Positions 1-64,000 of a DNA stretch of 64,000 nt are shown here, in pieces (position 1 is the first letter of the stretch; every line of letters begins with the position of its first letter). Source of the DNA: a virus; IMG/VR virus record IMGVR_UViG_3300043607_000039, positions 1 through 64,000 of that record; one strand, given 5' to 3'. The notes below the pieces were generated by a model. That model was given only the letters and a program-made list of their open reading frames with translations, had not been told where the DNA came from and ran no database searches. A program made the position numbers and the translations under genes.

Positions 1-217
1 CGTCCCAGTAGAAGCCATTAGGGCAATTGGCGCACTGTCGGCCACAGGGGCGGACTGTCAGTTCACACAGTCCGAACTGGCGCCCAGTCGCCGCCCACAC
101 AAGGGTCTTTGCGTAATCAAGAGCTTGCGTCTGAAGGGCCGGACTGTAGTCATCCCAGTCCGGGCAGCACAGCTGGGTGAGATCAGGCCAGGTGCATGGC
201 CCGCTATCTATTGGCAT
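1..217 (-). CDS. head-to-tail adaptor, partial (runs off the left edge)
   Basis: The minus strand is open from an ATG at 217-215 to the window edge (72 codons). The product starts MPIDSGPCTWPDL and contains PDWDDYSP, LVWAATGRQFG and TVRPCGRQC. The pattern of Asp/Trp start, ATGRxFG helix and VRPC...C is typical of small head-tail connector proteins of actinophages. A purine-rich GAAAGG lies upstream. The start codon sits inside a 13-bp perfect inverted repeat (186-198 with 215-227), so initiation may be structure-controlled. Its position after capsid genes on the same strand fits connector assembly. The family call is by motif resemblance. Confidence 0.6.
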   Translation of the reverse strand, partial: MPIDSGPCTWPDLTQLCCPDWDDYSPALQTQALDYAKTLVWAATGRQFGLCELTVRPCGRQCANCPNGFYWD

Positions 218-227
218 GCACCTGGCC
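186..227 (-). promoter_or_regulatory. hairpin over the start codon of the head-tail adaptor
   Basis: On the minus strand GGCCAGGTGCATG (227-215) pairs perfectly with CATGCACCTGGCC (198-186) around a 16-nt loop. The first arm contains the ATG and part of the ribosome-binding region; the second arm lies in the first codons. There is no T-run on the minus-strand side, so a translational switch is more likely than a minus-strand terminator. On the plus strand the stem is followed by CTTTCTT. Confidence 0.5.
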
Positions 228-307
228 CTTTCTTCCGTGTTGTTGCTTCAGCAACTAATGCGTCGTTGCTTGCACATTAACTGGCTTAACGCACTGTTGC
301 TTCAGCA

Positions 308-1003
308 TTAGACAGCGGCACATCCACACGCGGAAGCAGGTGGTGCCAACCGGGTGATGAACATGCGGTGGTGCTGCACGTTGGTGATCGGGGTGAGCAT
401 CGGGATCGGGTTGTTCAACGTACCTGATGCATCAGAGAGGTCAACGTTGTACGGACCCACACCCCAGAGGGAGTCGCCATGGGTCCTTGCATTGATAACG
501 AAGTTCGCGACACCGTTCTCCAGTGTCATGTCACCAATTGTTCCCTCAACGACCCAGGGGAAGAGGACATAGCCGTACTCGACGCCACCCGTGCACAGAA
601 CGCCAGTGCCCGACAGGCGAGTCCAGCCTTCGAATGCAAAGTTGACGTTAGCCGCGGACCCCTCGGTCGTTGACCAACCGATCTTCTTGGCCTGAGCCGA
701 GTCGTCGCTGTAGAGCGGCTCCGCGGCCATGATGTTGATAATGTCCGGATCGACGTTGCAGAAGGTGATGACCAAGTCGATCCACTTCAGGATCGGGGCC
801 GTGGTCTCCCGCACACAGAAGGTGCCGTCACCGTTCTTGATGAAGAACTCTTCGCGGTCCTCGTAGTTCTTGGTCATGGCGACGGAGATGATGCCGTCGG
901 TCACGACCTGCGAGCAGGAACCAGTGACGACCTGACCACAGGAGTTCAACCTCGTGGCCCTGACGCGAGGGATCTTGAATGGGGTGAAACAAACAGTGGT
1001 CAT
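308..1003 (-). CDS. virion structural protein, possibly tail-tube or connector
   Basis: 231 residues, starting MTTVCFTPFKIPRVRATRL, ending in a Cys-rich ACGCAAV. It is beta-rich without signal peptide or membrane segment, and contains ITFCNVDPDIINIM and GYVLFPWVVEGTIGD, features I associate with actinophage structural (tail-tube-like) proteins. Its ATG overlaps the stop of the gene at 1000-1215 by 4 nt (ATGA), so the two are translationally coupled. It is the fourth gene after the capsid gene on the same strand, and the adaptor follows. Whether it is tube or connector cannot be settled from sequence alone. Confidence 0.5.
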   Translation of the reverse strand: MTTVCFTPFKIPRVRATRLNSCGQVVTGSCSQVVTDGIISVAMTKNYEDREEFFIKNGDGTFCVRETTAPILKWIDLVITFCNVDPDIINIMAAEPLYSDDSAQAKKIGWSTTEGSAANVNFAFEGWTRLSGTGVLCTGGVEYGYVLFPWVVEGTIGDMTLENGVANFVINARTHGDSLWGVGPYNVDLSDASGTLNNPIPMLTPITNVQHHRMFITRLAPPASACGCAAV

Positions 1004-1215
1004 GAGGCATCCTCGCCATCAGAAGCGGAGGTCGTTTGCTGACTAATTGCTTGCTGGTACCACACCTCGGCGACTTCGGGATGGGCGTGAATAACGCGCC
1101 CGTGCTCGTCGTCGGTGACCTCAATCAGGTTCGGATCGGCCGCCACCGCGAATAGCTCGCGTAGCACCTGTGGGAGTAGATCCGGCTCCACGGAGATCAC
1201 GGTGTAGTTCCGCAT
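1000..1215 (-). CDS. small hypothetical protein in the head-tail operon
   Basis: 71 residues, acidic, starting MRNYTVISVEPDLLPQVL. It overlaps the upstream gene by one base (TAATG) and the downstream gene by 4 nt. This tight packing is the main evidence that it is translated. No domain is recognised. The length and position suit a minor head or connector protein. Confidence 0.55.
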   Translation of the reverse strand: MRNYTVISVEPDLLPQVLRELFAVAADPNLIEVTDDEHGRVIHAHPEVAEVWYQQAISQQTTSASDGEDAS

Positions 1216-2060
1216 TACTGGTCCGTGGTCGCGAGCGTTACCTCGACCGCGGCCACATAGCAGTCGAAGGTGAGGACGTACTCACGCTCCATGACTGTGG
1301 TGATGACGTTGGTCGTCCGGTTGATGACCTGACCCATAGGCGGCACGAACAGCTGCGAGTCCGGGGTGCGCCAGATAGCCACCTGGCCCGTGATGTACAG
1401 CCACGCGTTCCCGGCGCCGGCCGCCTGGCCAGTGGGGCCTAGGCCGGCATAGTTGCCGAAAGAGACCGCTGTCTTGGTGTCGGTACGCCAGACGTTGTCC
1501 TGCTCCTTGAGTACGACGTGCGACCCAGTGAAGTAGGGCGCCGCCAACATGGGGGCGTGAATCACGCCAGGGCGTCCGTACCGGCCGTAGAGCCAGGACT
1601 CCAGCATCCCGACCGCCCGGACGATGCCGATGGCCGAGCCCAGGTTAACTACGGCTGCATTGCCCGACAGTCCGGGGAACTGACCGAAGCCTTGGGTGGA
1701 GAAGATACTTTCGACCGTGGCTTGTTCGCCAGCGACCAGCTGGTCGTACAGGAACTTTTTGACGCGCTCGTCGTCCCAGTTGACCAGACCAACGGTGTCG
1801 CAGCGGATAGCCGAGTAGACAACGAACGGTGCCCCGGTAACGACCGTGACTCCGCTGCTTATGACCTTCTCGGCGTGCGACGCCTGGCAGTTGATCTCGT
1901 AGCCAACCGGCAGTACGCAGTTGGAGATCTCGTACTGGACGCCGCCGCTGCGCGCATTGATCGGGAGATCAAGTGGGCCAGTGGCCACGTTGAACAGGCC
2001 GTACCGGGGCACGGCCGGATTGGGTGCCGGTACATAAACCGGTCCGGTCAAACTCGCCAT
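1215..2060 (-). CDS. virion structural protein next to the major capsid protein
   Basis: 281 residues from the ATG at 2060, chosen over the GTG at 2069 because GGGAGGTGG lies 5-8 nt upstream of the ATG. The product starts MASLTGPVYVPAPNPAVPRY and contains FSTQGFGQFPGLSG, SWLYGRYGRPGVIHAP and GSHVVLKEQD. No signal peptide or membrane segment. It follows the major capsid gene directly in the same operon, so a capsid-associated or head-completion role is inferred. The middle region recalls HK97-type capsid segments but I cannot assign a family. Confidence 0.5.
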   Translation of the reverse strand: MASLTGPVYVPAPNPAVPRYGLFNVATGPLDLPINARSGGVQYEISNCVLPVGYEINCQASHAEKVISSGVTVVTGAPFVVYSAIRCDTVGLVNWDDERVKKFLYDQLVAGEQATVESIFSTQGFGQFPGLSGNAAVVNLGSAIGIVRAVGMLESWLYGRYGRPGVIHAPMLAAPYFTGSHVVLKEQDNVWRTDTKTAVSFGNYAGLGPTGQAAGAGNAWLYITGQVAIWRTPDSQLFVPPMGQVINRTTNVITTVMEREYVLTFDCYVAAVEVTLATTDQ

Positions 2061-2126
2061 TGTTCCCACCTCCCTCTCAGGTCAGGAGGGGCTGGACCTG
2101 GCGGCCCAGCCCCTTGTCAGGCCTGA

Positions 2127-3800
2127 TTAGCAGGTCACCGCGCGCTGGACGCCGGTGGAACCGTTCGGGCAAATGGCGATCGTGTAGACGCGACTGATTG
2201 GGCAGAACCGCATCGCTCGGAACCCGTCTTCAAGGAAGAGCTGGGTCACCTTGTTGGTGGCGAGGTTGGTGCTGTCGTAGATCGTGTCGAGCCGGATGAC
2301 GTCCTGACGAGCCACGACCCAGGTGCCGGCCGGGTAGATCAGGAAGGACACGCTGATCGGCAGAGCACAGATCGGGGTGTCCGAACCGGGGAACGGGCCA
2401 CCGGAGACGCCGGTCGAGGTGAACGAGTCCTGCCAGTCATAGACCCACTGGGCGCGGGCGTTACGGGTCCGGAGCAGGGAGTCGATCATGCTGTCAGCCA
2501 GGTCCGGGTCCATCGGACCGTTGCGCCGGATCCAGTCAGCCCGCAGCTGGCCCTTCAGCCAGTAGGGGAAGACGACCTCAAGGGTCTGGTTGCGCTGGAG
2601 ACGCAGCCGGTACTGGATGTCGATGACCGCAACGTCCACGGCCTCCATCACCTGGGACACGACCGAACCGTCCGACGCCCACGGGGCGCAGGTCATGGCG
2701 ACCGCGGTCGAGTCGGTGACCATGTCGGCGATGATCTGCCGGTTCACGTTGTGGGCCTGGGCCGCGATGGCACCCTGCACGAACTCGCTCACGAACTCGG
2801 GGTAGCCCCGGTTCTGGAGGATGTCACCGGTGAGGCAGAGCGCCGCAACCTTGAGCCGGTCATCCACGAACGAGGGGCAGGGGATGGACACACAGGTCTT
2901 CGTGGTGTCCGAAATGACCTGAGCCTCGGTGAGGATGTTGAAGCCGGTGCCCGAACCGAAGATCGTGTCGAACTGGATGCCCTGGTTGTGCCGGATGCCA
3001 CCACGACGGGCGCCGATCTCGGGGACCGAGAGCAGACCGTCGGTGGTGATCTGGTTGCAGGTGGTGTAGATCGTCTCGGACGGAGCACACCAGCCGACGC
3101 CGGCCAGGAGGGATCCGCCGGGGAGGCGGCTCTCGTCCCGAGCGAAGTCGATCTTCTTCATGATCGAGATGTCGTCGTCACCGTCGCTGATGGACAGTTC
3201 GTTCGAGAACTCGCGCTTGATCGTGGCAACCGTGGACTGCTGGGCAGTACCACCGCTGTGGGTGTGCGACCGGGCGACGAACGCCTTGGCCACGTCCAAC
3301 CAGCCATCCAGCTCCGAACCAGCCGAGAAGCCGGTGTCGGCCGCGGCGAGGATCTTGAACTGCGGCCCGTCGCCCTCACTGTTCACGATCTCGCCCTCGA
3401 TCACCTGGGTAGTAGAAGCGGCGATCTCGGTGACCGTTGGAACGCGGCCCACGCTCATCTCCGTGCTCTTGGCCCTGTCGGCCTTCTTGGCGGCCGGAGT
3501 CTCGGCCTCTTCCTCGATCTCGGCGTCGGCCACGTCGTCCTCAACATCGTCCTCAGCCTTCATTGGGGCGAGGGCGTTGAAGCGTGACTGGCGCGACTTG
3601 CGCTTGGAAAGCTCGTCGTCGATCAGAACCATGAAGGACTTAAGGTCTTCCATGTCATCGAGGTCGGTGTCGGAAACGGTCTCGGGGGTAAGTGACTCGC
3701 GAAGGGAGTCGTAGGCCGCAGCCGCCTCAAGGCCAAGGTCACGGAGGGCCGCGACAGTGAACCGGGGCAGACTGTTGGCCTCTGGAATCTCGAATTCCAT
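2127..3800 (-). CDS. major capsid protein (HK97-like fold)
   Basis: 557 residues from the ATG at 3800 (MEFEIPEANSLPRF), preceded by GAGAGG. Residues 1 to about 200 are charged, acidic and low in structure, as in a scaffold (delta) domain fused to the capsid protein. The rest matches actinophage capsid proteins: GSLLAGVGWCAPSE, LSVPEIGARRGGIR, a long helix with FVQGAIAAQAHNVNRQ, and a Cys-rich C-terminus. It would form the capsid shell after cleavage by the protease at 24006-25196. The giant gene and an HNH gene lie between protease and capsid, an unusual spacing. A candidate promoter lies at 3895-3924. Confidence 0.8.
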   Translation of the reverse strand: MEFEIPEANSLPRFTVAALRDLGLEAAAAYDSLRESLTPETVSDTDLDDMEDLKSFMVLIDDELSKRKSRQSRFNALAPMKAEDDVEDDVADAEIEEEAETPAAKKADRAKSTEMSVGRVPTVTEIAASTTQVIEGEIVNSEGDGPQFKILAAADTGFSAGSELDGWLDVAKAFVARSHTHSGGTAQQSTVATIKREFSNELSISDGDDDISIMKKIDFARDESRLPGGSLLAGVGWCAPSETIYTTCNQITTDGLLSVPEIGARRGGIRHNQGIQFDTIFGSGTGFNILTEAQVISDTTKTCVSIPCPSFVDDRLKVAALCLTGDILQNRGYPEFVSEFVQGAIAAQAHNVNRQIIADMVTDSTAVAMTCAPWASDGSVVSQVMEAVDVAVIDIQYRLRLQRNQTLEVVFPYWLKGQLRADWIRRNGPMDPDLADSMIDSLLRTRNARAQWVYDWQDSFTSTGVSGGPFPGSDTPICALPISVSFLIYPAGTWVVARQDVIRLDTIYDSTNLATNKVTQLFLEDGFRAMRFCPISRVYTIAICPNGSTGVQRAVTC

Positions 3801-3894
3801 GTGGGATGGCCTCTCGGAAAAGTGCGTTTGTTCAGCACACAGCTGCAACATTTTCCGGGCGGCCCACAGCTACAGCCCCGACTCGATTGAACGC

Positions 3895-3924
3895 AGTGTA
3901 GATCTACACCATTTGAAGAAGCAA
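3895..3924 (-). promoter_or_regulatory. candidate promoter for the major capsid gene
   Basis: On the minus strand TTGCTT (3924-3919), an 18-nt spacer and TACACT (3900-3895) lie upstream of the capsid gene. The perfect palindrome GTGTAGATCTACAC (3896-3909) covers the -10 and part of the spacer and could be an operator. A short hairpin after the 49-residue gene (AAGTAAC/GTTACTT) lies just upstream. Confidence 0.35.
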
Positions 3925-3933
3925 GTAACCTCG

Positions 3934-4083
3934 TTACTTCTTCTTCACGTCGATACGGCCGCCATGACGAGTAACCGCAATATCGGCCGCCACCTTGGAA
4001 GAGAATTCCTCAGTCTGGCCATTGGCCTTAGTGACCACATAGCTCTCGGCGTGGTTCCCGCCGCTCTTACCGCAGTTACACAT
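3934..4083 (-). CDS. small Cys-rich phage protein
   Basis: 49 residues from the ATG at 4083, starting MCNCGKSGGNHAESYVVTK and ending DVKKK. The start overlaps the end of the HNH gene by 8 nt. The CxCG start and compact beta-strand pattern are common in small actinophage proteins of unknown role. It sits between the endonuclease and the capsid promoter. It is too short for routine ORF calling. Confidence 0.55.
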   Translation of the reverse strand: MCNCGKSGGNHAESYVVTKANGQTEEFSSKVAADIAVTRHGGRIDVKKK

Positions 4084-4519
4084 TTGACTTCCCCTTCAAT
4101 CTGTAGAAATGAGCAAGTGCCCTATCGCGGGCGCACTGCTTGCAGCCTCGACGGCGTCCCTCTGCGTCCCATTGTGCAGCCTCGGGACTGGTTAAATCGT
4201 GTAGACCCTTCCGGCAGACGCTCAGTCTTGTTCGACGTTTGTTTTCCGCGGGGCTCACGGCTTCGAGGTGGTCCGGGTTAAGGCACAGGATGTTTCGGCA
4301 AAGATGATCTACCTCGTGACCGACCGGTATTTCGCCCTTGTAGATTCGGTAGGACAGCAGGTGGACGTACTCACCGTGACTCTTCGATCGCCTCAGCGGA
4401 CGTTCTACGTATGTCACGCCGTACTTGGTCTTGCTTCCAGCCCTACGCCCCGTCCATGTCCAGCAGCCAGGCACGAGATCAAAGGACACTTTGGCTACCC
4501 TCTTGGCGCTCAGTAACAA
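4076..4519 (-). CDS. HNH homing endonuclease
   Basis: 147 residues. The HNH core is VGHEVDHLCRNILCLNPDHLE, with the following AENKRRT typical of the family; an N-terminal CWTWTG start and a later CxxC (CKQCARD) suggest a zinc ribbon. It lies inside the structural operon on the same strand, between two small genes, which fits a mobile intron-less homing gene. It would nick or cut a phage-lacking allele at this locus. Confidence 0.8.
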   Translation of the reverse strand: MLLSAKRVAKVSFDLVPGCWTWTGRRAGSKTKYGVTYVERPLRRSKSHGEYVHLLSYRIYKGEIPVGHEVDHLCRNILCLNPDHLEAVSPAENKRRTRLSVCRKGLHDLTSPEAAQWDAEGRRRGCKQCARDRALAHFYRLKGKSNV

Positions 4520-4531
4520 GGGATCCAGAGT

Positions 4532-4750
4532 TCACTCACCTCGCTCCTGAAGCGTGGCGTAGCCATTTGACCAGCCTGCCATCTTATTGAACACCTCTTC
4601 AGCGGGATGATCCATCAACCACTTCGAAATGACTGACCGAACACCGTTTCCCTGGAAGGTGACTTGGCCGTCATCGCGCAATGTGGCTGTATCTCCGGTC
4701 GCCTTTGCCGGTGAGACCGTCTCGTCAATCAGTTCCAGAACCCGTACCAC
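4532..4750 (-). CDS. small hypothetical protein
   Basis: 72 residues starting MVRVLELIDETVSPAKAT, with a helical stretch SVISKWLMDHPAEEVFNKMAGW. It follows the giant gene on the same strand after a short opposite-strand gene. No domain recognised; soluble, acidic. Confidence 0.5.
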   Translation of the reverse strand: MVRVLELIDETVSPAKATGDTATLRDDGQVTFQGNGVRSVISKWLMDHPAEEVFNKMAGWSNGYATLQERGE

Positions 4751-4776
4751 GTCAGCTCCCCTGCGATACTGGGCTC

Positions 4777-4953
4777 ATGACCGAGCCGAACACTCTGCCC
4801 GAGAACGTCAAAAGCGAAACGATCGAGTTCCACGACGCCAAGGGCTTCCCGACCGAGGACCGCAAGGTTGCCGTGTCCGCCGAGGTCACCACCACGTACA
4901 AGGACGGTCGGGTTGAGCATTCGCTCCTGCGCCTGACTCCTAAGGCCAAGTAG
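4777..4953 (+). CDS. small hypothetical protein, opposite strand, probably leaderless
   Basis: 58 residues starting MTEPNTLPENVKSETIEF and ending RLTPKAK; a natural-looking beta-rich sequence. It is the only plus-strand gene in the left 28 kb and sits exactly in the gap between two minus-strand genes. No Shine-Dalgarno is visible; GATACT (4765-4770) lies 6 nt before the ATG, as in a leaderless transcript. The opposite frame is much less protein-like. Confidence 0.5.
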   Translation: MTEPNTLPENVKSETIEFHDAKGFPTEDRKVAVSAEVTTTYKDGRVEHSLLRLTPKAK

Positions 4954-4954
4954 C

Positions 4955-7900
4955 TCATCCTCGGGCCCTGGCAATGTCGGCACGCTGCTGCTCAGCAAGC
5001 TCAGGGAACAGCTTGTCGAGCACTGCCGCCCGCTCCGGGAACAGGTCACGGAAGTACACGTCGCCGCTCCAGCCGCTGCCATTGGTGAGGGTGCCGGTGC
5101 CAACGACGCCCAACATGTACAGCCGGATGGACTCCGCGTAGTCCTCCTGAGGATCGGATGTTGCGTACGGCGTGACCCCGTAGGTGAAGTTTCCCCGCGG
5201 GAATGTGGACTCGAACTCGGAAGCCTTCGTCGGCTTGAAGTCGGTAATCCGCTCATTTGGGTTAGGACTCTTGGTCGCGGCCTTGACCCAGGCGGCACTC
5301 TGGGAGCCGTAGACCGGCGATGTGGTGTCGACGTTGTGGCCGAATTCATGGTTGAGGTCGCCGTCGAGGTGATCTCCACTTCCTTCTCCGTCATGCCAGA
5401 CGATCGTGTTACCGAACGAGGCTGACGCCGCAGTGCGCAGTGGCTCCTGGTCGGGGCCCAGCAGGCCCCACTTCTCTTGCCATTGCCCCTCACGAGGGTG
5501 GCCGCCCTGCACCATCACGTAGGAACGCTGGTACCGGCTGGCCCCTGGCGGCAAGTTATTGGCGTGCGCGATAAGCCTGTTCACGCCGACAGCTGCGCGC
5601 TGCCTCTCCTCTGGGGTGTCTCCGTGCTCCACGACGTAGACGACACCGTTGCGGCGCCAGGCAGTGCCGGACCCAACCTTGTATCCAACCGAGAGGGTCA
5701 GGTCACGGACGTTGGTGCCCTGGGGCCAGGTGTCCTCTTCCAGGATGCTGTCCACGGTGCGGTCGCCGCCGAGCCGGCCGGTGATGGCTCGACTACTGCT
5801 GGCTGGCACTGCGGACGAGGCCGGTCGGGCAATCCGCTCCAACAGTGACGGACGCCGGGGGGCGGCGATCTTGGGCCGGTCGCCTGTTCCGAGCTGCTTC
5901 TCTCCCGACCACGACGAGCCGTTCATGATGGAGCGGCCCAGTTCCCCCTGGTCCGAGATCTCCTTCGGTGTGGGCCAGTCCTTCATGTCTTGCTCCACGA
6001 ACCGGTCCAACCATCCGGACAGGACTTCGCGCTCCTCGGGGGTAGCCCGACTGAACGCTTGGCCAATGCGTGATGGCACGTCGCCAGCAGCGCCACGTCG
6101 GTCGGTCTGCCAGCGGAAGTCTCGACGAGCTGAGGCAAGCCCACCGTTGAAGGCAGGGCTGATGGTGGCCCGGGTGAAGCCGAGGTCGGCTAGCCTCCGG
6201 TCCTGCTGGTCATTGAACCGGGTACTCAGACCCTGCTGTTGCTGGGCCTTTTCGAGGGCGAACATGTCATTGTGGACGGTTCCCGTAGCTGGGTAGAGCA
6301 CGCGCCGGAAACCACCAACGATCCCCCCGTCCCCGTCCTTAACATCGCCTTCGACTCGAATGACTGGGTTACCGTCAATGTCCTTGTAGACGAACGATCG
6401 CTCAGGGTCCACGCGGAAGGACTTGCCGTCGTCGTCCACGTCGAAGGCGCTTGTAATGGCCTGACGCTGAGCCTCCGGCATGTCGCTCAGGTACTTCTGT
6501 CCATCGTCATCGAAGCCATTCGCTGCCAGCTCGCGCACGGTCGCCTTGTCGGTCAGCTTGACCTGTGGCCCCTCGGGCTCACGTAGGCGAGGAGACTCCG
6601 TCGAGCGACCATCAGGCTTGGATGCCCGGATGCTGTCCAAGACGTCAGTGAACAGCTTCCTGATGCGGGTCTTTGCCTCAACGAATTCCTGGTACTCGTC
6701 GGACTGGTCGTCGCTGAATGGCGACTTGTATCGACCCGTCGCCGGGTCAATGACGCCATTGTTCTTCCAGGCATCCGTCATCCGGTTCATTGTGTACTCG
6801 ACGCTGTCAAAGTCCGTGGTCGCTTCGCCCGCACGAATCCGGTCCCGGATGCCTTCCAACACGTCCTTGGGCGATCCGCGACCACCCATGCGGTCGACGT
6901 ACATCGCCGCCGCCGGCCCATCGAGCCCGTCGCCAACACGCAGAGCCTCGTCGATGGCGCTTTCGATTACCTGACGCTGCCCGGCCTTGGTCCGGACGTT
7001 GGGCTTCTTCGCGGGGGCGGCCTTCTTGGCTGCCGGCGTCGGTGCTGATACGCCGTCTGACGGAGTCGCCCGGTCCACGGCAGTGTCGTGGTCCACCTCT
7101 CGCCGTCCGAGCCGCTCACGCCAGTACTCGTTGCGCTGACCGGGAGTCAAGGTACGAAGCTCAGCCTTCTGGTCCCGGTTCAGGGCCTTGGTGAGCTTGG
7201 CCTTCTTCTCCGCATCCACGCCCTCCAGCCGTGCACGAGCAGCTGCTACAGCCGGACCCTCAGGGACTCGGGGCGCCCGTGTAGTCGCCTTAGCTGGTGC
7301 AGCCTTTTTCGCAGCCCGAGCACCTGGGGCACCCGGTGCGTCACTGGCCCGCTTGATCAAAGCCTCAAGGCGGCCATGAGCGGCGTCGTACCAGGCCTCA
7401 CGGTCCAGGCGCTGGAACTGAGGCTTCATAGCCTCCAGCTCCTTGCGGACGTCGGTCAGCTCGGCAGTGGTGAACTCGTTGCGGTCTAACCACTGGCCAC
7501 CCGTGATCAGGGTGACCCCCATCGTGTCCTTGGTTTCCAGTGAACGGTAAGGATAGGCCGCGCGGAATGGGTCATTGAAGTGGTTGCCGTCCGGCAGGAT
7601 CTCGCCGTCAGGGCCGTACTTGGGCTCGTCATCGAAGGCCAGGCTGTTGTCGAAGCCAACCGGCCTACCATCAACGATCATCCAGTTGTTGTTGTGACGG
7701 TCGCTGTTGCCAGCGATGGCGTCGAGGATCGCCATACGGCGCCCCTCGGGGGTGTGGACCGCGGCGTCAATCTCCTCTGGCGTGTGCTTCTCGGCCTGCG
7801 TTCCCTGGATCTCGTCCATGAACACAGTTCGGTCAGTGGGCCGGTAGACCGCGGCCTGTGGGGCACCAGTTCGGCGGCCCAGCTCGGAGGTGAGCTGCTC

Positions 7901-10900
7901 GCCGTCGGCCTGCTGCTCGCCCGACATGAACCAGTCGCTGGACATCCGCTTACGGATGATCTTTTTGCCGTCGGGGCCTTCGACTCTGGCGACCTGGCCC
8001 ATGCTGCCGGTGGAGATGTAGCTCCGGTCCGTGAGGCCTGCGTCGAAGGCGTCCTTCAGTGCCTGGACCTCGGGGTCCAGGTCGACGTGGTGATCTCCCA
8101 CGGGTCCGTCGCCCACGATCATGTCAATGAGCTGAGGCTTAGTGATCGAGGACGGCTTCTTCATCCCCGGTGGCAGCTCGTCGAGCAGCTCCCTCATGGT
8201 CTTGGACTCAAGCTGCTCGCGTCGCTCCTGGCCAAAGGGCTCTGCGATACCGAGACGACGCCGGATATCCTTCATCACCTTGTTGCGGAGGACGTCGAAC
8301 TTGTCCCCCTTGGTGTTCTCTAGATGCAGGGCGTCAGCAACGTCTCGCAGCTCATTGGGGCGCAGCTTTCGGCTCAGCGTGTCCGCCCGGTCCAGACCGC
8401 GAGGTGTCAGGTAGGCCGCCCGATCGGAGGAATTGAAGTCGCGCAGCAGCTCGAAGCCAGCGTGGTAGTTGTCGCCAATGACGCTGCGACGTGTCTCGAC
8501 GTCGGCAAACGGCTTGTCTGGAGTCGGTGTCGGACGTGACGAAAGGTCACCATCGCCGCCGCCACGAACCGACCGGAGCACTGGCCGCTGGAGCGTGACC
8601 ACTGTGGACTCAGTGGCTTCCGGCGTGACGTCCTTGTTCTCCTTGAAGGTGCTCTCGTACCACTCGCGGAGCTGCTTGCGGGGCCGCTCATCCGGACCGA
8701 CTCCGGCTCCGGCGAGCGCGGCGTCGGTCCGCTTGTAGGCGTCGGGCACCTTGTGGTGCTGGTCCTCGGTCCGGACCGAACGGTCCAGTTCGGCCAGGCT
8801 GTTGGACGGCACTCCGCGGCCCAGCTTGCTCTCGGCACCCAGGAAAATGCTCGTGGGTACGCCGTCGCCGGAGTTCCACTTCTCCGGGTCGGCCACCACG
8901 CCAGCCCTCGGAGCCGGGGCGGCCGGCGCCTTGTCGTTGAAGTACATCCCGGGGGTGTGGATCTCGGCCAGTTCGCCCGGCTGCACGCTGGCGCCGTCGA
9001 GCAGGTCGTGCTTGTCCGGGTCATAGGTGACCTGGTCCCCGTCGTTGCCGTCGACCGTGATGCCACGGCTCTCCAGGTGCTTACGCAGCCGGGCCTGGAA
9101 CTTGGCGGCCGTGTCGTTGTCGCTGACCTTCAGCGTCTTGCGCAGGTCCTCGTAGCCCTGGGTGTTGTGGTCGGACTTGTTGTCGATGTCTCCTACGGGC
9201 GTCTTCTTGAGCCGGTCGGCCACGGCCGTGCGGAACTCGGCCTGGCTCCGGTCGTTGCGCCGGGCCGCGATGATCTGCTCTAGCTCGGAGGCGAGCTGGG
9301 CAGTTCCACCGGCACGCTGCCGGCGGGCGCCGGCCTCCCGGGCCTGGAGCCGCTTGCGGGCGTTCTCCGTGGCGTCCGGGCTCGGCTGAGTCAGTTGGGA
9401 CTCTGAGGGGACGTCGGCCTTCTCGACCGGGCGCGGTGGAAGCTCGCGGTCACCCTTGCGGGGCTCCCCGGGACGCAGAGTCCCCTCGCGAACGACCACA
9501 GGACCGTCGCCATCCTCGACCCTGTCAGCCAGGGCCCGAATGCGGTCGGTCTCCAGATCGGCTGCCCTGCGACGTTCCACGTCACTGGCGTCGGTGGAGT
9601 AGCCCTCAGTCTGGACGGCGCCCGCCCGACGTCGGATCTGGATAGCGGCGGCCCGCCGTGAAATACGACCCTCGTCGGCTGCCTTTGCCAACTCCTCGGG
9701 TGGCGCGCTGTACGCCTCCTTCTGCGTCAGCTGCTTGGGGGCTGCTGCCTTCTTGGTGGGCGCGGCTTTCTTGACCGGTGCCGCTGAAGGCGCACTAGTC
9801 TCACCATCCCGACCTAGTACCCGATAGGGGATTCCGGCGTCGTCGAGCTTCTTCGCGATTGCCGGGGACGGCTGCTCAGGGAACACGACCTCTGCGATGT
9901 CGTCCTTGGTGACGCCGCCATGGATCTGTGCCTCGACGTAATGTGACCGCGTCCAGTCTGGGCTGTCCATTGCGTCGAGCTTGTTGATGCCGAGCGAGTC
10001 GGCTGAAGGGTTGTCCACTGGAGACGGTCGCACGAAGGGAAGCTCGTCGAGACTGTCGCCCACCGAGGCCGTCGTCCGAGACCGAACGTCTGGCTTCAGG
10101 ATGACCTGCACCCGTCCATACGGACTTAGTGAATCTTCCTGACCCTCGCGCTGCGAGATGCCCGAGATCTTCCGTCCCCCTGGTAGCGCCGGCTCGACGC
10201 CGTTGACGGCCACGTAGCCGTACACCGGCCGCTTGTCCGGTGCTGTGTCGACCGGAGTACCCAGGACGTGTTCACCAAGACGACGACGCTCAGGGCTGGA
10301 GTCCAGACCTGGAGCCCGACGTGCGCCCCGGTCGAACTGCGTCTTGAAGCGACCGTTCGACAGGATGTCGTCCAGGGCGTCCTCGTCCCGCACCCGGACT
10401 GCAATGGGCTTGTCGGCGAACTTCTCCTTCAGTCGTGCTGCCACCTTCGCCCGGTACGCGGCCGGCGTATCGCCGGCTGCCTTGGCATCCTTGTCGAGAC
10501 GGCGACGGATCTGTGTCTCCTGGGCGACGTGCTCAACGAACGCCGGTTCACGCTTGTGAACGTCGTCCAGCCACTCGGCGTCCTCCTTGCCCAGGTTGCC
10601 CGACGTTGCGACCCGTCCGTGCCGATCCTGCACTGTGGCGTAGATCTGCGGGTCCTGGCGGATGAGCCGGCGAACGCGGGCCTGGTCCTCGCGACTCAGG
10701 TCGGTAGATGGACCGCCGGCTGGGACTGCACGAACTGCTTGCGGGGCCGCAGGTGCAGCGGCCTTCATTGGAGCAGCGGGTGCTCCGCCCTCCGGCTCAC
10801 GGATGCCCTTGATGATCCGGTCGATCCGCGTGTCCCGGTCCATGCTGCTTAGGACTGGGATACTGGCCGCATCGGCGATGTCCTCCAGCTTCTGGTCAGA

Positions 10901-13900
10901 CAGCCGGTCCAGGAACTGCTTAGCGTCATCAGGGGAGTCGGCCGTGTAGACCCGGTCCACCTGGTCCAGGTTGGCGGGACGTCCATGGGCGGCCGACCAC
11001 TTGAATCGCACGTTGTCCCGAGCCTTGCCCCAGTTGGACTTGGGGTTCGCAACAGTAGCTGGCGGCTCGAACCGAGGTGTGCTCGAACCGCTGCCGTCCT
11101 TCGGCAGTGCGTTGCGACCAATGCCTGCGAACTCTGGCTTTGCTGGTACTTCGCCGGCCTGGTGCTGGCGGTACCTGTCCATACGCCAGGTACGGATTTC
11201 CTTGCTGAGGGCGTCGTTGTTGCCCGCCTCAGGGTCGAGCTTCCACATGCTGTAGGCGCCGTCGCGGCTCTCGTGGTACCGGCGCAGGATCTTGCGGATC
11301 TTGTCACTGGCGCGCGGCTCACCGTCGGAGATCTCCCGGAACGCCTCCGCCAACTGCTCCACGGCCGACTTGCGCTCATCACCGTCGTTGACCGACTCGG
11401 GGCGACGAGCCAACGGGATCCGGTTCAGATCCTCGATCAGCTTCCGGGCGAGCGGAGGTGTGTCCTCGGGCAGGTCCGGCACCGGCCGCTCAGGGGCATC
11501 CATCTTGGACAGAGCCTCGTCGTACAGCTCCCGGATCGCCGGGTCTTGCTCCTCCAGCCGCATCAGGCGCAGTTCGTCAACAGCCCTCTGGCTGGCCTCA
11601 GGGTCGCGTGAGTTGGGGCCGCTGTAGTCAGCCCGCATGTCCATGACCTTGTTGGCGGAGCCGTTGCGGCCCCTGTGGGCCAACCGCTGAGCCAGCTTCA
11701 TGGCCGGGGAGTCCCCGTGCATGATGCCGCCATCGCCGGTGGAGTCACGGGTGAGCTTCACGCTGTCCCGGGTGAGCTTCTCGCTTTCGTCAACCGGTCG
11801 ACCAGCTAGCCGACGGAGGTCCTCAGCGTCCTGCGCCTCAAGCCGGTCCATCTCGGCTTGGACGTCCGCCTCTTCCAGCATTCCATCGCCGTTACCGAGC
11901 AGGTACTGGCGAGCACGCTGAGTTTCCGGTGCCTGGAGGTCGGCAGCAGTCGCCTTCTTGGCTGCGGCCCGAGTGATCTTGACTGGACGCTCAGGGGCAG
12001 CAGGTGTCGCCTTCGGCCGCTCGAAGTTGAGGGTACGGAGGATGGTGTCGTTGAGGTCCTCGTCCTTGACCGCAGTCATGTTGCTCATACCCAGGCGCGA
12101 GCCGACACGACGCCTCTGCTCGGGAGTGAGGCCGTCGAGCCACCCCGGAATGCGGTATCCAGTGCCAGCTTGGCCACTCCTACTGATGCGCTCAGCAACG
12201 GCATCAGCGTCACGGTCGGCCTTGTTGCGAGGCTTAGGAACGGCCTCGCTGATCCTCTTCCGTGTCTTTTCCTGGAGACCGGCCGCCGACTTGAGCTTTA
12301 GTCCAGCCTCGTTGACGTGGGGCGTTTCCCGGTCGTAGCCAGCCTGACCCTCGGCCTCAAATGCGCGACCCCGACGGGCGATGGCTGCGTCCAGGGCTTC
12401 GCGTAGTTCACTGACGCTCTGTCCAGGCGGGGGCTCGTAGCCTCGTTGCCCCGGCTCGAACTCGCCCATGGTCGTGGTGTCACGACCCTCCATCCAGTCC
12501 TTGGCCTGCTGGAGAGTCGGGAATGAGGCCTTGCCGCCCATGTCAGCCTTGTAGGCCTTGTAGGAGTGCTTGGGGTTGTCCTCATCCGGTGGGAACTCGG
12601 TAATGTAGCCCAGATCCGAATTCCGATAGAACGTGATGTCCTTGATGAACCCCTCGCCGGGCTCAACTGACCATTCAACTTCCTTGGCGGCCGGAGCCGC
12701 CTTCTTGGCACGACCAGTTGCCTTGGTTGGCGGGGCGCTGATCCGCTGAGAGGGCTTGCGCAGGACCTTGAGCTTGTCCCGCAGTGCGGCCCACCGGCTG
12801 CCCTCGGCAACCAGTGCAGCCTCTTCACGGTCGCGCTGGGCCCAGTACTCAGGCGGCTGTGGAACGAGCCGACTGTCGCGGTCCTCGCCGAGCTGCCGCA
12901 GGATCATGGCCCGGTAGAACGGGCTCGCGGCACCGTTGACGTACTGATCAATGTCGCGAGCGATGTCGCGAGGGCTGACGCCCTCATCGAGTTGCTTCTG
13001 GTAACCCTCCAGTCGAGCCTTGTCCCGAGGCGTGAAGTCCTTCTGGCCATCGGTCATCTCGTCCAGGTCGAAGGTCCTAATAGGAGCTTCCACGGCCGGC
13101 AGCGGTGTGGCCTTCTTGGCTGGCACTTCCTTCTGCGGCAGGACGCGGGCCAACTGGCCCTCGGTACTGGTGTCCGCCTTCTTGGCCGCCGCAATGTCCC
13201 GACGAGCCTGGGCCACGGTCCGCTTGTCGCCAGGCGCCTCGGCAATGATCTTGCCGCGGTTCAAGATGACATACTGGTCCTTGGCGCCCTCCGCCGGGCA
13301 ACCAACACACTGGCTGCCGCGAGGCACGTGGATGGCGTCGTAGCCACGAGCCATGGCGTAGCGGCCGATGTCGTTACCCAGCAGCTGCATCTCTGGACTG
13401 TCTTCATCCAGCGTTGCGACGTAGGCGTTGTGCTCCTCGATCAGGTCCGGCAGCTCGGCGATCTTGGCGTCCTTCGCCAGACCGTATCGGGCCACTGCGC
13501 CCTCGGTCAGGTCGCTGTACCCGGTGGCGTGCTGCTTGTTCTTCGTCATGTAGGTGCCGTTGCCGAAGGAGCCGTTACCCATGTGGTAGCGGCCCTCACG
13601 GAACTCGTCATGCACCTCAGAGGCGGGCTTGCCTTTGAACTGCTCACCAAAGCCGCCATCGCGGCCGGCGGTGTCGATTCCCCGGTAGAGGATCGTGCCC
13701 ATGTCCTTGCGACGGGCCTCGAACTCGTCCCGGCTGACTACCTCCGGTAGAGCGTCGAATCCTTGACGCTCGGCCAGCTTCTCGCCCAGCAGGTCCCCAC
13801 CGCGGTCGGTCTCAAGCTCCTTCGTGAGGCCACTACCCCAGCCGGCGCGGCGACGGAAGTGTGGATCGGCGATGGCTGAGTCCACGATGGAGCGAGCGGT

Positions 13901-16900
13901 ACCCGCGCCCTCGGTGAGGTCCTTTGTCTCCACCTTTTTGGCCCGCAGGTCAGCCTTACGGGCGGCGTCAGCGTCGGCAAAGTGCTGAATGATCGCGGCG
14001 TGGATCGCCTTCTTGTCCGACTGGGCCAGTCCCTTGATCCCGAGGCCATTGCGCCCGGCCAGACTGCGCCAGGTCGCTACCGGAAGGTCGCGGTACTGGG
14101 CCCGGCCAGTTTGGGCCTGCTTCAGCTGCTTCTCGACGTTGTCCAGGACCCGCTGCCGAGCCGCCGGACCGTGAGCGTCGACCAGAGCCTGCCGAAGGTT
14201 GGTCGGGTTGACGATGCCGTCGACAACAACGGCAACACTGCGATTCTGGGCCTCGATCTCAGTCCGGTTCTTGATGCGGTCGGCGTCCTGCTTCGCGTGG
14301 AGCCGATCCATGCGGGCCTTCTGGGCCGGGATGGCACGAACTAGGGCCGCCTTGCCGTCGTCGGTCAGGATTGACTCGCGCTTGCCGCCACGCACCCGCG
14401 TCTTGACCAGACCGAGCTTCCGGAGCTGAGGTGGAATCGGGTCTGCATCCCGTAGTACCTCGCCACCGTCAGGGTTTTCCTGGTGGTTGCGCATGAGCCA
14501 GTGCTCGTCCTTCATGGACAAGCCTGGCGTGCTGGGAACGAAGTCCCTTTTGGCCTGAGACTGGACGGCGGGCGCTGCCTTCTTGGCCGCCGCCCGAGTC
14601 ACCTTGGTCGGAGTCGGGGCCTCAGTTTCGCCACGGTCATGCTTGGCGAGGGCCTCTTCCAGATCCTTCCGGGTCATCCGGCTGCGGCCAGCGATCCCGG
14701 CCTTCGACGCCCGGTCCCGAAGCTCGGCCAGTGGGGTCTGCTTCGCTGCTGCGGGAGCAGTCTTCTTCGCTACCCGTGCTTCGTCCCGCTCCAGGAGCGC
14801 GGTGTCGCGTGCCTTGAGTCGGTCCCGCTCCCATTTGTCGATCTCGGCCTTGCGGCCCTCGTACAGGCTCTGCCAGCCCTGGTACTTGGTGTCCTTGCCG
14901 CCGGGGCCAAAGATCCAGCCACCCACTCTGCCCTTGTAGTCGTGCTCAGCACCCCAGGCCTTGGCCCGAGCGATCGGGTCCTTGATGGGGCCACGCGGGA
15001 TCCGTGCAGCAGCTGGTGCCGCGACCTCCGGCTCCTCGACCGGAGCGAAGCCGTTGTTGATTTTCTCCTTGATCTGATCCACGTTGGACCGGTCCTGGCC
15101 ACGGACACCCAGGTCCCGCGCCAGTTCCCGGGCCTCAGACTGGGACAGCTCCAACGAGTCCAGGTAGTCCTGGCGCTCCTTGGTGGTCTTGCGCTCCAGT
15201 AGTGCCTTGCGAGCACGGGTCGGGATGACGTGACCAGCGACTGCCCGGTCCGGGTGCTTGGGCGTGAAGTGGCGCACGATTTTGGCCTGGACACCGGCCT
15301 CGTCGTCGCGGCCGGCGCTGACGATTCCCAGCTGCTTGGCCAGGACGCGCCACTGCGTCTTGTTCATGGGGCCCAGGTCGTCAAGGACCTTTTGGCGGGC
15401 CTCAGGAGTGGTAGCTGCGCTCAGGTCCTTGCGGATCTGGGCCGGGTTCTTTGGCCGAGTGACCCGACGTGCCCGTGGAGCGGGACCAGCAGGCGCCGCT
15501 TCCTCTCCCCCTTCACCCTTAGACATGCGGATGACGTCGCCACGACCCAGGGCGTCGATGGGCTTGCCCTGACGGTCCAGCAGCGTGCGGCCGACAACCT
15601 CGCCAACAGTGTGCTGTTCCCGGTCTTCGCCCATGACCACATCGCCAGGGCGGATGTCCCGGCGAGACACAACGTCCGGACCGGTCTCCAGCTCGTCGGC
15701 CAACTGGCGCGACTCAGGGGTGTCCAACCCCCGTAGCTGCTGAACAGCCGCAGCCTTGGTGATCTTCTTGGCGCTTAGGTCATTGAGTACGGTGTCGTTT
15801 TCGTTGAGCTGTGCGGCCGGGGCACGGGCAGGGGCGGCCTTCTTGGCCGAGGTGCGACCCTCCCGCTCCATGATGAAGGTCTGCTGGCTCGGCAGACCTA
15901 TCCCGCCGACCGCGTTGTTGGCATTATCGACCCGAACCTCGTTGCCGTCGTCATCATGACCAACAACAACCTTGAGCCGGTTACCAACCTGCTCGACCCG
16001 GTCAACGGTGATGGGCTTACTGCCACCCTGCCTGACTGCCGGCCGCCAGCGTCCATCCTCGGCTGGGGCGACAAGAACCCGGTCACCCTTGAGTAGCTTC
16101 CCGTTCGGGATCTTGCCATTGTCTCGGACTCGGCCCTCACGAGAAGGCGCTGCCACAGTTGGGGCCGCCGCCTTGGCTGCCCGCAGGCGTGGAGCCTCGA
16201 CACCTTCACCACCCGCCGCGGTGCGGGCCTCCAGTCGACGCAGCAGTGAAGCCTTGTAGTCCTCGTCGGTCAGTCCCATGGCGCCCGGGACCTTGATGGA
16301 GGCGCTGTCCTCCAGCTCCTTGCGGTCGGTCGGCAGTCCCAGAGCCTTGAGCCGGTCGTCCACTTCCGCGGCCGTACGCCGCGGGGCCGCGGCCTCGGTT
16401 AGCGCCTCGCCGAGATTGGCCTTTTTAGCTGGCGCCGCCTTCTTGGCTCCCTTGGTCGCCTTAGTCGCCTTGGCCGGAGCTGCCTTGGCTGGAGCCGGGC
16501 GACCGGCATCGCGGGCACGGATCTTGTCGGCCAGCTTCTGAAGCTGGTCGATCCGATTCTTCTCCCGGTCGTGAGTGCGAGCCTTGCCGCGCCAGTAGCT
16601 TTCGGGAAGGTCGACCCCATCCCGGCCCCAGTCTCCATTGAGGATGGTGTTCTGGGTCCGCATGTCCCCGACGAAACGCTCCAGCATGTCGGCAACCTGC
16701 GTCGGCGACGATCCTGTGTTCAGTCGGGCCTGGGCCACGTCGGAGTACGCGGCCAGGTCGGCCATGTTGATGCGCCCGTCGCGAGCTAACTGCCGAACGT
16801 CCACATGGTCCGGACCGCCAGGACCGAAGCGCTCGTTGGCCTCGCTGTCCTTACGTAGACCCTTGGCCTCGCGGGTCATGGTGCGCAGCTGCCGACGTTC

Positions 16901-19900
16901 GGCTCGCTTGGCCTGATCGTCTACATCATGAAGGGCGATGTAGCGCATCAGGTCGGTGAGCTTCTCGTCCTGGTCCTTACCTTCGATCTGGATACCCAGG
17001 GTGTCGGCCGCCTTGCGCAGGTTCTCCGGCGCCAGGGCATCGCGCTGGTCATCGGTGAGCTTGTCTTGGGAGACCTTCTTCGGCGGGGCCGCCTTCAGGG
17101 CCTTGGCTGCTGCCCGCTTGATGATGGGACGCTGCGGACGAGGCGCTTCGGAAGTTTCTGGAGCCCGATCCCGGTCATGGACCGTGCCCGACACCTTGAC
17201 CCGCTCGATGGCCCGGTACATCCCGGCTACATCGTTGATCATTCGCTTGCGCTGGGCGGCCTCAGCCGGAGTCAGGTCCTTCTCCCGCTGACCGGTCAGG
17301 TCGCGATAGTCGGCTTCCTTGCGACGACGGCTGATCCGGGCACGAAGGTGCTGGAGCGCGTCGGACTTGGACACCTCGCCGTCGCCAACGGCCTGCACCA
17401 GCTGGTCAGGGGTCAGCCTGGTGATACCTTCCCGGTCGAGCTGGGGGACGGTCACCTCAGGAGCGGCGGCCGCGGCCTTAGCTGGGCGCAGACGTGGGGC
17501 GTCCTCCGCCAGCTCACGTTCGAAGCCGCCGACCTCCATGCGTCGGAGGAACTCGGCCTTGTACTGATCGCTGGTCATCCGGGATTCGCCCGGGATCTTG
17601 CCCGAGGCGATGCCCTTCAGTGCGGCACGTGAGGTTGGTAGACCTAGAGCCTTGAGCCGGTTGTTGACGTCAACCGGAGACCCGGCCTCAACGGAGCCCT
17701 CACTGCGACGGGTAACGATCTGCTGCTTCAGTGCTTCCTTGTTGAATCGGCGCGGACTCTGGACACCCTCCTTTTGAGCAGCATCCAGCAGTTGGGCGTA
17801 GGTCTTTCCTTCCAGGTCCGCGTCACGGTCCGATGTGGAGGGAGCCGCTGCCTTTGCTGCCTTAGCCACCTTGGCAGGTGCTGCTGCCTTGGCCACCTTG
17901 GCAGGTACCTTGACGCCGCCCTCAGGCTCCAGGATGAAGGTCTGAGAGGCGCTCGGGTGCAGCTCGACCTGGTCACCGTCATCGTTCCTGAGGGTCAGGG
18001 CAACAGCCCGGGGCCGGCTGCTGACGCCTTGGCCAACGACCTCGAACGGGGTGACGTTGGTTTTGCGTGTGGTCGGGCGCCACTTTCCATCGGCACCCTT
18101 CTCCAGCAGGACCCGAACGCCAGGCTGTAGTCGACGGGCGGTGAGCTTGCCCTCGGCGGTGCCGGCCGCCTTCTCGACCGCGGGTGCAGCCTTCTTGGCT
18201 ACGGCAGCCGGCTTTGGAGCCGGTGTCTCAGGGAACCCCTTCTTGGCCTCGGCCTCCGCGGCCTTGCGAGCAGCGCCAGGCGTGGGGTAGGCACCACCCA
18301 CCGGCTCGCTCAGTGTGCTCTTCCGATCGGTCCGGACGACCTGGAAGCCTGTCTGTCCTGGCCGCCTGCGGATCTCGTACTTGACGTCAGGGTCGTTAGT
18401 GTCGACCGCGATCTTGCCGGCCGAAATCGGCGACAGGAACTCGGCCATCGCGTCACGCCAAGCGGCGTGGGTGGTGCGACTCGGCTCCTCGGCCACGATC
18501 TCGGCGACTCGTGCCCGGATCAGTTTCTGCGCTGGCTCCGGGAAGTCCTCGAACAGCTTGTTGTCATTGCGGGTGGAGGGCCGTTGCCCCACTGCACGTG
18601 CTGCCTTGACTGGTGCTGCCTTAGCCGCCTTGGCTGGCGCAGCCTTCTTGGCCGCAGGTGCTGACTCGTCACCCAGCCACACTGCGGTGTTGGGGAAGCC
18701 GGCAAGCCAAGAGCCATCGTCACGAGTGATCTTGATACGGTTGCCGTCGCGCTCGACCTTGGTGACCTTGCGCGGGATCCCGAGTTTGGACTTGTCGGAG
18801 CCGGAGCCTCCGCGGACGACGTCGCCGACCTCCACGTTGGTCATGCTCTTGCGCTGGGTGCCGTTCGCCAACGGCGGTAGGAGCTTGGCAGCTGGAGCAG
18901 CCGCGCTGATCTTCTTGACCGGGGCAGCCTTGGCGGGAGCAGCCTTCTTGACCGCGGGTGGCCTACGACCCATGGCGATGTAGACCTGATCGATGTCCTT
19001 CTTTTGCTCAAGCGGGCTCAGCTCAGCGAACGGCTTGTCCAGCTCTCCGCCCTTGACCCAGTCCTCTTCGCCATGCCGCGACAGCCACGCGGCGTGGACT
19101 GCCTCACCCACCTCCAGGCGGGTCTTCTCGTCGGTCAGGTCGACCGTGCCGCCGTGCTTCTCCAGAATGTCCTCAACGACCTTGGCCGCGTCCCGGTTCT
19201 CTTGCTTCCAGTCATCGGGTAGCTCTGCGTAGGGCGTGTTGTAGATGTCGACCTGATCGGTGCCGTGCGCCTCAATCCACGCCTTGTCCGTCGTGGGCTT
19301 GAGTCGCTCCGGCGGACCTTCGCGGCCTTCCTTGCCGGCGGCGCGCTCCTCCATCCACTGCTGCTCGAACGTCTTACGCCAGCCCTCTTGAAGCCGGGCC
19401 GCTTTCGTCTCGACGCGACGTGCACGGGCACGTTCAGCTGGAGTCGACCTCGAAGCGACAGCCTTGGCGGGAGCGGCCTTCTTGGCTGGAGTCTCCGGTG
19501 TGGGCTCCCTAACCGCAGGCGCTTCAGTTGCGGCTGGGGTGGCCTTAGCTGGGGTGGCCTTCTTTGTGCCGCCGGGTGGTGCAACGCGCCAGGGGATTCC
19601 AGCCTTCTCCAGCGCGGCAATCGTGGCCGGTTCAGGCTCGCGAGGGAACAGGACCTCTTCGATGTCATCGTTGCTGACGCCATCGTGGATCTGTGCCTCA
19701 ACGTAGGTCAATTGCTGGAACTGTGGGTCACCAAGGTCGTTGTACTTGGCCGCCGCCGGCTGAGCCGCACGGTAGTCGGGATTGTCGATCGGCATGGGGG
19801 TGAGTTCCTTGCGCCGATCCAGTGAGTCACCAGCGGAAACCGTCGTACGTGGACGGACGCTGTCCTTGAGGACAACCCGGATGTCGCCGTACTGGTCCAG

Positions 19901-22612
19901 CTTCCCTTCGCTGTGCTCACCGTCTAGTCCGCGCGGTGCCACATATCCATAGATAGGCCTGCGTTCAGCAGGAAGGTCCTTGGGGAGGCCAAACGCCATT
20001 TCTTCGAAGTCTGCACGCAGGGCCTTGTCGACGTATCCGCCGTCACTTGTTCCAGTCTCGTGCTGAGTCTTCATGCGACCGCTGGCGAGAATGTCCCGAA
20101 GGCTTGACTCACTGCTGCGGCGAACGACGATCGGCTTGCCTGGGGCCGTAGCTCGGCGAATGGCCTTTGTGGCCTTCTCCTGCATCTCGGGCGTCGCGCC
20201 CGCGTACTGGTCGACCCACGTCTTCCGGTCGTTAACTTGTTCCTTCACCAGGTGGTTGTAAATTCCCCGGTGCTCCTCGAAGAACTTCTTCAGTTCAGGA
20301 ACCCGACCAAAGAGCAATTGGGCATGCAGGTTGTCGTCGAACTCGTCGCCAATAATCACCGGCGGCCGTTCAATGCGGATCAGTTCACGCATCTTGTCGA
20401 TCTCGGCCTGGGGCACGCCCTGCTCGGCTGCGATCCTGTCAAGATCGAAGGCGGGTGCAGTGCCCGCCTTACGTGGCGCCGGAGCCGCCTTGGCCGCCTT
20501 CGCCGGCTCGGGTGCGGGAGCCTTCTCCGCGGCCGGTAGGGACTTCGTGGGCGTCTTCTTCGGCGACTTGACCGGGGTGGGCTTCTGGGGGCCCGCCTCT
20601 GCCAACTCGTCCGCGACGCCGTCAAGTTCGTCAGCCTCGCTCAGGCTAATGTCACGCAGCTCGGTCTCGCTGCGATCTCCCTGATCGTCCAGGTCCCCCA
20701 GTGCCAGGCCGTTTTCGCGTAGGTCCTTCGCCCGGACGCGGAGCCGGTCGATGACAGCGTCACGATCCTTACCGGCCGACAGGTCCCGCTTGGCTCCGGC
20801 AATCGCCTCGTCGCCGGCCACAGTGCTGGTCCGGGCACCGCCGAGGGTGTCCAGGTCGACCCGGCGCTGCTCCTCGCGCTCCTTGCTCTGCGCGATCATG
20901 CGCCGTTCGACGTCGGCGTCTGGTGCCGCAGGAGCTTCAGCTGGGGCAGTCTTCTTGGCTGCGGCCCTGGTCTCCAGGCGCTCACGGGCGACAGCTACTT
21001 CCGGTGCCTCGGGAGCGGCAGCCTTCTTGGCTGGCGCGGCCTTGGCCGCCTTCGCTGGAGCTGGGGCCTCAGGAGCCTCGGCGGGAGTCGCCTTGGCGGG
21101 CGCGGCCTTGGCTGCCTTCTTCGCTGCCTTCTTGGCGGGAGCTGGCGCCTCTGGGGCGCCTCCCTCCGCCTCCTGCTTAATCTGTCGCGCCTGCGACTGG
21201 ATCCGGGTCTCGTCGTCGTTGCGCGGGTAGCCCGGTTCCTTGCTCAGTTCCGCATCTCGCCGGACGACCGCCTTCTTCTGGACATCGGTCATGTCGGCAA
21301 TGGAGTCAGGTGCGCGCTTGACAGCCCGCTTCTTTGGAGTCGGGGCCGCAGCAGCAGGAGTTGTCCCGGCACCAGGCTGCTGGTCCATGAGCTGCTTGAT
21401 CAGCTGCTGGTTCAGCTTGATCTGCTCCAATTGCGACTTGGTCAGTTGCTCCTGGGCGCGCATGACGCGCTCCTGCTGCCGGTCAACGATGGCCTGCTGG
21501 GCGGCAACCCGCTTCTGCTCCTGCTCAAGTCGAGCCTCTTCTGGGCTCAGGACCTGCTTGGACGGGCGAGGTGTGATCTTCTCCCGGGGGGCGATTTCCT
21601 CGCCGGGCTGCACGACCTTGCCCGCGCCGAGAGGGACCTCTCCCCCGGACTCCTCGATCGCCTTGGCTGGGCTCGGGCCAGGTGGGCCGGCAGGCGCAAC
21701 AGGAGCTGGCGTATGAGCCGGAAGTCCCTGCTCGCCAGGGGCTGGCGTACCCGACGGGGGCAGCGGCTTCGGGATCGGCTGCCCGTCAGCGTCCAAGCCC
21801 CGCTTGGCCAGCTCCTCGGGAGTGGCCTCAATGGCCGGAGACTTCTCGCTCTCGGGAAGTTCGGCGCCCAGGCTCCGGGGAGCAACACCACTACCCTGCC
21901 TTGGCATGGCCGTGGCGTAGATGTAGGTACCGCCGTGCCCGTCCTTCTCCACCTTCATGATCTGAAGGGGCTGATCCTTGTCCAGGATGACCGACGTGAA
22001 GCCATCGCCAACAACGACGGCGTCAGTGCCGCGAGGGGCCAGGATCGACCAGGTGACATGGGGACCTGTGGTCTGGCGGGGTGAGCCGAGGTTGGTGGCC
22101 GAGAACGCTTTGTTGCTGACGAGCTTGCCGGTCCACTCCTCGATCTCGTCCATGCGCTCAGGAGGTAGGCCAAACTGCTGACCGTCGCCAACCCAGGTGA
22201 GGAGCATGTCCGCCGGCAGCGGCTCCATCATCGCGCTGATGTCGTTGATCTCGTCAGCGGGACCTTCGACCTTGCCCTTGGCGCCCTTGTCCTTGGGGTC
22301 ATAGCCGGCCCACATGGACTGGGTGATGCTGTCGTAGCCCTCAGGCGTGTAGAACTTTGTGATCGACTCGTTCTGCCGCTGCGTACGGGGCTTTGTCTTT
22401 ACCGCCCGCAGGTAATTGCCGGCGTGCTTATCGGACCTGAACTCAGCGGCATCGAAATGCTTCAGAATTCGGTCGACGATACCCATAGCGCGAGCACCAA
22501 GGCGCCAGCTATTCCGGAACCGACCGTGGCTGTCCCTTGGGTGCAGCTCGGCTTTCCAGTTCGCTACGTCGACTGCAAAGTCCGACGAACTGTCCCACGG
22601 GTCGACGGCCAC
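4955..22612 (-). CDS. giant multidomain polyvalent-type protein (ADP-ribosyltransferase, kinase-like, zincin)
   Basis: 5,885 residues from a GTG at 22612 (AGAAGGGG upstream); about 28% of the window. It starts with the HPRDSHGRFR motif common in MuF-linked phage proteins. Approximate domains in order: ADP-ribosyltransferase-like 60-240; DUF3626-like 820-1015; three SH3-like beta modules; repeated SAP/Rho-N-like helical modules about 1,600-4,800; second ADP-ribosyltransferase-like 2,970-3,130 (ILYRGID...GNGTYMT); second DUF3626-like 4,065-4,265; HipA/PI3-4K-like kinase 4,865-5,055 (GNSDRHNNNW, GFDNS); acetyltransferase-like 5,400-5,500; zincin near 5,755 (HEFGH, later Glu in QEDYAES). Linkers are KKAAPAKA-type, histone-H1-like. 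It lies between protease/MuF genes and the capsid gene, so packaging in the virion and ejection into the host is the likely role. The domain pattern fits phage polyvalent proteins. Substrates are unknown. Confidence 0.75.
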   Translation of the reverse strand: MAVDPWDSSSDFAVDVANWKAELHPRDSHGRFRNSWRLGARAMGIVDRILKHFDAAEFRSDKHAGNYLRAVKTKPRTQRQNESITKFYTPEGYDSITQSMWAGYDPKDKGAKGKVEGPADEINDISAMMEPLPADMLLTWVGDGQQFGLPPERMDEIEEWTGKLVSNKAFSATNLGSPRQTTGPHVTWSILAPRGTDAVVVGDGFTSVILDKDQPLQIMKVEKDGHGGTYIYATAMPRQGSGVAPRSLGAELPESEKSPAIEATPEELAKRGLDADGQPIPKPLPPSGTPAPGEQGLPAHTPAPVAPAGPPGPSPAKAIEESGGEVPLGAGKVVQPGEEIAPREKITPRPSKQVLSPEEARLEQEQKRVAAQQAIVDRQQERVMRAQEQLTKSQLEQIKLNQQLIKQLMDQQPGAGTTPAAAAPTPKKRAVKRAPDSIADMTDVQKKAVVRRDAELSKEPGYPRNDDETRIQSQARQIKQEAEGGAPEAPAPAKKAAKKAAKAAPAKATPAEAPEAPAPAKAAKAAPAKKAAAPEAPEVAVARERLETRAAAKKTAPAEAPAAPDADVERRMIAQSKEREEQRRVDLDTLGGARTSTVAGDEAIAGAKRDLSAGKDRDAVIDRLRVRAKDLRENGLALGDLDDQGDRSETELRDISLSEADELDGVADELAEAGPQKPTPVKSPKKTPTKSLPAAEKAPAPEPAKAAKAAPAPRKAGTAPAFDLDRIAAEQGVPQAEIDKMRELIRIERPPVIIGDEFDDNLHAQLLFGRVPELKKFFEEHRGIYNHLVKEQVNDRKTWVDQYAGATPEMQEKATKAIRRATAPGKPIVVRRSSESSLRDILASGRMKTQHETGTSDGGYVDKALRADFEEMAFGLPKDLPAERRPIYGYVAPRGLDGEHSEGKLDQYGDIRVVLKDSVRPRTTVSAGDSLDRRKELTPMPIDNPDYRAAQPAAAKYNDLGDPQFQQLTYVEAQIHDGVSNDDIEEVLFPREPEPATIAALEKAGIPWRVAPPGGTKKATPAKATPAATEAPAVREPTPETPAKKAAPAKAVASRSTPAERARARRVETKAARLQEGWRKTFEQQWMEERAAGKEGREGPPERLKPTTDKAWIEAHGTDQVDIYNTPYAELPDDWKQENRDAAKVVEDILEKHGGTVDLTDEKTRLEVGEAVHAAWLSRHGEEDWVKGGELDKPFAELSPLEQKKDIDQVYIAMGRRPPAVKKAAPAKAAPVKKISAAAPAAKLLPPLANGTQRKSMTNVEVGDVVRGGSGSDKSKLGIPRKVTKVERDGNRIKITRDDGSWLAGFPNTAVWLGDESAPAAKKAAPAKAAKAAPVKAARAVGQRPSTRNDNKLFEDFPEPAQKLIRARVAEIVAEEPSRTTHAAWRDAMAEFLSPISAGKIAVDTNDPDVKYEIRRRPGQTGFQVVRTDRKSTLSEPVGGAYPTPGAARKAAEAEAKKGFPETPAPKPAAVAKKAAPAVEKAAGTAEGKLTARRLQPGVRVLLEKGADGKWRPTTRKTNVTPFEVVGQGVSSRPRAVALTLRNDDGDQVELHPSASQTFILEPEGGVKVPAKVAKAAAPAKVAKAAKAAAPSTSDRDADLEGKTYAQLLDAAQKEGVQSPRRFNKEALKQQIVTRRSEGSVEAGSPVDVNNRLKALGLPTSRAALKGIASGKIPGESRMTSDQYKAEFLRRMEVGGFERELAEDAPRLRPAKAAAAAPEVTVPQLDREGITRLTPDQLVQAVGDGEVSKSDALQHLRARISRRRKEADYRDLTGQREKDLTPAEAAQRKRMINDVAGMYRAIERVKVSGTVHDRDRAPETSEAPRPQRPIIKRAAAKALKAAPPKKVSQDKLTDDQRDALAPENLRKAADTLGIQIEGKDQDEKLTDLMRYIALHDVDDQAKRAERRQLRTMTREAKGLRKDSEANERFGPGGPDHVDVRQLARDGRINMADLAAYSDVAQARLNTGSSPTQVADMLERFVGDMRTQNTILNGDWGRDGVDLPESYWRGKARTHDREKNRIDQLQKLADKIRARDAGRPAPAKAAPAKATKATKGAKKAAPAKKANLGEALTEAAAPRRTAAEVDDRLKALGLPTDRKELEDSASIKVPGAMGLTDEDYKASLLRRLEARTAAGGEGVEAPRLRAAKAAAPTVAAPSREGRVRDNGKIPNGKLLKGDRVLVAPAEDGRWRPAVRQGGSKPITVDRVEQVGNRLKVVVGHDDDGNEVRVDNANNAVGGIGLPSQQTFIMEREGRTSAKKAAPARAPAAQLNENDTVLNDLSAKKITKAAAVQQLRGLDTPESRQLADELETGPDVVSRRDIRPGDVVMGEDREQHTVGEVVGRTLLDRQGKPIDALGRGDVIRMSKGEGGEEAAPAGPAPRARRVTRPKNPAQIRKDLSAATTPEARQKVLDDLGPMNKTQWRVLAKQLGIVSAGRDDEAGVQAKIVRHFTPKHPDRAVAGHVIPTRARKALLERKTTKERQDYLDSLELSQSEARELARDLGVRGQDRSNVDQIKEKINNGFAPVEEPEVAAPAAARIPRGPIKDPIARAKAWGAEHDYKGRVGGWIFGPGGKDTKYQGWQSLYEGRKAEIDKWERDRLKARDTALLERDEARVAKKTAPAAAKQTPLAELRDRASKAGIAGRSRMTRKDLEEALAKHDRGETEAPTPTKVTRAAAKKAAPAVQSQAKRDFVPSTPGLSMKDEHWLMRNHQENPDGGEVLRDADPIPPQLRKLGLVKTRVRGGKRESILTDDGKAALVRAIPAQKARMDRLHAKQDADRIKNRTEIEAQNRSVAVVVDGIVNPTNLRQALVDAHGPAARQRVLDNVEKQLKQAQTGRAQYRDLPVATWRSLAGRNGLGIKGLAQSDKKAIHAAIIQHFADADAARKADLRAKKVETKDLTEGAGTARSIVDSAIADPHFRRRAGWGSGLTKELETDRGGDLLGEKLAERQGFDALPEVVSRDEFEARRKDMGTILYRGIDTAGRDGGFGEQFKGKPASEVHDEFREGRYHMGNGSFGNGTYMTKNKQHATGYSDLTEGAVARYGLAKDAKIAELPDLIEEHNAYVATLDEDSPEMQLLGNDIGRYAMARGYDAIHVPRGSQCVGCPAEGAKDQYVILNRGKIIAEAPGDKRTVAQARRDIAAAKKADTSTEGQLARVLPQKEVPAKKATPLPAVEAPIRTFDLDEMTDGQKDFTPRDKARLEGYQKQLDEGVSPRDIARDIDQYVNGAASPFYRAMILRQLGEDRDSRLVPQPPEYWAQRDREEAALVAEGSRWAALRDKLKVLRKPSQRISAPPTKATGRAKKAAPAAKEVEWSVEPGEGFIKDITFYRNSDLGYITEFPPDEDNPKHSYKAYKADMGGKASFPTLQQAKDWMEGRDTTTMGEFEPGQRGYEPPPGQSVSELREALDAAIARRGRAFEAEGQAGYDRETPHVNEAGLKLKSAAGLQEKTRKRISEAVPKPRNKADRDADAVAERISRSGQAGTGYRIPGWLDGLTPEQRRRVGSRLGMSNMTAVKDEDLNDTILRTLNFERPKATPAAPERPVKITRAAAKKATAADLQAPETQRARQYLLGNGDGMLEEADVQAEMDRLEAQDAEDLRRLAGRPVDESEKLTRDSVKLTRDSTGDGGIMHGDSPAMKLAQRLAHRGRNGSANKVMDMRADYSGPNSRDPEASQRAVDELRLMRLEEQDPAIRELYDEALSKMDAPERPVPDLPEDTPPLARKLIEDLNRIPLARRPESVNDGDERKSAVEQLAEAFREISDGEPRASDKIRKILRRYHESRDGAYSMWKLDPEAGNNDALSKEIRTWRMDRYRQHQAGEVPAKPEFAGIGRNALPKDGSGSSTPRFEPPATVANPKSNWGKARDNVRFKWSAAHGRPANLDQVDRVYTADSPDDAKQFLDRLSDQKLEDIADAASIPVLSSMDRDTRIDRIIKGIREPEGGAPAAPMKAAAPAAPQAVRAVPAGGPSTDLSREDQARVRRLIRQDPQIYATVQDRHGRVATSGNLGKEDAEWLDDVHKREPAFVEHVAQETQIRRRLDKDAKAAGDTPAAYRAKVAARLKEKFADKPIAVRVRDEDALDDILSNGRFKTQFDRGARRAPGLDSSPERRRLGEHVLGTPVDTAPDKRPVYGYVAVNGVEPALPGGRKISGISQREGQEDSLSPYGRVQVILKPDVRSRTTASVGDSLDELPFVRPSPVDNPSADSLGINKLDAMDSPDWTRSHYVEAQIHGGVTKDDIAEVVFPEQPSPAIAKKLDDAGIPYRVLGRDGETSAPSAAPVKKAAPTKKAAAPKQLTQKEAYSAPPEELAKAADEGRISRRAAAIQIRRRAGAVQTEGYSTDASDVERRRAADLETDRIRALADRVEDGDGPVVVREGTLRPGEPRKGDRELPPRPVEKADVPSESQLTQPSPDATENARKRLQAREAGARRQRAGGTAQLASELEQIIAARRNDRSQAEFRTAVADRLKKTPVGDIDNKSDHNTQGYEDLRKTLKVSDNDTAAKFQARLRKHLESRGITVDGNDGDQVTYDPDKHDLLDGASVQPGELAEIHTPGMYFNDKAPAAPAPRAGVVADPEKWNSGDGVPTSIFLGAESKLGRGVPSNSLAELDRSVRTEDQHHKVPDAYKRTDAALAGAGVGPDERPRKQLREWYESTFKENKDVTPEATESTVVTLQRPVLRSVRGGGDGDLSSRPTPTPDKPFADVETRRSVIGDNYHAGFELLRDFNSSDRAAYLTPRGLDRADTLSRKLRPNELRDVADALHLENTKGDKFDVLRNKVMKDIRRRLGIAEPFGQERREQLESKTMRELLDELPPGMKKPSSITKPQLIDMIVGDGPVGDHHVDLDPEVQALKDAFDAGLTDRSYISTGSMGQVARVEGPDGKKIIRKRMSSDWFMSGEQQADGEQLTSELGRRTGAPQAAVYRPTDRTVFMDEIQGTQAEKHTPEEIDAAVHTPEGRRMAILDAIAGNSDRHNNNWMIVDGRPVGFDNSLAFDDEPKYGPDGEILPDGNHFNDPFRAAYPYRSLETKDTMGVTLITGGQWLDRNEFTTAELTDVRKELEAMKPQFQRLDREAWYDAAHGRLEALIKRASDAPGAPGARAAKKAAPAKATTRAPRVPEGPAVAAARARLEGVDAEKKAKLTKALNRDQKAELRTLTPGQRNEYWRERLGRREVDHDTAVDRATPSDGVSAPTPAAKKAAPAKKPNVRTKAGQRQVIESAIDEALRVGDGLDGPAAAMYVDRMGGRGSPKDVLEGIRDRIRAGEATTDFDSVEYTMNRMTDAWKNNGVIDPATGRYKSPFSDDQSDEYQEFVEAKTRIRKLFTDVLDSIRASKPDGRSTESPRLREPEGPQVKLTDKATVRELAANGFDDDGQKYLSDMPEAQRQAITSAFDVDDDGKSFRVDPERSFVYKDIDGNPVIRVEGDVKDGDGGIVGGFRRVLYPATGTVHNDMFALEKAQQQQGLSTRFNDQQDRRLADLGFTRATISPAFNGGLASARRDFRWQTDRRGAAGDVPSRIGQAFSRATPEEREVLSGWLDRFVEQDMKDWPTPKEISDQGELGRSIMNGSSWSGEKQLGTGDRPKIAAPRRPSLLERIARPASSAVPASSSRAITGRLGGDRTVDSILEEDTWPQGTNVRDLTLSVGYKVGSGTAWRRNGVVYVVEHGDTPEERQRAAVGVNRLIAHANNLPPGASRYQRSYVMVQGGHPREGQWQEKWGLLGPDQEPLRTAASASFGNTIVWHDGEGSGDHLDGDLNHEFGHNVDTTSPVYGSQSAAWVKAATKSPNPNERITDFKPTKASEFESTFPRGNFTYGVTPYATSDPQEDYAESIRLYMLGVVGTGTLTNGSGWSGDVYFRDLFPERAAVLDKLFPELAEQQRADIARARG

Positions 22613-22630
22613 TTGTAGTGACCCCTTCTA

Positions 22631-22864
22631 CTATTCGCTGTTGTCAGTGACCTCTTTAAAGCGATTGCCATACTGGGCGTATAGCTCTCCCTCGGGAGTT
22701 ATTTTGATTCCGGTAGCGCTGCCAGGCACATAGTCCTCTTCGGTGTCGCCACCCATTAGAACAAACTGGGCCAGTGCAAAGCTACGTTCATCCAGCTCGC
22801 GCGCCTCATCGAGGCGCGCGAGCCGTGCCATACGGGCGGCAATTTCGCTGTCGGGAAGACTCAT
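22631..22864 (-). CDS. small protein of the capsid operon
   Basis: 77 residues from the ATG at 22864 (MSLPDSEIAARMARLARLDE), chosen because it lies just after the stop of the upstream gene at 22869; a longer frame from 23047 would overlap that gene. Helical N-terminus, then YVPGSATGIKITPEGE. Role unknown; tight spacing suggests co-translation with the capsid assembly genes. Confidence 0.6.
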   Translation of the reverse strand: MSLPDSEIAARMARLARLDEARELDERSFALAQFVLMGGDTEEDYVPGSATGIKITPEGELYAQYGNRFKEVTDNSE

Positions 22865-22868
22865 GCAA

Positions 22869-23987
22869 TTACCGGTCGCTGTTTTGGGCGAAAATCGGGT
22901 CACCCGACTTGGCGTACTGGTCCAACTGGGTCCGTTCCTCGTCCAACGAGGCCAGCATGGAGGCCCGACGGTCCTGGTTGTGACGCTCCAGGTCCTCATC
23001 GATTTCCTTCCACCGCTCCAGTCGGGCGGCCAGCTCGTTGCCGTCATCCATCACGTCGTCGGCCGGGAACTCCGGAACCTCGGTTTCGCTCTCCATGCTG
23101 AACTCACCTTCACTGGTGTCCTCGTCCTCCAGGCCAACGACGCCAACGGCCATGAGGCTGAATGCACGGTTCTCCTGCTCCCGGTACACCGGGAATCCAG
23201 GGTTGTTCACGGCGAGAGCTGCGATCAGCTCCAGGTTGCCGTTAACGCTGCGCCAGTCACCCGACAGGGCGGCGGCGCGGAACTCGGCCACCTTCTCTGG
23301 GGTCATCGTCGTGGTGAGGGCGCCATTGATCCAGATGCCGTGCCGGTCCTCACCGACGTTCACGACGGCCGCGGCCCAGCCGGTGTTGTCGTAGTGCTCG
23401 CGGCTGGGCATGATGCCCCACCGCTCGTTGGCATGACCGGTACCCAGGGTGATCTTGCCGATGGGGGCCGAGCTGCCGTCGTCGCAGACCACAGTGCCGA
23501 CGCGGAACAGCTGGTAGTTGGTCCTGGTCTTCGGGGCCATGACGCACTGGGTGCCAATGCCGACGTGGCAGACCTTCCACTGGGCCAAGTGGCCGAAGAC
23601 GTGACCGTCCTCGTCGATAGTCAACCGGGTCGGACCCTTGAGGCCAGGATCGGCGAACCAGCCAGCCGGCGGAGCTAACGGAGCCGCGCCTGCCATCAGG
23701 GACGGTCGACTGGGCATGCTCGGCATGCTGGGCATTCCTCCTCCGTAGGCCATCTCGCCGGCATCGTCAGACGTCTCGACGCCGTACTTCTTGAGCGCGG
23801 TCTGAATCCGGCCCTTGATTTCCTTGAGCTGTTCGGGGGTGTACTTGGCCGCATTCTTGGCCACGTTGATGTAGCTCCACGCGGCCCGGCAATGCGCTTC
23901 CGTGTCCAACGGGTAGCGCTTCTTGCCATCGTCCTGGTAGCCAGGGTCGGCGTACTTCACGTCGCCGTACGGTTCCTTGTCAGCCAT
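22869..23987 (-). CDS. capsid assembly or maturation protein
   Basis: 372 residues. Residues 1-65 hold a KKRYPLDTEAHCRAAWSYI...YTPEQLKEIKGRI helical region common in actinophage capsid-operon proteins. A MPSMPSMPSRPS linker follows, then a domain with FGHLAQWKVCHVGIG, HYDNTGWAAAVVNVGED and LSGDWRSVNG, which recurs in actinophages beside the maturation protease. The C-terminus is a charged, coiled-coil-like helix. Acts during prohead assembly, as scaffold or second protease-like factor; the exact activity is not known to me. Confidence 0.55.
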   Translation of the reverse strand: MADKEPYGDVKYADPGYQDDGKKRYPLDTEAHCRAAWSYINVAKNAAKYTPEQLKEIKGRIQTALKKYGVETSDDAGEMAYGGGMPSMPSMPSRPSLMAGAAPLAPPAGWFADPGLKGPTRLTIDEDGHVFGHLAQWKVCHVGIGTQCVMAPKTRTNYQLFRVGTVVCDDGSSAPIGKITLGTGHANERWGIMPSREHYDNTGWAAAVVNVGEDRHGIWINGALTTTMTPEKVAEFRAAALSGDWRSVNGNLELIAALAVNNPGFPVYREQENRAFSLMAVGVVGLEDEDTSEGEFSMESETEVPEFPADDVMDDGNELAARLERWKEIDEDLERHNQDRRASMLASLDEERTQLDQYAKSGDPIFAQNSDR

Positions 23988-24005
23988 GTCCTTTATCCCT
24001 GCCGC

Positions 24006-25196
24006 TCAGTAGCCGCACTTGGCACAGAAGCCGTCGTCATTCATGTGGCACCCGTCAGCCCCATACGGGTCCTTTTCTTCGTTCATGCTCCGCACGACAT
24101 CGGCCGGTGGAGTTGGTCCGAATGTAATGGTCACATTCTGGACCGGAGCTGAGTAGCCCCCGATGGTGAAAGTGTTCGTGCCTGTTTCTACTGCCGATAG
24201 CGACATAACTCCTCCTTGCTCCTCCAACTCGGCGATGCGGTCAGTGCAGCCGCAGTCTTCGTCGGTCTCAATAGACGCCTGATCCTGACGAAGACCTTCT
24301 TGGAACGGTGACGTCAGGTTGGGATCGTTGAACGCCCCAGCCATCGCCCCGTACAGCTCGTTGATGACCGGGATCATCTGCTGCTTGTCTGCGTCCGGGA
24401 TGTTCGGCAGACCGCCATGGGCACCGGAGAGCAACGCCGCCGCGGAGTAGACGGCGTGATAGATCAGGTACAGCTGGCCGTTGATGACGTCGGCCAGTGG
24501 GAGCCGGAAGGAGTCCTGAGCCAGAGAGTCACCGGCCTGGTTGCCGTTGCGCCACAGAAAGGCCGAGGCGTACCGATCCAAACTGGGCTCGCGGCTGCCG
24601 ATGCCGGCCCAGTAGGCGATCCGCTTCACGGCGTCGTCGGCGTCGAACTTGTACTCGCGCGGGGCCAGTGGCCACTGCTTCCACGAGTCCGCATTGACGT
24701 CGAAGTGGTAACCCCAGTCCTCGGTGTCGATGCCAGCGGAGGCGAGGATGGTGCGCTCATCGTCGTTGTCGACCGACATGTGCACCTGATGGAAGGCGGG
24801 CATCGGGACCAGTGTCACGCCGATGACGTTGTACTCCTTGAACAGTCCGGCCTTCTTCTCCGGGCGCAGCGGGTGCTTCACCGCTTCAACCGTGAAGTCC
24901 CGATCCAGGTCCACCGACGGTCCCATGACCTTCTGCTGGAGCATGTAGATCGCCTTCGGGACCTCGGGCACCTGCTCGGGGTCCAGGAACACGCCCTCAC
25001 CCCAGTAGCCGCCGGGACCGTCAAAGACCCGGTCGACGCGACCCACCACTGTGGCCCCGTCGTGGCCCCCAGAGGAGAACCGGGCTAACAGCGGAAAGGG
25101 GGTGGGGCGGTGGGTGAGCTTCCCGGCCGCGAACATCCGACCGTCACCGGTAGGCACCTCGGTCGGGGCTAATAAACCCCTCCATTTGACCGTCAT
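24006..25196 (-). CDS. capsid maturation protease
   Basis: 396 residues. The first 180 residues resemble herpesvirus-assemblin-type phage prohead proteases: GHDGATVVGRVDRVFD with a candidate catalytic His, KVMGPSVDLDRD with a candidate Ser, and VIGVTLVPMPAFHQVHMSV. The remainder is helical and the C-terminus carries a zinc-ribbon-like cluster (GCHMNDDGFCAKCGY). It lies 1 nt from the MuF-like gene. It would cleave the capsid scaffold domain before DNA packaging. Confidence 0.65.
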   Translation of the reverse strand: MTVKWRGLLAPTEVPTGDGRMFAAGKLTHRPTPFPLLARFSSGGHDGATVVGRVDRVFDGPGGYWGEGVFLDPEQVPEVPKAIYMLQQKVMGPSVDLDRDFTVEAVKHPLRPEKKAGLFKEYNVIGVTLVPMPAFHQVHMSVDNDDERTILASAGIDTEDWGYHFDVNADSWKQWPLAPREYKFDADDAVKRIAYWAGIGSREPSLDRYASAFLWRNGNQAGDSLAQDSFRLPLADVINGQLYLIYHAVYSAAALLSGAHGGLPNIPDADKQQMIPVINELYGAMAGAFNDPNLTSPFQEGLRQDQASIETDEDCGCTDRIAELEEQGGVMSLSAVETGTNTFTIGGYSAPVQNVTITFGPTPPADVVRSMNEEKDPYGADGCHMNDDGFCAKCGY

Positions 25197-25197
25197 C

Positions 25198-25917
25198 TCA
25201 TGCCTTCCGAATGATCAAATCGCAGCGGCAGTTGCAAACCAAATCCGGCGGAGCCGTGGGATCGCCGGGATAGAGCATTTCAACGCCACCGACAATGAAT
25301 GGCTGGCCTAGCGACTTCAGGTCGTGGTTAACTTCGCGATGTGCGGTGCGCTCCTTGCCGTCCATCGTCGTCAGCCACTCCTTGACCAGGGAATCATTGC
25401 CATTCTTCTGGACCAGTAGACCATGCGCCAGAGCGGACGCATTCCGGTTCCTTGTCGTCTCAGTAATGGCAATCAGGCGGGCTCGACCATCCCAGTTCTC
25501 GGAGCCGGTGTAGGTCAGGACGCTATCCACGCGTTCAGCGATCTGAGCCGTGGATTCGCCGGCATTGGTGCCCTCGAAGATTTCCTTCACAATCTTGGCG
25601 TGCGTCTCGTCCGGAATCCGGACCAATAGGTTGTTGGTCATTGCTAAATTGGCCTGGATGTACGGGTCATTCGGGTCGTACTCGCCGGGGAGGTGGGCCG
25701 CCGCCCACCCCTCGCGCAAAGCCGGCGTCAACGCCTCCAGGATCTTGTCGACCTGGGCCTGCCACAACGGCACAGTGGCGTAGATGGCGGTCGGGTCCGG
25801 CACCGCCTGGAACGACTTCCAAGGCGACATGACCACTTCACGGGCGCGACCGAGCCACCGCTTCAGCCCGTCCTTGGCTGCACGGTAGACAGACTCCTCG
25901 GCGTCCCTACTAGCCAT
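25198..25917 (-). CDS. MuF-like head morphogenesis protein
   Basis: 239 residues. The C-terminal part matches the Phage_Mu_F family: AITETTRNRNASALAHG, KEWLTTMDGKERTAHREVNH and a terminal VCNCRCDLIIRKA. It overlaps the portal gene by 8 nt, the usual portal-MuF pairing. MuF proteins are minor head components, often co-ejected; this gives context for the giant protein further along the operon. Confidence 0.8.
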   Translation of the reverse strand: MASRDAEESVYRAAKDGLKRWLGRAREVVMSPWKSFQAVPDPTAIYATVPLWQAQVDKILEALTPALREGWAAAHLPGEYDPNDPYIQANLAMTNNLLVRIPDETHAKIVKEIFEGTNAGESTAQIAERVDSVLTYTGSENWDGRARLIAITETTRNRNASALAHGLLVQKNGNDSLVKEWLTTMDGKERTAHREVNHDLKSLGQPFIVGGVEMLYPGDPTAPPDLVCNCRCDLIIRKA

Positions 25918-27841
25918 GGATGAGACCGTCAGCCTGCAATGTAGACAGAAGGTTCGGCGGGTCGTGGGCGATGCCGCGGGTCAGCAGGATCGTGCAGTAC
26001 TTCGTCAGACTCGTTCGCAGTCGCTCGGTGTCGAAGTCCTCGCTGACGAACTTGGTCATCGCCTCCAACTGGTCCCAGGCACCGTTGAGTAGCCGATTGG
26101 CGTGGGCTGTGTCCTGGACCTGGATCCGGGTGTGCAACTCAAAGGGCGGCACATCGGGCCACCGGTCCCGGTTGTGACGGTCGAGCAGTCGCTTGCCGGC
26201 CAGCTCCAGTCCACGTCGGACGGTAGCTTCGGCCAGGACAACCACGCCCATCTCCTCCAGCCGGCGCGCATTGGCCGAGGCCTGAATGCCGGTGGGCGGG
26301 CCGGTCCCGTTCGTCCCGACCGGGCCCTTGGGCGGCATGCTGGGGTTGTTCTCCGTCATCGGGATCGGCGGCGGTAGCGTCGACTGGATGCCGGTGGGCG
26401 GGGGCGGGGGCGGGGGCGGCCCACTGCCCCCGCCCGGAGAAATGCTTCCGGGGGTCGGGGCGATCATCGTACTTTGTGGGAGTTGGTCCTCGCTGATGCC
26501 GGCCAGTTCGCGAGCGGCCTGGTTCTGGATCAGCTGCGGGTCACGCAGGATGACCTCGCGGATGAAGCGCATGGCGCGCTCCAGGTCCGTGGGCTTGTCG
26601 TTTTCGCTGAAGGAGCCGGCCTCCCGGACCGCCTCGGCCCCGATGATTTCCTTCTCGTAGAGGTTCAGTGCGTCCTGGAGCCTTTGTGGACGGACGACCA
26701 ACGGGTTCACGTCGAACGAGTAGGTGTACTTACTGGGGTCCTTGCCCATCAACTCCAGGGCCGGATACAGGTAGGCCTTGGTCAGAGCGTCACAGATTCG
26801 GTTCATCAACGGTTCGATGTGAACCTTGATGCCCTGACCTTCGATCAGGTAGCCGTTCCAGTGGTTCTCTCCGCCGGTTCCACTGAGGACCTCCGCCGGC
26901 ATATCCATACCGACACCCAGGCGCTCGATGGCTTCCTTGCGTAGCTCGACGGCTTGTTTGCTCAGTTCGGACTCGAACGTGATGAGCTTCCAGCCCTCGG
27001 CGTTGTCAGACTCCACAATGTGTGGCAGTACGCCCAGGGCCGAGCCCTCACCTCGCAGGCTGGCCGCCCCCGCGGTGGCCAGCCTGACCATCAGCGAGTC
27101 GCTCGCGTTGGTGGTGTTTTCCTCGTCTGGCAGGTCGAGGTTGTTCGGGATGATGAGGATGCCGGCGCCGACCAGACGCGAGTCGATCTGGCTGAAGACG
27201 TACTTCGTCAGCTGTTCCAGCTCGCGCAGGATGGCCTGACAGGACCGGGCCGGAGAGTCCGCGCACCAGATCCGTTGAGGGTGCGGCGTCCAGACCCGGG
27301 TAACTACGTTCTTGCTCAGGTCCAACTTGAGCGGGGCCCCGTCGGGCATGCCCCAGGCCCACTCCCACTCGCCGTCGCGACCCTTGATGCGCCTGATCTC
27401 AGTGGAGGACAGGACGTACCACTCGTCCCGGCCGCCGCGGTCATTGGGCCGTCCGACGATGTAGCACTCGCCGGCCACTGTCAGGTTGATGCCCATGGAC
27501 CGCAGGGCCTCGGCCTTTGCTGCCGGGCCACCCAGTAGGGAGTCAGCCAAGGCATTGATCTTGGCGTTCTTGGTCTCGCCCTGCACCCGACCTAACTCAT
27601 CAACCTCGGCCACGAAGATCCGAACCCGAGAGCAGCACTGCCCCACCCAGCGAGACGCGAAACCGAACTCAGGGATCAGGTCGTATAACCGCCACAGCTC
27701 CCGTTGCCACGTCTCATCCCGAAAACGCCAGGAGTTATAGGAAGCATTGTCGAAGTTGGTCCGGATAGCGGACGCGACGAGAGACTTCCTACGAGGAGGC
27801 TCAGGGGCACCGATAGCCGCCTTGCTCCTACCAAATGCCAT
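25910..27841 (-). CDS. portal protein
   Basis: 643 residues. Typical actinophage portal features: ETWQRELWRLYDLIPEFGFASRW near the N-terminus, a LTVAGECYIVGR segment, VGMDMPAEVLSGTGGENHW around residue 310, and FDVNPLVVRPQRL. After about residue 455 a long Gly/Pro linker (GGGSGPPPPPPPP) leads to an extra helical domain of about 110 residues. It forms the dodecameric DNA gate of the capsid and docks the terminase, which here is encoded about 25 kb away. Confidence 0.85.
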   Translation of the reverse strand: MAFGRSKAAIGAPEPPRRKSLVASAIRTNFDNASYNSWRFRDETWQRELWRLYDLIPEFGFASRWVGQCCSRVRIFVAEVDELGRVQGETKNAKINALADSLLGGPAAKAEALRSMGINLTVAGECYIVGRPNDRGGRDEWYVLSSTEIRRIKGRDGEWEWAWGMPDGAPLKLDLSKNVVTRVWTPHPQRIWCADSPARSCQAILRELEQLTKYVFSQIDSRLVGAGILIIPNNLDLPDEENTTNASDSLMVRLATAGAASLRGEGSALGVLPHIVESDNAEGWKLITFESELSKQAVELRKEAIERLGVGMDMPAEVLSGTGGENHWNGYLIEGQGIKVHIEPLMNRICDALTKAYLYPALELMGKDPSKYTYSFDVNPLVVRPQRLQDALNLYEKEIIGAEAVREAGSFSENDKPTDLERAMRFIREVILRDPQLIQNQAARELAGISEDQLPQSTMIAPTPGSISPGGGSGPPPPPPPPTGIQSTLPPPIPMTENNPSMPPKGPVGTNGTGPPTGIQASANARRLEEMGVVVLAEATVRRGLELAGKRLLDRHNRDRWPDVPPFELHTRIQVQDTAHANRLLNGAWDQLEAMTKFVSEDFDTERLRTSLTKYCTILLTRGIAHDPPNLLSTLQADGLIHG

Positions 27842-27844
27842 TGG

Positions 27845-28231
27845 CTACCGCTCCTCCAGCTGCGAAACGAGCCCAGTTACGTAGGACATGGCAAGCCACG
27901 CTGGTATCGCCAACCACCACTGGTGCAGCGGCAGCATCAGCACCGCCCAGATCACGCCAGCCGGAAAAGCGATCCAAATAGAGCTGCACCACGGGCAGTG
28001 CAGCAAGTAGGCGACCTCGGACTCTTCCCCCCACTTGTTCACTACCCAGCGACGCGCGAACAACGTAATACGGTCAGTGGTTACCAGTCTCGTTAAGCGC
28101 GCAACAGCAAGCGCAACAATGACCAGACTGGCCCATACCATAGCTGGAATCATAAGGGCAATGATCGTGGGTAAATAGGTTTGCGCTGGTAGCAACTCGC
28201 GCTTATTTACACCCGTATGTTTGGGTGTCAT
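27845..28231 (-). CDS. DUF1360-like membrane protein
   Basis: 128 residues from the ATG at 28231; an internal ATG at 28153 (MIPAMVWASLVIV) would still keep the whole domain. The core AVARLTRLVTTDRI...AYLLHCPWCSSIWIAFPAG, with its CPWC and following hydrophobic helices, matches the DUF1360 family of integral membrane proteins. It is the first gene of the leftward structural operon, 3 nt from the portal gene. A palindrome at 28209-28228 overlaps the proposed start region, so the true start may be the internal one. Confidence 0.65.
   Translation of the reverse strand: MTPKHTGVNKRELLPAQTYLPTIIALMIPAMVWASLVIVALAVARLTRLVTTDRITLFARRWVVNKWGEESEVAYLLHCPWCSSIWIAFPAGVIWAVLMLPLHQWWLAIPAWLAMSYVTGLVSQLEER
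28209..28228. promoter_or_regulatory. operator-like palindrome in the divergent intergenic region
   Basis: ACACCC-N8-GGGTGT between the leftward structural operon and the rightward lipoprotein gene. It resembles the CACCCC/GGGGTG palindromes found at other promoters of this phage. No clear -35 flanks it. Confidence 0.45.
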
Positions 28232-28270
28232 GTGGTAGCGCTGGATAAGCCAAAGACGAGGGACTATCTC

Positions 28271-28294
28271 TACCCCTACGTAGGGGTGTACCCT
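28271..28294 (+). promoter_or_regulatory. leaderless promoter with operator palindrome
   Basis: The perfect palindrome ACCCCTACGTAGGGGT (28272-28287) is followed by a -10 TACCCT (28289-28294), then 7 nt and the ATG at 28302. Same architecture as the site at 43948-43972. Confidence 0.6.
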
Positions 28295-28301
28295 GTCGAC
28301 C

Positions 28302-28940
28302 ATGAGGACACGCCCCTGGACCCGGCTGCTCGCCGCCGCGACCATCGCCTTGACGATGACCACGAGCGGCTGTGCCGTGCGGCCACCACCGGAGCCCGAC
28401 CCCGATCCCACCTGTCGCGTCCGCGACACAGGGGACACGGTGGACGAGAAGTACGACCCATTCAGTGGCACCCGGCCGCCAGCCGTGCCCTTCGGCTGGG
28501 GCTGGGTCGTAGTCACTCTGGAGGTGCGGGCGCTCCCGCCCGTCGATTCGGTCGAGCCCCGCTACGACCAGTGCGTCCCGGTGTCGGTGCACGTCTACGG
28601 CACCCAGGAGGGAATCCCGGCGTTGACCATCTTCGCCAACGGCGCCCCGCACCAGCTCCCGTACGACGCGAACATGACCACGCCGTGGGTGGGCACCTAC
28701 TTCGTCCTGGCCTACGACCCGAACAGTCCCCGGTTCTATCAGCGGGCGCCGAAGTACAGCCTGGTCCTCAGGGCCACATACCAGGCCGACCGGGACTTCG
28801 GCGATTCACCTCCCACAGCTCTGTCATGCGCAATTCGGATCGCGGCCGGGTTCCCCGTCAAGGAAGACCTGGTGATCTTGAACAAGTTCGAGAAGGGCTT
28901 CGTCAACTGTTCGTTCGAGGGCAACACCTACACAAACTGA
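28302..28940 (+). CDS. secreted lipoprotein
   Basis: 212 residues with a signal peptide MRTRPWTRLLAAATIALTMT and lipobox TSGC (Cys at about 24). The mature part is Pro-rich then beta-rich, with TPWVGTYFVLAY, LSCAIRIAAG and GFVNCSF; the alternating strands and paired Cys recall MmpS-type immunoglobulin-like lipoproteins. Three other lipoproteins here (46137, 47809, 50667) share parts of this pattern. It would sit on the outer face of the host membrane. Superinfection exclusion is a guess. Probably leaderless, with its own operator-bearing promoter. Confidence 0.65.
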   Translation: MRTRPWTRLLAAATIALTMTTSGCAVRPPPEPDPDPTCRVRDTGDTVDEKYDPFSGTRPPAVPFGWGWVVVTLEVRALPPVDSVEPRYDQCVPVSVHVYGTQEGIPALTIFANGAPHQLPYDANMTTPWVGTYFVLAYDPNSPRFYQRAPKYSLVLRATYQADRDFGDSPPTALSCAIRIAAGFPVKEDLVILNKFEKGFVNCSFEGNTYTN

Positions 28941-28949
28941 GGTGAAGTG

Positions 28950-29684
28950 ATGGAGCAAGCGGACGTGACCGTTCTCCTGTCGGGCATCGTGGGATCCACG
29001 GCCCACGGGCTTGCGGGGCCGGCCTCTGACGTTGACCGGCTGGGCGTATTCGCGGCGCCCACGAAGCAACTACTGGGACTGCACCCGCCGATCGAGAGCA
29101 AGCTCTCGATCGTGCGCAAAGACCCAGACGTCACCCTGCACGAGGCCGGGAAGCTGTGCCGCCTGCTCCTGAAATGCAACCCCTCGGTCATGGAGCTGCT
29201 GTGGCTCCCGGAGGAGCTGTACGAGATCCGGACTCCGGCCGGCGAGGAGCTGCTGGGGATCCGGGACGCGTTTCTGTCCGCTGACCGCGTCCGGGATGCG
29301 TTCTTCAACTACGCCAGGGACCAGTTCACCAAGCTCATCAACGGCGGCCGACTCGGGAGGAAGTTCTCCGACGAGCCACCAGACCCCGATGAAGTTGCCC
29401 AGACCATTAAGCGGCGACGGAAGAACGCCCGCCACGTCCTGCGTCTACTCGACCAGGGACTGCATCTGTACCGGACCGGAGAGCTGATCGTCCGGGTGGA
29501 CGATCCGCAGCGGTACTTCGAGTTCGGCGACCGGGCTCTGGATGACCCGGACTACGTCAAGGAGCACCTGATCGCGGCCGAGCTGGCATTCGACCGTCAG
29601 CCCTCGGTCCTGCCGCCGCGGCCAGAAGAGACCGCGGTCGAGGACTGGTTGCTCGGCATCCGAAATCAGTTCCACGAGGTGTAG
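28950..29684 (+). CDS. nucleotidyltransferase (DNA polymerase beta superfamily)
   Basis: 244 residues from the ATG at 28950 (GAGGTG 5 nt upstream). Active-site motif GSTAHGLAGPASDVDRLGVF: the GS plus DVD of the polymerase-beta fold, in the variant of the predicted nucleotidyltransferase family PF10127 (YcgL/RlsC type). Further support comes from PSVMELLWLPEEL and the helical KRRRKNARHVLRLL. Such proteins occur widely in actinophages; an RNA-end or tRNA-modifying role would suit a tRNA-rich phage but is inference. Confidence 0.75.
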   Translation: MEQADVTVLLSGIVGSTAHGLAGPASDVDRLGVFAAPTKQLLGLHPPIESKLSIVRKDPDVTLHEAGKLCRLLLKCNPSVMELLWLPEELYEIRTPAGEELLGIRDAFLSADRVRDAFFNYARDQFTKLINGGRLGRKFSDEPPDPDEVAQTIKRRRKNARHVLRLLDQGLHLYRTGELIVRVDDPQRYFEFGDRALDDPDYVKEHLIAAELAFDRQPSVLPPRPEETAVEDWLLGIRNQFHEV

Positions 29685-29759
29685 TCACGCCTGGAAGATC
29701 TTCGATCTTACGAATAAGTCTCACCATATTAACGACCACCAAGAAAGAGGGACGGAACT

Positions 29760-30584
29760 ATGCGAGTGCCGCTGAAGCTCTTCACGTTGATCATGGTCGC
29801 GCTACTGGCCATAGGTCTGGCTGGCGCACAGCCGGCCGCCTCGGTTGCCACCTCAGCTGTCGCTCCACCGCCGGCCGCATTGCGCGTCGTAACCCTTGGC
29901 GAGTCCACCAACACCGGCCTGGGTGATCCCAAAGGGTGCGGGTATCGCCGCAAGCTCGCTGAACTGATGAAGACGGCTGCCCCAGGCGGCACCAACCTGC
30001 CGGTTACCTTTACGGGGACGCTCAATGGCAGTGCCCCCAACGATTGCAAGATTCCCTACGGCCACTTTGGACAGACGGTTCAGGACCTCCGGGCCAACGT
30101 CTTGAACTGGCTCGATGCCGACCAGCCCGACGTCATTCTCATCATGGTTGGGATCAATAACTCAGCTGGCGCTGGTGTCGGACTCAACAACTGGCAGTAC
30201 GAGGTGACTCAACTACTCAACACGATCGGCATGTGGCACTACCCGAATGCTCACCAGCAGATCTTCATTGCCACGATTCCCTACTCGGTAGCATCCTGGG
30301 CGCAGAACGAGGTCACGGCCAACGAGGGCATCCTCAACGCGATCAACTCGTTCGCCGGCTATCCCGGGGCGTCGATGATCCACCCTGCGCGAGCCGACTA
30401 CATGCCGTGTGTGCACCTGGCCGACGGGATCCACCCCGACGGGGCCGGCTACGACGTGATCGCCTACCAGTTCTACGCGGCCATGGCCCCTGTCTTCGGG
30501 TTGGAGTCACTGCCGCTGAACTCCATCCACTGGGCAGACCAGCATCGGCCCGGATTCGAGCGGTCGGCGACGGCCTGCACGTGA
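29760..30584 (+). CDS. secreted SGNH/GDSL-type hydrolase
   Basis: 274 residues; strong ribosome-binding site AAGAAAGAGGG. A signal peptide (residues 1 to about 27, cleavage near GAQPAAS) precedes an SGNH hydrolase: block I LGES with the nucleophile Ser, block III GINN, and block V DGIHPDGAGY with catalytic Asp/His. Block I has GES instead of GDS. It would act as an esterase or lipase outside the cell, on host lipid, acylated sugar or surface polymer. Presence in a phage accessory block suggests a modifier of the cell surface or a lysis aid. Confidence 0.75.
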   Translation: MRVPLKLFTLIMVALLAIGLAGAQPAASVATSAVAPPPAALRVVTLGESTNTGLGDPKGCGYRRKLAELMKTAAPGGTNLPVTFTGTLNGSAPNDCKIPYGHFGQTVQDLRANVLNWLDADQPDVILIMVGINNSAGAGVGLNNWQYEVTQLLNTIGMWHYPNAHQQIFIATIPYSVASWAQNEVTANEGILNAINSFAGYPGASMIHPARADYMPCVHLADGIHPDGAGYDVIAYQFYAAMAPVFGLESLPLNSIHWADQHRPGFERSATACT

Positions 30585-30629
30585 TCGGCTAGATTCTCAA
30601 GCGCCTGACCTGCGCAAACACTCCTTCGC

Positions 30630-30653
30630 CCTCACCCGAATGTACGGGTGAGG
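30630..30653. promoter_or_regulatory. palindrome between the hydrolase and beta-helix genes
   Basis: CCTCACCCG and CGGGTGAGG flank a 6-nt centre AATGTA. It can act as a terminator stem for the SGNH gene, but its ACCCG...CGGGT arms also match the phage operator family. GATGTG (30656-30661) lies 7 nt before the ATG at 30669. Confidence 0.4.
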
Positions 30654-30668
30654 GCGATGTGTGTTTCG

Positions 30669-31973
30669 ATGGAAGGCATGACCAAGACCCAAACGCAAGA
30701 CGTATGGGCCAAGGCCAAGCCTTGGGTCCTACGCAGCACAGTCGCAGTCATGGTCCTGTTCCTGGCGTTCACCGCGTCCGGGGCATGGGCAACTCCGCCA
30801 CCCCAGCTCGTAGTGAACCCAGGACCCGGAATGTCCTGTGGGCCGCTGACACAGAACGCGAACGGTGACTACGTCGCCACGTGCACGATCACGGGCCTCG
30901 TGACCCCAGGCGCTACGGCATCCCCGTCGCCCAGTGGCTCCCCGAGTCCAAGTCCGACTGGCTCTCCGTCTGCGTCCCCATCGCCGAGCACTAGCTCGCC
31001 AAGTCCGTCACCGAGCAGCAGCAGCTCCCCGAGCCCGAGCCCCACGGTCACGGTGCCGCCTACCTCGCCACCGCCGACTGGACCCACGACCGGCTGCATG
31101 CCAGTGCCTTCACGGTGCGGGTTCCCGGATGCGACCAACACGGGTGTGCCGGCCGGGACCGTCCTGGCCGAACGCATGGGCAAGGTCACGCTGACCACCG
31201 GCCAGAGCCTGATCAACACTCAGGTCATCGGCTGTGTGCAGATCGTCGGGCAGAACGTGACCATCCGCAACGTACGGATCGTCAGCACCTGCTCGTACGC
31301 GGCCATCGACCTGGAGGACAACAACACGACCGGGGCTTTGATCGAGAACGTTGAGATCGACATGCGACTGCTGGCCAACTCGGCCGCATTCACTGGCCGG
31401 CTCAACCAGCGCTCGATCACCGGTGACAACTTCACCGCCCGCAAGGTGTGGTGGCACGGCGGTTCGGACTGCGTGCACTACGGCAGCAACGTTCTCATCG
31501 AGGACAGTTTCTGTGACGTGGCCCTGATTCCGGCCGGCTACCCCGGCGACCCGCACATCGACGGTTTCCAGAGCGCTGGTGGCAACAACGTCACCCTGCG
31601 GCACAACACGATCCGGAACCCGAACAACCAGACGTCGGCCATCATCAACGGCACCACGCCTGGTACGTCTGCACCGCAGACCAACGTGCACATCGTGGGC
31701 AACCTGATGGCGGGCGGCGGTTACACCGTCTACTGCCAGGCCCACCCGGGCCCAGCTCCGGCCACGGTCGAGTTCCGGGACAACCGGATCAGCTTCGACT
31801 ACTACACCTGGCCGATCAACTCCGGCCACCCGTTGACCCGCGGTGGGTTCTGGGGCCCGACCACGGACTGCACCAACGTCCCCGGCTTCTCGACGAACGT
31901 CTGGGACAGCACCGGCCCCCGCAACAACACCAAGCTCCCGTTGGTGGAGAACCCCGGAGTCGGTCAGCTCTAG
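30669..31973 (+). CDS. secreted right-handed beta-helix protein with Ser/Pro linker
   Basis: 434 residues from the ATG at 30669, a start chosen by spacing to a -10-like GATGTG; the ATG at 30678 is an alternative. A signal or anchor helix (VLRSTVAVMVLFLAFTASGAWA) is followed by a low-complexity SPSPSPT linker of about 70 residues, then a beta-helix with repeated turns such as VTIRNVRIVSTCSYAAIDL, ALIENVEIDM, VLIEDSFCDV and VTLRHNTIRNPN. This is the fold of pectate lyases and phage depolymerases. It is probably exported from the infected cell, unlike a tailspike. Substrate unknown. Confidence 0.65.
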   Translation: MEGMTKTQTQDVWAKAKPWVLRSTVAVMVLFLAFTASGAWATPPPQLVVNPGPGMSCGPLTQNANGDYVATCTITGLVTPGATASPSPSGSPSPSPTGSPSASPSPSTSSPSPSPSSSSSPSPSPTVTVPPTSPPPTGPTTGCMPVPSRCGFPDATNTGVPAGTVLAERMGKVTLTTGQSLINTQVIGCVQIVGQNVTIRNVRIVSTCSYAAIDLEDNNTTGALIENVEIDMRLLANSAAFTGRLNQRSITGDNFTARKVWWHGGSDCVHYGSNVLIEDSFCDVALIPAGYPGDPHIDGFQSAGGNNVTLRHNTIRNPNNQTSAIINGTTPGTSAPQTNVHIVGNLMAGGGYTVYCQAHPGPAPATVEFRDNRISFDYYTWPINSGHPLTRGGFWGPTTDCTNVPGFSTNVWDSTGPRNNTKLPLVENPGVGQL

Positions 31974-31976
31974 CAG

Positions 31977-32005
31977 TTGACCACACCCCCACCTGGGGGT
32001 AACGT
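31977..32005 (+). promoter_or_regulatory. promoter with operator palindrome in the spacer
   Basis: TTGACC (31977-31982), a 17-nt spacer holding ACCCCCACCTGGGGGT (31985-32000), and TAACGT (32000-32005). The transcript would start near 32012. Confidence 0.65.
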
Positions 32006-32039
32006 ACGAGACGGTTCTCCTTCGCATCAGGCGGGACCG

Positions 32040-32086
32040 GAACGAGCAGGCCCCAGCTCCCCATCGCTGGGGCCTGCTCCTCGTTC
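32040..32086 (+). promoter_or_regulatory. long 5'-leader hairpin
   Basis: GAGCAGGCCCCAGC (32044-32057) pairs perfectly over 14 bp with GCTGGGGCCTGCTC (32066-32079), extended by GAAC/GTTC. It lies between the promoter and the gene at 32100, without a T-run; an RNA-stability or attenuation element is likely. Confidence 0.55.
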
Positions 32087-32099
32087 GAGGGGGTTGGGC

Positions 32100-32483
32100 G
32101 TGGTCTGGTACATCCTCGACGACAACAACAATCCAGTCCCGGTCTCCGACATCCTCGTCTGGGGCCGATGGTTCGAAGAGGCGAGCGTCAGTCGGCGTCG
32201 GATCGTGGCTTCGGACTTCCTTGGTGCCACCCTGGTATCGACTGTCTTCTTGGGCATCGATCACGGTTTCAGCTGGGAAGCAGGGCCACCCCTCCTGTTC
32301 GAGACGATGATCTTCTATGACCAGGACTACGGCGACGAGATGGGAACCTGGAGGTATTCGACCTGGACCCAGGCGGTCGCCGGCCACGACCAGGCGTTGA
32401 TGGTGGCCAGGGAGCAACTGGCCAAGCTGGCGGCCGTGGTCGACCAGCTCATCACAGAGAGCAACAGTCCGGAAGGAGAGTGA
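32100..32483 (+). CDS. hypothetical protein
   Basis: 127 residues from a GTG at 32100, preceded by GAGGGGG. Starts VVWYILDDNNNPVPV, with RWFEEASVSRRRIVAS and FETMIFYDQDYGDEM, then a helical C-terminus. This pattern recurs in actinophage small proteins of unknown function. A longer frame from 31977 would run through the promoter and the leader hairpin and is rejected. Confidence 0.55.
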   Translation: MVWYILDDNNNPVPVSDILVWGRWFEEASVSRRRIVASDFLGATLVSTVFLGIDHGFSWEAGPPLLFETMIFYDQDYGDEMGTWRYSTWTQAVAGHDQALMVAREQLAKLAAVVDQLITESNSPEGE

Positions 32484-32549
32484 TCGACATGCCTAGCACG
32501 CGTTAGTCCACGGCACCGTGCCGTGGCGGCTTAGGGGCAGGTCGCTTAC

Positions 32550-32912
32550 ATGTCCAGGACAGATGTCCACGCACCATGGCGGGTGAAGCAGCGGGATCCG
32601 CTGTGGCGCCACTACTTCCGTGAGGTGCACCGTCATGATGACGGTGTCTGCACGCTCGACCGTTTCCTGGCCGCCACCAGCCGGGTCAGGACTTCCTGCT
32701 ACATCGACTTTGCCTGGCGCGGCCGGCAGATCCACTGTGGCTGCGGCAGTTGCACGGATCAGGACGGCCGTCGGATGAGGCGTCGTCGGGAACGGCACGA
32801 GGTTCGTCAAGCCCTGCTCCTGGGAGACTGGGACAACCTCGATGTGGAGTTGCATCGGGATGCCTGGTGCACGTACAACGTCCAGCCGCGACCCCAGGAT
32901 AGGGATGTGTGA
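32550..32912 (+). CDS. MSRTD-family small protein
   Basis: 120 residues starting MSRTDVHAPWRVKQRD; rich in Arg, Cys, His and Trp (RQIHCGCGSCTDQD). The start matches the protein at 57854 (MSRTDKDRPWWIRSEW), so the two are probably distant paralogs. Possible metal-binding protein. A five-codon ORF with a good ribosome site (32489-32506) and a CCACGGCA/TGCCGTGG hairpin precede it. Its stop overlaps the next start (TGATG). Confidence 0.5.
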   Translation: MSRTDVHAPWRVKQRDPLWRHYFREVHRHDDGVCTLDRFLAATSRVRTSCYIDFAWRGRQIHCGCGSCTDQDGRRMRRRRERHEVRQALLLGDWDNLDVELHRDAWCTYNVQPRPQDRDV

Positions 32913-33019
32913 TGAAACTGAAGTCGTTCCCGGTCATCTTGACCGTGATCGTCGTTGTCGTCCTCTGCCTGTGCGCCGGCTTCGGGTTTCGCGTAGCCAG
33001 CTGGACCCTGCAAGGGTGA
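32912..33019 (+). CDS. single-span membrane peptide
   Basis: 35 residues starting MKLKSFPVILTVIVVVVLCL and ending WTLQG; one transmembrane helix with a positive N-terminus. It overlaps the upstream stop by one base. Too short for routine ORF calling. Function unknown. Confidence 0.5.
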   Translation: MKLKSFPVILTVIVVVVLCLCAGFGFRVASWTLQG

Positions 33020-33061
33020 GACTCACGGCTGCTCGGGGAAAAAGATCTTGAGGATTAACCG

Positions 33062-33090
33062 TTGACGCCACCCGGACGTACGGGTACGGT
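33062..33090 (+). promoter_or_regulatory. promoter with operator palindrome, upstream of the tRNA array
   Basis: TTGACG (33062-33067), a 17-nt spacer holding CCCGGACGTACGGG (33071-33084), and TACGGT (33085-33090). It could drive the gene at 33186 and, by read-through, the tRNA array. Confidence 0.65.
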
Positions 33091-33185
33091 TCTCGTTGTT
33101 CGGTGGTTCGCAACCAGCTAAGAGTCTTGCCCCTCCGGGGGCAAGGCCCTACGCTCAACATCAACCCGTCAGGAAGCCAGGAGCC

Positions 33186-33326
33186 ATGTACCGGAACGCC
33201 TTGTCGACAACGCAGCAGTCGCTGCGCGGCGAAGCGACCCCGGGCAGCGGACGGCGACTGGTCTCCATGTACAAGGCCAACGATTGGTTCTGCCCCCAGG
33301 AGCACATCCACCGGCGGAGCAGCTAG
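33186..33326 (+). CDS. small hypothetical protein before the tRNA array
   Basis: 46 residues from the ATG at 33186 (CAGGAAGCCAGGAG upstream), starting MYRNALSTTQQSLRGE and ending FCPQEHIHRRSS, with a possible Cys/His metal site. A CTTGCCCC/GGGGCAAG hairpin lies between promoter and start. Confidence 0.4.
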   Translation: MYRNALSTTQQSLRGEATPGSGRRLVSMYKANDWFCPQEHIHRRSS

Positions 33327-33342
33327 GGTCCAGAAACCCGAA

Positions 33343-33374
33343 GCCGCCCACCCAGTGAACCTGGAAGAGGCGGC
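33343..33374 (+). terminator. partial terminator before the tRNA array
   Basis: AGCCGCC and GGCGGCT form a stem around a 20-nt loop, followed by TTCTTC. A leaky terminator would couple the upstream gene to the array. Confidence 0.4.
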
Positions 33375-33397
33375 TTTCTTCATCTACAAGTCCATAT

Positions 33398-33470
33398 AGG
33401 GGTGTAGCTCAATTGGCTGAGCTGTCGTCTCCAAAGCGACCGGTTGCAGGTTCGAGTCCTGTCACCCCTG
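33398..33470 (+). tRNA. tRNA-Trp(CCA)
   Basis: Acceptor AGGGGTG/CACCCCT, anticodon arm GTCGT-CTCCAAA-GCGAC, normal D and T arms, discriminator G. First tRNA of the array. Confidence 0.85.
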
Positions 33471-33574
33471 CGTGTTACTTCCGGGCAACCGGAGTTACTT
33501 GAGAATTCCACAGTGGACAGCATGTGTAGATAGAGTCCTGGCCTGTGCCATCACGGGTGGGCCAGGACTATCTT

Positions 33575-33648
33575 CGGGACGTAGCGCAGTCAGGTCGCGC
33601 GCCTGCTTTGGGAGCAGGAGGACGTCGGTTCGAATCCGACCGTCCCGA
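33575..33648 (+). tRNA. tRNA-Pro(TGG)
   Basis: Acceptor CGGGACG/CGTCCCG, anticodon arm CCTGC-TTTGGGA-GCAGG, discriminator A. Preceded by a 10-bp hairpin AGTCCTGGCC/GGCCAGGACT. Confidence 0.85.
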
Positions 33649-33653
33649 CGCAT

Positions 33654-33730
33654 GGGGGTATGGCGCAGTTGGTAGCGCGTCTGTCTGTATGGCATACAGA
33701 AGGCCCGCGGTTCGAGTCCGCGTATCTCCA
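33654..33730 (+). tRNA. tRNA-Ala(GGC), with extra bases before the anticodon arm
   Basis: Acceptor GGGGGTA/TATCTCC with the G3-U70 pair that marks alanine tRNAs. Anticodon arm TCTGT-ATGGCAT-ACAGA gives GGC; four extra bases lie between D arm and anticodon arm, or else the loop has 11 nt. Confidence 0.6.
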
Positions 33731-33826
33731 CGGGTCGTAGTTCAGGGTAGAGCGCCGCGTAAAGGTGTTAGCCGCAAGGTGCACGGAATGTAGCGGAGGC
33801 GCAGGAATCGAATCCTGCCGACTCCA
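33731..33826 (+). tRNA. tRNA-like gene with an enlarged centre, isotype unknown
   Basis: Good T arm (GCAGG-AATCGAAT-CCTGC), acceptor GGGTCG/CGACTC(C) with a C1-C72 mismatch, and a normal D arm. In place of a 17-nt anticodon arm there is a region of about 50 nt closed by CCGC/GCGG. Either an intron-like insertion or a non-decoding tRNA-like RNA. Confidence 0.4.
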
Positions 33827-33830
33827 GTCT

Positions 33831-33903
33831 GGGGATGTAGCTCACTTGGTAGAGCGCTGTCTTCGCAAGGCAGAGGCAAGGAGTTCGAATCTCCTCATCT
33901 CCA
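33831..33903 (+). tRNA. tRNA-Ala(CGC)
   Basis: Acceptor GGGGATG/CATCTCC with G3-U70, anticodon arm CTGTC-TTCGCAA-GGCAG, discriminator A. Confidence 0.85.
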
Positions 33904-33953
33904 CGTCGGTATGGGAAGCTCCGAGGTGAGCAACCTCGCCTGTGCCGGCTCCA

Positions 33954-34028
33954 TGTTCCCTAGCTCATCGACAGAGCGTCAGTCCTGATACGACTGGAGG
34001 TCCGGGGTTTAATTCCTCGGGGGAGCAC
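33954..34028 (+). tRNA. tRNA-Ile(GAT), first copy
   Basis: Acceptor TGTTCCC/GGGAGCA, D stem GCTC/GAGC, anticodon arm CAGTC-CTGATAC-GACTG, T loop TTTAATT. The U1-A72 start is unusual for isoleucine. Confidence 0.7.
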
Positions 34029-34031
34029 CAA

Positions 34032-34103
34032 GTCCCTGTAGCTGAGATGGTCTAGCGCTTGGTTGAAGCCCAGGAGACCTCGGTTCAAGTCCGGGCGGGG
34101 ACA
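34032..34103 (+). tRNA. tRNA-Phe(GAA)
   Basis: Acceptor GTCCCTG/CGGGGAC, anticodon arm CTTGG-TTGAAGC-CCAGG, discriminator A. Confidence 0.8.
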
Positions 34104-34109
34104 CGCAAT

Positions 34110-34183
34110 GCGCTGTTGGAGGAATTGGTTAACTCACCGCCCTCTCAAGGCGGAGACTACGGGTTCGAAACCCGTACAGCGTA
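34110..34183 (+). tRNA. tRNA-Glu(CTC)
   Basis: Acceptor GCGCTGT/ACAGCGT, anticodon arm CCGCC-CTCTCAA-GGCGG, T arm ACGGG-TTCGAAA-CCCGT. Confidence 0.75.
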
Positions 34184-34318
34184 CGAGTAACTGGAGCAGG
34201 ATTTGCCGTAAGGCGATCAATGGAGCGCGCGCAGAAAAAGTGGCCTCTGAAAAAGGGCGTCCTGGTCCGTTGGCCTGCAACAACTAATCCATCCAGGACT
34301 GCTTCAGTTCCTCATCTA

Positions 34319-34389
34319 GCCGGCGAAGTGTTGTGGTGACACCTCTGTCTTCCAAACAGATATGGCGAGTTCGATTCTCGTCGCCGGCT
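34319..34389 (+). tRNA. tRNA-Gly(TCC)
   Basis: Acceptor GCCGGCG/CGCCGGC, anticodon arm TCTGT-CTTCCAA-ACAGA, discriminator T as in bacterial glycine tRNAs. The 34184-34318 stretch before it holds no gene I can support. Confidence 0.85.
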
Positions 34390-34390
34390 C

Positions 34391-34894
34391 GTGTTCCCCA
34401 TTCCCAAGGAAATCGACGAGCTAGACGCTGACAGTCGCATGATGTTTCTGCGTCACGCGGCCATGTATGAGGACATCTCCTGGACCATGATCCGTCATAC
34501 GAACGACCTGCACGCGGTAGTCACCGAGGAGGAAATGAAGGCAGATGCCTTCGCCCACGCAATGTCTAGCGCGGTGAGCGAGGCAGCTCGATGCCTGGAG
34601 CACTCCTTCTACACCCGTCGCCATCGGGAACAGGACGAGGAGGGCCGGTCCGAGAGGATGTCGTGGTTCTCCCGCGGCGAGGCCTGCGGCCAGAACTACG
34701 TGGCCTACCAGGTAATCCGGACCGCTTACGAGATCCTGCGGGCGGAGTACGGCATCCTGGAGAAGCACTCCGAGATCTGGGACAGGATCGAGGCGGACCC
34801 TGAAGTCAAGAAGCGTAACGACTACATGGAAAGCCTGTTCGTGACCCTGCATCCCCCCAGGTCCGTACCTAACTCCTCGGAGGAGAGGGAATGA
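34391..34894 (+). CDS. hypothetical protein within the tRNA array
   Basis: 167 residues from a GTG one base after tRNA-Gly; the ATG at 34440 is an alternative. Mostly helical (MMFLRHAAMYEDISWTMIRH, YVAYQVIRTAYEILRAEYG). Its start lies at the tRNA 3' end, so RNase processing of the tRNA would leave a nearly leaderless mRNA. No domain recognised. It overlaps the next gene by 4 nt. Confidence 0.5.
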   Translation: MFPIPKEIDELDADSRMMFLRHAAMYEDISWTMIRHTNDLHAVVTEEEMKADAFAHAMSSAVSEAARCLEHSFYTRRHREQDEEGRSERMSWFSRGEACGQNYVAYQVIRTAYEILRAEYGILEKHSEIWDRIEADPEVKKRNDYMESLFVTLHPPRSVPNSSEERE

Positions 34895-35286
34895 CTCGCT
34901 TCAAGCGATGGCTCGCCAGCCTGGCCGTCGGCCTCCTGGTGATCACGGGCGTGCTCGTGGTCACGGAAGCTCCGGCCGCTGCGGCCCCGTACTGTCCCCC
35001 CAACTACGCCTGCCTCTACGAGAACCAGGGAGGCGGCGGCTCCTCGATCTCGTTCTACTACAGCCCCTACTCCTGCATCTACCTCGGCGGCGGCTTCAAC
35101 GACCGGGCCTCGTCGGTTCGGAACGAAACCCCCATCCAGATCAAGTTCCGGGACAACTTCGACTGCACCGGCAGCTATGTGGCCGCGGGTGCCGCCTGTG
35201 GTGGCTGTCTCGGGTCCTACATCAACGACCTGGCCGGCTGGCCCTACTTCTTCAACGACCGGGTCAGTGCGATCCAGTTCTACTAG
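34891..35286 (+). CDS. secreted peptidase inhibitor I36-like protein
   Basis: 131 residues with a strong ribosome site (GGAGGAGAGGG). A Sec signal peptide (residues 1 to about 31, ending APAAAAP) precedes a beta-gamma-crystallin-like domain: YCPPNYACLYENQG, FNDRASSVRNET, FRDNFDCTGSY and NDRVSAIQFY, the pattern of the Streptomyces metalloprotease inhibitor family I36 (PF03995). Six Cys suggest disulfides outside the cell. In a phage it could protect virions or lysis products from host proteases. Family call good, role inferred. Confidence 0.75.
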   Translation: MTRFKRWLASLAVGLLVITGVLVVTEAPAAAAPYCPPNYACLYENQGGGGSSISFYYSPYSCIYLGGGFNDRASSVRNETPIQIKFRDNFDCTGSYVAAGAACGGCLGSYINDLAGWPYFFNDRVSAIQFY

Positions 35287-35295
35287 CAAGAGCGT

Positions 35296-35328
35296 GTGAC
35301 CCGACCATATGACTCATGGTCGGGTCAC
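35296..35328 (+). terminator. terminator stem after the I36-like gene
   Basis: GTGACCCGACCAT and ATGGTCGGGTCAC pair perfectly (13 bp) around ATGACTC, followed by CATTCC. Confidence 0.6.
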
Positions 35329-35331
35329 CAT

Positions 35332-35404
35332 TCCGGGGTACGGCGTTGGTGCCGTGGCCGCGCTTTGGACGCGGAACCCATAGGTTCGATTCCTGTACCC
35401 GGAG
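35332..35404 (+). tRNA. tRNA-Gln(TTG)
   Basis: U1-A72 with G73, the glutamine identity set. Anticodon arm CCGCG-CTTTGGA-CGCGG, T arm ATAGG-TTCGATT-CCTGT. Acceptor position 7-66 is mismatched and two extra bases lie before the anticodon arm. Confidence 0.7.
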
Positions 35405-35407
35405 CTT

Positions 35408-35480
35408 GCCTCGGTGGGCTAATGGAAAAGCCGCGGTACTCAAACTGCCGTGAATGACGGTTCGAATCCGTCCCTTGGCA
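35408..35480 (+). tRNA. tRNA-Leu(CAA) with short variable loop
   Basis: Anticodon arm CGGTA-CTCAAAC-TGCCG, variable loop of 5 nt, T arm GACGG-TTCGAAT-CCGTC, discriminator A. Acceptor GCCTCGG/CCTTGGC has two mismatches. Leucine tRNAs normally have a long variable arm. Confidence 0.55.
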
Positions 35481-35486
35481 CGCAAT

Positions 35487-35560
35487 GCCGGTATAGCTCA
35501 GTAGGTCAGAGCGCTTCCTCGGTAAGGAAGAGGCCTCCGGTTCGATTCCGGATTCCGGCT
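35487..35560 (+). tRNA. tRNA-Thr(GGT)
   Basis: Acceptor GCCGGTA/TTCCGGC (one T-T mismatch), anticodon arm CTTCC-TCGGTAA-GGAAG, discriminator T. Confidence 0.8.
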
Positions 35561-35678
35561 CGGCAATCCCTGGTCCGGGCGAATGACCCGGTGAAAGAGG
35601 TGCGCTCCTTCTAGAAGCAGCCTTGTTGTGGGCGCAAGTCCAAACAATGAAGTCTGACGCCGGGGAACTGCATATCAA

Positions 35679-35752
35679 GCGGATGAAGCTCAGCCTGGTC
35701 GAGCGCTATCTTGCCAAGGTAGATGTCGCGGGTTCGAATCCCGTCTTCCGCT
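35679..35752 (+). tRNA. tRNA-Gly(GCC)
   Basis: Acceptor GCGGATG/CTTCCGC (one mismatch), anticodon arm CTATC-TTGCCAA-GGTAG, discriminator T. Confidence 0.8.
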
Positions 35753-35765
35753 CCAGTAACAACAT

Positions 35766-35837
35766 GCGGGTGTGGCGCAACGGTAGCGAGGCTCCCTCTA
35801 AAGGAGATGGTTGCGGGTTCGAGTCCCGTCGCCCGCA
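35766..35837 (+). tRNA. tRNA with anticodon CTA (amber suppressor)
   Basis: Acceptor GCGGGTG/CGCCCGC and T arm GCGGG-TTCGAGT-CCCGT are sound. The anticodon arm GCTCC-CTCTAAA-GGAGA has a regular 7-nt loop with U33 and A37, giving CTA, which reads UAG. The outermost anticodon pair (27-43) and D-stem pair 10-25 are G-A. The acceptor resembles glycine tRNAs but the discriminator is A, so the amino acid is not predicted. Confidence 0.65.
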
Positions 35838-35886
35838 CGTGACAAACACATAGGTAAGAAACGACAAGGTTCATGGAGGTGAACCA

Positions 35887-36330
35887 GTGCAAGCAGTCCT
35901 CGTTCTCAACGCTGACCTCGGGCCCTTGCACCGGGTCAGCCTCAAGCACGCGATCCGGATGCTCTGCCGTGGTATCGCAGAGGTCCACGAAGCGGAGCCT
36001 GACATACGCTTCGGTCTGTGGCCGTGGCCCACTGCGGTCAGACTCGTCCGGTACATCGTGACGAAGTGGCGCTACACCGCTGGACCCGCGTGGTCCCGGC
36101 AAGGCGTCCTGAACCGAGACAACCGGACCTGCGGCTACTGCGGTAGCCGCGAAGGTCGCACCGTCGACCACATTCTCCCCACCTCCCGGGGCGGGAAGAA
36201 CACCTGGCAGAACACGGTCGCCTCGTGCGATCCCTGCAACCAGATCAAAGGCAACCGGACCCCGCAAGAGGCCGGCATGCGACTCCTGGTGAAGCCAGCC
36301 GCCCCGAGCTGGGCGACGATGAAGCGGTAA
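35887..36330 (+). CDS. HNH endonuclease in the tRNA array
   Basis: 147 residues from a GTG at 35887 with GGAGGTG 5 nt upstream. The HNH core is CGYCGSREGRTVDHILPTSRGGKNTWQNTV...CDPCNQIKGNRTP, with both CxxC zinc knuckles, and it follows an N-terminal helical domain. This form is widespread in actinophages as free-standing nuclease. Likely a homing nuclease or packaging-associated HNH; the site between tRNAs favours homing. Confidence 0.8.
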   Translation: MQAVLVLNADLGPLHRVSLKHAIRMLCRGIAEVHEAEPDIRFGLWPWPTAVRLVRYIVTKWRYTAGPAWSRQGVLNRDNRTCGYCGSREGRTVDHILPTSRGGKNTWQNTVASCDPCNQIKGNRTPQEAGMRLLVKPAAPSWATMKR

Positions 36331-36439
36331 AGCAAGAGGCTGGTCCCGATCTGTTCGAGATAATCCCATGGTGAAGACGATGGTCAACGGGTCCATGGAC
36401 CCCGGGATCTAGCGCCAGCCTTCCATGAAACACACACAT

Positions 36440-36512
36440 TCCGAGTTGGTGTAAATCGGTAGCATGGCGGTCTCTGAAACCGTCGGTCTAGGTTCGAGCC
36501 CTGGACTCGGAG
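36440..36512 (+). tRNA. tRNA-Gln(CTG)
   Basis: Acceptor TCCGAGT/ACTCGGA (U1-A72) with G73, anticodon arm GCGGT-CTCTGAA-ACCGT. Matches glutamine identity. Confidence 0.8.
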
Positions 36513-36533
36513 CAGTAACTCTTGGGGGCACAC

Positions 36534-36788
36534 ATGACAAAAGTCATCGTGTTCCACACCGGGTACGGATGCTGGACCGGTTGTTGTGGACATGCCATTG
36601 CCGTGGTCGACGAGAACGGCAACGAGAAGCGGCAGGCGTTCGAATTCGCTCACCCTTACTTCAAGGGCGAGCGGACCGAAGAGGAAGCCAAGAAGTGGGC
36701 CCAGCAGCTGGTCGCCAACGAAATGGGCAGCGCCCATGTCGCCGACCTGGACTGGGAACATTGCATCATCGAAGATGATGTCTACTAG
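36534..36788 (+). CDS. hypothetical protein
   Basis: 84 residues from the ATG at 36534, starting MTKVIVFHTGYGCWTGCCGH, then AIAVVDENGNEKR and a helical KGERTEEEAKKWAQQL, ending with HCIIEDDVY. Cys-rich N-terminus. No family assigned, but a well-formed alpha/beta pattern. Confidence 0.5.
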   Translation: MTKVIVFHTGYGCWTGCCGHAIAVVDENGNEKRQAFEFAHPYFKGERTEEEAKKWAQQLVANEMGSAHVADLDWEHCIIEDDVY

Positions 36789-36829
36789 TCTCCGCTAGCT
36801 GGAGTCACGTCTAGCGCACCACGGCGGTA

Positions 36830-36879
36830 ATGCAGTCCCTGCCTCCCATGGCGTACTGGCGTCGAGGCAGGGACTGCAT
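36830..36879 (+). other. 16-bp perfect hairpin between tRNA genes
   Basis: ATGCAGTCCCTGCCTC (36830-36845) pairs perfectly with GAGGCAGGGACTGCAT (36864-36879) around an 18-nt loop, with no T-run. It could be an RNase III processing site or a small stable RNA. Confidence 0.55.
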
Positions 36880-36882
36880 CCA

Positions 36883-36963
36883 GGGGGTAGTAGGTACGAC
36901 TGGTGTTGAAGGCCGAGGCATCGGAGCGGCATCAGGACTCGGGTTCGAATCCCGATACCTCCA
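36883..36963 (+). tRNA. tRNA-like gene with alanine-type acceptor, anticodon unclear
   Basis: Acceptor GGGGGTA/TACCTCC with G3-U70 and A73, and T arm TCGGG-TTCGAAT-CCCGA. The middle is about 8 nt too long and no 7-nt loop with U33 is evident; GCCG/CGGC could close an 11-nt loop. Confidence 0.4.
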
Positions 36964-36972
36964 CACGGAAAT

Positions 36973-37045
36973 GCTCTGGTAGCCCAAAGGTAGAGGCACT
37001 GTCTTGAGGAGGCAGCCAGTGGGAGTTCGACTCTCCCTCGGAGCA
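36973..37045 (+). tRNA. tRNA-Leu(GAG) with short variable loop
   Basis: Acceptor GCTCTGG/TCGGAGC, anticodon arm CTGTC-TTGAGGA-GGCAG, variable loop CCAGT, T arm GGGAG-TTCGACT-CTCCC, discriminator A. Confidence 0.65.
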
Positions 37046-37047
37046 CG

Positions 37048-37120
37048 GTCTGGGCGTAGCCCAAAGGTAGAGGCAGCCCCTCAAAGGTGTAGTTGCGGAT
37101 TCGACCCCCGCCCCCAGGCC
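37048..37120 (+). tRNA. degenerate tRNA-like gene, leucine-type
   Basis: It shares the TAGCCCAAAGGTAGAGGCA D region with the neighbouring tRNA-Leu(GAG), and has acceptor GTCTGGG/CCCAGGC. The anticodon stem pairs poorly; CTCAAAG would give CAA. Possibly a decayed duplicate. Confidence 0.4.
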
Positions 37121-37126
37121 ACCTTT

Positions 37127-37199
37127 GCCGGCGTAGCTCACCAGGTAGAGCGCGGATCTTGTAAATCCGAGGCAGTCGGTTCGAGTCCGACCGTCGGCT
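37127..37199 (+). tRNA. tRNA-Thr(TGT)
   Basis: Acceptor GCCGGCG/CGTCGGC, anticodon arm CGGAT-CTTGTAA-ATCCG, discriminator T. The next gene starts 2 nt after it. Confidence 0.85.
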
Positions 37200-37200
37200 C

Positions 37201-37605
37201 GTGAATCACAGGCACAGCGAATACGAGGAGATCTCGGGAGTACCGGAGATCACCGACTTCAAGCTCCTCTGGATTAGCGGCTTCTACGACGGCCCCACAT
37301 CCGGACTGGTCCAGGTCGGCGAAAGCCTGTGCTGGGCGCAAATGATCGAAGAGTGCAGTGAGGATCCAGGCTGCGGTTGGTACCGCAAGTACAAGCTCAT
37401 GAAGATGAGCGTCGAGCAGATTCTCGACCAGGTCCAGCAGCACGCACTGTTTGCCAAGTTCGTGTCAGGCCAAAAGGAACTGGGCTGGGACTGGACTCAG
37501 ATTGACACCCAACGGCCCCATTCGGAATGGTCGGGCTACTACGACCAGTACGGAACAGACGCCCAGGATCCGGTCGGAGAAGTTGTGGGGTGGTTCGTTC
37601 GATGA
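37201..37605 (+). CDS. hypothetical protein
   Basis: 134 residues from a GTG directly after tRNA-Thr, starting MNHRHSEYEEISGVPEI. Contains ITDFKLLWISGFYDGPTSGL, CWAQMIEECSEDPGCGWYRKY and a repeated aromatic pattern. No membrane segment or signal. The start lies at a tRNA 3' end, as with the gene at 34391. It overlaps the next gene by 4 nt (ATGA). Confidence 0.5.
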   Translation: MNHRHSEYEEISGVPEITDFKLLWISGFYDGPTSGLVQVGESLCWAQMIEECSEDPGCGWYRKYKLMKMSVEQILDQVQQHALFAKFVSGQKELGWDWTQIDTQRPHSEWSGYYDQYGTDAQDPVGEVVGWFVR

Positions 37606-37940
37606 AACACGGATATACACTCGCGACGATCTACTCCAGGACCAGTAAGAGGTACCAGGTCGAGTTCTGGTCCCAACCCTGGCGCCATTGGATCGTGGCC
37701 AACGTCTACCACTGGTACGACATGCACGTCTTCAAGGTGCCTGGGTTCAGACGCCTGGAGAAGTGGCTCCACGACCGGCACGGCAACGATCCACTGGAGT
37801 ACATCCCGCTGGGGTGCCGTCAGGACCTCCGGTGCTGGCACCTCACCAACAAGAGGCGGGTCCAGTTGGTGACCCTCGGGATCACTGCCGAGCAGTACGG
37901 ACGACTAGGAGGCAGGTATGGCTCGGAGGGTGCCCAATAA
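37602..37940 (+). CDS. hypothetical protein
   Basis: 112 residues from the ATG at 37602, starting MKHGYTLATIYSRTSKRYQV. Basic and rich in Trp/Tyr (WSQPWRHWIVANVYHWYDMH). The start overlaps the previous stop, so coupling is likely. No family recognised. Confidence 0.5.
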   Translation: MKHGYTLATIYSRTSKRYQVEFWSQPWRHWIVANVYHWYDMHVFKVPGFRRLEKWLHDRHGNDPLEYIPLGCRQDLRCWHLTNKRRVQLVTLGITAEQYGRLGGRYGSEGAQ

Positions 37941-38121
37941 GTGGCCCGGCCCTCCGCACCTGGAGCCCTACAACGGACTCTGGGTGGGAGTAGTGGGCCG
38001 TCGAGTCGTAGTACACGGAGAAAGCCCCGAGCAGGTCCGAGCCAAGATCAAGCACCTGCGGCGCCAGGTCGACGCCGTGTTCGAGGTCCCTGCGTACAAG
38101 AAATGGGGGAAAGAAGAATGA
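37918..38121 (+). CDS. small basic protein
   Basis: 67 residues; the ribosome site GGAGGCAGGT lies within the previous gene's end. Starts MARRVPNKWPGPPHLEPYNG with GRRVVVHGESPEQVRAKIKHL. The overlap of 23 nt with the upstream gene is out of frame. Possibly RNA- or DNA-binding; unproven. Confidence 0.5.
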   Translation: MARRVPNKWPGPPHLEPYNGLWVGVVGRRVVVHGESPEQVRAKIKHLRRQVDAVFEVPAYKKWGKEE

Positions 38122-38249
38122 TCCCCTGGTGGATGTGGCTGATCGGACTGCTGGGCCTGGCGACCGCGGTAATTGGCTGGTCAATCACCCAGACTCCTCC
38201 GGGAGACAAGGACGCAGCCCCACGTCAGGATGCACAATGGTGGCGATAG
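38118..38249 (+). CDS. small membrane protein
   Basis: 43 residues starting MIPWWMWLIGLLGLATAVIG, one membrane helix, then a polar tail. It overlaps the upstream stop (ATGA), with GGGAAAGAAG as ribosome site. Function unknown. Confidence 0.5.
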   Translation: MIPWWMWLIGLLGLATAVIGWSITQTPPGDKDAAPRQDAQWWR

Positions 38250-38262
38250 CTCGGGAGGGTCA

Positions 38263-38451
38263 ATGATGCAGTTTGTGAAGAGCACCAAATGCGAAACGGG
38301 TGCCTGTGTCGAGGTAGCCCTTGGTGAGGATCGGGCGCTGGTGCGCAACTCCACACAGCCAGGCACGGTCAACGAGTTCCCCAAGGAGATGTGGGAGGGC
38401 TTCGTGGCCGCAGTTCGACAGGGAACGTTCGACTTTGACTCGCCCGTGTAG
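38263..38451 (+). CDS. DUF397 protein, copy 1
   Basis: 62 residues from the ATG at 38263 (GGGAGGGT upstream). Matches DUF397: KSTKCETGACVEVALGEDRALVRNST...FPKEMWEGFVAAVRQGTFDF, with the usual CVEV, VRNS/VRDS and W..F..AV..G.F motifs. In Streptomyces these small proteins are paired with XRE regulators and control development or antibiotic production. The TAG stop forms bases 8-10 of the tRNA-Thr that follows. Confidence 0.85.
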   Translation: MMQFVKSTKCETGACVEVALGEDRALVRNSTQPGTVNEFPKEMWEGFVAAVRQGTFDFDSPV

Positions 38452-38515
38452 CTCGGACGGTTCGAGCAGCCGCCTCGTAAGCGGAAGGATCCCAGTTCGA
38501 ATCTGGGCTCGGGCT
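38442..38515 (+). tRNA. tRNA-Thr(CGT), overlapping the DUF397 stop codon
   Basis: Acceptor GCCCGTG/CTCGGGC (one mismatch), anticodon arm GCCGC-CTCGTAA-GCGGA, discriminator T. The upstream gene's TAG is U8-A9-G10 of this tRNA, so processing cuts the mRNA 3' end. Confidence 0.8.
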
Positions 38516-38518
38516 CGG

Positions 38519-38587
38519 GGGTTGAGCACTGGTGTGCAGGTTTGCTTTGCAAGCAGACCCCGCGGAGTTCGACTCTCCGTCAATCCA
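38519..38587 (+). tRNA. tRNA-Ala(TGC)
   Basis: Acceptor GGGTTGA/TCAATCC with G3-U70, anticodon arm TTTGC-TTTGCAA-GCAGA, discriminator A. The D arm is small (GCAC-TGGT-GTGC) and positions 8-9 are missing. Confidence 0.65.
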
Positions 38588-38705
38588 CGCCTGCGTCCAC
38601 AGGCCCAGGTGAAGGGTACGGACGGCGAGGTAAGAACCAGGATTAGCGGGTCGGCTGGTTGGGCCTGTTGGTTCTCACATGGTCCTGGTCGCCCTTCATC
38701 ACCAT

Positions 38706-38780
38706 GCCGAGGTAGGCCACGCTGGCGAGCCGCTGCATTTAGGGTGCAGTGTTAGGCGGGTTCGACTCCCGTCCTCGGTA
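38706..38780 (+). tRNA. tRNA-Leu(TAG) with short variable loop
   Basis: Acceptor GCCGAGG/CCTCGGT, anticodon arm CTGCA-TTTAGGG-TGCAG, short variable loop, discriminator A. The 38588-38705 stretch before it holds only interleaved inverted repeats. Confidence 0.7.
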
Positions 38781-38781
38781 C

Positions 38782-38809
38782 TTGAAATAGCAGACGTGGT
38801 GAGTAAACT
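38782..38809 (+). promoter_or_regulatory. leaderless promoter without operator
   Basis: TTGAAA (38782-38787), 16-nt spacer, TAAACT (38804-38809), 8 nt, then the ATG of the HNH gene at 38818. Confidence 0.5.
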
Positions 38810-38817
38810 GTCATCCC

Positions 38818-39372
38818 ATGCGCCTGCTCGTCAAGACATATGGCCCGTATATCTACAGGTCTGGCAATAGGTTACGTCGGTTCGTGATCCACCTTTACGA
38901 CGACGGCACTCGTCGTACCCAGTCCAATGCCCGATACCTGTTGGAGCAACACCTGGGGCGCCTACTGACAGAAGACGAAGACGCCGATCATATTGACGGA
39001 AACCCTTTGAATGATGACCTATCCAACTTACGTCCGTTGTCGTCTTTCGAAAACCGAAGTCGAGCACATGAGCCTGCGCCTCTCTATGAGTTCAGCTGCC
39101 TCATGTGTGGTAATTCAGCGGTCACGCTGTTGCGTGACTATCGACGTAACCAGGAGGTTCTCGGGAAAGCTGGACCCTTCTGTAGCAAGTCGTGTTCGGG
39201 GACATGGTCCACAACCGTTGACAGGGCGAACCAGGGCAACTCCTGTAAACCCCATAAGACTCACTGCAAGTACGGTCATCTGAAGACAGGCCTGATCAGA
39301 AAGGCAGATGGATCCGTGTACAAGAACTGCAACGAATGTAACCGCTTACGTGCTCAATTACGTCGGAAGTAA
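38818..39372 (+). CDS. HNH homing endonuclease in the tRNA array
   Basis: 184 residues. HNH core LTEDEDADHIDGNPLNDDLSNLRPLSSFENRSR, then two zinc-binding segments: CLMCGNSA...CSKSCS and HCKYGHLK...CNECNR. AT-richer than its neighbours, with its own leaderless promoter, consistent with independent arrival as a homing element between tRNA genes. Confidence 0.85.
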   Translation: MRLLVKTYGPYIYRSGNRLRRFVIHLYDDGTRRTQSNARYLLEQHLGRLLTEDEDADHIDGNPLNDDLSNLRPLSSFENRSRAHEPAPLYEFSCLMCGNSAVTLLRDYRRNQEVLGKAGPFCSKSCSGTWSTTVDRANQGNSCKPHKTHCKYGHLKTGLIRKADGSVYKNCNECNRLRAQLRRK

Positions 39373-39382
39373 CGCCGCCTTC

Positions 39383-39455
39383 GGGCGGGTACTCCAACGG
39401 TAGAGAGAGCTGATTTAAAACCAGTCCAGTACGGGTTCGACTCCCGTGCCGCCCA
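39383..39455 (+). tRNA. tRNA-Leu(TAA) with short variable loop
   Basis: Acceptor GGGCGGG/GCCGCCC (G7-G66 mismatch), anticodon arm GCTGA-TTTAAAA-CCAGT with one A-C mismatch, variable loop CCAGT, T arm ACGGG-TTCGACT-CCCGT, discriminator A. Confidence 0.6.
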
Positions 39456-39499
39456 CAGTTGGTTTTCAGCAGTACCCTCTCCTGGAGAGAGATAGTCAA

Positions 39500-39573
39500 G
39501 GTGTCGTGGCGTAGTTGGTTAGCGCACCTCCCTGTCACGGAGGAGATCGCGGGTTCGAGTCCCGTCGGCGCCG
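39500..39573 (+). tRNA. tRNA-Asp(GTC)
   Basis: Acceptor GGTGTCG/CGGCGCC, anticodon arm CCTCC-CTGTCAC-GGAGG, discriminator G as for aspartate. Confidence 0.85.
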
Positions 39574-39574
39574 C

Positions 39575-39859
39575 ATGTCAGATGAAACAGAACCATTGCC
39601 CTGTCTTATCTGTGCCAGGAGGCTCAGGGCCGCAATGCCCGATGCCTACAACCAGCCGTGGGGTGCGACCATGTTCCATTCCCACGGCCAGTACGGCAGC
39701 ACCCTGTTCGACCCCATTCACAGCATGGTGCGACTAGAAATCAACATCTGCGACGAGTGCCTCAGGGCGCACAAGGAGCGGGTCATTTACGTTCGGGATC
39801 ATCACGTCGAGCCGACACACGACGTAATGCCGTGGGACCCGAACATGTTCGACGATTAA
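39575..39859 (+). CDS. hypothetical zinc-ribbon-like protein
   Basis: 94 residues from the ATG at 39575, 1 nt after tRNA-Asp. Two knuckles, PCLICARR and ICDECLRAHKER, frame a His/aromatic-rich centre (MFHSHGQYGSTLFDPIHSM), suggesting zinc binding. No family assigned. Confidence 0.5.
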   Translation: MSDETEPLPCLICARRLRAAMPDAYNQPWGATMFHSHGQYGSTLFDPIHSMVRLEINICDECLRAHKERVIYVRDHHVEPTHDVMPWDPNMFDD

Positions 39860-39865
39860 TTGAAT

Positions 39866-39955
39866 AGTGAGATGGCCGAGTGGTCGAAGGCGCAGCACTG
39901 CTAATGCTGAGGTCGCCGTTAAGGGGGCCCCCGGGTTCGAATCCCGGTCTCACTG
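39866..39955 (+). tRNA. tRNA-Ser(GCT)
   Basis: Acceptor AGTGAGA/TCTCACT, anticodon arm CAGCA-CTGCTAA-TGCTG, long variable arm, T arm CCGGG-TTCGAAT-CCCGG, G73 as for serine. Confidence 0.9.
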
Positions 39956-39960
39956 CACAA

Positions 39961-40035
39961 GGGAGCGTAGCTCAGCCCGGTTTGAGCACCCGTCTGATAA
40001 GCGGGAGGTCGGCGGTTCAAATCCGTCCGCTCCTA
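39961..40035 (+). tRNA. tRNA-Ile(GAT), second copy
   Basis: Acceptor GGGAGCG/CGCTCCT, anticodon arm CCCGT-CTGATAA-GCGGG, discriminator A. Confidence 0.85.
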
Positions 40036-40045
40036 CGTAACACAT

Positions 40046-40119
40046 GCCCCCTTAGTTCAGAGGATTAGAACATCTGACTACGGATCAGAAGGTCGCGTGT
40101 TCGAATCACGCAGGGGGTG
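40046..40119 (+). tRNA. tRNA-Arg(ACG)
   Basis: Acceptor GCCCCCT/AGGGGGT, anticodon arm TCTGA-CTACGGA-TCAGA, discriminator G. Confidence 0.85.
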
Positions 40120-40152
40120 CTCACTGGATATGGCGGATGTTACGATGTCGTC

Positions 40153-40716
40153 GTGGAGCGGGACGAGCGACGTGCATGGCGACGCGTTTATGACAAGACC
40201 TGGGTGGCCGGAAAGCGCGATCGATGCTTCAAATACCTAGGTGGCCGTTGTCGGAGATGTGGTACCACAGAACAACTCCAGTTTGATCACATCGATCCGA
40301 AGTCACTGTCTTTTCGGATCTCGGGAAATCTCAACCGACGTTGGGAGGTATTGGTCGTCGAGCTGGATAAATGCCAGCTGCTATGCCTTCCTTGTCATCG
40401 CCGAAAGTCGAAGGAAAACGGTGAAACGGGAGGCGGCCAGAACAAGTTTTTAACATGTCCGCATGGAACCCTGTCTGGTTACGGAGCGCCATGGAAATGT
40501 CGTTGTGACGATTGCCGTCGGGTCAAATCCGACTACGTCAGAAAGTACCGCAAGACAAATGGATTAATGAAGCGCCTAACCAAGCAGACAGTTCTTGAGA
40601 TACGAAGCCTCTTCGCTAGAGGCACCCCTTACTTGGAATTGGCTGAGAAGTTCAACGTTGACAGGACAACGGTGTGGAAGATATGCACCCGAAGGACCTG
40701 GAAGCATCTTGAATAG
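40153..40716 (+). CDS. HNH homing endonuclease with C-terminal HTH
   Basis: 187 residues from a GTG at 40153, chosen because TACGAT (40141-40146) lies 6 nt upstream and a longer frame overlaps tRNA-Arg. HNH region CRRCGTTEQLQFDHIDPKS...CLPCHRRKSKENG; a second knuckle CPHGTLSGYGAPWKCRCDDC; the C-terminal SLFARGTPYLELAEKFNVDRTTVWKI is a helix-turn-helix. AT-richer than neighbours. Typical mobile homing gene. Confidence 0.85.
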   Translation: MERDERRAWRRVYDKTWVAGKRDRCFKYLGGRCRRCGTTEQLQFDHIDPKSLSFRISGNLNRRWEVLVVELDKCQLLCLPCHRRKSKENGETGGGQNKFLTCPHGTLSGYGAPWKCRCDDCRRVKSDYVRKYRKTNGLMKRLTKQTVLEIRSLFARGTPYLELAEKFNVDRTTVWKICTRRTWKHLE

Positions 40717-40763
40717 TCCGCGAATTCTACTCGGGGGCATTCGTTCGAGATCCTGGAGAGAAC

Positions 40764-40925
40764 ATGGCTTACGACTACGACAAGGCGAAGCAGATTGTCA
40801 TAGACGCCCTGCGCGATGAAGACCAGCGCGGCGGCCCGATGCAGCGCGAGTACCCGCGCGCCATCATCGAATCACTGGCGCACAACATCGCACTGCAAAT
40901 CGAGGAAGAGGCCGTCAGCGAGTAG
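40764..40925 (+). CDS. small helical protein
   Basis: 53 residues from the ATG at 40764, with CCTGGAGAGAAC as ribosome site. Starts MAYDYDKAKQIVIDALRDED and ends QIEEEAVSE; acidic, helical. The CTGGAGAGA leader is shared with several other genes of this phage. Confidence 0.5.
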   Translation: MAYDYDKAKQIVIDALRDEDQRGGPMQREYPRAIIESLAHNIALQIEEEAVSE

Positions 40926-40933
40926 GGCTCGGC

Positions 40934-41007
40934 CGGGATGTAGCGCAGCTTGGTAGCGCACCTGACTGGGGGTCAGGAGGGCGCAGGTTCAAATCCTGTC
41001 ATCCCGA
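40934..41007 (+). tRNA. tRNA-Pro(GGG)
   Basis: Acceptor CGGGATG/CATCCCG, anticodon arm CCTGA-CTGGGGG-TCAGG, discriminator A. Confidence 0.85.
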
Positions 41008-41008
41008 C

Positions 41009-41143
41009 GTGAAACAGAAACTGGCTCGATTGTTGTGGTGGTGGCGCAAGGTCAATGACGCTCCCTGCGGCTTGGACACCGATGAGTACGTGAACGGGGT
41101 CCATGTCTGGCGCCACAGTAAATGGTTCTGTCACTGTGATTGA
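41009..41143 (+). CDS. small hypothetical protein
   Basis: 44 residues from a GTG 1 nt after tRNA-Pro: VKQKLARLLWWWRKVND, ending KWFCHCD. Basic, with a Trp cluster and CHC end. It follows the array's habit of starting genes at tRNA 3' ends. Modest support. Confidence 0.35.
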   Translation: MKQKLARLLWWWRKVNDAPCGLDTDEYVNGVHVWRHSKWFCHCD

Positions 41144-41215
41144 CTTCCTCCCCACAGGAGCGGGTGGAAGGGCTCTTCCCGAGTCCTGACTCGTCACCAG
41201 GGGGGAGGGCCTTAT

Positions 41216-41288
41216 CGGGGTGTAGCGCAGTTGGTAGCGCGCCGCGTTCGGGACGCGGAGGCCGTCAGTTCGAATCTGGCCACTCCGA
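41216..41288 (+). tRNA. tRNA-Pro(CGG)
   Basis: Acceptor CGGGGTG/CACTCCG, anticodon arm CCGCG-TTCGGGA-CGCGG, discriminator A. Confidence 0.85.
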
Positions 41289-41333
41289 CGCAATGCGCAT
41301 GGAGGGTGGCGCCCAGTGGTGGGCAACCTTGAT

Positions 41334-41418
41334 GGAGAGGGTCCGGCTGGACGAGGAGCCGTATTCGAAGTGCGGTAGTAGCTAATCACTGCTCGGGGTT
41401 CAAGTCCCCGTCTCTCCG
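41334..41418 (+). tRNA. tRNA-Ser(CGA)
   Basis: Acceptor GGAGAGG/TCTCTCC, anticodon arm CCGTA-TTCGAAG-TGCGG, long variable arm, G73. Confidence 0.8.
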
Positions 41419-41426
41419 CTCACAAT

Positions 41427-41514
41427 AGAGGCTGACCGGTTGGTCGAGGGGCACGGTTGGAAGCCGTGTACAACGCTCAGAAACGTTGCAGGAGTTCGAA
41501 TCTCCTAGCCTCTG
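41427..41514 (+). tRNA. tRNA-Ser(GGA)
   Basis: Acceptor AGAGGCT/AGCCTCT, anticodon arm CACGG-TTGGAAG-CCGTG, long variable arm with CAACG/CGTTG, G73. Confidence 0.9.
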
Positions 41515-41520
41515 CGTCAA

Positions 41521-41606
41521 GGAAGAGCCACCCGATTGGAGACGGGCGCAGTTTTGAAAACTGTTAGAGTCGCAAGGCTTTGGGGATTCGACTTCCTCCT
41601 CTTCCG
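41521..41606 (+). tRNA. tRNA-Ser(TGA)
   Basis: Acceptor GGAAGAG/CTCTTCC, anticodon arm GCAGT-TTTGAAA-ACTGT, long variable arm, G73. Confidence 0.9.
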
Positions 41607-41621
41607 CTCTACAATGGACAT

Positions 41622-41691
41622 ACCCTGCGTGTTGGATACACAGCCGATGCTTCTAACGTTGGCGTTCCGGGTTCGAGTCCCGGGCAGGGTT
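41622..41691 (+). tRNA. tRNA-Arg(TCT)
   Basis: Acceptor ACCCTGC/GCAGGGT, anticodon arm CGATG-CTTCTAA-CGTTG, T arm CCGGG-TTCGAGT-CCCGG. Short D arm. Confidence 0.75.
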
Positions 41692-41695
41692 CGAC

Positions 41696-41772
41696 GGTCC
41701 GGTGCCAGAGCGGCCAATTGGAACCGCCTTTTAAGCGGTAAAAGTCGTGAGTTCGAATCTCACCCGGTACCA
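41696..41772 (+). tRNA. tRNA-Lys(TTT)
   Basis: Anticodon arm ACCGC-CTTTTAA-GCGGT, T arm GTGAG-TTCGAAT-CTCAC. Acceptor GGTCCGG pairs with CCGG(T)ACC with one bulged base. Confidence 0.75.
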
Positions 41773-41818
41773 CGCGCAAAGGTGTTAGAGTCTAGGCGCA
41801 GCAAGGAAAACTACACAT

Positions 41819-41894
41819 GGATCCGTACCCAAAGCCTGGTTTATGGGCCCGCCTCTTAAGCGGAGTTACGTCGGTTCAAATCCGACCGGATCCA
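41819..41894 (+). tRNA. tRNA-Lys(CTT)
   Basis: Acceptor GGATCCG/CGGATCC, anticodon loop CTCTTAA in CCGC/GCGG stem, T arm GTCGG-TTCAAAT-CCGAC, discriminator A. Confidence 0.85.
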
Positions 41895-41908
41895 CGTAGT
41901 ACATGCGA

Positions 41909-41982
<74 letters not shown>

Positions 41983-41983
41983 C

Positions 41984-42054
41984 TTGCGGGTTAGTGGAAT
42001 GGAACCATAAGGGCCTCATAAGCCCTAGATGCCGTTCGAGTCGGCACCCGCTCC
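41984..42054 (+). tRNA. tRNA with CAT anticodon (Met or Ile2)
   Basis: Anticodon arm AGGGC-CTCATAA-GCCCT and T arm TGCCG-TTCGAGT-CGGCA. Only five acceptor pairs are clear (GCGGG/CCCGC). Confidence 0.6.
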
Positions 42055-42121
42055 CACATGATGGTCCTGCCACGGGGAGTGGCAGGCGTAAGCGCGGCAT
42101 ACACTCCGCGGCCCGTTACAG

Positions 42122-42195
42122 CTTCCGGTAGCTCAGCTTGGTAGAGCATCTCTATGACACGGAGAAGGCCTCAGGTTCAAATCCTGGTCGGAAGA
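42122..42195 (+). tRNA. tRNA-Val(GAC)
   Basis: Acceptor CTTCCGG/TCGGAAG, anticodon arm TCTCT-ATGACAC-GGAGA, discriminator A. Confidence 0.8.
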
Positions 42196-42196
42196 C

Positions 42197-42270
42197 GGAA
42201 CCGTAGACTAATTGGTTAGGTCCCCGGACTTTCAATTCGGGTGGTGCCGGTTCGAACCCGGTCGGTTCTA
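42197..42270 (+). tRNA. tRNA-Glu(TTC)
   Basis: Acceptor GGAACCG/CGGTTCT, anticodon arm CCGGA-CTTTCAA-TTCGG, discriminator A. Confidence 0.85.
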
Positions 42271-42284
42271 CGTTTTACGCTCAT

Positions 42285-42358
42285 TCTCCAGTAGCTCAAT
42301 TGGCGGAGCAGCCCGCTGTTAACGGGAAGGTTTCCAGGTTCGACCCCTGGCTGGAGAG
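42285..42358 (+). tRNA. tRNA-Asn(GTT)
   Basis: Acceptor TCTCCAG/CTGGAGA with G73, anticodon arm GCCCG-CTGTTAA-CGGGA. Confidence 0.85.
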
Positions 42359-42916
42359 CTAGCGCGAGGACATTCGGCCCTCAAGCCAGTGCAGCACGTT
42401 ATCCGCGGCCTGTCCCCGCCGCTGCCCGAGCCACGGGCGAATCAATTTCACCAAGGGGTAGAGGTGTCGTTGACGGGTCACTACCCAAACCGTCACAGGC
42501 TTGTAATAGTCCTTGGCCTGCGGTCGATATCCGTGAATGTTCCCAACGTTGGTGAGTCTTGGCAGGCGCTCGATAATATCTGGGTCCGTCATGGCGACGG
42601 ACATAGCCGCCTTAGTGTTGAGCGTGAAAGTACCTTCGCCCTCGACTAGGCCCGCTAGCCATGCGACCTCTGCTCGCGTCATCTTCCGCAGGTCCCCTGC
42701 GGCCTCGTCCCTACAGCGCCTGCACTTTTTTGAACTCTCCGACATTGGTCCGCTACACGTTGGACACGGGACCACCGAGGCGTATTTGAACTGATAGCAC
42801 TCGGCACAGTAGTTGGAGCGATTGGACCGAACCCTGACGGGCCCACCGCACATGGGGCACGGGTTCGGCTTGTAGAGGATGAGTATTTGTTCAGGATTGG
42901 TAGTACGTAGCGCCAT
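42359..42916 (-). CDS. LAGLIDADG homing endonuclease with zinc knuckles
   Basis: 185 residues, antisense to the array and abutting tRNA-Asn. Four CxxC pairs (CPMCGGP, YCAECYQ, CPTCSGP, KCRRCRD) lead to a LAGLIDADG motif WLAGLVEGEGTFTL near residue 87; a single motif, so it would act as a dimer. AT-richer than its surroundings. A mobile homing gene. Confidence 0.75.
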   Translation of the reverse strand: MALRTTNPEQILILYKPNPCPMCGGPVRVRSNRSNYCAECYQFKYASVVPCPTCSGPMSESSKKCRRCRDEAAGDLRKMTRAEVAWLAGLVEGEGTFTLNTKAAMSVAMTDPDIIERLPRLTNVGNIHGYRPQAKDYYKPVTVWVVTRQRHLYPLVKLIRPWLGQRRGQAADNVLHWLEGRMSSR

Positions 42917-43027
42917 CCATCCAAAGTAACATGAGCTTGGCCCGCGGTTTCTAGGCCCGCGGAGCGGGGCGGTCCAGCTGGCCGACCTGGCACTGTTCGC
43001 CGTGGTGCCACTCAGACACGGCCCCTT

Positions 43028-43100
43028 GCGCCGTAGCCCAACCGGTTGAGGGGTCCGGCTTATATCCGGAATTCAGCAGGTTCGATTCCTGCACGGCGTA
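43028..43100 (+). tRNA. tRNA-Ile(TAT)
   Basis: Acceptor GCGCCGT/ACGGCGT, anticodon arm TCCGG-CTTATAT-CCGGA, discriminator A. Reads AUA, a rare codon in GC-rich hosts. Confidence 0.75.
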
Positions 43101-43121
43101 CTTCCCCCTGGAGGAGGAGCA

Positions 43122-43409
43122 ATGCCCCGTTCGGTAGAGACCTCGACCGAGACCAAGACGTACATGGTCCGTAAGGTCAACATCACCTGCGACAAGTGCG
43201 GCCGACCCGTCGACCAGGAGCCCGAGGACGACGACCTGTACCACCAGGAGCTGGAGATCCATCTGAACCCGGAGCTGTGCGTCCGGTCCAGCTTCCGTCG
43301 GGACTACTGCCGAGCCTGTCTCCTGCCTATCTGGGCACTGATCTGCGAGACTATCGGGGCTGACCCCGATGACATCTCAAACTCTGACTTCCAGGCGGAC
43401 TACTCATGA
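43122..43409 (+). CDS. hypothetical zinc-finger-like protein
   Basis: 95 residues with a strong ribosome site (GGAGGAGGAGC). Starts MPRSVETSTETKTYMVRKVN; knuckles TCDKCGRPV and YCRACLLPI flank an acidic centre, suggesting one zinc site. The stop overlaps the next start (ATGA). Confidence 0.6.
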   Translation: MPRSVETSTETKTYMVRKVNITCDKCGRPVDQEPEDDDLYHQELEIHLNPELCVRSSFRRDYCRACLLPIWALICETIGADPDDISNSDFQADYS

Positions 43410-43651
43410 TGGACGACGTGATCTGGACTAAGAGCAGCTACTCCGGCAGTCAGGGCGGCAACTGCGTCGAGGTGGCATGGCGCAAGAGCACGCGCAGCAA
43501 CCCGAGTGGCAACTGTGTCGAATTCGCGGAGCTACCGGGCAAGGTGCTGGTTCGGGACTCCAAGAATCCCGACGGCGGGATCATCGAGTTCGCCCCCGAC
43601 GCATGGCGCAAGTTCATCGCCGCGGTGAAGGAAGGCGAGTTCAACCTGTAG
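43406..43651 (+). CDS. DUF397 protein, copy 2, with internal duplication
   Basis: 81 residues. The first DUF397 element is present twice in tandem: WTKSSYSGSQGGNCVEV then WRKSTRSNPSGNCVEF, followed by VLVRDSKNP and AWRKFIAAVKEGEFNL. Translationally coupled to the zinc-finger gene upstream. As for other DUF397 proteins, an interaction with a host XRE-type regulator is likely from family context. Confidence 0.85.
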   Translation: MMDDVIWTKSSYSGSQGGNCVEVAWRKSTRSNPSGNCVEFAELPGKVLVRDSKNPDGGIIEFAPDAWRKFIAAVKEGEFNL

Positions 43652-43659
43652 TAGGTAAT

Positions 43660-43732
43660 GCCCGTGTAGCTCAGCGGCAAGAGCATCGGTTCCACACACC
43701 GAGGGTCCTAGGTTCGAGTCCTAGTACGGGCA
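43660..43732 (+). tRNA. tRNA-Val(CAC) with C33
   Basis: Acceptor GCCCGTG/TACGGGC, anticodon arm TCGGT-TCCACAC-ACCGA, discriminator A. Position 33 is C instead of the near-universal U. Confidence 0.65.
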
Positions 43733-43850
43733 CGTGGTGGTAGTTGCGGGTTGAGAAGGGTCTAGTTAAACGGCCGACCTGTATTCCAGTGCAGCTGCTC
43801 ATGACTTACCCGGGGGGCCGGGGTAAGGAAGACACAACAGGCCCGCACAT

Positions 43851-43925
43851 GGTGGCTGTAGCTCATCCTGGTAGAGCGCCGGACTGTGGATCCGGAGGTG
43901 GGGGGATCGTGGCCCCCCAGTCACC
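43851..43925 (+). tRNA. tRNA-His(GTG) with altered T loop
   Basis: G-1 opposite C73 and acceptor GTGGCTG/CAGTCAC mark histidine; anticodon arm CCGGA-CTGTGGA-TCCGG. The T loop is ATCGTGG instead of TTCGAAT within a GGGGG/CCCCC stem. Confidence 0.8.
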
Positions 43926-43943
43926 CTCGTTGATCGATCACCC

Positions 43944-43972
43944 TGTACACCCCTACGTAGGGGTGGTACCGT
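43944..43972 (+). promoter_or_regulatory. leaderless promoter with perfect 18-bp operator
   Basis: CACCCCTACGTAGGGGTG (43948-43965) is a perfect palindrome; TGTACA (43944-43949) and TACCGT (43967-43972) flank it as -35 and -10. The ATG at 43980 lies 7 nt after the -10. Confidence 0.7.
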
Positions 43973-43979
43973 GGCAGCC

Positions 43980-44345
43980 ATGATGGGATCACCGTTCGAC
44001 AACCCCCCTCCGGCCCTAGTGGCGGCAGCCGACCAGGCCAAACAGCAGGGGCTCGAAGATTCAATGAAGCTCATATGGCTGTACCTGGCGAGTAGTGTCG
44101 CCGACGAGGCCGGGGACGAGGAAACGGCCACTCAGTACCAGCTCGAACGGATGGCCTTGCTACTCAGCTTGGGCCAGATACGGACTCAGGCCGTTGTGTT
44201 GGAGCTGACCAGACTCTTCGCCTCTACCCTGTTTGACCACTGGGGTGGCACCTGGGCCAAGGTAATGGAAGCCCTGGCGGATCCCGCGCTGCCCCTCTTT
44301 CGTGGGGGACCCGTTGCCCAGGACGAGATGCCTCGGATCGACTGA
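43980..44345 (+). CDS. hypothetical helical protein, leaderless
   Basis: 121 residues from the ATG at 43980 (a second ATG follows at once); a GTG at 43971 is rejected because it would overlap the -10. Starts MMGSPFDNPPPALVAAADQA; almost wholly helical, acidic. No family recognised. Under the phage operator. Confidence 0.55.
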   Translation: MMGSPFDNPPPALVAAADQAKQQGLEDSMKLIWLYLASSVADEAGDEETATQYQLERMALLLSLGQIRTQAVVLELTRLFASTLFDHWGGTWAKVMEALADPALPLFRGGPVAQDEMPRID

Positions 44346-44362
44346 CCCTGGAGAAGAAGCTG

Positions 44363-44848
44363 ATGCCCGAGTTGCCGAAGTGGTTCCCGAAGACCTTGGA
44401 AGACATGTACCGCCCCGAGGTCCCGGGTCGCACCGTCGACGATGACCGAGTCGCCGAGTCCCATGGCGGCGGTGCCTGCCCCGAGCAGCACTGGGGCGTC
44501 CTGACCGACGGGCGCCGGTTCTACTTCCGGTACCGCAGTGCCTGGGCCTCGGTTCGACTGGCGCCGGCCTGGTATGACGGTGCCGACGTCCACGCCCGGG
44601 ACCTGAGGGTTTCCATGGAGCAGTGGAACGAGGCCTACGAGCGCGGCGACGAGGAGCTACCGAACCTGTACCTCAATCCGGTCGCCGGCTTCCAGGTCCG
44701 GGAGGACGACCCATATCACGGGTGGTTCGACAGTGCAGCCGAGCGGGCGATGGCCTTTGCTGCCTGCCTGGATCAGGTCTGGGATGAGCCCTTCGATGAG
44801 GAGGGCTGGGAATTGCACCGCGGGCGGAAAGAGGAGCCCGACTTCTAG
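44363..44848 (+). CDS. hypothetical protein
   Basis: 161 residues, ribosome site GGAGAAG. Starts MPELPKWFPKTLEDMYRPEV; contains GVLTDGRRFYFRYRSAWASV and ELPNLYLNPVAGFQV. The TAG stop ends on base 1 of tRNA-Tyr, so tRNA processing sets the mRNA 3' end. No family recognised. Confidence 0.55.
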   Translation: MPELPKWFPKTLEDMYRPEVPGRTVDDDRVAESHGGGACPEQHWGVLTDGRRFYFRYRSAWASVRLAPAWYDGADVHARDLRVSMEQWNEAYERGDEELPNLYLNPVAGFQVREDDPYHGWFDSAAERAMAFAACLDQVWDEPFDEEGWELHRGRKEEPDF

Positions 44849-44919
44849 CCGATGACGGACTGGTTCCGAGCGCTGACTGTAAATCAGTAGCCTTGGGGGT
44901 TCGAATCCCTCCGTCGGCA
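44848..44919 (+). tRNA. tRNA-Tyr(GTA)
   Basis: Acceptor GCCGATG/CGTCGGC, anticodon arm GCTGA-CTGTAAA-TCAGT, discriminator A. It lacks the long variable arm usual in bacterial tRNA-Tyr. Confidence 0.75.
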
Positions 44920-44932
44920 CGCGTCAATTAAC

Positions 44933-45023
44933 GCGGGTATTGAGCACCGGTAAGCTCAGCGGTCCGTTCGACCGTGGGTCGCTGACGAGTGACCAGTCAG
45001 AGTTCGAATCTCTAGTACCCGCA
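44933..45023 (+). tRNA. tRNA-like gene with long variable arm, isotype uncertain
   Basis: Acceptor GCGGGTA/TACCCGC, D stem GAGC/GCTC and a variable arm GGTC...GACC are clear. The anticodon arm GCGGT-CCGTTCG-ACCGT would give GTT with C33, which does not fit a long-arm isotype. Confidence 0.4.
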
Positions 45024-45054
45024 CGCTCCCCAACGACGTAACGGATGGAGAACG

Positions 45055-46137
45055 ATGCGTTTCCTGAGAATCGCCATGACCGCGGTGCTGGTGAGTGCTT
45101 CTGCACTCCTGGCCTTCGCGGCACCGGCGCAAGCACATGCCGTCGATGACGGCTTCGGCCTCAAGGTGCACTCCTCCCACAAGGGTGTGTGTCTGTCGGC
45201 ACGGCTTCCTGTGGCTGCCGCCCCCGAGCAGCCAAAGGACTGGAGGGTCCAGGTGACCCTGTGCCAGCCGTTCCGTGTGACGCATGAGGTCGACGTCCTG
45301 ACCCACGGCGCCACGTACACCGGGGCATCGTGTCCGGCCCATGAGCCGTGTGCCTCCTACTGGGACTGGCCCCAGCAGCCCGGCAAGTACTCCTACGTCG
45401 GCAAGACGCTCGCTGACGGCCGCGCCACCTTGGCCTACGACCGGATCGGCAACGGGAACAGCAGCCGGCCCTTGAGTTCGGACATCACCATGGCGTCCGA
45501 CGCCTACGTACTGCACCAGCTGGTGGCGATCGTCAAGGCCCTGGGCTACGGGCACGTCAACTCGATCAGCCACTCCTACGGCTCTGGGGTCGCGCTCCAG
45601 GAGGCGGCCACCTACGGCGACGTTGATGCTCTGGTCCTCAGCGGCTACCTGCACCGGCCCAGCAACCCGGCCGTGACCGCCGGCAACTACCCGGCCAACA
45701 TGGACCCCAAGTTCCTGACGTCCGGTCTGGACAACGGGTACCTGACGTCCCGACCGGGTGTCCGTGGTACTTCGTTCCACTCCCCGACTTCGGACCCGGC
45801 CGTGGTGGCCTATGACGAGACGCAGAAGGACCTGGTCTCGCTGACCGGCCTGCTCGGGTTCCTCGGGGCTCGTGCAGTCCCGGCCGCCACGAACATCTCG
45901 AACACCATCACGGTGCCGGTGCTGGTCGTCAACGGCCAGCAGGACGCGATCTTCTGCTACCTCCCGGCGACGTTCAACTGCGCCGACGCGGCAGTGGTGA
46001 CCGCGAACGAGGCTCCGTTCTACGCCAACGCGGCCAGCTTCTCGGTGGTGACGATTGTGGACAGTGGTCATGACCTGACTCTGCACCCGACCGGCGCGGA
46101 GGACTCCTACCAGGTGATCAACGACTGGCTGGACTGA
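45055..46137 (+). CDS. secreted alpha/beta hydrolase
   Basis: 360 residues with a signal peptide (MRFLRIAMTAVLVSASALLA...APAQA). Alpha/beta-hydrolase features in order: GKTLADGRATLAYDRIGNG, nucleophile elbow SISHSYGSGVALQEA (Ser), VPVLVVNGQQDAIFC (acid) and TIVDSGHDLTLHP (His), so the triad appears complete. Ten or so Cys suggest export and folding outside. It would hydrolyse an ester outside the infected cell. Its stop overlaps the next start. Looks like a host-derived accessory gene. Confidence 0.75.
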   Translation: MRFLRIAMTAVLVSASALLAFAAPAQAHAVDDGFGLKVHSSHKGVCLSARLPVAAAPEQPKDWRVQVTLCQPFRVTHEVDVLTHGATYTGASCPAHEPCASYWDWPQQPGKYSYVGKTLADGRATLAYDRIGNGNSSRPLSSDITMASDAYVLHQLVAIVKALGYGHVNSISHSYGSGVALQEAATYGDVDALVLSGYLHRPSNPAVTAGNYPANMDPKFLTSGLDNGYLTSRPGVRGTSFHSPTSDPAVVAYDETQKDLVSLTGLLGFLGARAVPAATNISNTITVPVLVVNGQQDAIFCYLPATFNCADAAVVTANEAPFYANAASFSVVTIVDSGHDLTLHPTGAEDSYQVINDWLD

Positions 46138-46697
46138 TGCCGAAACTCCTGGAGAGAGTGGCGGCAGTTGTTGCGATCACCCTTCTGCTCACCGGCTGCG
46201 TGCCGGCTGGCGGGAACGGCAACGGAGGTGGGGGCTTCACGGTCCCACCGTCGCCGGTACCACAGAGTCTGACGCCAGCCGTCGTTGGTCCCTCGGGCCA
46301 GGTTGACGTGGTCTTCATGGTGGAGACCTTCGACCAGCACGTCCTACCAACCGTCCGGGACAACGTGCTCATGATCGTGAGCGCCTTCTCGGCTGATGGC
46401 AGGATGGCCAGGTACATCGACAAGGTTACTGGCGAGTCGCTGCCGGGACCGCAAAGCTACTACCGCACAACGCCTTGGCCCTACTCGGCCACACTGGGCG
46501 TCGGCGTGGTCGCAGCGCATGTCTCCGGTGTCTTGAGCCCTGCGACCAGGGGTGAAGGAATCCGGTGCACGGTTGAAGTGGGTGGCACGCCGTTCCCACA
46601 GCTGACCGTCGAGAAGGTCGTGGAAGTGGACTACGGCGCGGCTCAAGTGACGTGCCTGTACTCACTTCCGGCTGGAGGCTTCAAGCCCCCGATGTAA
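46137..46697 (+). CDS. lipoprotein, paralog of 47809-48315
   Basis: 186 residues, signal peptide MPKLLERVAAVVAITLL and lipobox LTGC. The mature region shares GRMARYIDKVTGESLPGP and WPYSATLG with GRMANYIDEENGETRPGP and WEYTATLG of the minus-strand lipoprotein nearby, a clear paralogy. Both end with paired Cys strands (CTVEVGG...VTCLYS) as in MmpS-like folds. Exposed on the host membrane; role unknown. Confidence 0.7.
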   Translation: MPKLLERVAAVVAITLLLTGCVPAGGNGNGGGGFTVPPSPVPQSLTPAVVGPSGQVDVVFMVETFDQHVLPTVRDNVLMIVSAFSADGRMARYIDKVTGESLPGPQSYYRTTPWPYSATLGVGVVAAHVSGVLSPATRGEGIRCTVEVGGTPFPQLTVEKVVEVDYGAAQVTCLYSLPAGGFKPPM

Positions 46698-46736
46698 CGG
46701 CACGAACCGCTGGCGGGGTACCTACCGCTGGCGTCT

Positions 46737-46809
46737 GTCCTCGTAGCTCAACGGATAGAGCGCTGCCCTCCGAAGGCAGAGGTTGCTGGTTCGAATCCAG
46801 TCGAGGACG
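46737..46809 (+). tRNA. tRNA-Arg(CCG)
   Basis: Acceptor GTCCTCG/CGAGGAC, anticodon arm CTGCC-CTCCGAA-GGCAG, discriminator G. Confidence 0.9.
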
Positions 46810-46890
46810 CGGTGAGCGGGCCACGGTATACGGGGCCTGTGGAAGAGCTGGTCGAAGGGTCGATCAACCACCTACTTTCTGGAGAGAGTG

Positions 46891-47415
46891 ATGGCTGAAG
46901 GAATCGCACCGGCCGTCGCGCTGATCAACCCCAAGCACCCACGCAACGTGGGTGCGGTGGTCAGGGCGGCCAGCTGCTACCAGATCAAGCAGGTGTGGTT
47001 CAGCGGCCACCGCGTGGCCCTGGAACCGCACCCCGGGTACCGCCTTCCACGTGAAGAGCGGATGCGGGGCTACAAGGACGTGGCCCTGCGCAACAGTGAC
47101 CGGATCTTCGATCAGTTCACCCCCGACGTCGTACCGGTGGCCGTCGAGCTGGTGCCCGGCTCTGAGTCGCTCATCTGGTTCGAGCATCCCGACAACGCCC
47201 TCTACGTCTTCGGGCCGGAGGACGGCTCCCTGAACCGCAGCGTCCTGGGGCAGTGTCACCGGTTCGTGCAGATTCCTACCCAGCACTGCACCAACCTGGG
47301 GGCCGCGGTCTACACGGTCCTGTATGACCGTCACGCCAAGCGCGTCCGTGCCGGCCTGGACCAGCTCCACGAGCCTGGCCGCCTGACCTACGCTGATGAT
47401 GACGGGGAGGGCTGA
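46891..47415 (+). CDS. SpoU (TrmH) family RNA 2'-O-methyltransferase
   Basis: 174 residues from the ATG at 46891 with CTGGAGAGAGTG directly upstream. The three SpoU motifs are present: NPKHPRNVGAVVRAA, YVFGPEDGSLNRS and VQIPTQHCTNLGAAVYTVLYD, forming the trefoil-knot SAM site. It is a minimal catalytic domain like TrmL, which methylates wobble base 34 of tRNA. Its place within the tRNA array makes phage tRNAs the likely substrate; that is inference. Confidence 0.85.
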   Translation: MAEGIAPAVALINPKHPRNVGAVVRAASCYQIKQVWFSGHRVALEPHPGYRLPREERMRGYKDVALRNSDRIFDQFTPDVVPVAVELVPGSESLIWFEHPDNALYVFGPEDGSLNRSVLGQCHRFVQIPTQHCTNLGAAVYTVLYDRHAKRVRAGLDQLHEPGRLTYADDDGEG

Positions 47416-47645
47416 TGGCTCGGCTACCAAGCCAGGGATGGTTGATTCAGCAAATTGGCGCCCAGGTCATTCTCTTCCGCGAGCACACGGAGGAGGAGAT
47501 CGTGAGATTCGACCCGAGCGACATGAACTCGACCGCTACGGCCCAGTTCACCATCTTCAGCAGCGAGCTGAGCGACGAGGATAAGTGCTTCGCCCACTTC
47601 TGGTCGGGGTACTTTTATGCGCACGCAACAGGGAATGTCCTGTGA
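47415..47645 (+). CDS. hypothetical protein
   Basis: 76 residues, start overlapping the methyltransferase stop (TGATG). Starts MARLPSQGWLIQQIGAQVIL and has HFWSGYFYAHA near the end. Compact beta-alpha pattern seen in small actinophage proteins. Probably translated with the methyltransferase. Confidence 0.55.
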   Translation: MARLPSQGWLIQQIGAQVILFREHTEEEIVRFDPSDMNSTATAQFTIFSSELSDEDKCFAHFWSGYFYAHATGNVL

Positions 47646-47691
47646 ACAGTCGTATCAAGGAAGCCGTTGCCCAGGTCGTGGTAACAAACAA

Positions 47692-47763
47692 GCGCATGTG
47701 GCTGAATGGTAAAGCGCACGCCTGCAAAGCGTGCTTTCGCCGGTTCGAATCCGGCCTTGCGCT
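47692..47763 (+). tRNA. tRNA-Cys(GCA)
   Basis: Acceptor GCGCATG/CTTGCGC (one mismatch), anticodon arm CACGC-CTGCAAA-GCGTG, discriminator T as for cysteine. Confidence 0.85.
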
Positions 47764-47772
47764 CGATGCAGT

Positions 47773-47798
47773 CCCCCCACCCTTGATCAGGTGGGGGG
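47773..47798. terminator. bidirectional terminator
   Basis: CCCCCCACC and GGTGGGGGG pair perfectly around an 8-nt loop between tRNA-Cys and the convergent lipoprotein gene. Confidence 0.6.
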
Positions 47799-47808
47799 CT
47801 CGCACCAA

Positions 47809-48315
47809 CTACTTCGGGGCAGGAATGAAGGTCTGCGTGCAGACCGCAGTGACCGGCTCGCCGGGGAATGCCACGACCGCCACGTTCTCTGGTCGTATGG
47901 GCAACTCCTTGCCATTCACGGCGACTCGACAGACGAGCTGGTCGCCGGTCGCAGCATGAAGAACCGTCGCCGTAATGGTCACGGTAACAACCCGTGGGCC
48001 GAGGGTGGCGGTGTACTCCCAGGGTGCAAGTCGGTTCATGATCTGTGGTCCGGGTCGCGTTTCCCCGTTCTCCTCGTCGATGTAGTTGGCCATCCGGCCT
48101 TCCACGTCGTAGGAGCTGATGGAGACGTTGATCTCGCCGTTGATTTCCCGGCTTGAACGGTCAAGGACGTTGACTTCAAAGTCAACGTTCTGGGAGGAGA
48201 TCTGGAACGGCCCGGCCGGTGCGGATTCGATGGGATCGGGCAACGGGTTGATGTTGCAGGCCGCCAGGGCCACGACCACCGTGGCTGCCACCATGATGCA
48301 TTTAAGTGTCCTCAT
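47809..48315 (-). CDS. lipoprotein, paralog of 46137-46697
   Basis: 168 residues, signal MRTLKCIMVAATVVVALA with lipobox LAAC. Mature part shares the GRM-YID-GE-PGP and W-Y-ATLG segments with the lipoprotein at 46137, and ends in Cys-paired strands (LVCRVAVNGK, AVCTQTF). The only minus-strand lipoprotein; leaderless, 7 nt after its own operator-type promoter. Independent control of the two paralogs is suggested. Confidence 0.7.
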   Translation of the reverse strand: MRTLKCIMVAATVVVALAACNINPLPDPIESAPAGPFQISSQNVDFEVNVLDRSSREINGEINVSISSYDVEGRMANYIDEENGETRPGPQIMNRLAPWEYTATLGPRVVTVTITATVLHAATGDQLVCRVAVNGKELPIRPENVAVVAFPGEPVTAVCTQTFIPAPK

Positions 48316-48322
48316 GCCCTAG

Positions 48323-48352
48323 AGTCTGACGGGTACGTAGGGGTGTAGTCAA
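48323..48352 (-). promoter_or_regulatory. leaderless minus-strand promoter with operator in the spacer
   Basis: Read on the minus strand: TTGACT (48352-48347), spacer with ACCCCTACGTACCCG, CAGACT (48328-48323), 7 nt, ATG at 48315. Confidence 0.6.
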
Positions 48353-48379
48353 GCTATGCTGTCCACTGTGGAGATTCAC

Positions 48380-48449
48380 GCCGAGTGGTCTCGGGAACCA
48401 GCTGCCTTTCATACGGGCGGCCTGCCCAGTTCGAATCTGGGACTCGGTA
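48380..48449 (+). tRNA. tRNA with CAT anticodon (Met or Ile2), second
   Basis: Acceptor GCCGAGT/ACTCGGT, anticodon arm TGCCT-TTCATAC-GGGCG, T arm CCCAG-TTCGAAT-CTGGG, discriminator A. Not an initiator. Confidence 0.65.
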
Positions 48450-48450
48450 C

Positions 48451-48564
48451 ATGGCGACATTGGAAGAGGAGTACGGGTACGTAGAGCAGACCATGGTCCC
48501 TGACTCTGACACCGCGTGGTTCGATGGTCCCCATGACGTGTTCCTGAGCCTTGGGCTTCGATGA
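48451..48564 (+). CDS. small acidic protein
   Basis: 37 residues from the ATG 1 nt after the tRNA: MATLEEEYGYVEQTMVPDSD, ending LSLGLR. Followed closely by the next start (TGACATG). Support is from position and composition only. Confidence 0.35.
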   Translation: MATLEEEYGYVEQTMVPDSDTAWFDGPHDVFLSLGLR

Positions 48565-48565
48565 C

Positions 48566-48937
48566 ATGCCGACATCAACAATGTGTGCCTCCTGCGGTCA
48601 GATGCAGAAGATGGCTGACGATGTACTGGCGAACAACCTCTTTGATCCTCACGTCAATCTCCAGACACAGCAGCTCTGTGAAGGTGTACCTGTGAGTGAG
48701 GGGTCGTTGGCCATCATTGCTGAGGCAATCGCCGCCGAGGTACTTGCGAAGAAGCACCGCGCCCGGGTCATCGAACTCGGCGAACAGATCGCTGAGCAGC
48801 ACGCCGAACTCCTAGCCCGGCTCGCGGCCGGACCGACCGACGAGATGGACGCCACCGAGGACCAGATCGACCAGATGATGGCCGATGGCGAGCCGGTCAT
48901 CGTTCACGGCACCGGCTGGTGCGCCCCCAGCCCGTAG
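48566..48937 (+). CDS. hypothetical protein with one zinc knuckle
   Basis: 123 residues from the ATG at 48566, starting MPTSTMCASCGQMQKMADDV; one CASC knuckle, then a long acidic helix (SLAIIAEAIAAEVLAKKHR...QIAEQHAELLARL) likely to form a coiled coil. No family assigned. Confidence 0.5.
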   Translation: MPTSTMCASCGQMQKMADDVLANNLFDPHVNLQTQQLCEGVPVSEGSLAIIAEAIAAEVLAKKHRARVIELGEQIAEQHAELLARLAAGPTDEMDATEDQIDQMMADGEPVIVHGTGWCAPSP

Positions 48938-48960
48938 CTAAAAAATCTTACCCGTACCCC

Positions 48961-48990
48961 TTGACTCGGGTCCCTCTGTGTCTGTAACTT
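48961..48990 (+). promoter_or_regulatory. promoter of the DUF932 gene
   Basis: TTGACT (48961-48966), 18-nt spacer, TAACTT (48985-48990). Same hexamers as the promoter at 59981. The operator half ACCCGTACCCC (48950-48960) lies just upstream of the -35. Confidence 0.65.
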
Positions 48991-49032
48991 TGTCCGTAGA
49001 AGCCAGATGAAGTAACCCAGAGGGAGATGGCA

Positions 49033-50100
49033 ATGTCTGCAAACGTTGACTCGATGTTCTCGGTTCGCGAGGTTCCGTGGCACCGCGAGGGCACCATCCT
49101 CGCCGAGTACCCGGGCTCGTGGGCCGAGGCCAGGAAGCAGGCCGGTCTGGAGTGGGAGCCGATCGAGGCCGACGTCTACCGGCAGATCGGCACCGAGCAG
49201 ATCGAGCGGCCGAAGTACGAGTTCTACGCCATGGACGGCGAGACGGTGCTCTTCAAGCAGAACGGCACCGAGGTCGTCGGCGAGGAGCCGGTGTACGAGC
49301 TGAACCCCGACCACAAGCACATCGTGCGCAGCGACACGGGCGCCGTGCTCTCGGTCAACGGCAAGGGCTACACCCTCATCAACCACGACGCGATGGGCGA
49401 GATCATCGAGGCCGTCCTGGAGCAGCCGAACGTGAAGTGGGAGACGGCCGGTTCGCTCGACGGCGGGCGCAAGGTCTGGGCCCTGGCCATGTTGGACGAA
49501 CCGATCGTGCTGCCGGGCGACGACACCGCCGCCTACCCCTACCTCGCATTCACCAACTGCCACGACGGCACCGGCGCCTGCGCCCTGCGGGCCACGGCCA
49601 TCCGGGTCGTCTGCCAGAACACCTACCGCGCGGCCGAGATGGAGGGCAAGCGCACCAAGGCCACCTTCTCCTTCCGGCACTCCACCGGGTGGCGAGACCG
49701 GATCCAGCAGGCCCGTGACGCCGTTCACGGCGTGCGCCAGGAGATGGTCGAGTACCGCGAGCTGATGACCGACCTGCTGGGCGTCCCGGTCACCGCCGGC
49801 CAGCGCAAGCTGTTCATCACCGAGTTCATCCCGATGCCGCCGGCCGGGATGGTCACCGAGCGAGTCATGGGCAACGTGGAAGGCGCCCGTACCAAGCTCC
49901 GCGAGATCTTCAACTCCCCCACCACCGTCAACGTCCAGGACACCATGTACGGCGTCATCCAGGCGAGCGGGGAGTACCTGGACCACGTCCGGACCGCCCG
50001 CACCTGGGAGACCCGGCTCAACCGCAACATCATGAAGCCCGAGCCGCTGAAGGCCAAGGCTCTCAACCTGATCCGCGAGATCGTGGCCGCGGGGGTCTGA
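49033..50100 (+). CDS. DUF932 / phage-plasmid-like protein
   Basis: 355 residues from the ATG at 49033, chosen over 49027 because AGAGGGAG then has normal spacing. Family features: WHREGTILAEYPGSWAEARKQAG, a SVNGKGYTLINHDAMGEIIEAV segment, YPYLAFTNCHDGTGACALRAT and RIVVCQNT-like VVCQNTYRAAEMEG. DUF932 (TIGR03299) proteins are common in phages and plasmids; function is unknown, perhaps linked to replication or host takeover. Followed by a strong terminator. Confidence 0.8.
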   Translation: MSANVDSMFSVREVPWHREGTILAEYPGSWAEARKQAGLEWEPIEADVYRQIGTEQIERPKYEFYAMDGETVLFKQNGTEVVGEEPVYELNPDHKHIVRSDTGAVLSVNGKGYTLINHDAMGEIIEAVLEQPNVKWETAGSLDGGRKVWALAMLDEPIVLPGDDTAAYPYLAFTNCHDGTGACALRATAIRVVCQNTYRAAEMEGKRTKATFSFRHSTGWRDRIQQARDAVHGVRQEMVEYRELMTDLLGVPVTAGQRKLFITEFIPMPPAGMVTERVMGNVEGARTKLREIFNSPTTVNVQDTMYGVIQASGEYLDHVRTARTWETRLNRNIMKPEPLKAKALNLIREIVAAGV

Positions 50101-50111
50101 CCCACAAGGCA

Positions 50112-50142
50112 GGGAGCCCTCCTCGGTCGGAGGAGGGCTCCC
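50112..50142 (+). terminator. terminator after the DUF932 gene
   Basis: GGGAGCCCTCCTC and GAGGAGGGCTCCC pair perfectly (13 bp) around GGTCG, then CTTCC. Confidence 0.7.
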
Positions 50143-50164
50143 CTTCCACAGAAGGAGCAAGGCA

Positions 50165-50605
50165 ATGCAGATCAACGAAGAGGCTCTGACTGTCGCGCAC
50201 GTGGCCGTCGAGGACCTGCTCGTCGACATGCGGGACAGCCACATGTTCACGTTGGCGGCCAACGGGCTCGTCGTGAACAACAAGGATGGATCGCTGTCCG
50301 ACATCAAGCGCCTGGGCACGCGGCAGGGACTCCAGCTCGGCGTCGAGACCTACCTCAAGAACGTGAAGCTGTACGTGGTCATGGTCCATGACCGTCACCT
50401 CGACCCCGAGGCCCGCATCTACACCTCGGCCGACGAGGCCATCACCGTTGCCCGGGGACTTGCCCACGACATGGGCCTGGTCGACAGCGGCGATGAGGAC
50501 TTCAACGACGACGGCTTGGCTCAAGCTGGCTGGCTGTATTACGCCAACCACCCCCGTGAGAGCGACATTGTCTGGGTCGTGGAGAAGGGGATCAACGAGT
50601 CCTGA
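50165..50605 (+). CDS. hypothetical protein
   Basis: 146 residues, ribosome site AAGGAGCAAG. Starts MQINEEALTVAHVAVEDLLV; contains NGLVVNNKDGSLSDIKRLG and YLKNVKLYVVMVHDRH. Soluble, acidic. Family not recognised. It follows the DUF932 terminator, so it may need read-through or its own promoter. Confidence 0.55.
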   Translation: MQINEEALTVAHVAVEDLLVDMRDSHMFTLAANGLVVNNKDGSLSDIKRLGTRQGLQLGVETYLKNVKLYVVMVHDRHLDPEARIYTSADEAITVARGLAHDMGLVDSGDEDFNDDGLAQAGWLYYANHPRESDIVWVVEKGINES

Positions 50606-50666
50606 CCAAGAACCCAAGCCCCGTGGATCCATGGGAACTGTTCGCCTAACCGAGAAAGGAACGCTC

Positions 50667-51137
50667 ATGAAGAACAAGCTCATCGCCGGGCTCACCGCCC
50701 TGGTTGCCCTGGTCACCGCGACCGCCTGCACCCAGCCGCTTCCGGCCAACGACACCGACCGCATCACCTTCGCCATCGAGGCCTACTACCAAGCCGATGG
50801 CGTGGAACGGTCGGTCCTGTCGCAGACCAACGTGGTCGCGAGCATCACCAACCTCACCACCAACGACATCCACATCCGGGACGGCCGCAGCGGAGCCTGG
50901 CTCGTCCTCCCCTGGGAGATGAACGAGGACTTCGATCTCCCGATCCGTTACCAGTTCACCTACGACCGTCGCGACACCAAGCTTGAGGACTTCCGCCTCG
51001 TGGTCAAGGCCCTGGTCAATGCCGACCGCGACATGCACCTGCGGTGCACCCTGTTCGACACCAACGAGCGCGTGATCACCCGCAATGAGGTCGTCATCGA
51101 CGGCTCGCTCACCGGCACCGTCAGCTGTGCCAACTGA
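50667..51137 (+). CDS. lipoprotein, MmpS-like
   Basis: 156 residues, ribosome site GAGAAAGGAA, signal MKNKLIAGLTALVALVTA and lipobox TAC. The mature domain has FAIEAYYQADGVERS, LPWEMNEDFDLPIRYQFTY, HLRCTLFDTN and GTVSCAN; the strand-LPW-strand and Cys-pair order resembles MmpS-type proteins and the other lipoproteins here. Exposed on the host membrane. A strong stem follows. Confidence 0.65.
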   Translation: MKNKLIAGLTALVALVTATACTQPLPANDTDRITFAIEAYYQADGVERSVLSQTNVVASITNLTTNDIHIRDGRSGAWLVLPWEMNEDFDLPIRYQFTYDRRDTKLEDFRLVVKALVNADRDMHLRCTLFDTNERVITRNEVVIDGSLTGTVSCAN

Positions 51138-51147
51138 AGTGACCGAG

Positions 51148-51181
51148 GTATGGCCCCCCGCTGACAGGGTGGGGGCCATAC
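51148..51181 (+). terminator. terminator stem after the lipoprotein
   Basis: GTATGGCCCCC and GGGGGCCATAC form an 11-bp stem, followed by CCTTATCC. Confidence 0.55.
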
Positions 51182-51204
51182 CCTTATCCGGGGAAGGAGG
51201 ACAG

Positions 51205-51666
51205 GTGCCCACGACCAGACGTAGGAAGCCCGACCCGTTCATTGCCCTACTGGAAACGTACCGGGTCGCCCAAGGGATCACAGTCGCCAAGATGTGTCAA
51301 GACGCCGGCCTGAGGTCTCACATGTGGCATACGTACAAGATCGGAAATCAACAGCCTTCAGTGATATCGCTGCGGGCACTGACCCAGGCGCTGGGCCTGG
51401 AGCTGACGGTGGTTGAGACGGCAAGGTATCGGCCGAGCGCCGTGCCAGTGGTTGACGTCAAGAGGCTACAGCGCGAGTTCGGGGCGGCCATTGAGTCCGT
51501 GCAGCGCATCGGGGTCCTCCTGGAAGAGGTCGGCGACAGGTTGCTGTCACACACACAGAATGGAGCGCGCCATGTCCCAGCACATCCTGAGCCTGTCGGA
51601 GGTGGGGAAGATCCTGGGCCTGACCCCGGACACAGTGACTCGGTATATGCGCGAGTCCCTGCCTGA
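51205..51666 (+). CDS. XRE-type helix-turn-helix regulator
   Basis: 153 residues from a GTG at 51205 with AAGGAGG upstream. Residues 10-60 form a Cro/CI-type HTH: FIALLETYRVAQGITVAKMCQ, DAGLRSHMWHTYKIG, SVISLRALTQALGLEL. A helical stretch follows, possibly for dimerisation, then a Gly/Pro-rich tail. It is the best candidate in the window for the repressor or activator that reads the CACCCC/GGGGTG palindromes. The 3' end overlaps the next gene by 95 nt. Confidence 0.75.
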   Translation: MPTTRRRKPDPFIALLETYRVAQGITVAKMCQDAGLRSHMWHTYKIGNQQPSVISLRALTQALGLELTVVETARYRPSAVPVVDVKRLQREFGAAIESVQRIGVLLEEVGDRLLSHTQNGARHVPAHPEPVGGGEDPGPDPGHSDSVYARVPA

Positions 51667-51817
51667 TGGTCGGTACGCCAGCCACCCGTTCCCGGACCCC
51701 GACGGCCGACTGGGGAACTCTCCGTACTGGCTGCCGGATCGGACTGCGGAGATCTACAACTGGGGAGTAACCCGGATCGGCCGTGGTGTAGGCGGCGGAC
51801 CTAAGACAAGGCGATAG
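51572..51817 (+). CDS. small HTH (excisionase or MerR-like) DNA-binding protein
   Basis: 81 residues from the ATG at 51572 (51560 is an alternative). Starts MSQHILSLSEVGKILGLTPD; SLSEVGKILGLTPDTVTRYM is a winged-HTH of the AlpA/excisionase type, followed by PYWLPDRTAEIYNW. It overlaps the XRE gene in another frame. Likely a partner regulator, or a remnant excisionase. Confidence 0.7.
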   Translation: MSQHILSLSEVGKILGLTPDTVTRYMRESLPDGRYASHPFPDPDGRLGNSPYWLPDRTAEIYNWGVTRIGRGVGGGPKTRR

Positions 51818-51818
51818 A

Positions 51819-51852
51819 CGAAGGCCCCGGGCTAGGGAACCCGGGGCCTTCG
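51819..51852. terminator. bidirectional terminator
   Basis: CGAAGGCCCCGGG and CCCGGGGCCTTCG (13 bp) between convergent transcripts. Confidence 0.65.
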
Positions 51853-51865
51853 CTGTGGGATGCGA

Positions 51866-52004
51866 TTACGTTGTGATCACTGCGAGGGCAACGAACACGA
51901 ACCCAAGCCAGCCGATGTGCACGCGACCGTATTCACCGAATCCCAGAGCCGCGACCAAGAAACAGATCCCGGCGATGATCCACAGCAGCAAGTCGATGCT
52001 CATG
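51866..52004 (-). pseudogene. small membrane protein with an apparent frameshift
   Basis: From the ATG at 52004 (GGAAGG upstream) the frame reads MSIDLLLWIIAGICFL, then after a TTTT run (four A at 51960-51963 on the plus strand) it continues only in the next frame as FLVAALGFGEY...WLGFVFVALAVITT, ending at 51866. The joined product of about 45 residues would be a two-helix membrane protein. Either a one-base error or decay, or programmed slippage. Confidence 0.45.
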
Positions 52005-52015
52005 GCTGACCTTCC

Positions 52016-52531
52016 TTACGGGGTGGGCTCGGGCTCCGGCTCCGGGGCGGGCTCATCGGGGGTGACCTCGGTGACCTCGCCGGCCACGACCTCAAGCCGC
52101 TCGGCGTCGCCGGCCACGACAACCAGAAGCAGGTCGCCAGAAGCGGTCAGCGGGCCGGTGCCCTCGACGTGGACGGTGGCCGAACCGAGCACGCCCACGG
52201 CCGCCGCCGAAGCGGTGCCATCGCCGTTGTCGGTCAGGTTGATGATCGACGGGTCGTCGACCGTGTAGACCACAACCTCACCCGCAGGCAGCGGGACCGG
52301 GTTGCCTACCTCATCTGCGGCCGCGACTGATAACGCGACCTTCTTGTCTGCCTGGAGGTCCACGAGGACATCCGCCTTTCTTGGTGGTTTGTGAGCTGGG
52401 GCTGGTCCCGCAACTCGGTCTGACTCATCCGTGTCGAGCGCCGGGCCAATATGCCAAAGCAAACGGCGCGACTCTGGGCATGGTTTGGGACAACAGCAAC
52501 CGTCAACGGTTACCTGAACGGTAATGCTCAA
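52016..52531 (-). CDS. immunoglobulin-like (BIG2-type) domain protein
   Basis: 171 residues from a TTG at 52531 with AGGAGG at normal spacing; a GTG at 52363 could give a shorter form. A Cys-rich start (VDGCCCPKPCPES) and linker precede a beta-sandwich: VLVDLQADKKVALSVAAADEVGNPVP, VYTVDDPSIINLTDNGDGTASA and SATVHVEG, like bacterial Ig-like domains on phage virions. Ends in an EPEPEPEP tail. It lies directly after the terminase gene; a capsid decoration role is plausible. Confidence 0.55.
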   Translation of the reverse strand: MSITVQVTVDGCCCPKPCPESRRLLWHIGPALDTDESDRVAGPAPAHKPPRKADVLVDLQADKKVALSVAAADEVGNPVPLPAGEVVVYTVDDPSIINLTDNGDGTASAAAVGVLGSATVHVEGTGPLTASGDLLLVVVAGDAERLEVVAGEVTEVTPDEPAPEPEPEPTP

Positions 52532-52588
52532 CAAAGCCTCCTAGAAAGAGGCGGACGATCCTATGTTCTCATACCCGACTGCCTGGAT

Positions 52589-55500
52589 CTAGAAACCATA
52601 GTTGTACGATCCGGCGTCCTGCCATAGAGACTGAAGCGTAGAAGAAAGGGCATCCCGCGGCGACGAAATGCGAACCTCTTTCTTTTCACCATCCATCAGG
52701 AAGCGGCAGGCGTGAACTAAGGCGTCAAGTCTGTCTGGTGAATCCCTGGTGCCCCAGCCAACGAACGTGGACATCTGGTCTTCCAGCTCCTGTTGATGAC
52801 CCAGGATGTGAAGTCGGCCCTGTTCACAGCGCATGGCAACAGGCTCACCGCGGGTGCGCTTTCCGATTTTGGTATCGATGCCCACGATGGGCGGCTTGGT
52901 ATGTGCGGGGAATAGGCCCTGCCCGACCAGTTCGAAGTAAGCGTCGTGGAAGACCTGAGACATCCACTTTTTACCGAGGTTGACTTCGCAGACGAGCTTG
53001 TCGGCCCCGAACTCGGCCACCACCCGCCAGGCCTCCAGCGCGGCGGCCCGACCCACGGACATGATCGAGCGGTCGGCTAGGACGTACATGTGCTTCTGGC
53101 GGTCCCGGCCGACAACGACAATGCCCATCTCGTCGTCCTCGCCGGTGAGCGAGGGGTCGACCCCCACGACCGTGGCCACCAGATCGTCGGGGACGTCCAG
53201 GATCCGGTTGTTCTCGATGTCCAGACGGGAGAACAGGGCGCCCTCGAACGCCTCGATGATCTCGCCGTACAGCTCCTGGCGGCCGACCATCGTGCCTTCG
53301 TACCGTCGTCGAAGCTCTTCGATCACCAGGGACGAGAGGTTCGAGGCGTTCTCGAACGTGGAGCCCCGCATCAGGTGGACGGTGCCGTCGCCACGGCGCA
53401 CCCATTCCTGGAGAATGTCCACCGGCTTCGGCGTGGTGGTCACGAACGCCCGGGGGTGGTCGCCGGCCAGGTCGGCCCGGAGGGAGGGCATGATGCCTTC
53501 CTCCCACGACTTCTTCGGGAACTTCCATTTGCAGTTGTGGACCAGGATGCGACCGCTGCCGGCAAAAAACTCCGGATCATCGCCTTCGACGGTGATGTCG
53601 TAGACGTTGATTGTCTCTGGCATCCGCCGGATGCCAGAGATCCGCACCGGGTGATGTGGCGCTAGCCCACGGCCCAACATGTCTTCGGGTGCTCCGTACT
53701 TCGCGGTCCAAACGACGTCGTTGACGTGAAGCTCGGACACCTTCCGCCAGCCTTCGTCGGTCCACACCCGGTGGTCCGGCGTCAGCCTCACGGTTGCGGT
53801 GCCGCCAGTAGAGATTTCCCAGACCTCAGCGTCTGGCTGCGTGAGGCGAGACATGATGACCCTGGCGTAGCCGTTACGTGTCAGTACCTCGTCTCCGACT
53901 CGTACGTCTTGAACCGGTGTCCCCAAACGGGGACCACTCCGCGTGAGAATCGGCTCGTTCTTGGCGATACAGATCTCATCGAGCCACGCGCCCGATGAGT
54001 TATAACCACGACCAACGTCCGGGTCATCCGCACCTTCGGTATAGATCTTCGTGCCCGAAGGGAACAGCACCATGGGGCGTGGGCTCATCTTGTAGCGGTG
54101 TCGAATCTTGCGACGGTTCAGTACCTGGAGAATCCCAGCCGGCCCCTCCATGCAAATCGTCCGGCCGTCGGAAAGCGTCTCCGCGATAACCAGCCACTCG
54201 GTCGGGACACCGCGACTGTCGTAGGGGTGCTTAATCGTCTGGGAGACGATCCATTCGCTGCCACTGCGGGAGTTGTGGGTTGGGATCAGGCCCTCGCCGA
54301 CGAGGTACATGGAGTTCGGGGAGTCCACCGTGATGCAGCGCATCGGGGTCGGGTCAATTCGCTCGGCCCCGATGATCATGCGGTGCTGGGTCCGAAGCCC
54401 CTGGCCATCCGGGGGTACGTAGGTGGCCATCTTGCGGGGGGATGTGAACGGGTTGAACGTGGGGCGCCAGGAGACTCGGTACTTGGCCCCCTTGTCGACG
54501 CCGTAGAGCTGGGCCCGTCCCACATGCATGTAGGGGCGCTGGCCAAGCGAGCGGGCCAGGTGCATGACACCGTCGGCCAGCTCTTTGGTGATCGAGCAGA
54601 ACTCCACCTTGGATGCTTCGCCGTAACCGTCGGAGTCCATGAGGCCAGCGAGAAGCGCCCTGCGCTGTTCCACCGACGCCCAGAGGTACTTCTGGGGAAC
54701 ATGCTTGTTGTCCAGAACGTCGATGTGACGCAACTGACTAACCAGGCCGCCGGGCGTTCCCGTGAACCACTGCCCGTCCCTAGGCCTGAGTAGGCAATCG
54801 AAGCCTGCATCAATGACGCACTCCACGACGTGGTCGATGTCGGCTAGGTGACCGGAAATAGTCCCGGCAGAAGTTGAGCCGTTGCCCAGCCAGTAGCCAA
54901 GTAGCCACGGATCCACCGTCAGGCGCACCTCCGGCAACTCAAGAGCGCCGGTCAGGGGAATCGAATGGTTCAGGTCACCACGGGCGTTGTATGTCAGCGT
55001 GTCTACGAGGTCCTGTGTGGTTCTGATTCGGGGGCCAGGGCCTTCTTGATCCCGGTACGGTGGGTTGCTCTTGTGCCGCTTCATGGGGCGCCATGTTGGC
55101 CAGTCCAGCGGGAACCTGGTCGTGTCGGATTCGTACTGGGAGCGGAGGTACGCCTTCCGATCTCTGTGTTCCCACGTCACCCATTGGTGCTCTGAGCATG
55201 TATCGATGTACAGGCCGTCGTTAAAGGTCAACCGGTAGGCGACCTCTGGGTCTTGGTCAAACGTCGCGGTGACCCGGCACGGCTTACCGGCTTCGTCGAA
55301 AACCCAGTCCCCGACCTCCAGATCACCGAGCTTCTTGAATCCGCCCCGGCCTGGCACGGGTCGACGGCGTTCATCGGTGCTACAGTTCGCAACTGGAATA
55401 GATGTAGATACGTCGATCGCCTTTCCCCAACCGCGGCCAGCCAATGCCAGGCACACGAACCAGTTACCGGGCGGCGGAATCTGCTCGGGACGGGCTACCC

Positions 55501-55615
55501 ACCACCAGTCGCCACGCATAATCTCGTCAATAACCCAGTCAGGTTGCTCGGCTAGCCACGCTCTCCTGTCAATTTCAGGAAGCGCAGCGACTCGGTCCTG
55601 GAGAGATAACGCCAT
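52589..55615 (-). CDS. terL: terminase large subunit interrupted by two inteins
   Basis: 1,008 residues; removing inteins 66-448 and 549-694 leaves 479, the usual size. Spliced Walker A is GRGWGKSRSG, Walker B is GAWLDEI. The nuclease domain has VVGVDPSLTG, LVCEVNLGKKW and PDRLDALVHACRF. Inteins sit exactly after the Walker A Lys and after the Walker B DEI, so unspliced protein cannot work. It drives DNA packaging through the portal. It lies about 25 kb from the portal gene, separated by the tRNA array. No small terminase was recognised nearby. Confidence 0.9.
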   Translation of the reverse strand: MALSLQDRVAALPEIDRRAWLAEQPDWVIDEIMRGDWWWVARPEQIPPPGNWFVCLALAGRGWGKAIDVSTSIPVANCSTDERRRPVPGRGGFKKLGDLEVGDWVFDEAGKPCRVTATFDQDPEVAYRLTFNDGLYIDTCSEHQWVTWEHRDRKAYLRSQYESDTTRFPLDWPTWRPMKRHKSNPPYRDQEGPGPRIRTTQDLVDTLTYNARGDLNHSIPLTGALELPEVRLTVDPWLLGYWLGNGSTSAGTISGHLADIDHVVECVIDAGFDCLLRPRDGQWFTGTPGGLVSQLRHIDVLDNKHVPQKYLWASVEQRRALLAGLMDSDGYGEASKVEFCSITKELADGVMHLARSLGQRPYMHVGRAQLYGVDKGAKYRVSWRPTFNPFTSPRKMATYVPPDGQGLRTQHRMIIGAERIDPTPMRCITVDSPNSMYLVGEGLIPTHNSRSGSEWIVSQTIKHPYDSRGVPTEWLVIAETLSDGRTICMEGPAGILQVLNRRKIRHRYKMSPRPMVLFPSGTKIYTEGADDPDVGRGYNSSGAWLDEICIAKNEPILTRSGPRLGTPVQDVRVGDEVLTRNGYARVIMSRLTQPDAEVWEISTGGTATVRLTPDHRVWTDEGWRKVSELHVNDVVWTAKYGAPEDMLGRGLAPHHPVRISGIRRMPETINVYDITVEGDDPEFFAGSGRILVHNCKWKFPKKSWEEGIMPSLRADLAGDHPRAFVTTTPKPVDILQEWVRRGDGTVHLMRGSTFENASNLSSLVIEELRRRYEGTMVGRQELYGEIIEAFEGALFSRLDIENNRILDVPDDLVATVVGVDPSLTGEDDEMGIVVVGRDRQKHMYVLADRSIMSVGRAAALEAWRVVAEFGADKLVCEVNLGKKWMSQVFHDAYFELVGQGLFPAHTKPPIVGIDTKIGKRTRGEPVAMRCEQGRLHILGHQQELEDQMSTFVGWGTRDSPDRLDALVHACRFLMDGEKKEVRISSPRDALSSTLQSLWQDAGSYNYGF
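53534..53971 (-). other. mini-intein in terminase at the Walker B site
   Basis: Terminase residues 549-694 (146 aa). Starts with Cys1 (CIAKNEPIL), has block B VRLTPDHRVWT, block F INVYDITVEGDDPEFF and ends ILVHN before Cys+1. No endonuclease domain. Confidence 0.9.
54272..55420 (-). other. endonuclease-bearing intein in terminase at the Walker A site
   Basis: Terminase residues 66-448 (383 aa). Starts at Ala (AIDVSTSIPV) instead of Cys or Ser; ends GLIPTHN before Ser+1. Two LAGLIDADG-type motifs, LLGYWLGNG and LLAGLMDSDG, show a homing endonuclease. Confidence 0.85.
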
Positions 55616-55655
55616 AGCAATGAATGCTAGATCAAACGCATGGGAAAATAGGGGT

Positions 55656-55820
55656 GTGGAACGTATTCCGGTCGACGAAATCCTGGCCTATTTGGAGGCC
55701 ACCCAGCCCGACCTGATGGACCCGGGTGAGGACCGGTGGGGTGGGGCCAACCTCTACGACCCCCGCCTGCTTCAAGATCCAGAAGTTGCTGGTCCCGAAA
55801 CTCTTGACACCCCCACGTAG
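55656..55820 (+). CDS. small acidic protein
   Basis: 54 residues from a GTG at 55656: VERIPVDEILAYLEATQPDL, then DPRLLQDPEVAGPETL. Divergent from the terminase gene, 41 nt apart, with GGGGTG just before the start. The longer frame from 55269 overlaps terminase antisense and is rejected. Confidence 0.45.
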   Translation: MERIPVDEILAYLEATQPDLMDPGEDRWGGANLYDPRLLQDPEVAGPETLDTPT

Positions 55821-55834
55821 GGGTCAGGTACAGT
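55804..55834 (+). promoter_or_regulatory. promoter with operator palindrome
   Basis: TTGACA (55804-55809), CCCCCACGTAGGGG (55810-55823), TACAGT (55829-55834; 19-nt spacer). It overlaps the end of the gene at 55656 and starts the long leader that follows. Confidence 0.65.
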
Positions 55835-55840
55835 TGGTCT

Positions 55841-56439
55841 ACGCCCGGAGGAACGGTCAAGGCCGGGACGAGGAACTTGACAACTGAAGATGGCGACAGT
55901 GCTCTGAGGTGGCCCGCAGCAACGTGTCTGCTGGCCGAGAGGCCACTACACTGTCGTCTACGGACGGAGCAGCCACAAGGCCCCTCCCCAGGATCGCCAC
56001 TGAGGCGCCCGTCCTAGCCCACGTCGCCACGGGTTTTTCCTTTCTCCCCGTGACCGGCAGACCGACCGGACGGCTCCTCCTCCGGTGGGCGATGGAGGAG
56101 CAAGCTTCCCTCGGGGGGATGCGAAACAGGGCCACGGTGGAGAAACCCACCGGGGCCCTGCTTCGTGAAACGGTGCGTCGCAAGCATGGGGCGCTTCAAG
56201 CTCCCGATCACGGGAGAAAGGCGGGGACCTTGCCCGGGGTTAAGGCCCCCGCCTTCCTTGGGGGGTTGTTACTCTGCATGGACCACGGGCCGTTGGGGAC
56301 AGCGGCCTGTCGCGGAGGAACGGCCGTTCCTGCCTGGAAAAAGCGAATAAGGGTCCAAGGACCGCGCACTGGGATCCCCGGAGCACCGGAACCACTGTCC
56401 CCACCTCAACTACCTGGAGAGAGTCGAGGGTTCACCATC
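55841..56439 (+). ncRNA. long structured leader or non-coding RNA
   Basis: About 600 nt between the promoter and the next gene with no convincing coding frame. It holds several stable stems: CAGCA/TGCTG near 55918-55934, GCTCCTCC/GGAGGAGC (56073-56101), CAGGGCC...GGCCCTG (56127-56160) and GGCGGGG...CCCCGCC (56220-56253), the last followed by TTCCTT. The open frame through it has a low-complexity, Gly/Arg/Pro-rich translation unlike its neighbours. Confidence 0.45.
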
Positions 56440-56886
56440 GTGAGCATGTACAACATGGTTTTCGGCTCAGAAGGGCCTGCCAAGCGCGGACAAGTCCTCT
56501 TGGCCATGCTGGGTTTCACGAGCTTCACCAACGTCGGCCGGTACCGCGACGCCTGGGTGGAGACCTCGGAGGACGGCCCGATCATCGCCATCTACACCCG
56601 CAACGGCGGAGGCAACCGCGAGAGCTGCTGGCAGCCTGACGGCGCCTTCCAGAACTCGGTCGAATGTGACTGCCCGGCCTGTGTGGCCAACTACCGCATG
56701 CCCGCCCACCCGGGGTGGGCGATGGGCCGTGACGACGAGTTCGACTCCACGTATCGGACCGAGTACTTCCAGGCGCCCGCCGAGTACCTGGACCTGTTGG
56801 AGCCCGTGGCTGGCGATCCCGTCGACACTTCCCAGAGGTGGCACGAGGCCATCGCGAACCTGGACCCGGCCAATGCTAACCATTGA
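56440..56886 (+). CDS. hypothetical protein
   Basis: 148 residues from a GTG at 56440 (GAGGG 9 nt upstream; ATG at 56446 is an alternative). Contains GQVLLAMLGFTSFTNVGRYRD, AIYTRNGGGNRESCW, a CDCPACVANYRMPAHPGW knuckle and DDEFDSTYRTEYF. This pattern recurs in actinophage proteins of unknown function. Overlaps the next gene by 14 nt. Confidence 0.6.
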   Translation: MSMYNMVFGSEGPAKRGQVLLAMLGFTSFTNVGRYRDAWVETSEDGPIIAIYTRNGGGNRESCWQPDGAFQNSVECDCPACVANYRMPAHPGWAMGRDDEFDSTYRTEYFQAPAEYLDLLEPVAGDPVDTSQRWHEAIANLDPANANH

Positions 56887-57487
56887 GGACAAGGCCTGGA
56901 TGGCAGGGGTCATTGACCTCAAGGGCCGAATGATCCGGAAGCGAAACCAAGATCGGCGCACCACGCAGACCCTGGTCTACGTGGAGAGCAAGCAGCACGA
57001 GGTCATCCGGGCGCTCAGCAAGCTCACAGGCACCAAGCCCGAGGCCAAGAAGCAGTCGACCCTGAGCGAGTTCATCAGGGTGCAGTGCAAGGAACACTGT
57101 CCCGACGCCCACATTCACGTCCGAGACGGCTGGTCCATGCCCACCACCACGCGGTGGACGATCACCGGCGGCCCGATGGTGGTCGTCATGCTCAGCTTGC
57201 TGCCTTACCTGCGGGTTGACCGCGGGTACCAGGAGGCGATCGACGCGATCATGGAGACTCAGTCGCTCGCCGGCCAGGGTGCGCATGCAATCTGGGCCAA
57301 CATCAAACGGCTCATGGATCTCGGGTGGACGCTGCCGGAGGTCTACCAGGAGCCGATGAAGGCCTGGACCGGGCTGGCTCAGGTTGGCGGCCGGCCGATG
57401 GTGGTGGCATCGGAGCCAGAACGGTTGCGTGACATCACGTTCCTGGATGACGATGAGATGATGGTCGTTGCTGCAAGGCCCCGGTAG
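56873..57487 (+). CDS. LAGLIDADG-like protein
   Basis: 204 residues from the ATG at 56873. WMAGVIDLKGRMIRKR near the N-terminus is a LAGLIDADG variant, followed by QTLVYVESKQHEVIRALSKLTG as in that fold; a second degenerate unit may begin near TTRWTITGGPMVVVML. No Cys knuckles. The acidic residue (D of VID) is kept, so activity is possible, but such domesticated forms are also found as phage DNA-binding proteins. The TAG stop is bases 8-10 of tRNA-Arg. Confidence 0.6.
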   Translation: MLTIEDKAWMAGVIDLKGRMIRKRNQDRRTTQTLVYVESKQHEVIRALSKLTGTKPEAKKQSTLSEFIRVQCKEHCPDAHIHVRDGWSMPTTTRWTITGGPMVVVMLSLLPYLRVDRGYQEAIDAIMETQSLAGQGAHAIWANIKRLMDLGWTLPEVYQEPMKAWTGLAQVGGRPMVVASEPERLRDITFLDDDEMMVVAARPR

Positions 57488-57550
57488 CTCAGTGGATAGA
57501 GCGCCGTCCTCCTAAGACGGAAGTCACTGGTTCAAGTCCAGTTCGGGGCA
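57478..57550 (+). tRNA. tRNA-Arg(CCT), outside the main array
   Basis: Acceptor GCCCCGG/TCGGGGC, anticodon arm CCGTC-CTCCTAA-GACGG, discriminator A. Overlaps the end of the upstream gene. Confidence 0.9.
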
Positions 57551-57853
57551 CGGTTGGACAAGCCGAAAAGCCTTCGGGCCGATCCCTTCGCGCCAGCCAC
57601 GTAGGTCGACGCTTCAAGGTTCTGACGACCTACGTTTCATAACTAAAACAAGAACCCCGGGCGTTTTAGCTGGTGGAGTTTCGGCCCTTAACTAAAGCTC
57701 CCCCCCACCCGGGAGCTACCCGTGGAGCGAGGCGACGGTATACGGACGCTGAGCGGTGATACGGGGCCCGGGTGGTTACAACAATCCACATTGGACGAAG
57801 GAGGTGCGTCATGACCTAGGTAGCCAGAAGTTCTGGCCTTCAGAGAGGTCGCC
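57551..57853 (+). other. intergenic region after tRNA-Arg
   Basis: No gene is supported. It holds a 10-bp stem ACGTAGGTCG/CGACCTACGT (57599-57635) followed by TTTCAT, a likely terminator; an ACGGTATACGG box near 57733 also seen near 46820; and a two-codon ORF (57811-57819, ATG-ACC-TAG) behind a perfect GAAGGAGGTG. Confidence 0.45.
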
Positions 57854-58264
57854 ATGTCCCGCACCGACAAGGACCGCCCGTGGTGGATCCGGTCCGAGTG
57901 GTATGAACCCGTTCACTACAACTGCATGTACTACCAGGGCTACCAGACATGTGACCGCAGCCGAGTGTGCGACCTGCCGCCCGAACCCGTGCGGGGGAAC
58001 TTTTCGTACCCTTCTGCCGGCCACCGGTACGGCCCACGCGCACAATGCATCTGGTACCCCATGTGGCCCCGCCGCGTTCGGTACAACTACACCCGTCCCC
58101 CAACCCGAGTGGATAAGCACCTCGGCTGGTGGGGACCGGATCGACGAGACGTCCGAGACCTGATGATCAAGGCTCGGAAGCAGTACCGCGGGTATCGAGA
58201 GGTGGAGATCCTTGAGCCCGTGAGGCATCACCGTCACGCCGGCAAAGCAGGCTGGTGGGACTGA
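57854..58264 (+). CDS. MSRTD-family small protein, second copy
   Basis: 136 residues, ribosome site AGAGAGG. Starts MSRTDKDRPWWIRSEW; rich in Tyr, Trp, Arg and His, with several Cys (MYYQGYQTCDRSRVCD). Shares its N-terminus with the protein at 32550. Function unknown; possibly nucleic-acid or metal binding. Confidence 0.5.
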   Translation: MSRTDKDRPWWIRSEWYEPVHYNCMYYQGYQTCDRSRVCDLPPEPVRGNFSYPSAGHRYGPRAQCIWYPMWPRRVRYNYTRPPTRVDKHLGWWGPDRRDVRDLMIKARKQYRGYREVEILEPVRHHRHAGKAGWWD

Positions 58265-58297
58265 ACCAATCACCTGGAGAGAGTGAGAACGACCGTA

Positions 58298-59878
58298 ATG
58301 GCAAAGTTGGTCCCCGGAAATGGCCTCGTGATGGCCGACCCGGTACTCACCGGAGAACTACTGAACGACTTCATGGAGAGCGTGCAGGACCGCGCTCGCA
58401 AGGCGAAGGAGCCGACCCAGGAGGAGAAGCTCCGCGACGCGGTGACGGCCCTGCTGCACGCGCTCGGCGAGATGCGGGTCCAGGAGGACGCGCTCACGTT
58501 CGAGGGGGACAAGTTCATCTTCCCCGGCTCGTACGAGGGCAAGATCCCGGCCGTCATCGACTTCCTGCGCAACTACATGAAGCAGGAGGAGATGCGTTTC
58601 GACTTCAACAAGACGCTCCCCTACCGCCCGTACGACGGCGCCTACGCCTTCATGACCGTGATGCGCCAGCTGACCGGCACCACCGGCTTCGGCGTGAACC
58701 GGATGACCTTCTTCGGCCCCGAGCCGCCGGAGTTCATCTCCATCCCGATCAACGCGAAGGGCGACACGGCCCAGATCCCCTGGGGTCTGGTCGAGTTCCC
58801 GGCCTACGGCGCCAAGTTCGACGTCGGCGCGGTGCGGACTGACAGCGGCTACACGTTCCACCTGACGGTGAACGCGCCCCGCAAGCACCGCAAGGAGATC
58901 GAGGCGATCTTCAGCCTGATCGAGAAGCACCTCAAGGACAACTCGATCTACCGCGGTCAGGCCATCAACGGCCACGACATGCAGCCCGAGTTCATCGACC
59001 TGTCCCGGGTCGACCCGGAGAAGGTGGTCTACAGCCAGTCGGTCATGGACGACCTGCTGACCCACGTGTGGGCGCCGATCCGGTTCACGGAGCGGTACCG
59101 CAACCAGGGCATGCCGCTCAAGCGCGCGGTGCTGTTCGCTGGCCCCTTCGGTACCGGCAAGACCCTGGGCTGCTTGCTCACCGCGAAGGAGGCGGTCGAG
59201 CAGGGCTGGACCTTCATCATGTGCCGGACCGGCCAGGACAAGCCGGCCGACGTCATCAAGACGGCCGAGCTGTACGCCCCCGCGGTCGTGGTCATCGAGG
59301 ACCTCGACGTGCACGCGGGCTCGTCCACCAAGGTCGAGATTTCGCAGCTGCTGGAGATGCTCGACGGTGCGGTGAACAAGGGCAACGAGATCATCGGCCT
59401 GTTCACCACGAACCACATCGAGGACATCCAGAAGGGCGCGCTGCGTCCTGGCCGCATCGACGCGGTCATCGAGATCACCGACCTCGATGAGCCGGCTTTC
59501 CGTCGGCTGATCATCAACAACATCGGTGCGGACTGGTTGGCTGACGACGTGGACTACACGGCCGTCGCTGAGGCCATGCACGGGTTCCTGCCGGCCTTCG
59601 TGGCCCAGGCCGCTCAGCGGTCCCTGGGGTACATCATGGCCCGCAACAACGGCCAGCCCGGCGTGGTCGACACCGAGGCACTGGTGGGTGCGGCCCGTAC
59701 TCTGCGGCCTCAGCTGGAGCTGATGGACGGGGCGAAGGAGGGCGTCCGTCCGAACCTACTGGAGGACGCGATCCGTGACGTCGTGGACGGGTCGCTCAAG
59801 CGGACCCGACTCAACACCCACGACGACTACCGACTCCAGGTCGAGCCGCCCACGGTGCTCAACGGAGGCAAGAGCTAA
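58298..59878 (+). CDS. AAA+ ATPase
   Basis: 526 residues from the ATG at 58298; a GTG at 58283 is an alternative. CTGGAGAGAGTG lies upstream. The N-terminal 260 residues are phage-specific. The AAA+ core: Walker A FAGPFGTGKTLG (about 288-299), Walker B VVVIEDLD, sensor 1 LFTTNH, Arg-finger region ALRPGRIDAV, resembling the FtsH/Cdc48-type clade. It would unfold or remodel a protein target during infection. Ends at a strong terminator. Confidence 0.85.
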   Translation: MAKLVPGNGLVMADPVLTGELLNDFMESVQDRARKAKEPTQEEKLRDAVTALLHALGEMRVQEDALTFEGDKFIFPGSYEGKIPAVIDFLRNYMKQEEMRFDFNKTLPYRPYDGAYAFMTVMRQLTGTTGFGVNRMTFFGPEPPEFISIPINAKGDTAQIPWGLVEFPAYGAKFDVGAVRTDSGYTFHLTVNAPRKHRKEIEAIFSLIEKHLKDNSIYRGQAINGHDMQPEFIDLSRVDPEKVVYSQSVMDDLLTHVWAPIRFTERYRNQGMPLKRAVLFAGPFGTGKTLGCLLTAKEAVEQGWTFIMCRTGQDKPADVIKTAELYAPAVVVIEDLDVHAGSSTKVEISQLLEMLDGAVNKGNEIIGLFTTNHIEDIQKGALRPGRIDAVIEITDLDEPAFRRLIINNIGADWLADDVDYTAVAEAMHGFLPAFVAQAAQRSLGYIMARNNGQPGVVDTEALVGAARTLRPQLELMDGAKEGVRPNLLEDAIRDVVDGSLKRTRLNTHDDYRLQVEPPTVLNGGKS

Positions 59879-59897
59879 GCCTTACTCTCTCCACCCC

Positions 59898-59948
59898 GCC
59901 CCGGGGGTTCAGGTCTCTGCCATCGACCTGGGCCCCCGGGGCTTTTTT
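59898..59948 (+). terminator. intrinsic terminator after the AAA+ gene
   Basis: GCCCCGGGGG and CCCCCGGGGC close an inner CAGGT/ACCTG stem, followed by TTTTTT. Classic form. Confidence 0.9.
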
Positions 59949-59980
59949 GTGTCCAAAACGGACGACTTCACAGAAGAGCC

Positions 59981-60010
59981 TTGACTCACCCGTACGTCCC
60001 CCTGTAACTT
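59981..60010 (+). promoter_or_regulatory. promoter of the ParB-like operon
   Basis: TTGACT (59981-59986), 18-nt spacer with ACCCGTACGT, TAACTT (60005-60010). Confidence 0.7.
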
Positions 60011-60046
60011 CGGTGACGACGGAAATCTACGAAGTTGAGGTGGCCG

Positions 60047-61024
60047 ATGGGGAACGATGGCACGGGTGTCACTCGACCGATGAGGTACATCCTGAACGGA
60101 AACGCAGCCTCGATCCGAGTCGACGATCGAGGCATCAAGGATCTGGCTGACGACATCGAGGATCGCGGCCTCATCCTTCCCGTCCTGGTGGCGCCAGACA
60201 ACCTGATCCTCAGCGGCTGCCGCCGGGTCGCGGCGATGGACCTACTGGGCTGGACCCGGGTGCCGGTCGTCGTCACGGACGACTGGGAGCGAGTCGTCGA
60301 GCACTTCAAGAACGAGGTCAAGGTGGCCGCAGATTTGGGCCTGCCATCTGAGCCTCTTTACCTCCGAGAGTTCGACGAACTGGTAGACCGTCGACTGCGC
60401 CAAATCTTTGAGCCCGAGCGCCGTCGGCGGTTGGGTGTGGCCATCAGTCTCGCCCGGGCATCCAGGGGGAATGGCTTGAAGGCCGCGGATCGCAAGCACC
60501 CCAATCATCACCGAAACAGTTTCACGGACTCGGTGATAGAGATGCTGAACATGCCGGCGACTCAGGTCACGACCTCGCGAGAGATCATGGCCAAGGTCAA
60601 GCTGTGCAAGGAACGCAGTGCAGATTTGGGCCTGCGGGCCGAGGAAGCGTTGGACAAGGTTCAAAGGTACGGCGGCCGTCTCCACTCCCTCAAGCGAATG
60701 CTCGGCGACATGCTTGAGGGCCGAGAAAACGTCCAGTACCGGCTCTTGATCGATGGGCCTGCTGTCGTCCAGCCAGCACCCCAAAAGTCTCGGGAGCCAG
60801 ACCGACGTTTGGCCGAGGAGCAAGTGGCAGCGATAAACCGACTCCTCGACATGTACGAGGCTCTCGGGGACATGGTCCGCGAGATCGGAGACCTCAACGT
60901 AGCTGTTGATCCCGAGACGGTTGCCGCGCTCCAGAAGAGGTACGGCAACGCACAACGAAAGGTCGGAGTCCTTCGCTCCTACCTGAACAACGTCAACTCC
61001 AGGAGAGAGAGTAACGACGCATGA
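60047..61024 (+). CDS. ParB N-terminal domain protein
   Basis: 325 residues from the ATG at 60047 (GAGGTGG upstream). The ParB/sulfiredoxin-type core is LADDIEDRGLILPVLVAPDNLILSGCRRVAAMDLLGWTRVPVVV (residues about 28-73), with the GxRR motif as GCRR. A helical region with possible HTH and coiled coil follows. In phages such proteins act as DNA-binding regulators or nucleases. It overlaps the next gene by 4 nt. Confidence 0.75.
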   Translation: MGNDGTGVTRPMRYILNGNAASIRVDDRGIKDLADDIEDRGLILPVLVAPDNLILSGCRRVAAMDLLGWTRVPVVVTDDWERVVEHFKNEVKVAADLGLPSEPLYLREFDELVDRRLRQIFEPERRRRLGVAISLARASRGNGLKAADRKHPNHHRNSFTDSVIEMLNMPATQVTTSREIMAKVKLCKERSADLGLRAEEALDKVQRYGGRLHSLKRMLGDMLEGRENVQYRLLIDGPAVVQPAPQKSREPDRRLAEEQVAAINRLLDMYEALGDMVREIGDLNVAVDPETVAALQKRYGNAQRKVGVLRSYLNNVNSRRESNDA

Positions 61025-61926
61025 ACGCAAAGTTCAGTTCGGCAGACACTGCGGATGCGACGGACGTGGCTGACGTGGCGACGGACGCCCCCGAAGCAAC
61101 GTTCGTGGCGGAGAACTCGCCCCGACACAAGGTCCGGCGGGGCACGATCAGCTGGGACGAGATCGTCGTGGATCCACGGGTCCAGCGGCCCCAGAACCGC
61201 CCCTTGATCAACAAGATCAAGCGGGAGTTCAACAAGGACGCCCTCAACACCATCGTGATCAGCGTCCGTCAGCCCGACCTCGACGACCGGGACCAGGACG
61301 AGCATGTGATCCTGGACGGTCAGCAGCGGACCACCGGCGCACACGAAGTGGGCTACGACGGCCCGTTCCACGCCGTCTTCCACTACGGCCTGAGTCTCCA
61401 GGACGAGGCGAAGCTGTTCCGCCTTCTCCAGGTCCGGGTGTCCGTCCCGGTCAAGGAGCAGTTCCGGGTCGCCCTCTACGAGGGCCGTCCCGACGCGACC
61501 GGCATCATGCAGGTCCTCAACGCCCTGGGCATCAAGCTCGACCCCAACGGTGGCTTCATCGCCGTGGGCGTGGCCCTGCGGATCGCGGCCCGGCCCGACG
61601 GCCTGACCAACTTCCACTGGGCGCTCAAGATCATCCAGGATGTGTACTCCGCGGACGACCCGTCGCCCTACGACGGCCGCCTCGTGGAGGCGCTGGCTCA
61701 GCTGCGGGCGCGGCACGGCAACGCCTTCAGCACCGAGCGGATCATGAAGAAGCTGCGGTCCTCCGGCAAGACGGTCGACGGCCTCATCGGTGACGCGAAG
61801 GTGCGTCGCTCGGTGAACAAGGGCACCTCGACCCAGAGCCTGGCCGACACCCTCGTCAAGGTCTTCAACGACGGGCTCCAGAAGAACGGGCCGAACACCC
61901 TGCCCTTCTGGAACGAGAAGCCGTAA
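61021..61926 (+). CDS. ParB-like (DUF6551-type) protein
   Basis: 301 residues. An acidic start precedes VDPRVQRPQNRPLINKIKREF, NTIVISVRQ and VILDGQQRTTGAHEVGYDG, the core of ParB-like/DGQxR phage proteins. The rest is helical with FRLLQVRVSVPVKEQFRVAL. The leader AGGAGAGAGAG matches this phage's common ribosome site. The two tandem ParB-like genes may work together in DNA handling. Confidence 0.7.
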   Translation: MNAKFSSADTADATDVADVATDAPEATFVAENSPRHKVRRGTISWDEIVVDPRVQRPQNRPLINKIKREFNKDALNTIVISVRQPDLDDRDQDEHVILDGQQRTTGAHEVGYDGPFHAVFHYGLSLQDEAKLFRLLQVRVSVPVKEQFRVALYEGRPDATGIMQVLNALGIKLDPNGGFIAVGVALRIAARPDGLTNFHWALKIIQDVYSADDPSPYDGRLVEALAQLRARHGNAFSTERIMKKLRSSGKTVDGLIGDAKVRRSVNKGTSTQSLADTLVKVFNDGLQKNGPNTLPFWNEKP

Positions 61927-61957
61927 GCTCAAGAGCACGTTGTACCGTCCTCTGGGG

Positions 61958-61995
61958 CAAGCCCTCGGTTGCGTAGCCCCGCAGCCGAGGGCTTG
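61958..61995 (+). terminator. terminator after the ParB-like operon
   Basis: CAAGCCCTCGG and CCGAGGGCTTG (11 bp) around a 16-nt loop, followed by TTCTGTG. Confidence 0.7.
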
Positions 61996-62019
61996 TTCTG
62001 TGTGTGGCAGAGTGTCCGG

Positions 62020-62208
62020 GTGATTACCGAAGCCTGGAGCAAGAGCAGTTACAGCAACAACAACGGGGCGTGCGTCGAGGTCCGTCGGGACGGGGCATCG
62101 GTCCTCGTCCGGGACACCAAGGACCGCGAGGGGGGCACCCTCACCTTCAACCGGCGCGAGTGGCTGGCCTTCGTCGCTGGCGCTAAGCAGGGTGACTTCG
62201 ACCTTTAA
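62020..62208 (+). CDS. DUF397 protein, copy 3
   Basis: 62 residues from a GTG at 62020. WSKSSYSNNNGACVEVRRDG, VLVRDTKDREGG and EWLAFVAGAKQGDFDL are the canonical DUF397 motifs. Likely leaderless: CAGAGT (62008-62013) lies 6 nt upstream. It stands alone between two terminators, so it is a separate transcription unit. Confidence 0.85.
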   Translation: MITEAWSKSSYSNNNGACVEVRRDGASVLVRDTKDREGGTLTFNRREWLAFVAGAKQGDFDL

Positions 62209-62230
62209 CGATCTCCCCCGAACCTCCTGC

Positions 62231-62270
62231 AAAAAACCCAGAACTTCTTCCCAGAAGTTCTGGGTTTTTT
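62231..62270. terminator. bidirectional intrinsic terminator
   Basis: ACCCAGAACTTCT and AGAAGTTCTGGGT (13 bp) around TCCC, with AAAAA before and TTTTTT after. Confidence 0.9.
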
Positions 62271-62320
62271 GTCGGTGATCAGGTGTACGTTCCATTGCAC
62301 CTGGAGGAGGGGGTCAGTAG

Positions 62321-63100
62321 ATGGTCGACGATGACGGCTTCGCCCGGTTACCTGGGCCCAACCCGGCCGCCCTCGCGCTCAAGCAGGAGCTGAGCGAGAT
62401 CATCCTGTGGACCGAGCAGAACTCCCCGCGGTCCAAGCAGGTGGCCATCGGCCCATCCGAGCTGGGCGACCCGTGTGACCGCCGGCTGGCCTACCGCATC
62501 GCTGGCGTACCGCCCGTGAACATCTGGTCCGACCCATGGCCGGCCATCGTGGGCACCGCGGTCCACTCCTGGCTCGACAAGGCCATCAACGGGTACCAGG
62601 GGATCAACGGGGACCGGGGCTGGCTAACCGAACTGCGGGTCTCGCCCGACGAGATGGTGCAAGGCTCCAGCGACGTGTTCAACGTCCGGACCGGGACGGT
62701 GGTCGACCACAAGACGTGTGGGGTCGACACGATCCGCAAGCTCCACAAGGGAGGGTCACCCTCCCCGGGCTACATCACGCAGATCCAGCTGTACGGGCTC
62801 GGACATAAGCGAGCCGGCCGCGAGGTCAAGAACGTAGCGTTGATCTTCTACCCCCGCTCGGGCTGGCTCGACGATGCCTTCGTCTGGATCACTCCCTACG
62901 ACGAGTCCGTCGCCACCCGCGCCCTGGACCGGATGTATCAGATCGGCGGCCGGCTGATCGAGCTTGACATCGAATCGAACCCACACCGATTTCAATTAAT
63001 CGATGCCACGCCTGGCGACAGCTGTGTGTGGTGCTCGCACTTCTGCAAGGACAAGGACCCCGACATAGCAGCCGACGAGAAGGGATGCCCAGGACGATGA
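62321..63100 (+). CDS. Cas4-like PD-(D/E)XK exonuclease
   Basis: 259 residues, strong ribosome site GGAGGAGG. RecB/Cas4-type core: SELGDPCDRRLAYRIAG (Cys1), GTAVHSWLDKAING, SDVFNVRTGTVVDHKTCG (catalytic Asp and Lys), TQIQLYGLG, and a C-terminal CVWCSHFCKDK...GCPG cluster, enough Cys for an Fe-S site. Cas4-like nucleases in actinophages resect DNA ends for replication or recombination; no CRISPR locus is near. Confidence 0.85.
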   Translation: MVDDDGFARLPGPNPAALALKQELSEIILWTEQNSPRSKQVAIGPSELGDPCDRRLAYRIAGVPPVNIWSDPWPAIVGTAVHSWLDKAINGYQGINGDRGWLTELRVSPDEMVQGSSDVFNVRTGTVVDHKTCGVDTIRKLHKGGSPSPGYITQIQLYGLGHKRAGREVKNVALIFYPRSGWLDDAFVWITPYDESVATRALDRMYQIGGRLIELDIESNPHRFQLIDATPGDSCVWCSHFCKDKDPDIAADEKGCPGR

Positions 63101-63687
63101 GGCCACCATGCAGTGTTGGCGGGTGCAACGGAGCCCACAAGGGGCTCGGTTACTGCATCAAGCACTATTACTGCTTTAAGCGGAATGGGACTGCCGTTCC
63201 GAAGGAACGGCATTGGCGCAAGGCTGCGATTCCCCTCGAAGTATTGGTCCGTACTGGCCTATGTGAGTGTGGATGTGGGCTTCGAACAAAAATAGCAACT
63301 CGTACGCACACAGGGCACGGGATATATGCAGGATTTCCTAATAGGTTCTTAGTCGGTCACGGTAACGCTAAAGGGCGAAGTCATATCGACCAACATGGAT
63401 ATCGGCTCATTCGGAACGAGGATCACAGCGCATCCGGAAGCAGGGGATACGTTGCTGAACACCGAGTTGTAATGGCCCAGATAATAGGTCGTAAATTATG
63501 GAACTTTGAAACCGCTCACCATCTCAATGGAATTCGCTCCGATAACCGGCCTGAGAATCTTGAACTTTGGGCCAAGCCGCAGGTTCCGGGCCAACGCGTC
63601 CAGGACCTTGTGAACTGGGTCATTGAGAACTACCTCACCGAAATCGAAGTTGCCCTGAAAGAAAGAGAGGCTCATGGCCATCGATAA
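63085..63687 (+). CDS. HNH homing endonuclease
   Basis: 200 residues from the ATG at 63085 (GAGAAGGG upstream; ATG at 63097 is an alternative). N-terminal Cys-rich region CSVGGCNGAHKGLGYCIKHY and CECGCG; HNH core RGYVAEHRVVMAQIIGR...FETAHHLNGIRSDNRPENLELW, as in the HNH_3 type. Markedly AT-richer than the Cas4-like gene upstream, consistent with recent arrival. Confidence 0.8.
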   Translation: MPRTMRPPCSVGGCNGAHKGLGYCIKHYYCFKRNGTAVPKERHWRKAAIPLEVLVRTGLCECGCGLRTKIATRTHTGHGIYAGFPNRFLVGHGNAKGRSHIDQHGYRLIRNEDHSASGSRGYVAEHRVVMAQIIGRKLWNFETAHHLNGIRSDNRPENLELWAKPQVPGQRVQDLVNWVIENYLTEIEVALKEREAHGHR

Positions 63688-63937
63688 CAAGTACGGCCAA
63701 GTGACACTGGAGCGCGGCACCATCGGTGAAGACGAGCCGGTCGTCGTCTTCCGAGCGCAGGACAAGCTCCTAATGGAAGTGTTGGCAAAGTACTACGTCT
63801 TTTGTGAAGAGGCCGGATCGCCACGCAATCACCTTGACCTCATCCTCGACACCATGAACAAAGTGGCTGAATGGCGAGGAAGTCATCCGACCAAAGTCCC
63901 AAGCAGCGATGGGTTTGAAGTCGAGGAGCAAAAATGA
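63674..63937 (+). CDS. small conserved phage protein
   Basis: 87 residues starting MAIDNKYGQVTLERGTIGED; contains EPVVVFRAQDKLLMEVLAKYYVFCEEAG. This pattern is common in actinophages without known function. Ribosome site AAAGAGAGG lies in the HNH gene end, with a 14-nt overlap. The stop overlaps the next start. Confidence 0.6.
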   Translation: MAIDNKYGQVTLERGTIGEDEPVVVFRAQDKLLMEVLAKYYVFCEEAGSPRNHLDLILDTMNKVAEWRGSHPTKVPSSDGFEVEEQK

Positions 63938-64000
63938 TCACCGCACTACCTGGAACAACCGTCTGGATCGAGAGCCCCGACGGCAGAACGAGCGCTCTTG
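63934..64000 (+). CDS. partial hypothetical gene at the right edge
   Basis: Starts at ATG 63934 overlapping the previous stop (ATGA): MITALPGTTVWIESPDGRTSAL, then leaves the window. Too short to assign. Confidence 0.45.
   Translation, partial: MITALPGTTVWIESPDGRTSAL

What the first reader, a model, noticed from the sequence alone, without database searches (positions are those of the whole stretch)
4955..22612. A 5,885-residue phage protein fusing ADP-ribosyltransferase, kinase-like, acetyltransferase-like and zincin domains
One gene fills about 17.7 kb of the structural operon. Seen directly: at least six enzyme-like domains, two duplicated DUF3626-like units, many SAP-like helical modules and Lys/Ala/Pro linkers like histone H1. 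Known: phage polyvalent proteins combine such domains and are thought to be ejected with DNA. Inferred: this is a virion-borne effector cargo that rides on DNA and modifies host proteins at the start of infection. Its size and domain number are exceptional.
Basis: partly seen in the sequence, partly recalled or inferred. Interest (0 to 1): 0.92.

Follow-up and report, generated by a model that had tools for sequence, protein, structure and literature searches.

The report
Giant multi-enzyme phage cargo protein
A large, uncultured, probably actinobacterial phage carries a 5,885-amino-acid gene beside its capsid genes that strings together enzyme modules found singly on head proteins of other phages, and its near-total lack of cysteine, shared with proteins known to be shot from virions into cells, suggests a giant injected multi-tool.

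Summary
The gene is real: 5,885 codons, window 22612-4955 on the MINUS strand. It lies in the conserved block portal-MuF-protease-phrog_859-[giant]-capsid-tail. Six relatives from other metagenomes have 4,352-6,683-aa proteins at the same place; smaller relatives (about 1,000-2,100 aa) fill the same slot. Domains, N to C: a conserved HPRD..GRFR tag plus a C3/VIP2-type ADP-ribosyltransferase (ART) fold that has lost its catalytic motif; two SopF-like ARTs (the 'DUF3626' units); a third ART-like domain; a kinase with all catalytic residues; a GNAT; a zincin with HEFGH. About 39 module types are shuffled among relatives; the decayed ART is always first. Each enzyme cargo type also occurs singly on MuF/minor-head proteins of other phages. 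New evidence for ejection: the seven giants hold 2 cysteines in 38,977 residues (571 expected from neighbouring genes). N4 vRNAP, T7 gp15/gp16, P22 gp7/16/20 and Burro gp27 hold none. Best explanation: a virion-packaged, ejected polyvalent protein. No proteomics exist. 'Many SAP modules' is not confirmed (one firm). Its size is not a record: 7,694 aa is reported for huge phages. Novelty: new variant of a known kind.

The parts
4955..22612 (-). Giant gene, 5,885 aa (643 kDa, 2 Cys)
   Evidence: homologues in the same slot
22493..22558 (-). aa 19-40: conserved W..HPRD..GRFR N-terminal tag
   Evidence: invariant W, HPRD, G, F, R in 11 relatives
21863..22495 (-). aa 40-250: C3/VIP2/iota-type ART fold with ExE lost (F-T-S); proposed packaging/docking domain
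20813..21412 (-). aa 401-600: Ala/Lys/Pro-rich linker, net +9
19571..20197 (-). aa 806-1014: SopF-like ART copy 1 (DUF3626/phrog_8314), motif YVEAQIH
18674..18865 (-). aa 1250-1313: about 64-aa module present in all seven giants, function unknown
14633..14749 (-). aa 2622-2660: Rho_N/SAP-like module
13196..13810 (-). aa 2935-3139: third ART-like domain (YRG..FGNGTYMT..DQYVILN); holds the protein's only two Cys
   Evidence: (fold call inconclusive)
9803..10444 (-). aa 4057-4270: SopF-like ART copy 2, motif YVEAQIHGG
7337..8095 (-). aa 4840-5092: PI3K/HipA/Fam20-like kinase, IRK..E..GNSDRHNNN..GFDN
5843..6340 (-). aa 5425-5590: GNAT acetyltransferase-like domain
4958..5740 (-). aa 5625-5885: zincin metallopeptidase-like domain, HEFGH..EDYAE
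22869..23987 (-). DUF6582 / phrog_859 head protein
24006..25196 (-). prohead-protease-like protein (phrog_859 middle part)
   Evidence: protease role is my reading
25198..25917 (-). MuF head protein (PF04233), a separate gene
25910..27841 (-). portal protein (phrog_776)
2127..3851 (-). major head protein (phrog_777)
308..1003 (-). major tail protein (phrog_792)

Best explanation
The gene encodes a polyvalent virion cargo protein. Inferred steps: the N-terminal tag plus decayed ART domain recruits the chain into the procapsid next to the portal/MuF proteins; basic Ala/Lys/Pro linkers help it lie among the packaged DNA; at infection the nearly cysteine-free chain, or pieces made by the head protease or its own zincin, passes through the tail as an unfolded or loosely folded string and refolds in the cytoplasm; its ARTs, kinase and GNAT then modify host proteins to favour takeover or blunt defence. 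Shown: the gene, its domains, its place in the head operon, modular shuffling, single-cargo MuF homologues, and cysteine exclusion. Not shown: presence in virions, ejection, processing, enzyme activity, targets.
For: 1. Synteny: portal-MuF-protease-phrog_859 upstream in 70 of 80 contigs with the N-terminal domain; capsid and tail genes downstream in all 33 that reach that far; no exception. 2. Each enzyme type occurs as the C-terminal cargo of a MuF/minor-head protein elsewhere: SopF-like ART in Tierra gp9, kinase in pMLP1, GNAT in Jera gp5, third ART in L124-L127 and weakly in cyanophage PSS2, VIP2-type ART in Percival, KeAlii, Rasovi. 3. Cysteine: 2 in 38,977 aa of seven giants, against 254 in 17,341 aa of neighbouring genes. 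N4 vRNAP 0/3500, T7 gp15 0/747, gp16 0/1318, P22 gp7/gp20/gp16 0/1309; Burro gp27, virion-associated by SDS-PAGE, 0/4491 (PMC7302621). In MuF fusions all Cys lie in the MuF zinc motif and none in the cargo. 4. Catalytic residues kept in kinase, SopF-like ARTs and zincin. 5. Purifying selection. 6. Matches the testable parts of the published description of polyvalent proteins (PMC5512222).
Against: No proteomics or infection data; the phage is known only from metagenomes. P1 DarB, packaged and delivered, has 9 Cys in 2,255 aa, so cysteine exclusion is not universal among delivered proteins; some non-ejected head proteins also lack Cys (N4 capsid). The third ART fold is low-confidence (pLDDT 66, best Foldseek E 0.028). 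The window's own kinase and zincin matches fall below Pfam cut-offs. A 643-kDa chain would need to fit a tail channel and leave the capsid with the DNA.
Confidence: 0.74

Rival explanations
1. It is a polyprotein: the head protease or the terminal zincin cuts it during assembly into many small internal proteins that are ejected separately.
For: A protease-like gene sits two genes upstream; a zincin ends six of the seven giants; long low-complexity linkers separate domains; Burro gp27 (4,491 aa) is seen as a ~250 kDa band, suggesting processing (PMC7302621).
Against: No cleavage motif is known (none was searched for systematically); one giant has its zincin internally (G011).
Confidence: 0.4
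2. It is mainly an internal head scaffold or DNA-condensing structural protein; the enzyme domains are decayed remnants, as the first ART already is.
For: The leading ART has lost its catalytic motif; basic Ala/Lys/Pro linkers; the giants come from contigs as large as 148-158 kb.
Against: Kinase, SopF-like ART and zincin catalytic residues are conserved; domain content changes freely between relatives whose capsids stay 75-80% identical, unlike a structural part.
Confidence: 0.15
3. It is a polymorphic toxin aimed at competing bacteria or phages rather than an aid to the phage's own infection.
For: MuF toxins of temperate phages carry ART and peptidase domains (PMC5576092); SopF-like and VIP2-like domains resemble toxins.
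Against: No integrase or recombinase was found in five of the records; no immunity gene was identified; many activities on one chain fit host takeover better.
Confidence: 0.1
4. It acts inside the producing cell during late infection and is not packaged.
For: Only genomic context and composition place it in the virion.
Against: Cysteine exclusion and MuF-fused homologues have no obvious reason for a purely cytoplasmic protein.
Confidence: 0.08

Closest known systems
Polyvalent proteins of phages and conjugative elements (Iyer et al. 2017, PMC5512222)
   Same: Disparate enzyme domains (ART, kinase, GNAT, zincin) on one chain, in the virion gene context of portal-terminase phages; domain shuffling
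   Different: This family reaches 6,683 aa; its ARTs are SopF-like and VIP2-like; the kinase is PI3K/HipA/Fam20-like rather than the truncated Ser/Thr/Tyr kinase described; DUF3626 does not appear in that paper's main text; a decayed ART leads the chain
MuF polymorphic toxins (Jamet et al. 2017, PMC5576092) and MuF-VIP2 fusions of Microbacterium/Arthrobacter phages
   Same: Same cargo domain types beside the portal gene
   Different: Here MuF is a separate gene and the cargo is a multi-domain chain
Burro gp27 / cluster EK giant proteins (>4,400 aa; PMC7302621)
   Same: Giant, next to the portal gene, free of Cys; Burro gp27 virion-associated
   Different: No sequence similarity; podoviruses; few informative domains recognised by its authors
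N4 virion RNA polymerase, T7 gp15/gp16, P22 gp7/16/20
   Same: Virion proteins ejected into the host; free of Cys
   Different: Unrelated folds and functions
DSL-LC01 protein WJZ48510 (3,289 aa)
   Same: Large protein between portal and capsid genes of an actinobacterial phage, 2 Cys
   Different: No match to the six domain profiles at E<0.1; its N-terminal RRDRYGKF motif only resembles the tag

Membership tests
Polyvalent proteins | Two or more domains of disparate activity in one polypeptide | tested here: met
   ART, kinase, GNAT and zincin domains
Polyvalent proteins | Encoded by a mobile element with a portal-terminase packaging system, near virion genes | tested here: met
Polyvalent proteins | Zincin-like metallopeptidase as frequent processing domain | tested here: met
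   HExxH plus distal Glu in 12 copies
Polyvalent proteins | Delivered with DNA into the host | not testable with these tools
   Only indirect: Cys exclusion, synteny, MuF-fused homologues
MuF polymorphic toxins | MuF domain at the N-terminus of the same protein | tested here: not met
   MuF is a separate gene, 25198-25917
Active C3/VIP2-type ART (N-terminal domain) | R..STS..ExE catalytic motif | tested here: not met
   W, SAT and FTS at these places; second Glu missing in all seven giants
Active C3/VIP2-type ART (N-terminal domain) | ART fold | tested here: met
SopF-like ART | C-terminal half alignable, Glu of YIEA.IHG kept | tested here: met
   profile match 7dn8 E=1.3e-4, Glu aligned; identity of 7DN8 from PMC10333799
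Kinase (PI3K/HipA/Fam20-like) | Lys, Glu, Asp (DR...N) and metal-binding Asp | tested here: met
   K49, E66, D132, N137, D149 invariant in 7 sequences; PF00454 over the cut-off in three relatives
Burro/EK giant proteins | Sequence similarity | tested here: not met
   no hit better than E=0.33

The most novel reading that the evidence does not exclude
Cysteine exclusion is a general physical signature of proteins that phages push through their tails. If so, giant Cys-free proteins such as this family form a broad class of ejected multi-enzyme machines, assembled by stringing MuF-type cargo domains behind a catalytically dead ART that was recruited as a packaging address; ejected proteins could then be predicted from sequence alone.
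Probability: 0.4. Interest if true: 0.87.

Novelty: new variant of a known kind. Interest (0 to 1): 0.76.

Why it matters
It extends injected phage effectors from single cargo domains to shuffled chains of about 15-23 recurring modules and up to 6,683 residues. It links three literatures (MuF toxins, polyvalent proteins, ejection proteins) through shared domains and a shared lack of cysteine, and gives a sequence-only criterion that can be tested on virions already in laboratory collections. It also offers a case of a toxin-type enzyme fold losing its active site while becoming the leading conserved part of a head-operon protein family.

Tried and rejected
Pfam and PHROGs on the window protein alone gave few significant matches; relatives were needed. 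A viral-contig scan with the C-terminal 1,214 aa found nothing; the capsid protein as bait worked. PDB phmmer on the two halves found nothing significant. The third ART domain had no PDB sequence match and a low-confidence model. 'Many SAP modules' was tested with a profile and a motif count against shuffles and not supported. A general RD..GRF packaging tag across phages was tested in the then-fetched loci: it appeared mainly at the start of this family's proteins, so no wider claim is made. Homology to Burro/Akoni giants and to N4 vRNAP was tested and rejected.

Full report
WHAT IS THERE. The open frame at 4955-22612 lies on the minus strand and encodes 5,885 aa from a GTG start to a TGA stop with no internal stop. 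Calculated mass is 643 kDa and pI 8.9. The window is part of a 93,000-base virus record with 43 predicted tRNA genes and 61-66% G+C around the gene. In transcription order the neighbours are portal (phrog_776), MuF (PF04233), a protease-like protein, a DUF6582/phrog_859 protein, the giant, an HNH endonuclease, major head protein (phrog_777), phrog_779 and major tail protein (phrog_792). Portal relatives in cultured phages are nearly all from Actinobacteria, and capsid relatives in bacterial genomes are all in Actinobacteria. No integrase or serine recombinase was found in five family records; the records may be incomplete.

A FAMILY OF GIANTS. The capsid protein as bait found 79 IMG/VR loci. 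Six contigs from other metagenomes, with capsids 75-80% identical, have a giant in the same slot: 6,683, 6,641, 6,190, 4,798, 4,428 and 4,352 aa. A scan with the N-terminal domain gave 80 loci. In 70 of them portal-MuF-protease-phrog_859 precede the gene, and in all 33 that extend far enough capsid and phrog_779 (and, where reached, tail) genes follow, with no exception. In those 33 the protein is 991-2,128 aa. Cultured relatives such as Odyssey395 and Rizwana have no such gene between protease and capsid. Close pairs of family members show dN/dS of 0.07-0.23 over 800-1,900 codons, so long stretches are under purifying selection.

MODULES. Comparison of 13 proteins gives 39 recurring module types. 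Three are in all seven giants: the N-terminal domain, a 64-aa module and the zincin. The N-terminal domain is always the first module and the zincin the last in six of seven. Order of the other modules is strongly conserved in the closest pair (G003/G005: 14 shared, 12 in order), partly in a few (window/G006: 9 shared, 7 in order), and near random in many others. The third ART, for example, lies at aa 2764-3133 in the window, 1095-1467 in G006 and 5388-5756 in G011. No other giant carries the SopF-like units.

N-TERMINAL DOMAIN. Eleven relatives share W..HPRD..G.FR followed by about 200 aa. The profile matches VIP2 (1qs2, E=1.6e-10) and iota/CDT enzymatic components; the AlphaFold model (pLDDT 81, pTM 0.80) matches iota toxin Ia and C3 exoenzymes (Foldseek E=1e-8 to 1e-6). 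Among viral models the best match is the Percival ART-MuF fusion. The catalytic R..STS..ExE is W..SAT..FTS in the window. The second Glu is S, T, T, T, N, D or T in the seven giants. In the ten family loci outside the head operon the second Glu is kept, and ExE is complete in L183-186 (239 aa) and L201. By my count about 27 of 70 in-operon copies keep the second Glu and none keeps the first. A toxin-type enzyme therefore appears to have been turned into a non-catalytic domain inside this operon; that it is a packaging or docking address is inference from its universality and position.

ENZYME DOMAINS. (a) aa 806-1014 and 4057-4270: the 'DUF3626' units, 45% identical, match phrog_8314, and the first matches D29 gp2 and Tierra gp9. 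Their profile matches 7dn8/7dn9, which are the Salmonella ADP-ribosyltransferase SopF (PMC10333799); the conserved YVEAQIHGG aligns with YIEAHIHG of SopF. That this Glu is SopF's catalytic one is from my own knowledge. (b) aa 2935-3139: YRG, FGNGTYMT and DQYVILN suggest an ART; the model is poor (pLDDT 66), but its top Foldseek matches are ART-fold or related NAD-using domains (diphtheria toxin, RES, PARPs, exotoxin A) at E >= 0.028. Inconclusive. (c) aa 4840-5092: kinase with invariant K, E, D-R...N and D in seven sequences; PF00454 above the cut-off in G006, G010 and pMLP1; weak PDB matches to Fam20 and PI3K/PI4K. (d) aa 5425-5590: 44% identical to a G011 domain that matches PF00583 above the cut-off. 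(e) aa 5625-5885: HEFGH with EDYAE, invariant H, E, H and distal E in 12 copies; weak matches to zincins. NUDIX domains appear in two relatives. Only one Rho_N/SAP-like module is firm in the window protein.

SINGLE-CARGO HOMOLOGUES. The same enzyme types are found one at a time at the C-terminus of MuF/minor-capsid proteins: SopF-like ART in Tierra gp9; kinase in pMLP1; GNAT in Jera gp5; third ART in L124-L127 and, weakly, in cyanophage PSS2 minor head protein; VIP2-type ART in Percival, KeAlii and Rasovi. The giant reads like a string of MuF cargos moved to their own gene.

CYSTEINE EXCLUSION. The window protein has 2 Cys, both in the third ART; the other six giants have none, so 2 in 38,977 residues. 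The neighbouring genes of the same contigs have 254 in 17,341 (1.46%), which predicts 571; codon-position base composition predicts 40-52 for each of three giants tested. ORFs from the N-terminal scan have 28 in 110,180 (this set overlaps the giants). Proteins known to be ejected were used as controls: N4 vRNAP 0/3,500; T7 gp15 0/747, gp16 0/1,318, gp14 1/196; P22 gp7, gp20, gp16 0/1,309; that these are ejected is established knowledge. Burro gp27 has 0/4,491 and Akoni gp31 0/4,487. The two tape-measure proteins tested also had none (P1 Sit, T4 gp29). In MuF fusions every Cys belongs to the MuF zinc motif and none to the cargo, counting from the last MuF Cys in all eight fusions inspected (for three of them the script's motif did not fire and I read the positions by eye). 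Exceptions: P1 DarB 9/2,255 and DdrB 2/995, and Cys-free head proteins such as the N4 capsid. A likely reason, by inference, is avoidance of disulphides in a chain that crosses the envelope unfolded. One literature search found no statement of this rule, which is weak evidence of novelty.

COMPARISON WITH THE KNOWN. Polyvalent proteins (PMC5512222) combine disparate domains on one chain in mobile-element gene contexts and are thought to be injected; this protein meets the testable criteria. It is not a MuF toxin (PMC5576092), since MuF is a separate gene. Burro/EK giants were called the largest in any actinobacteriophage, over 4,400 residues (PMC7302621); this family is longer and unrelated in sequence. 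Proteins of up to 7,694 aa have been reported from huge phages (PMC7162821), so size alone is not a record.

VERDICT. Its interpretation is well supported as a class assignment, with changes: the leading ART is decayed, the duplicated units are SopF-like ARTs, the SAP modules are few, and the strongest new clue to ejection is the near absence of cysteine. Confidence: multi-enzyme protein 0.95; virion-packaged 0.85; ejected 0.75; N-terminal domain as packaging address 0.55; processed 0.4.

Noticed in passing
G011 (record of locus L021; loci L093/L094), portal gene, 979 codons: Portal homology is split into residues 1-328 and 329-642 by an in-frame insertion of about 1 kb: probably an intein in the portal protein.
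   Followed up: no
window 35766-35838 +: ARAGORN calls a tRNA with anticodon CTA (labelled Pyl) in a 43-tRNA array, yet TAG ends several structural genes in this phage and its relatives. Possible amber suppressor or a miscall.
   Followed up: no
window 22631-22868 -: A small frame between the phrog_859 gene and the giant carries ARMARLARLDEAREL, resembling the first residues of the G011 giant (RMERLARLDAW); it may be a separate gene here that is fused to the giant in G011.
   Followed up: partly
IMG/VR loci L183-L186 and L205: Stand-alone relatives of the N-terminal domain outside the head operon keep the ART catalytic motif: 239 aa with an ERE motif; L205 has three ART copies in 742 aa.
   Followed up: partly
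L120 (OQ999401, phage DSL-LC01) 9801-19670: A 3,289-aa protein with 2 Cys lies between the portal and capsid genes of a published lake phage genome; by eye it holds ART-like and kinase-like stretches, but no profile of this family matches it.
   Followed up: partly
window 4076-4519 -: An HNH endonuclease (PF13392) sits between the giant gene and the capsid gene, a possible homing insertion.
   Followed up: no
L105 (phage D29) 1282-2061 +: D29 gp2, annotated as hypothetical and conserved in Fromanviruses, is a free-standing SopF-like ART with no Cys.
   Followed up: partly
G003 and G005 giants (loci L086, L088): Zincin copies are multiplied: three in G003 and two in G005.
   Followed up: no
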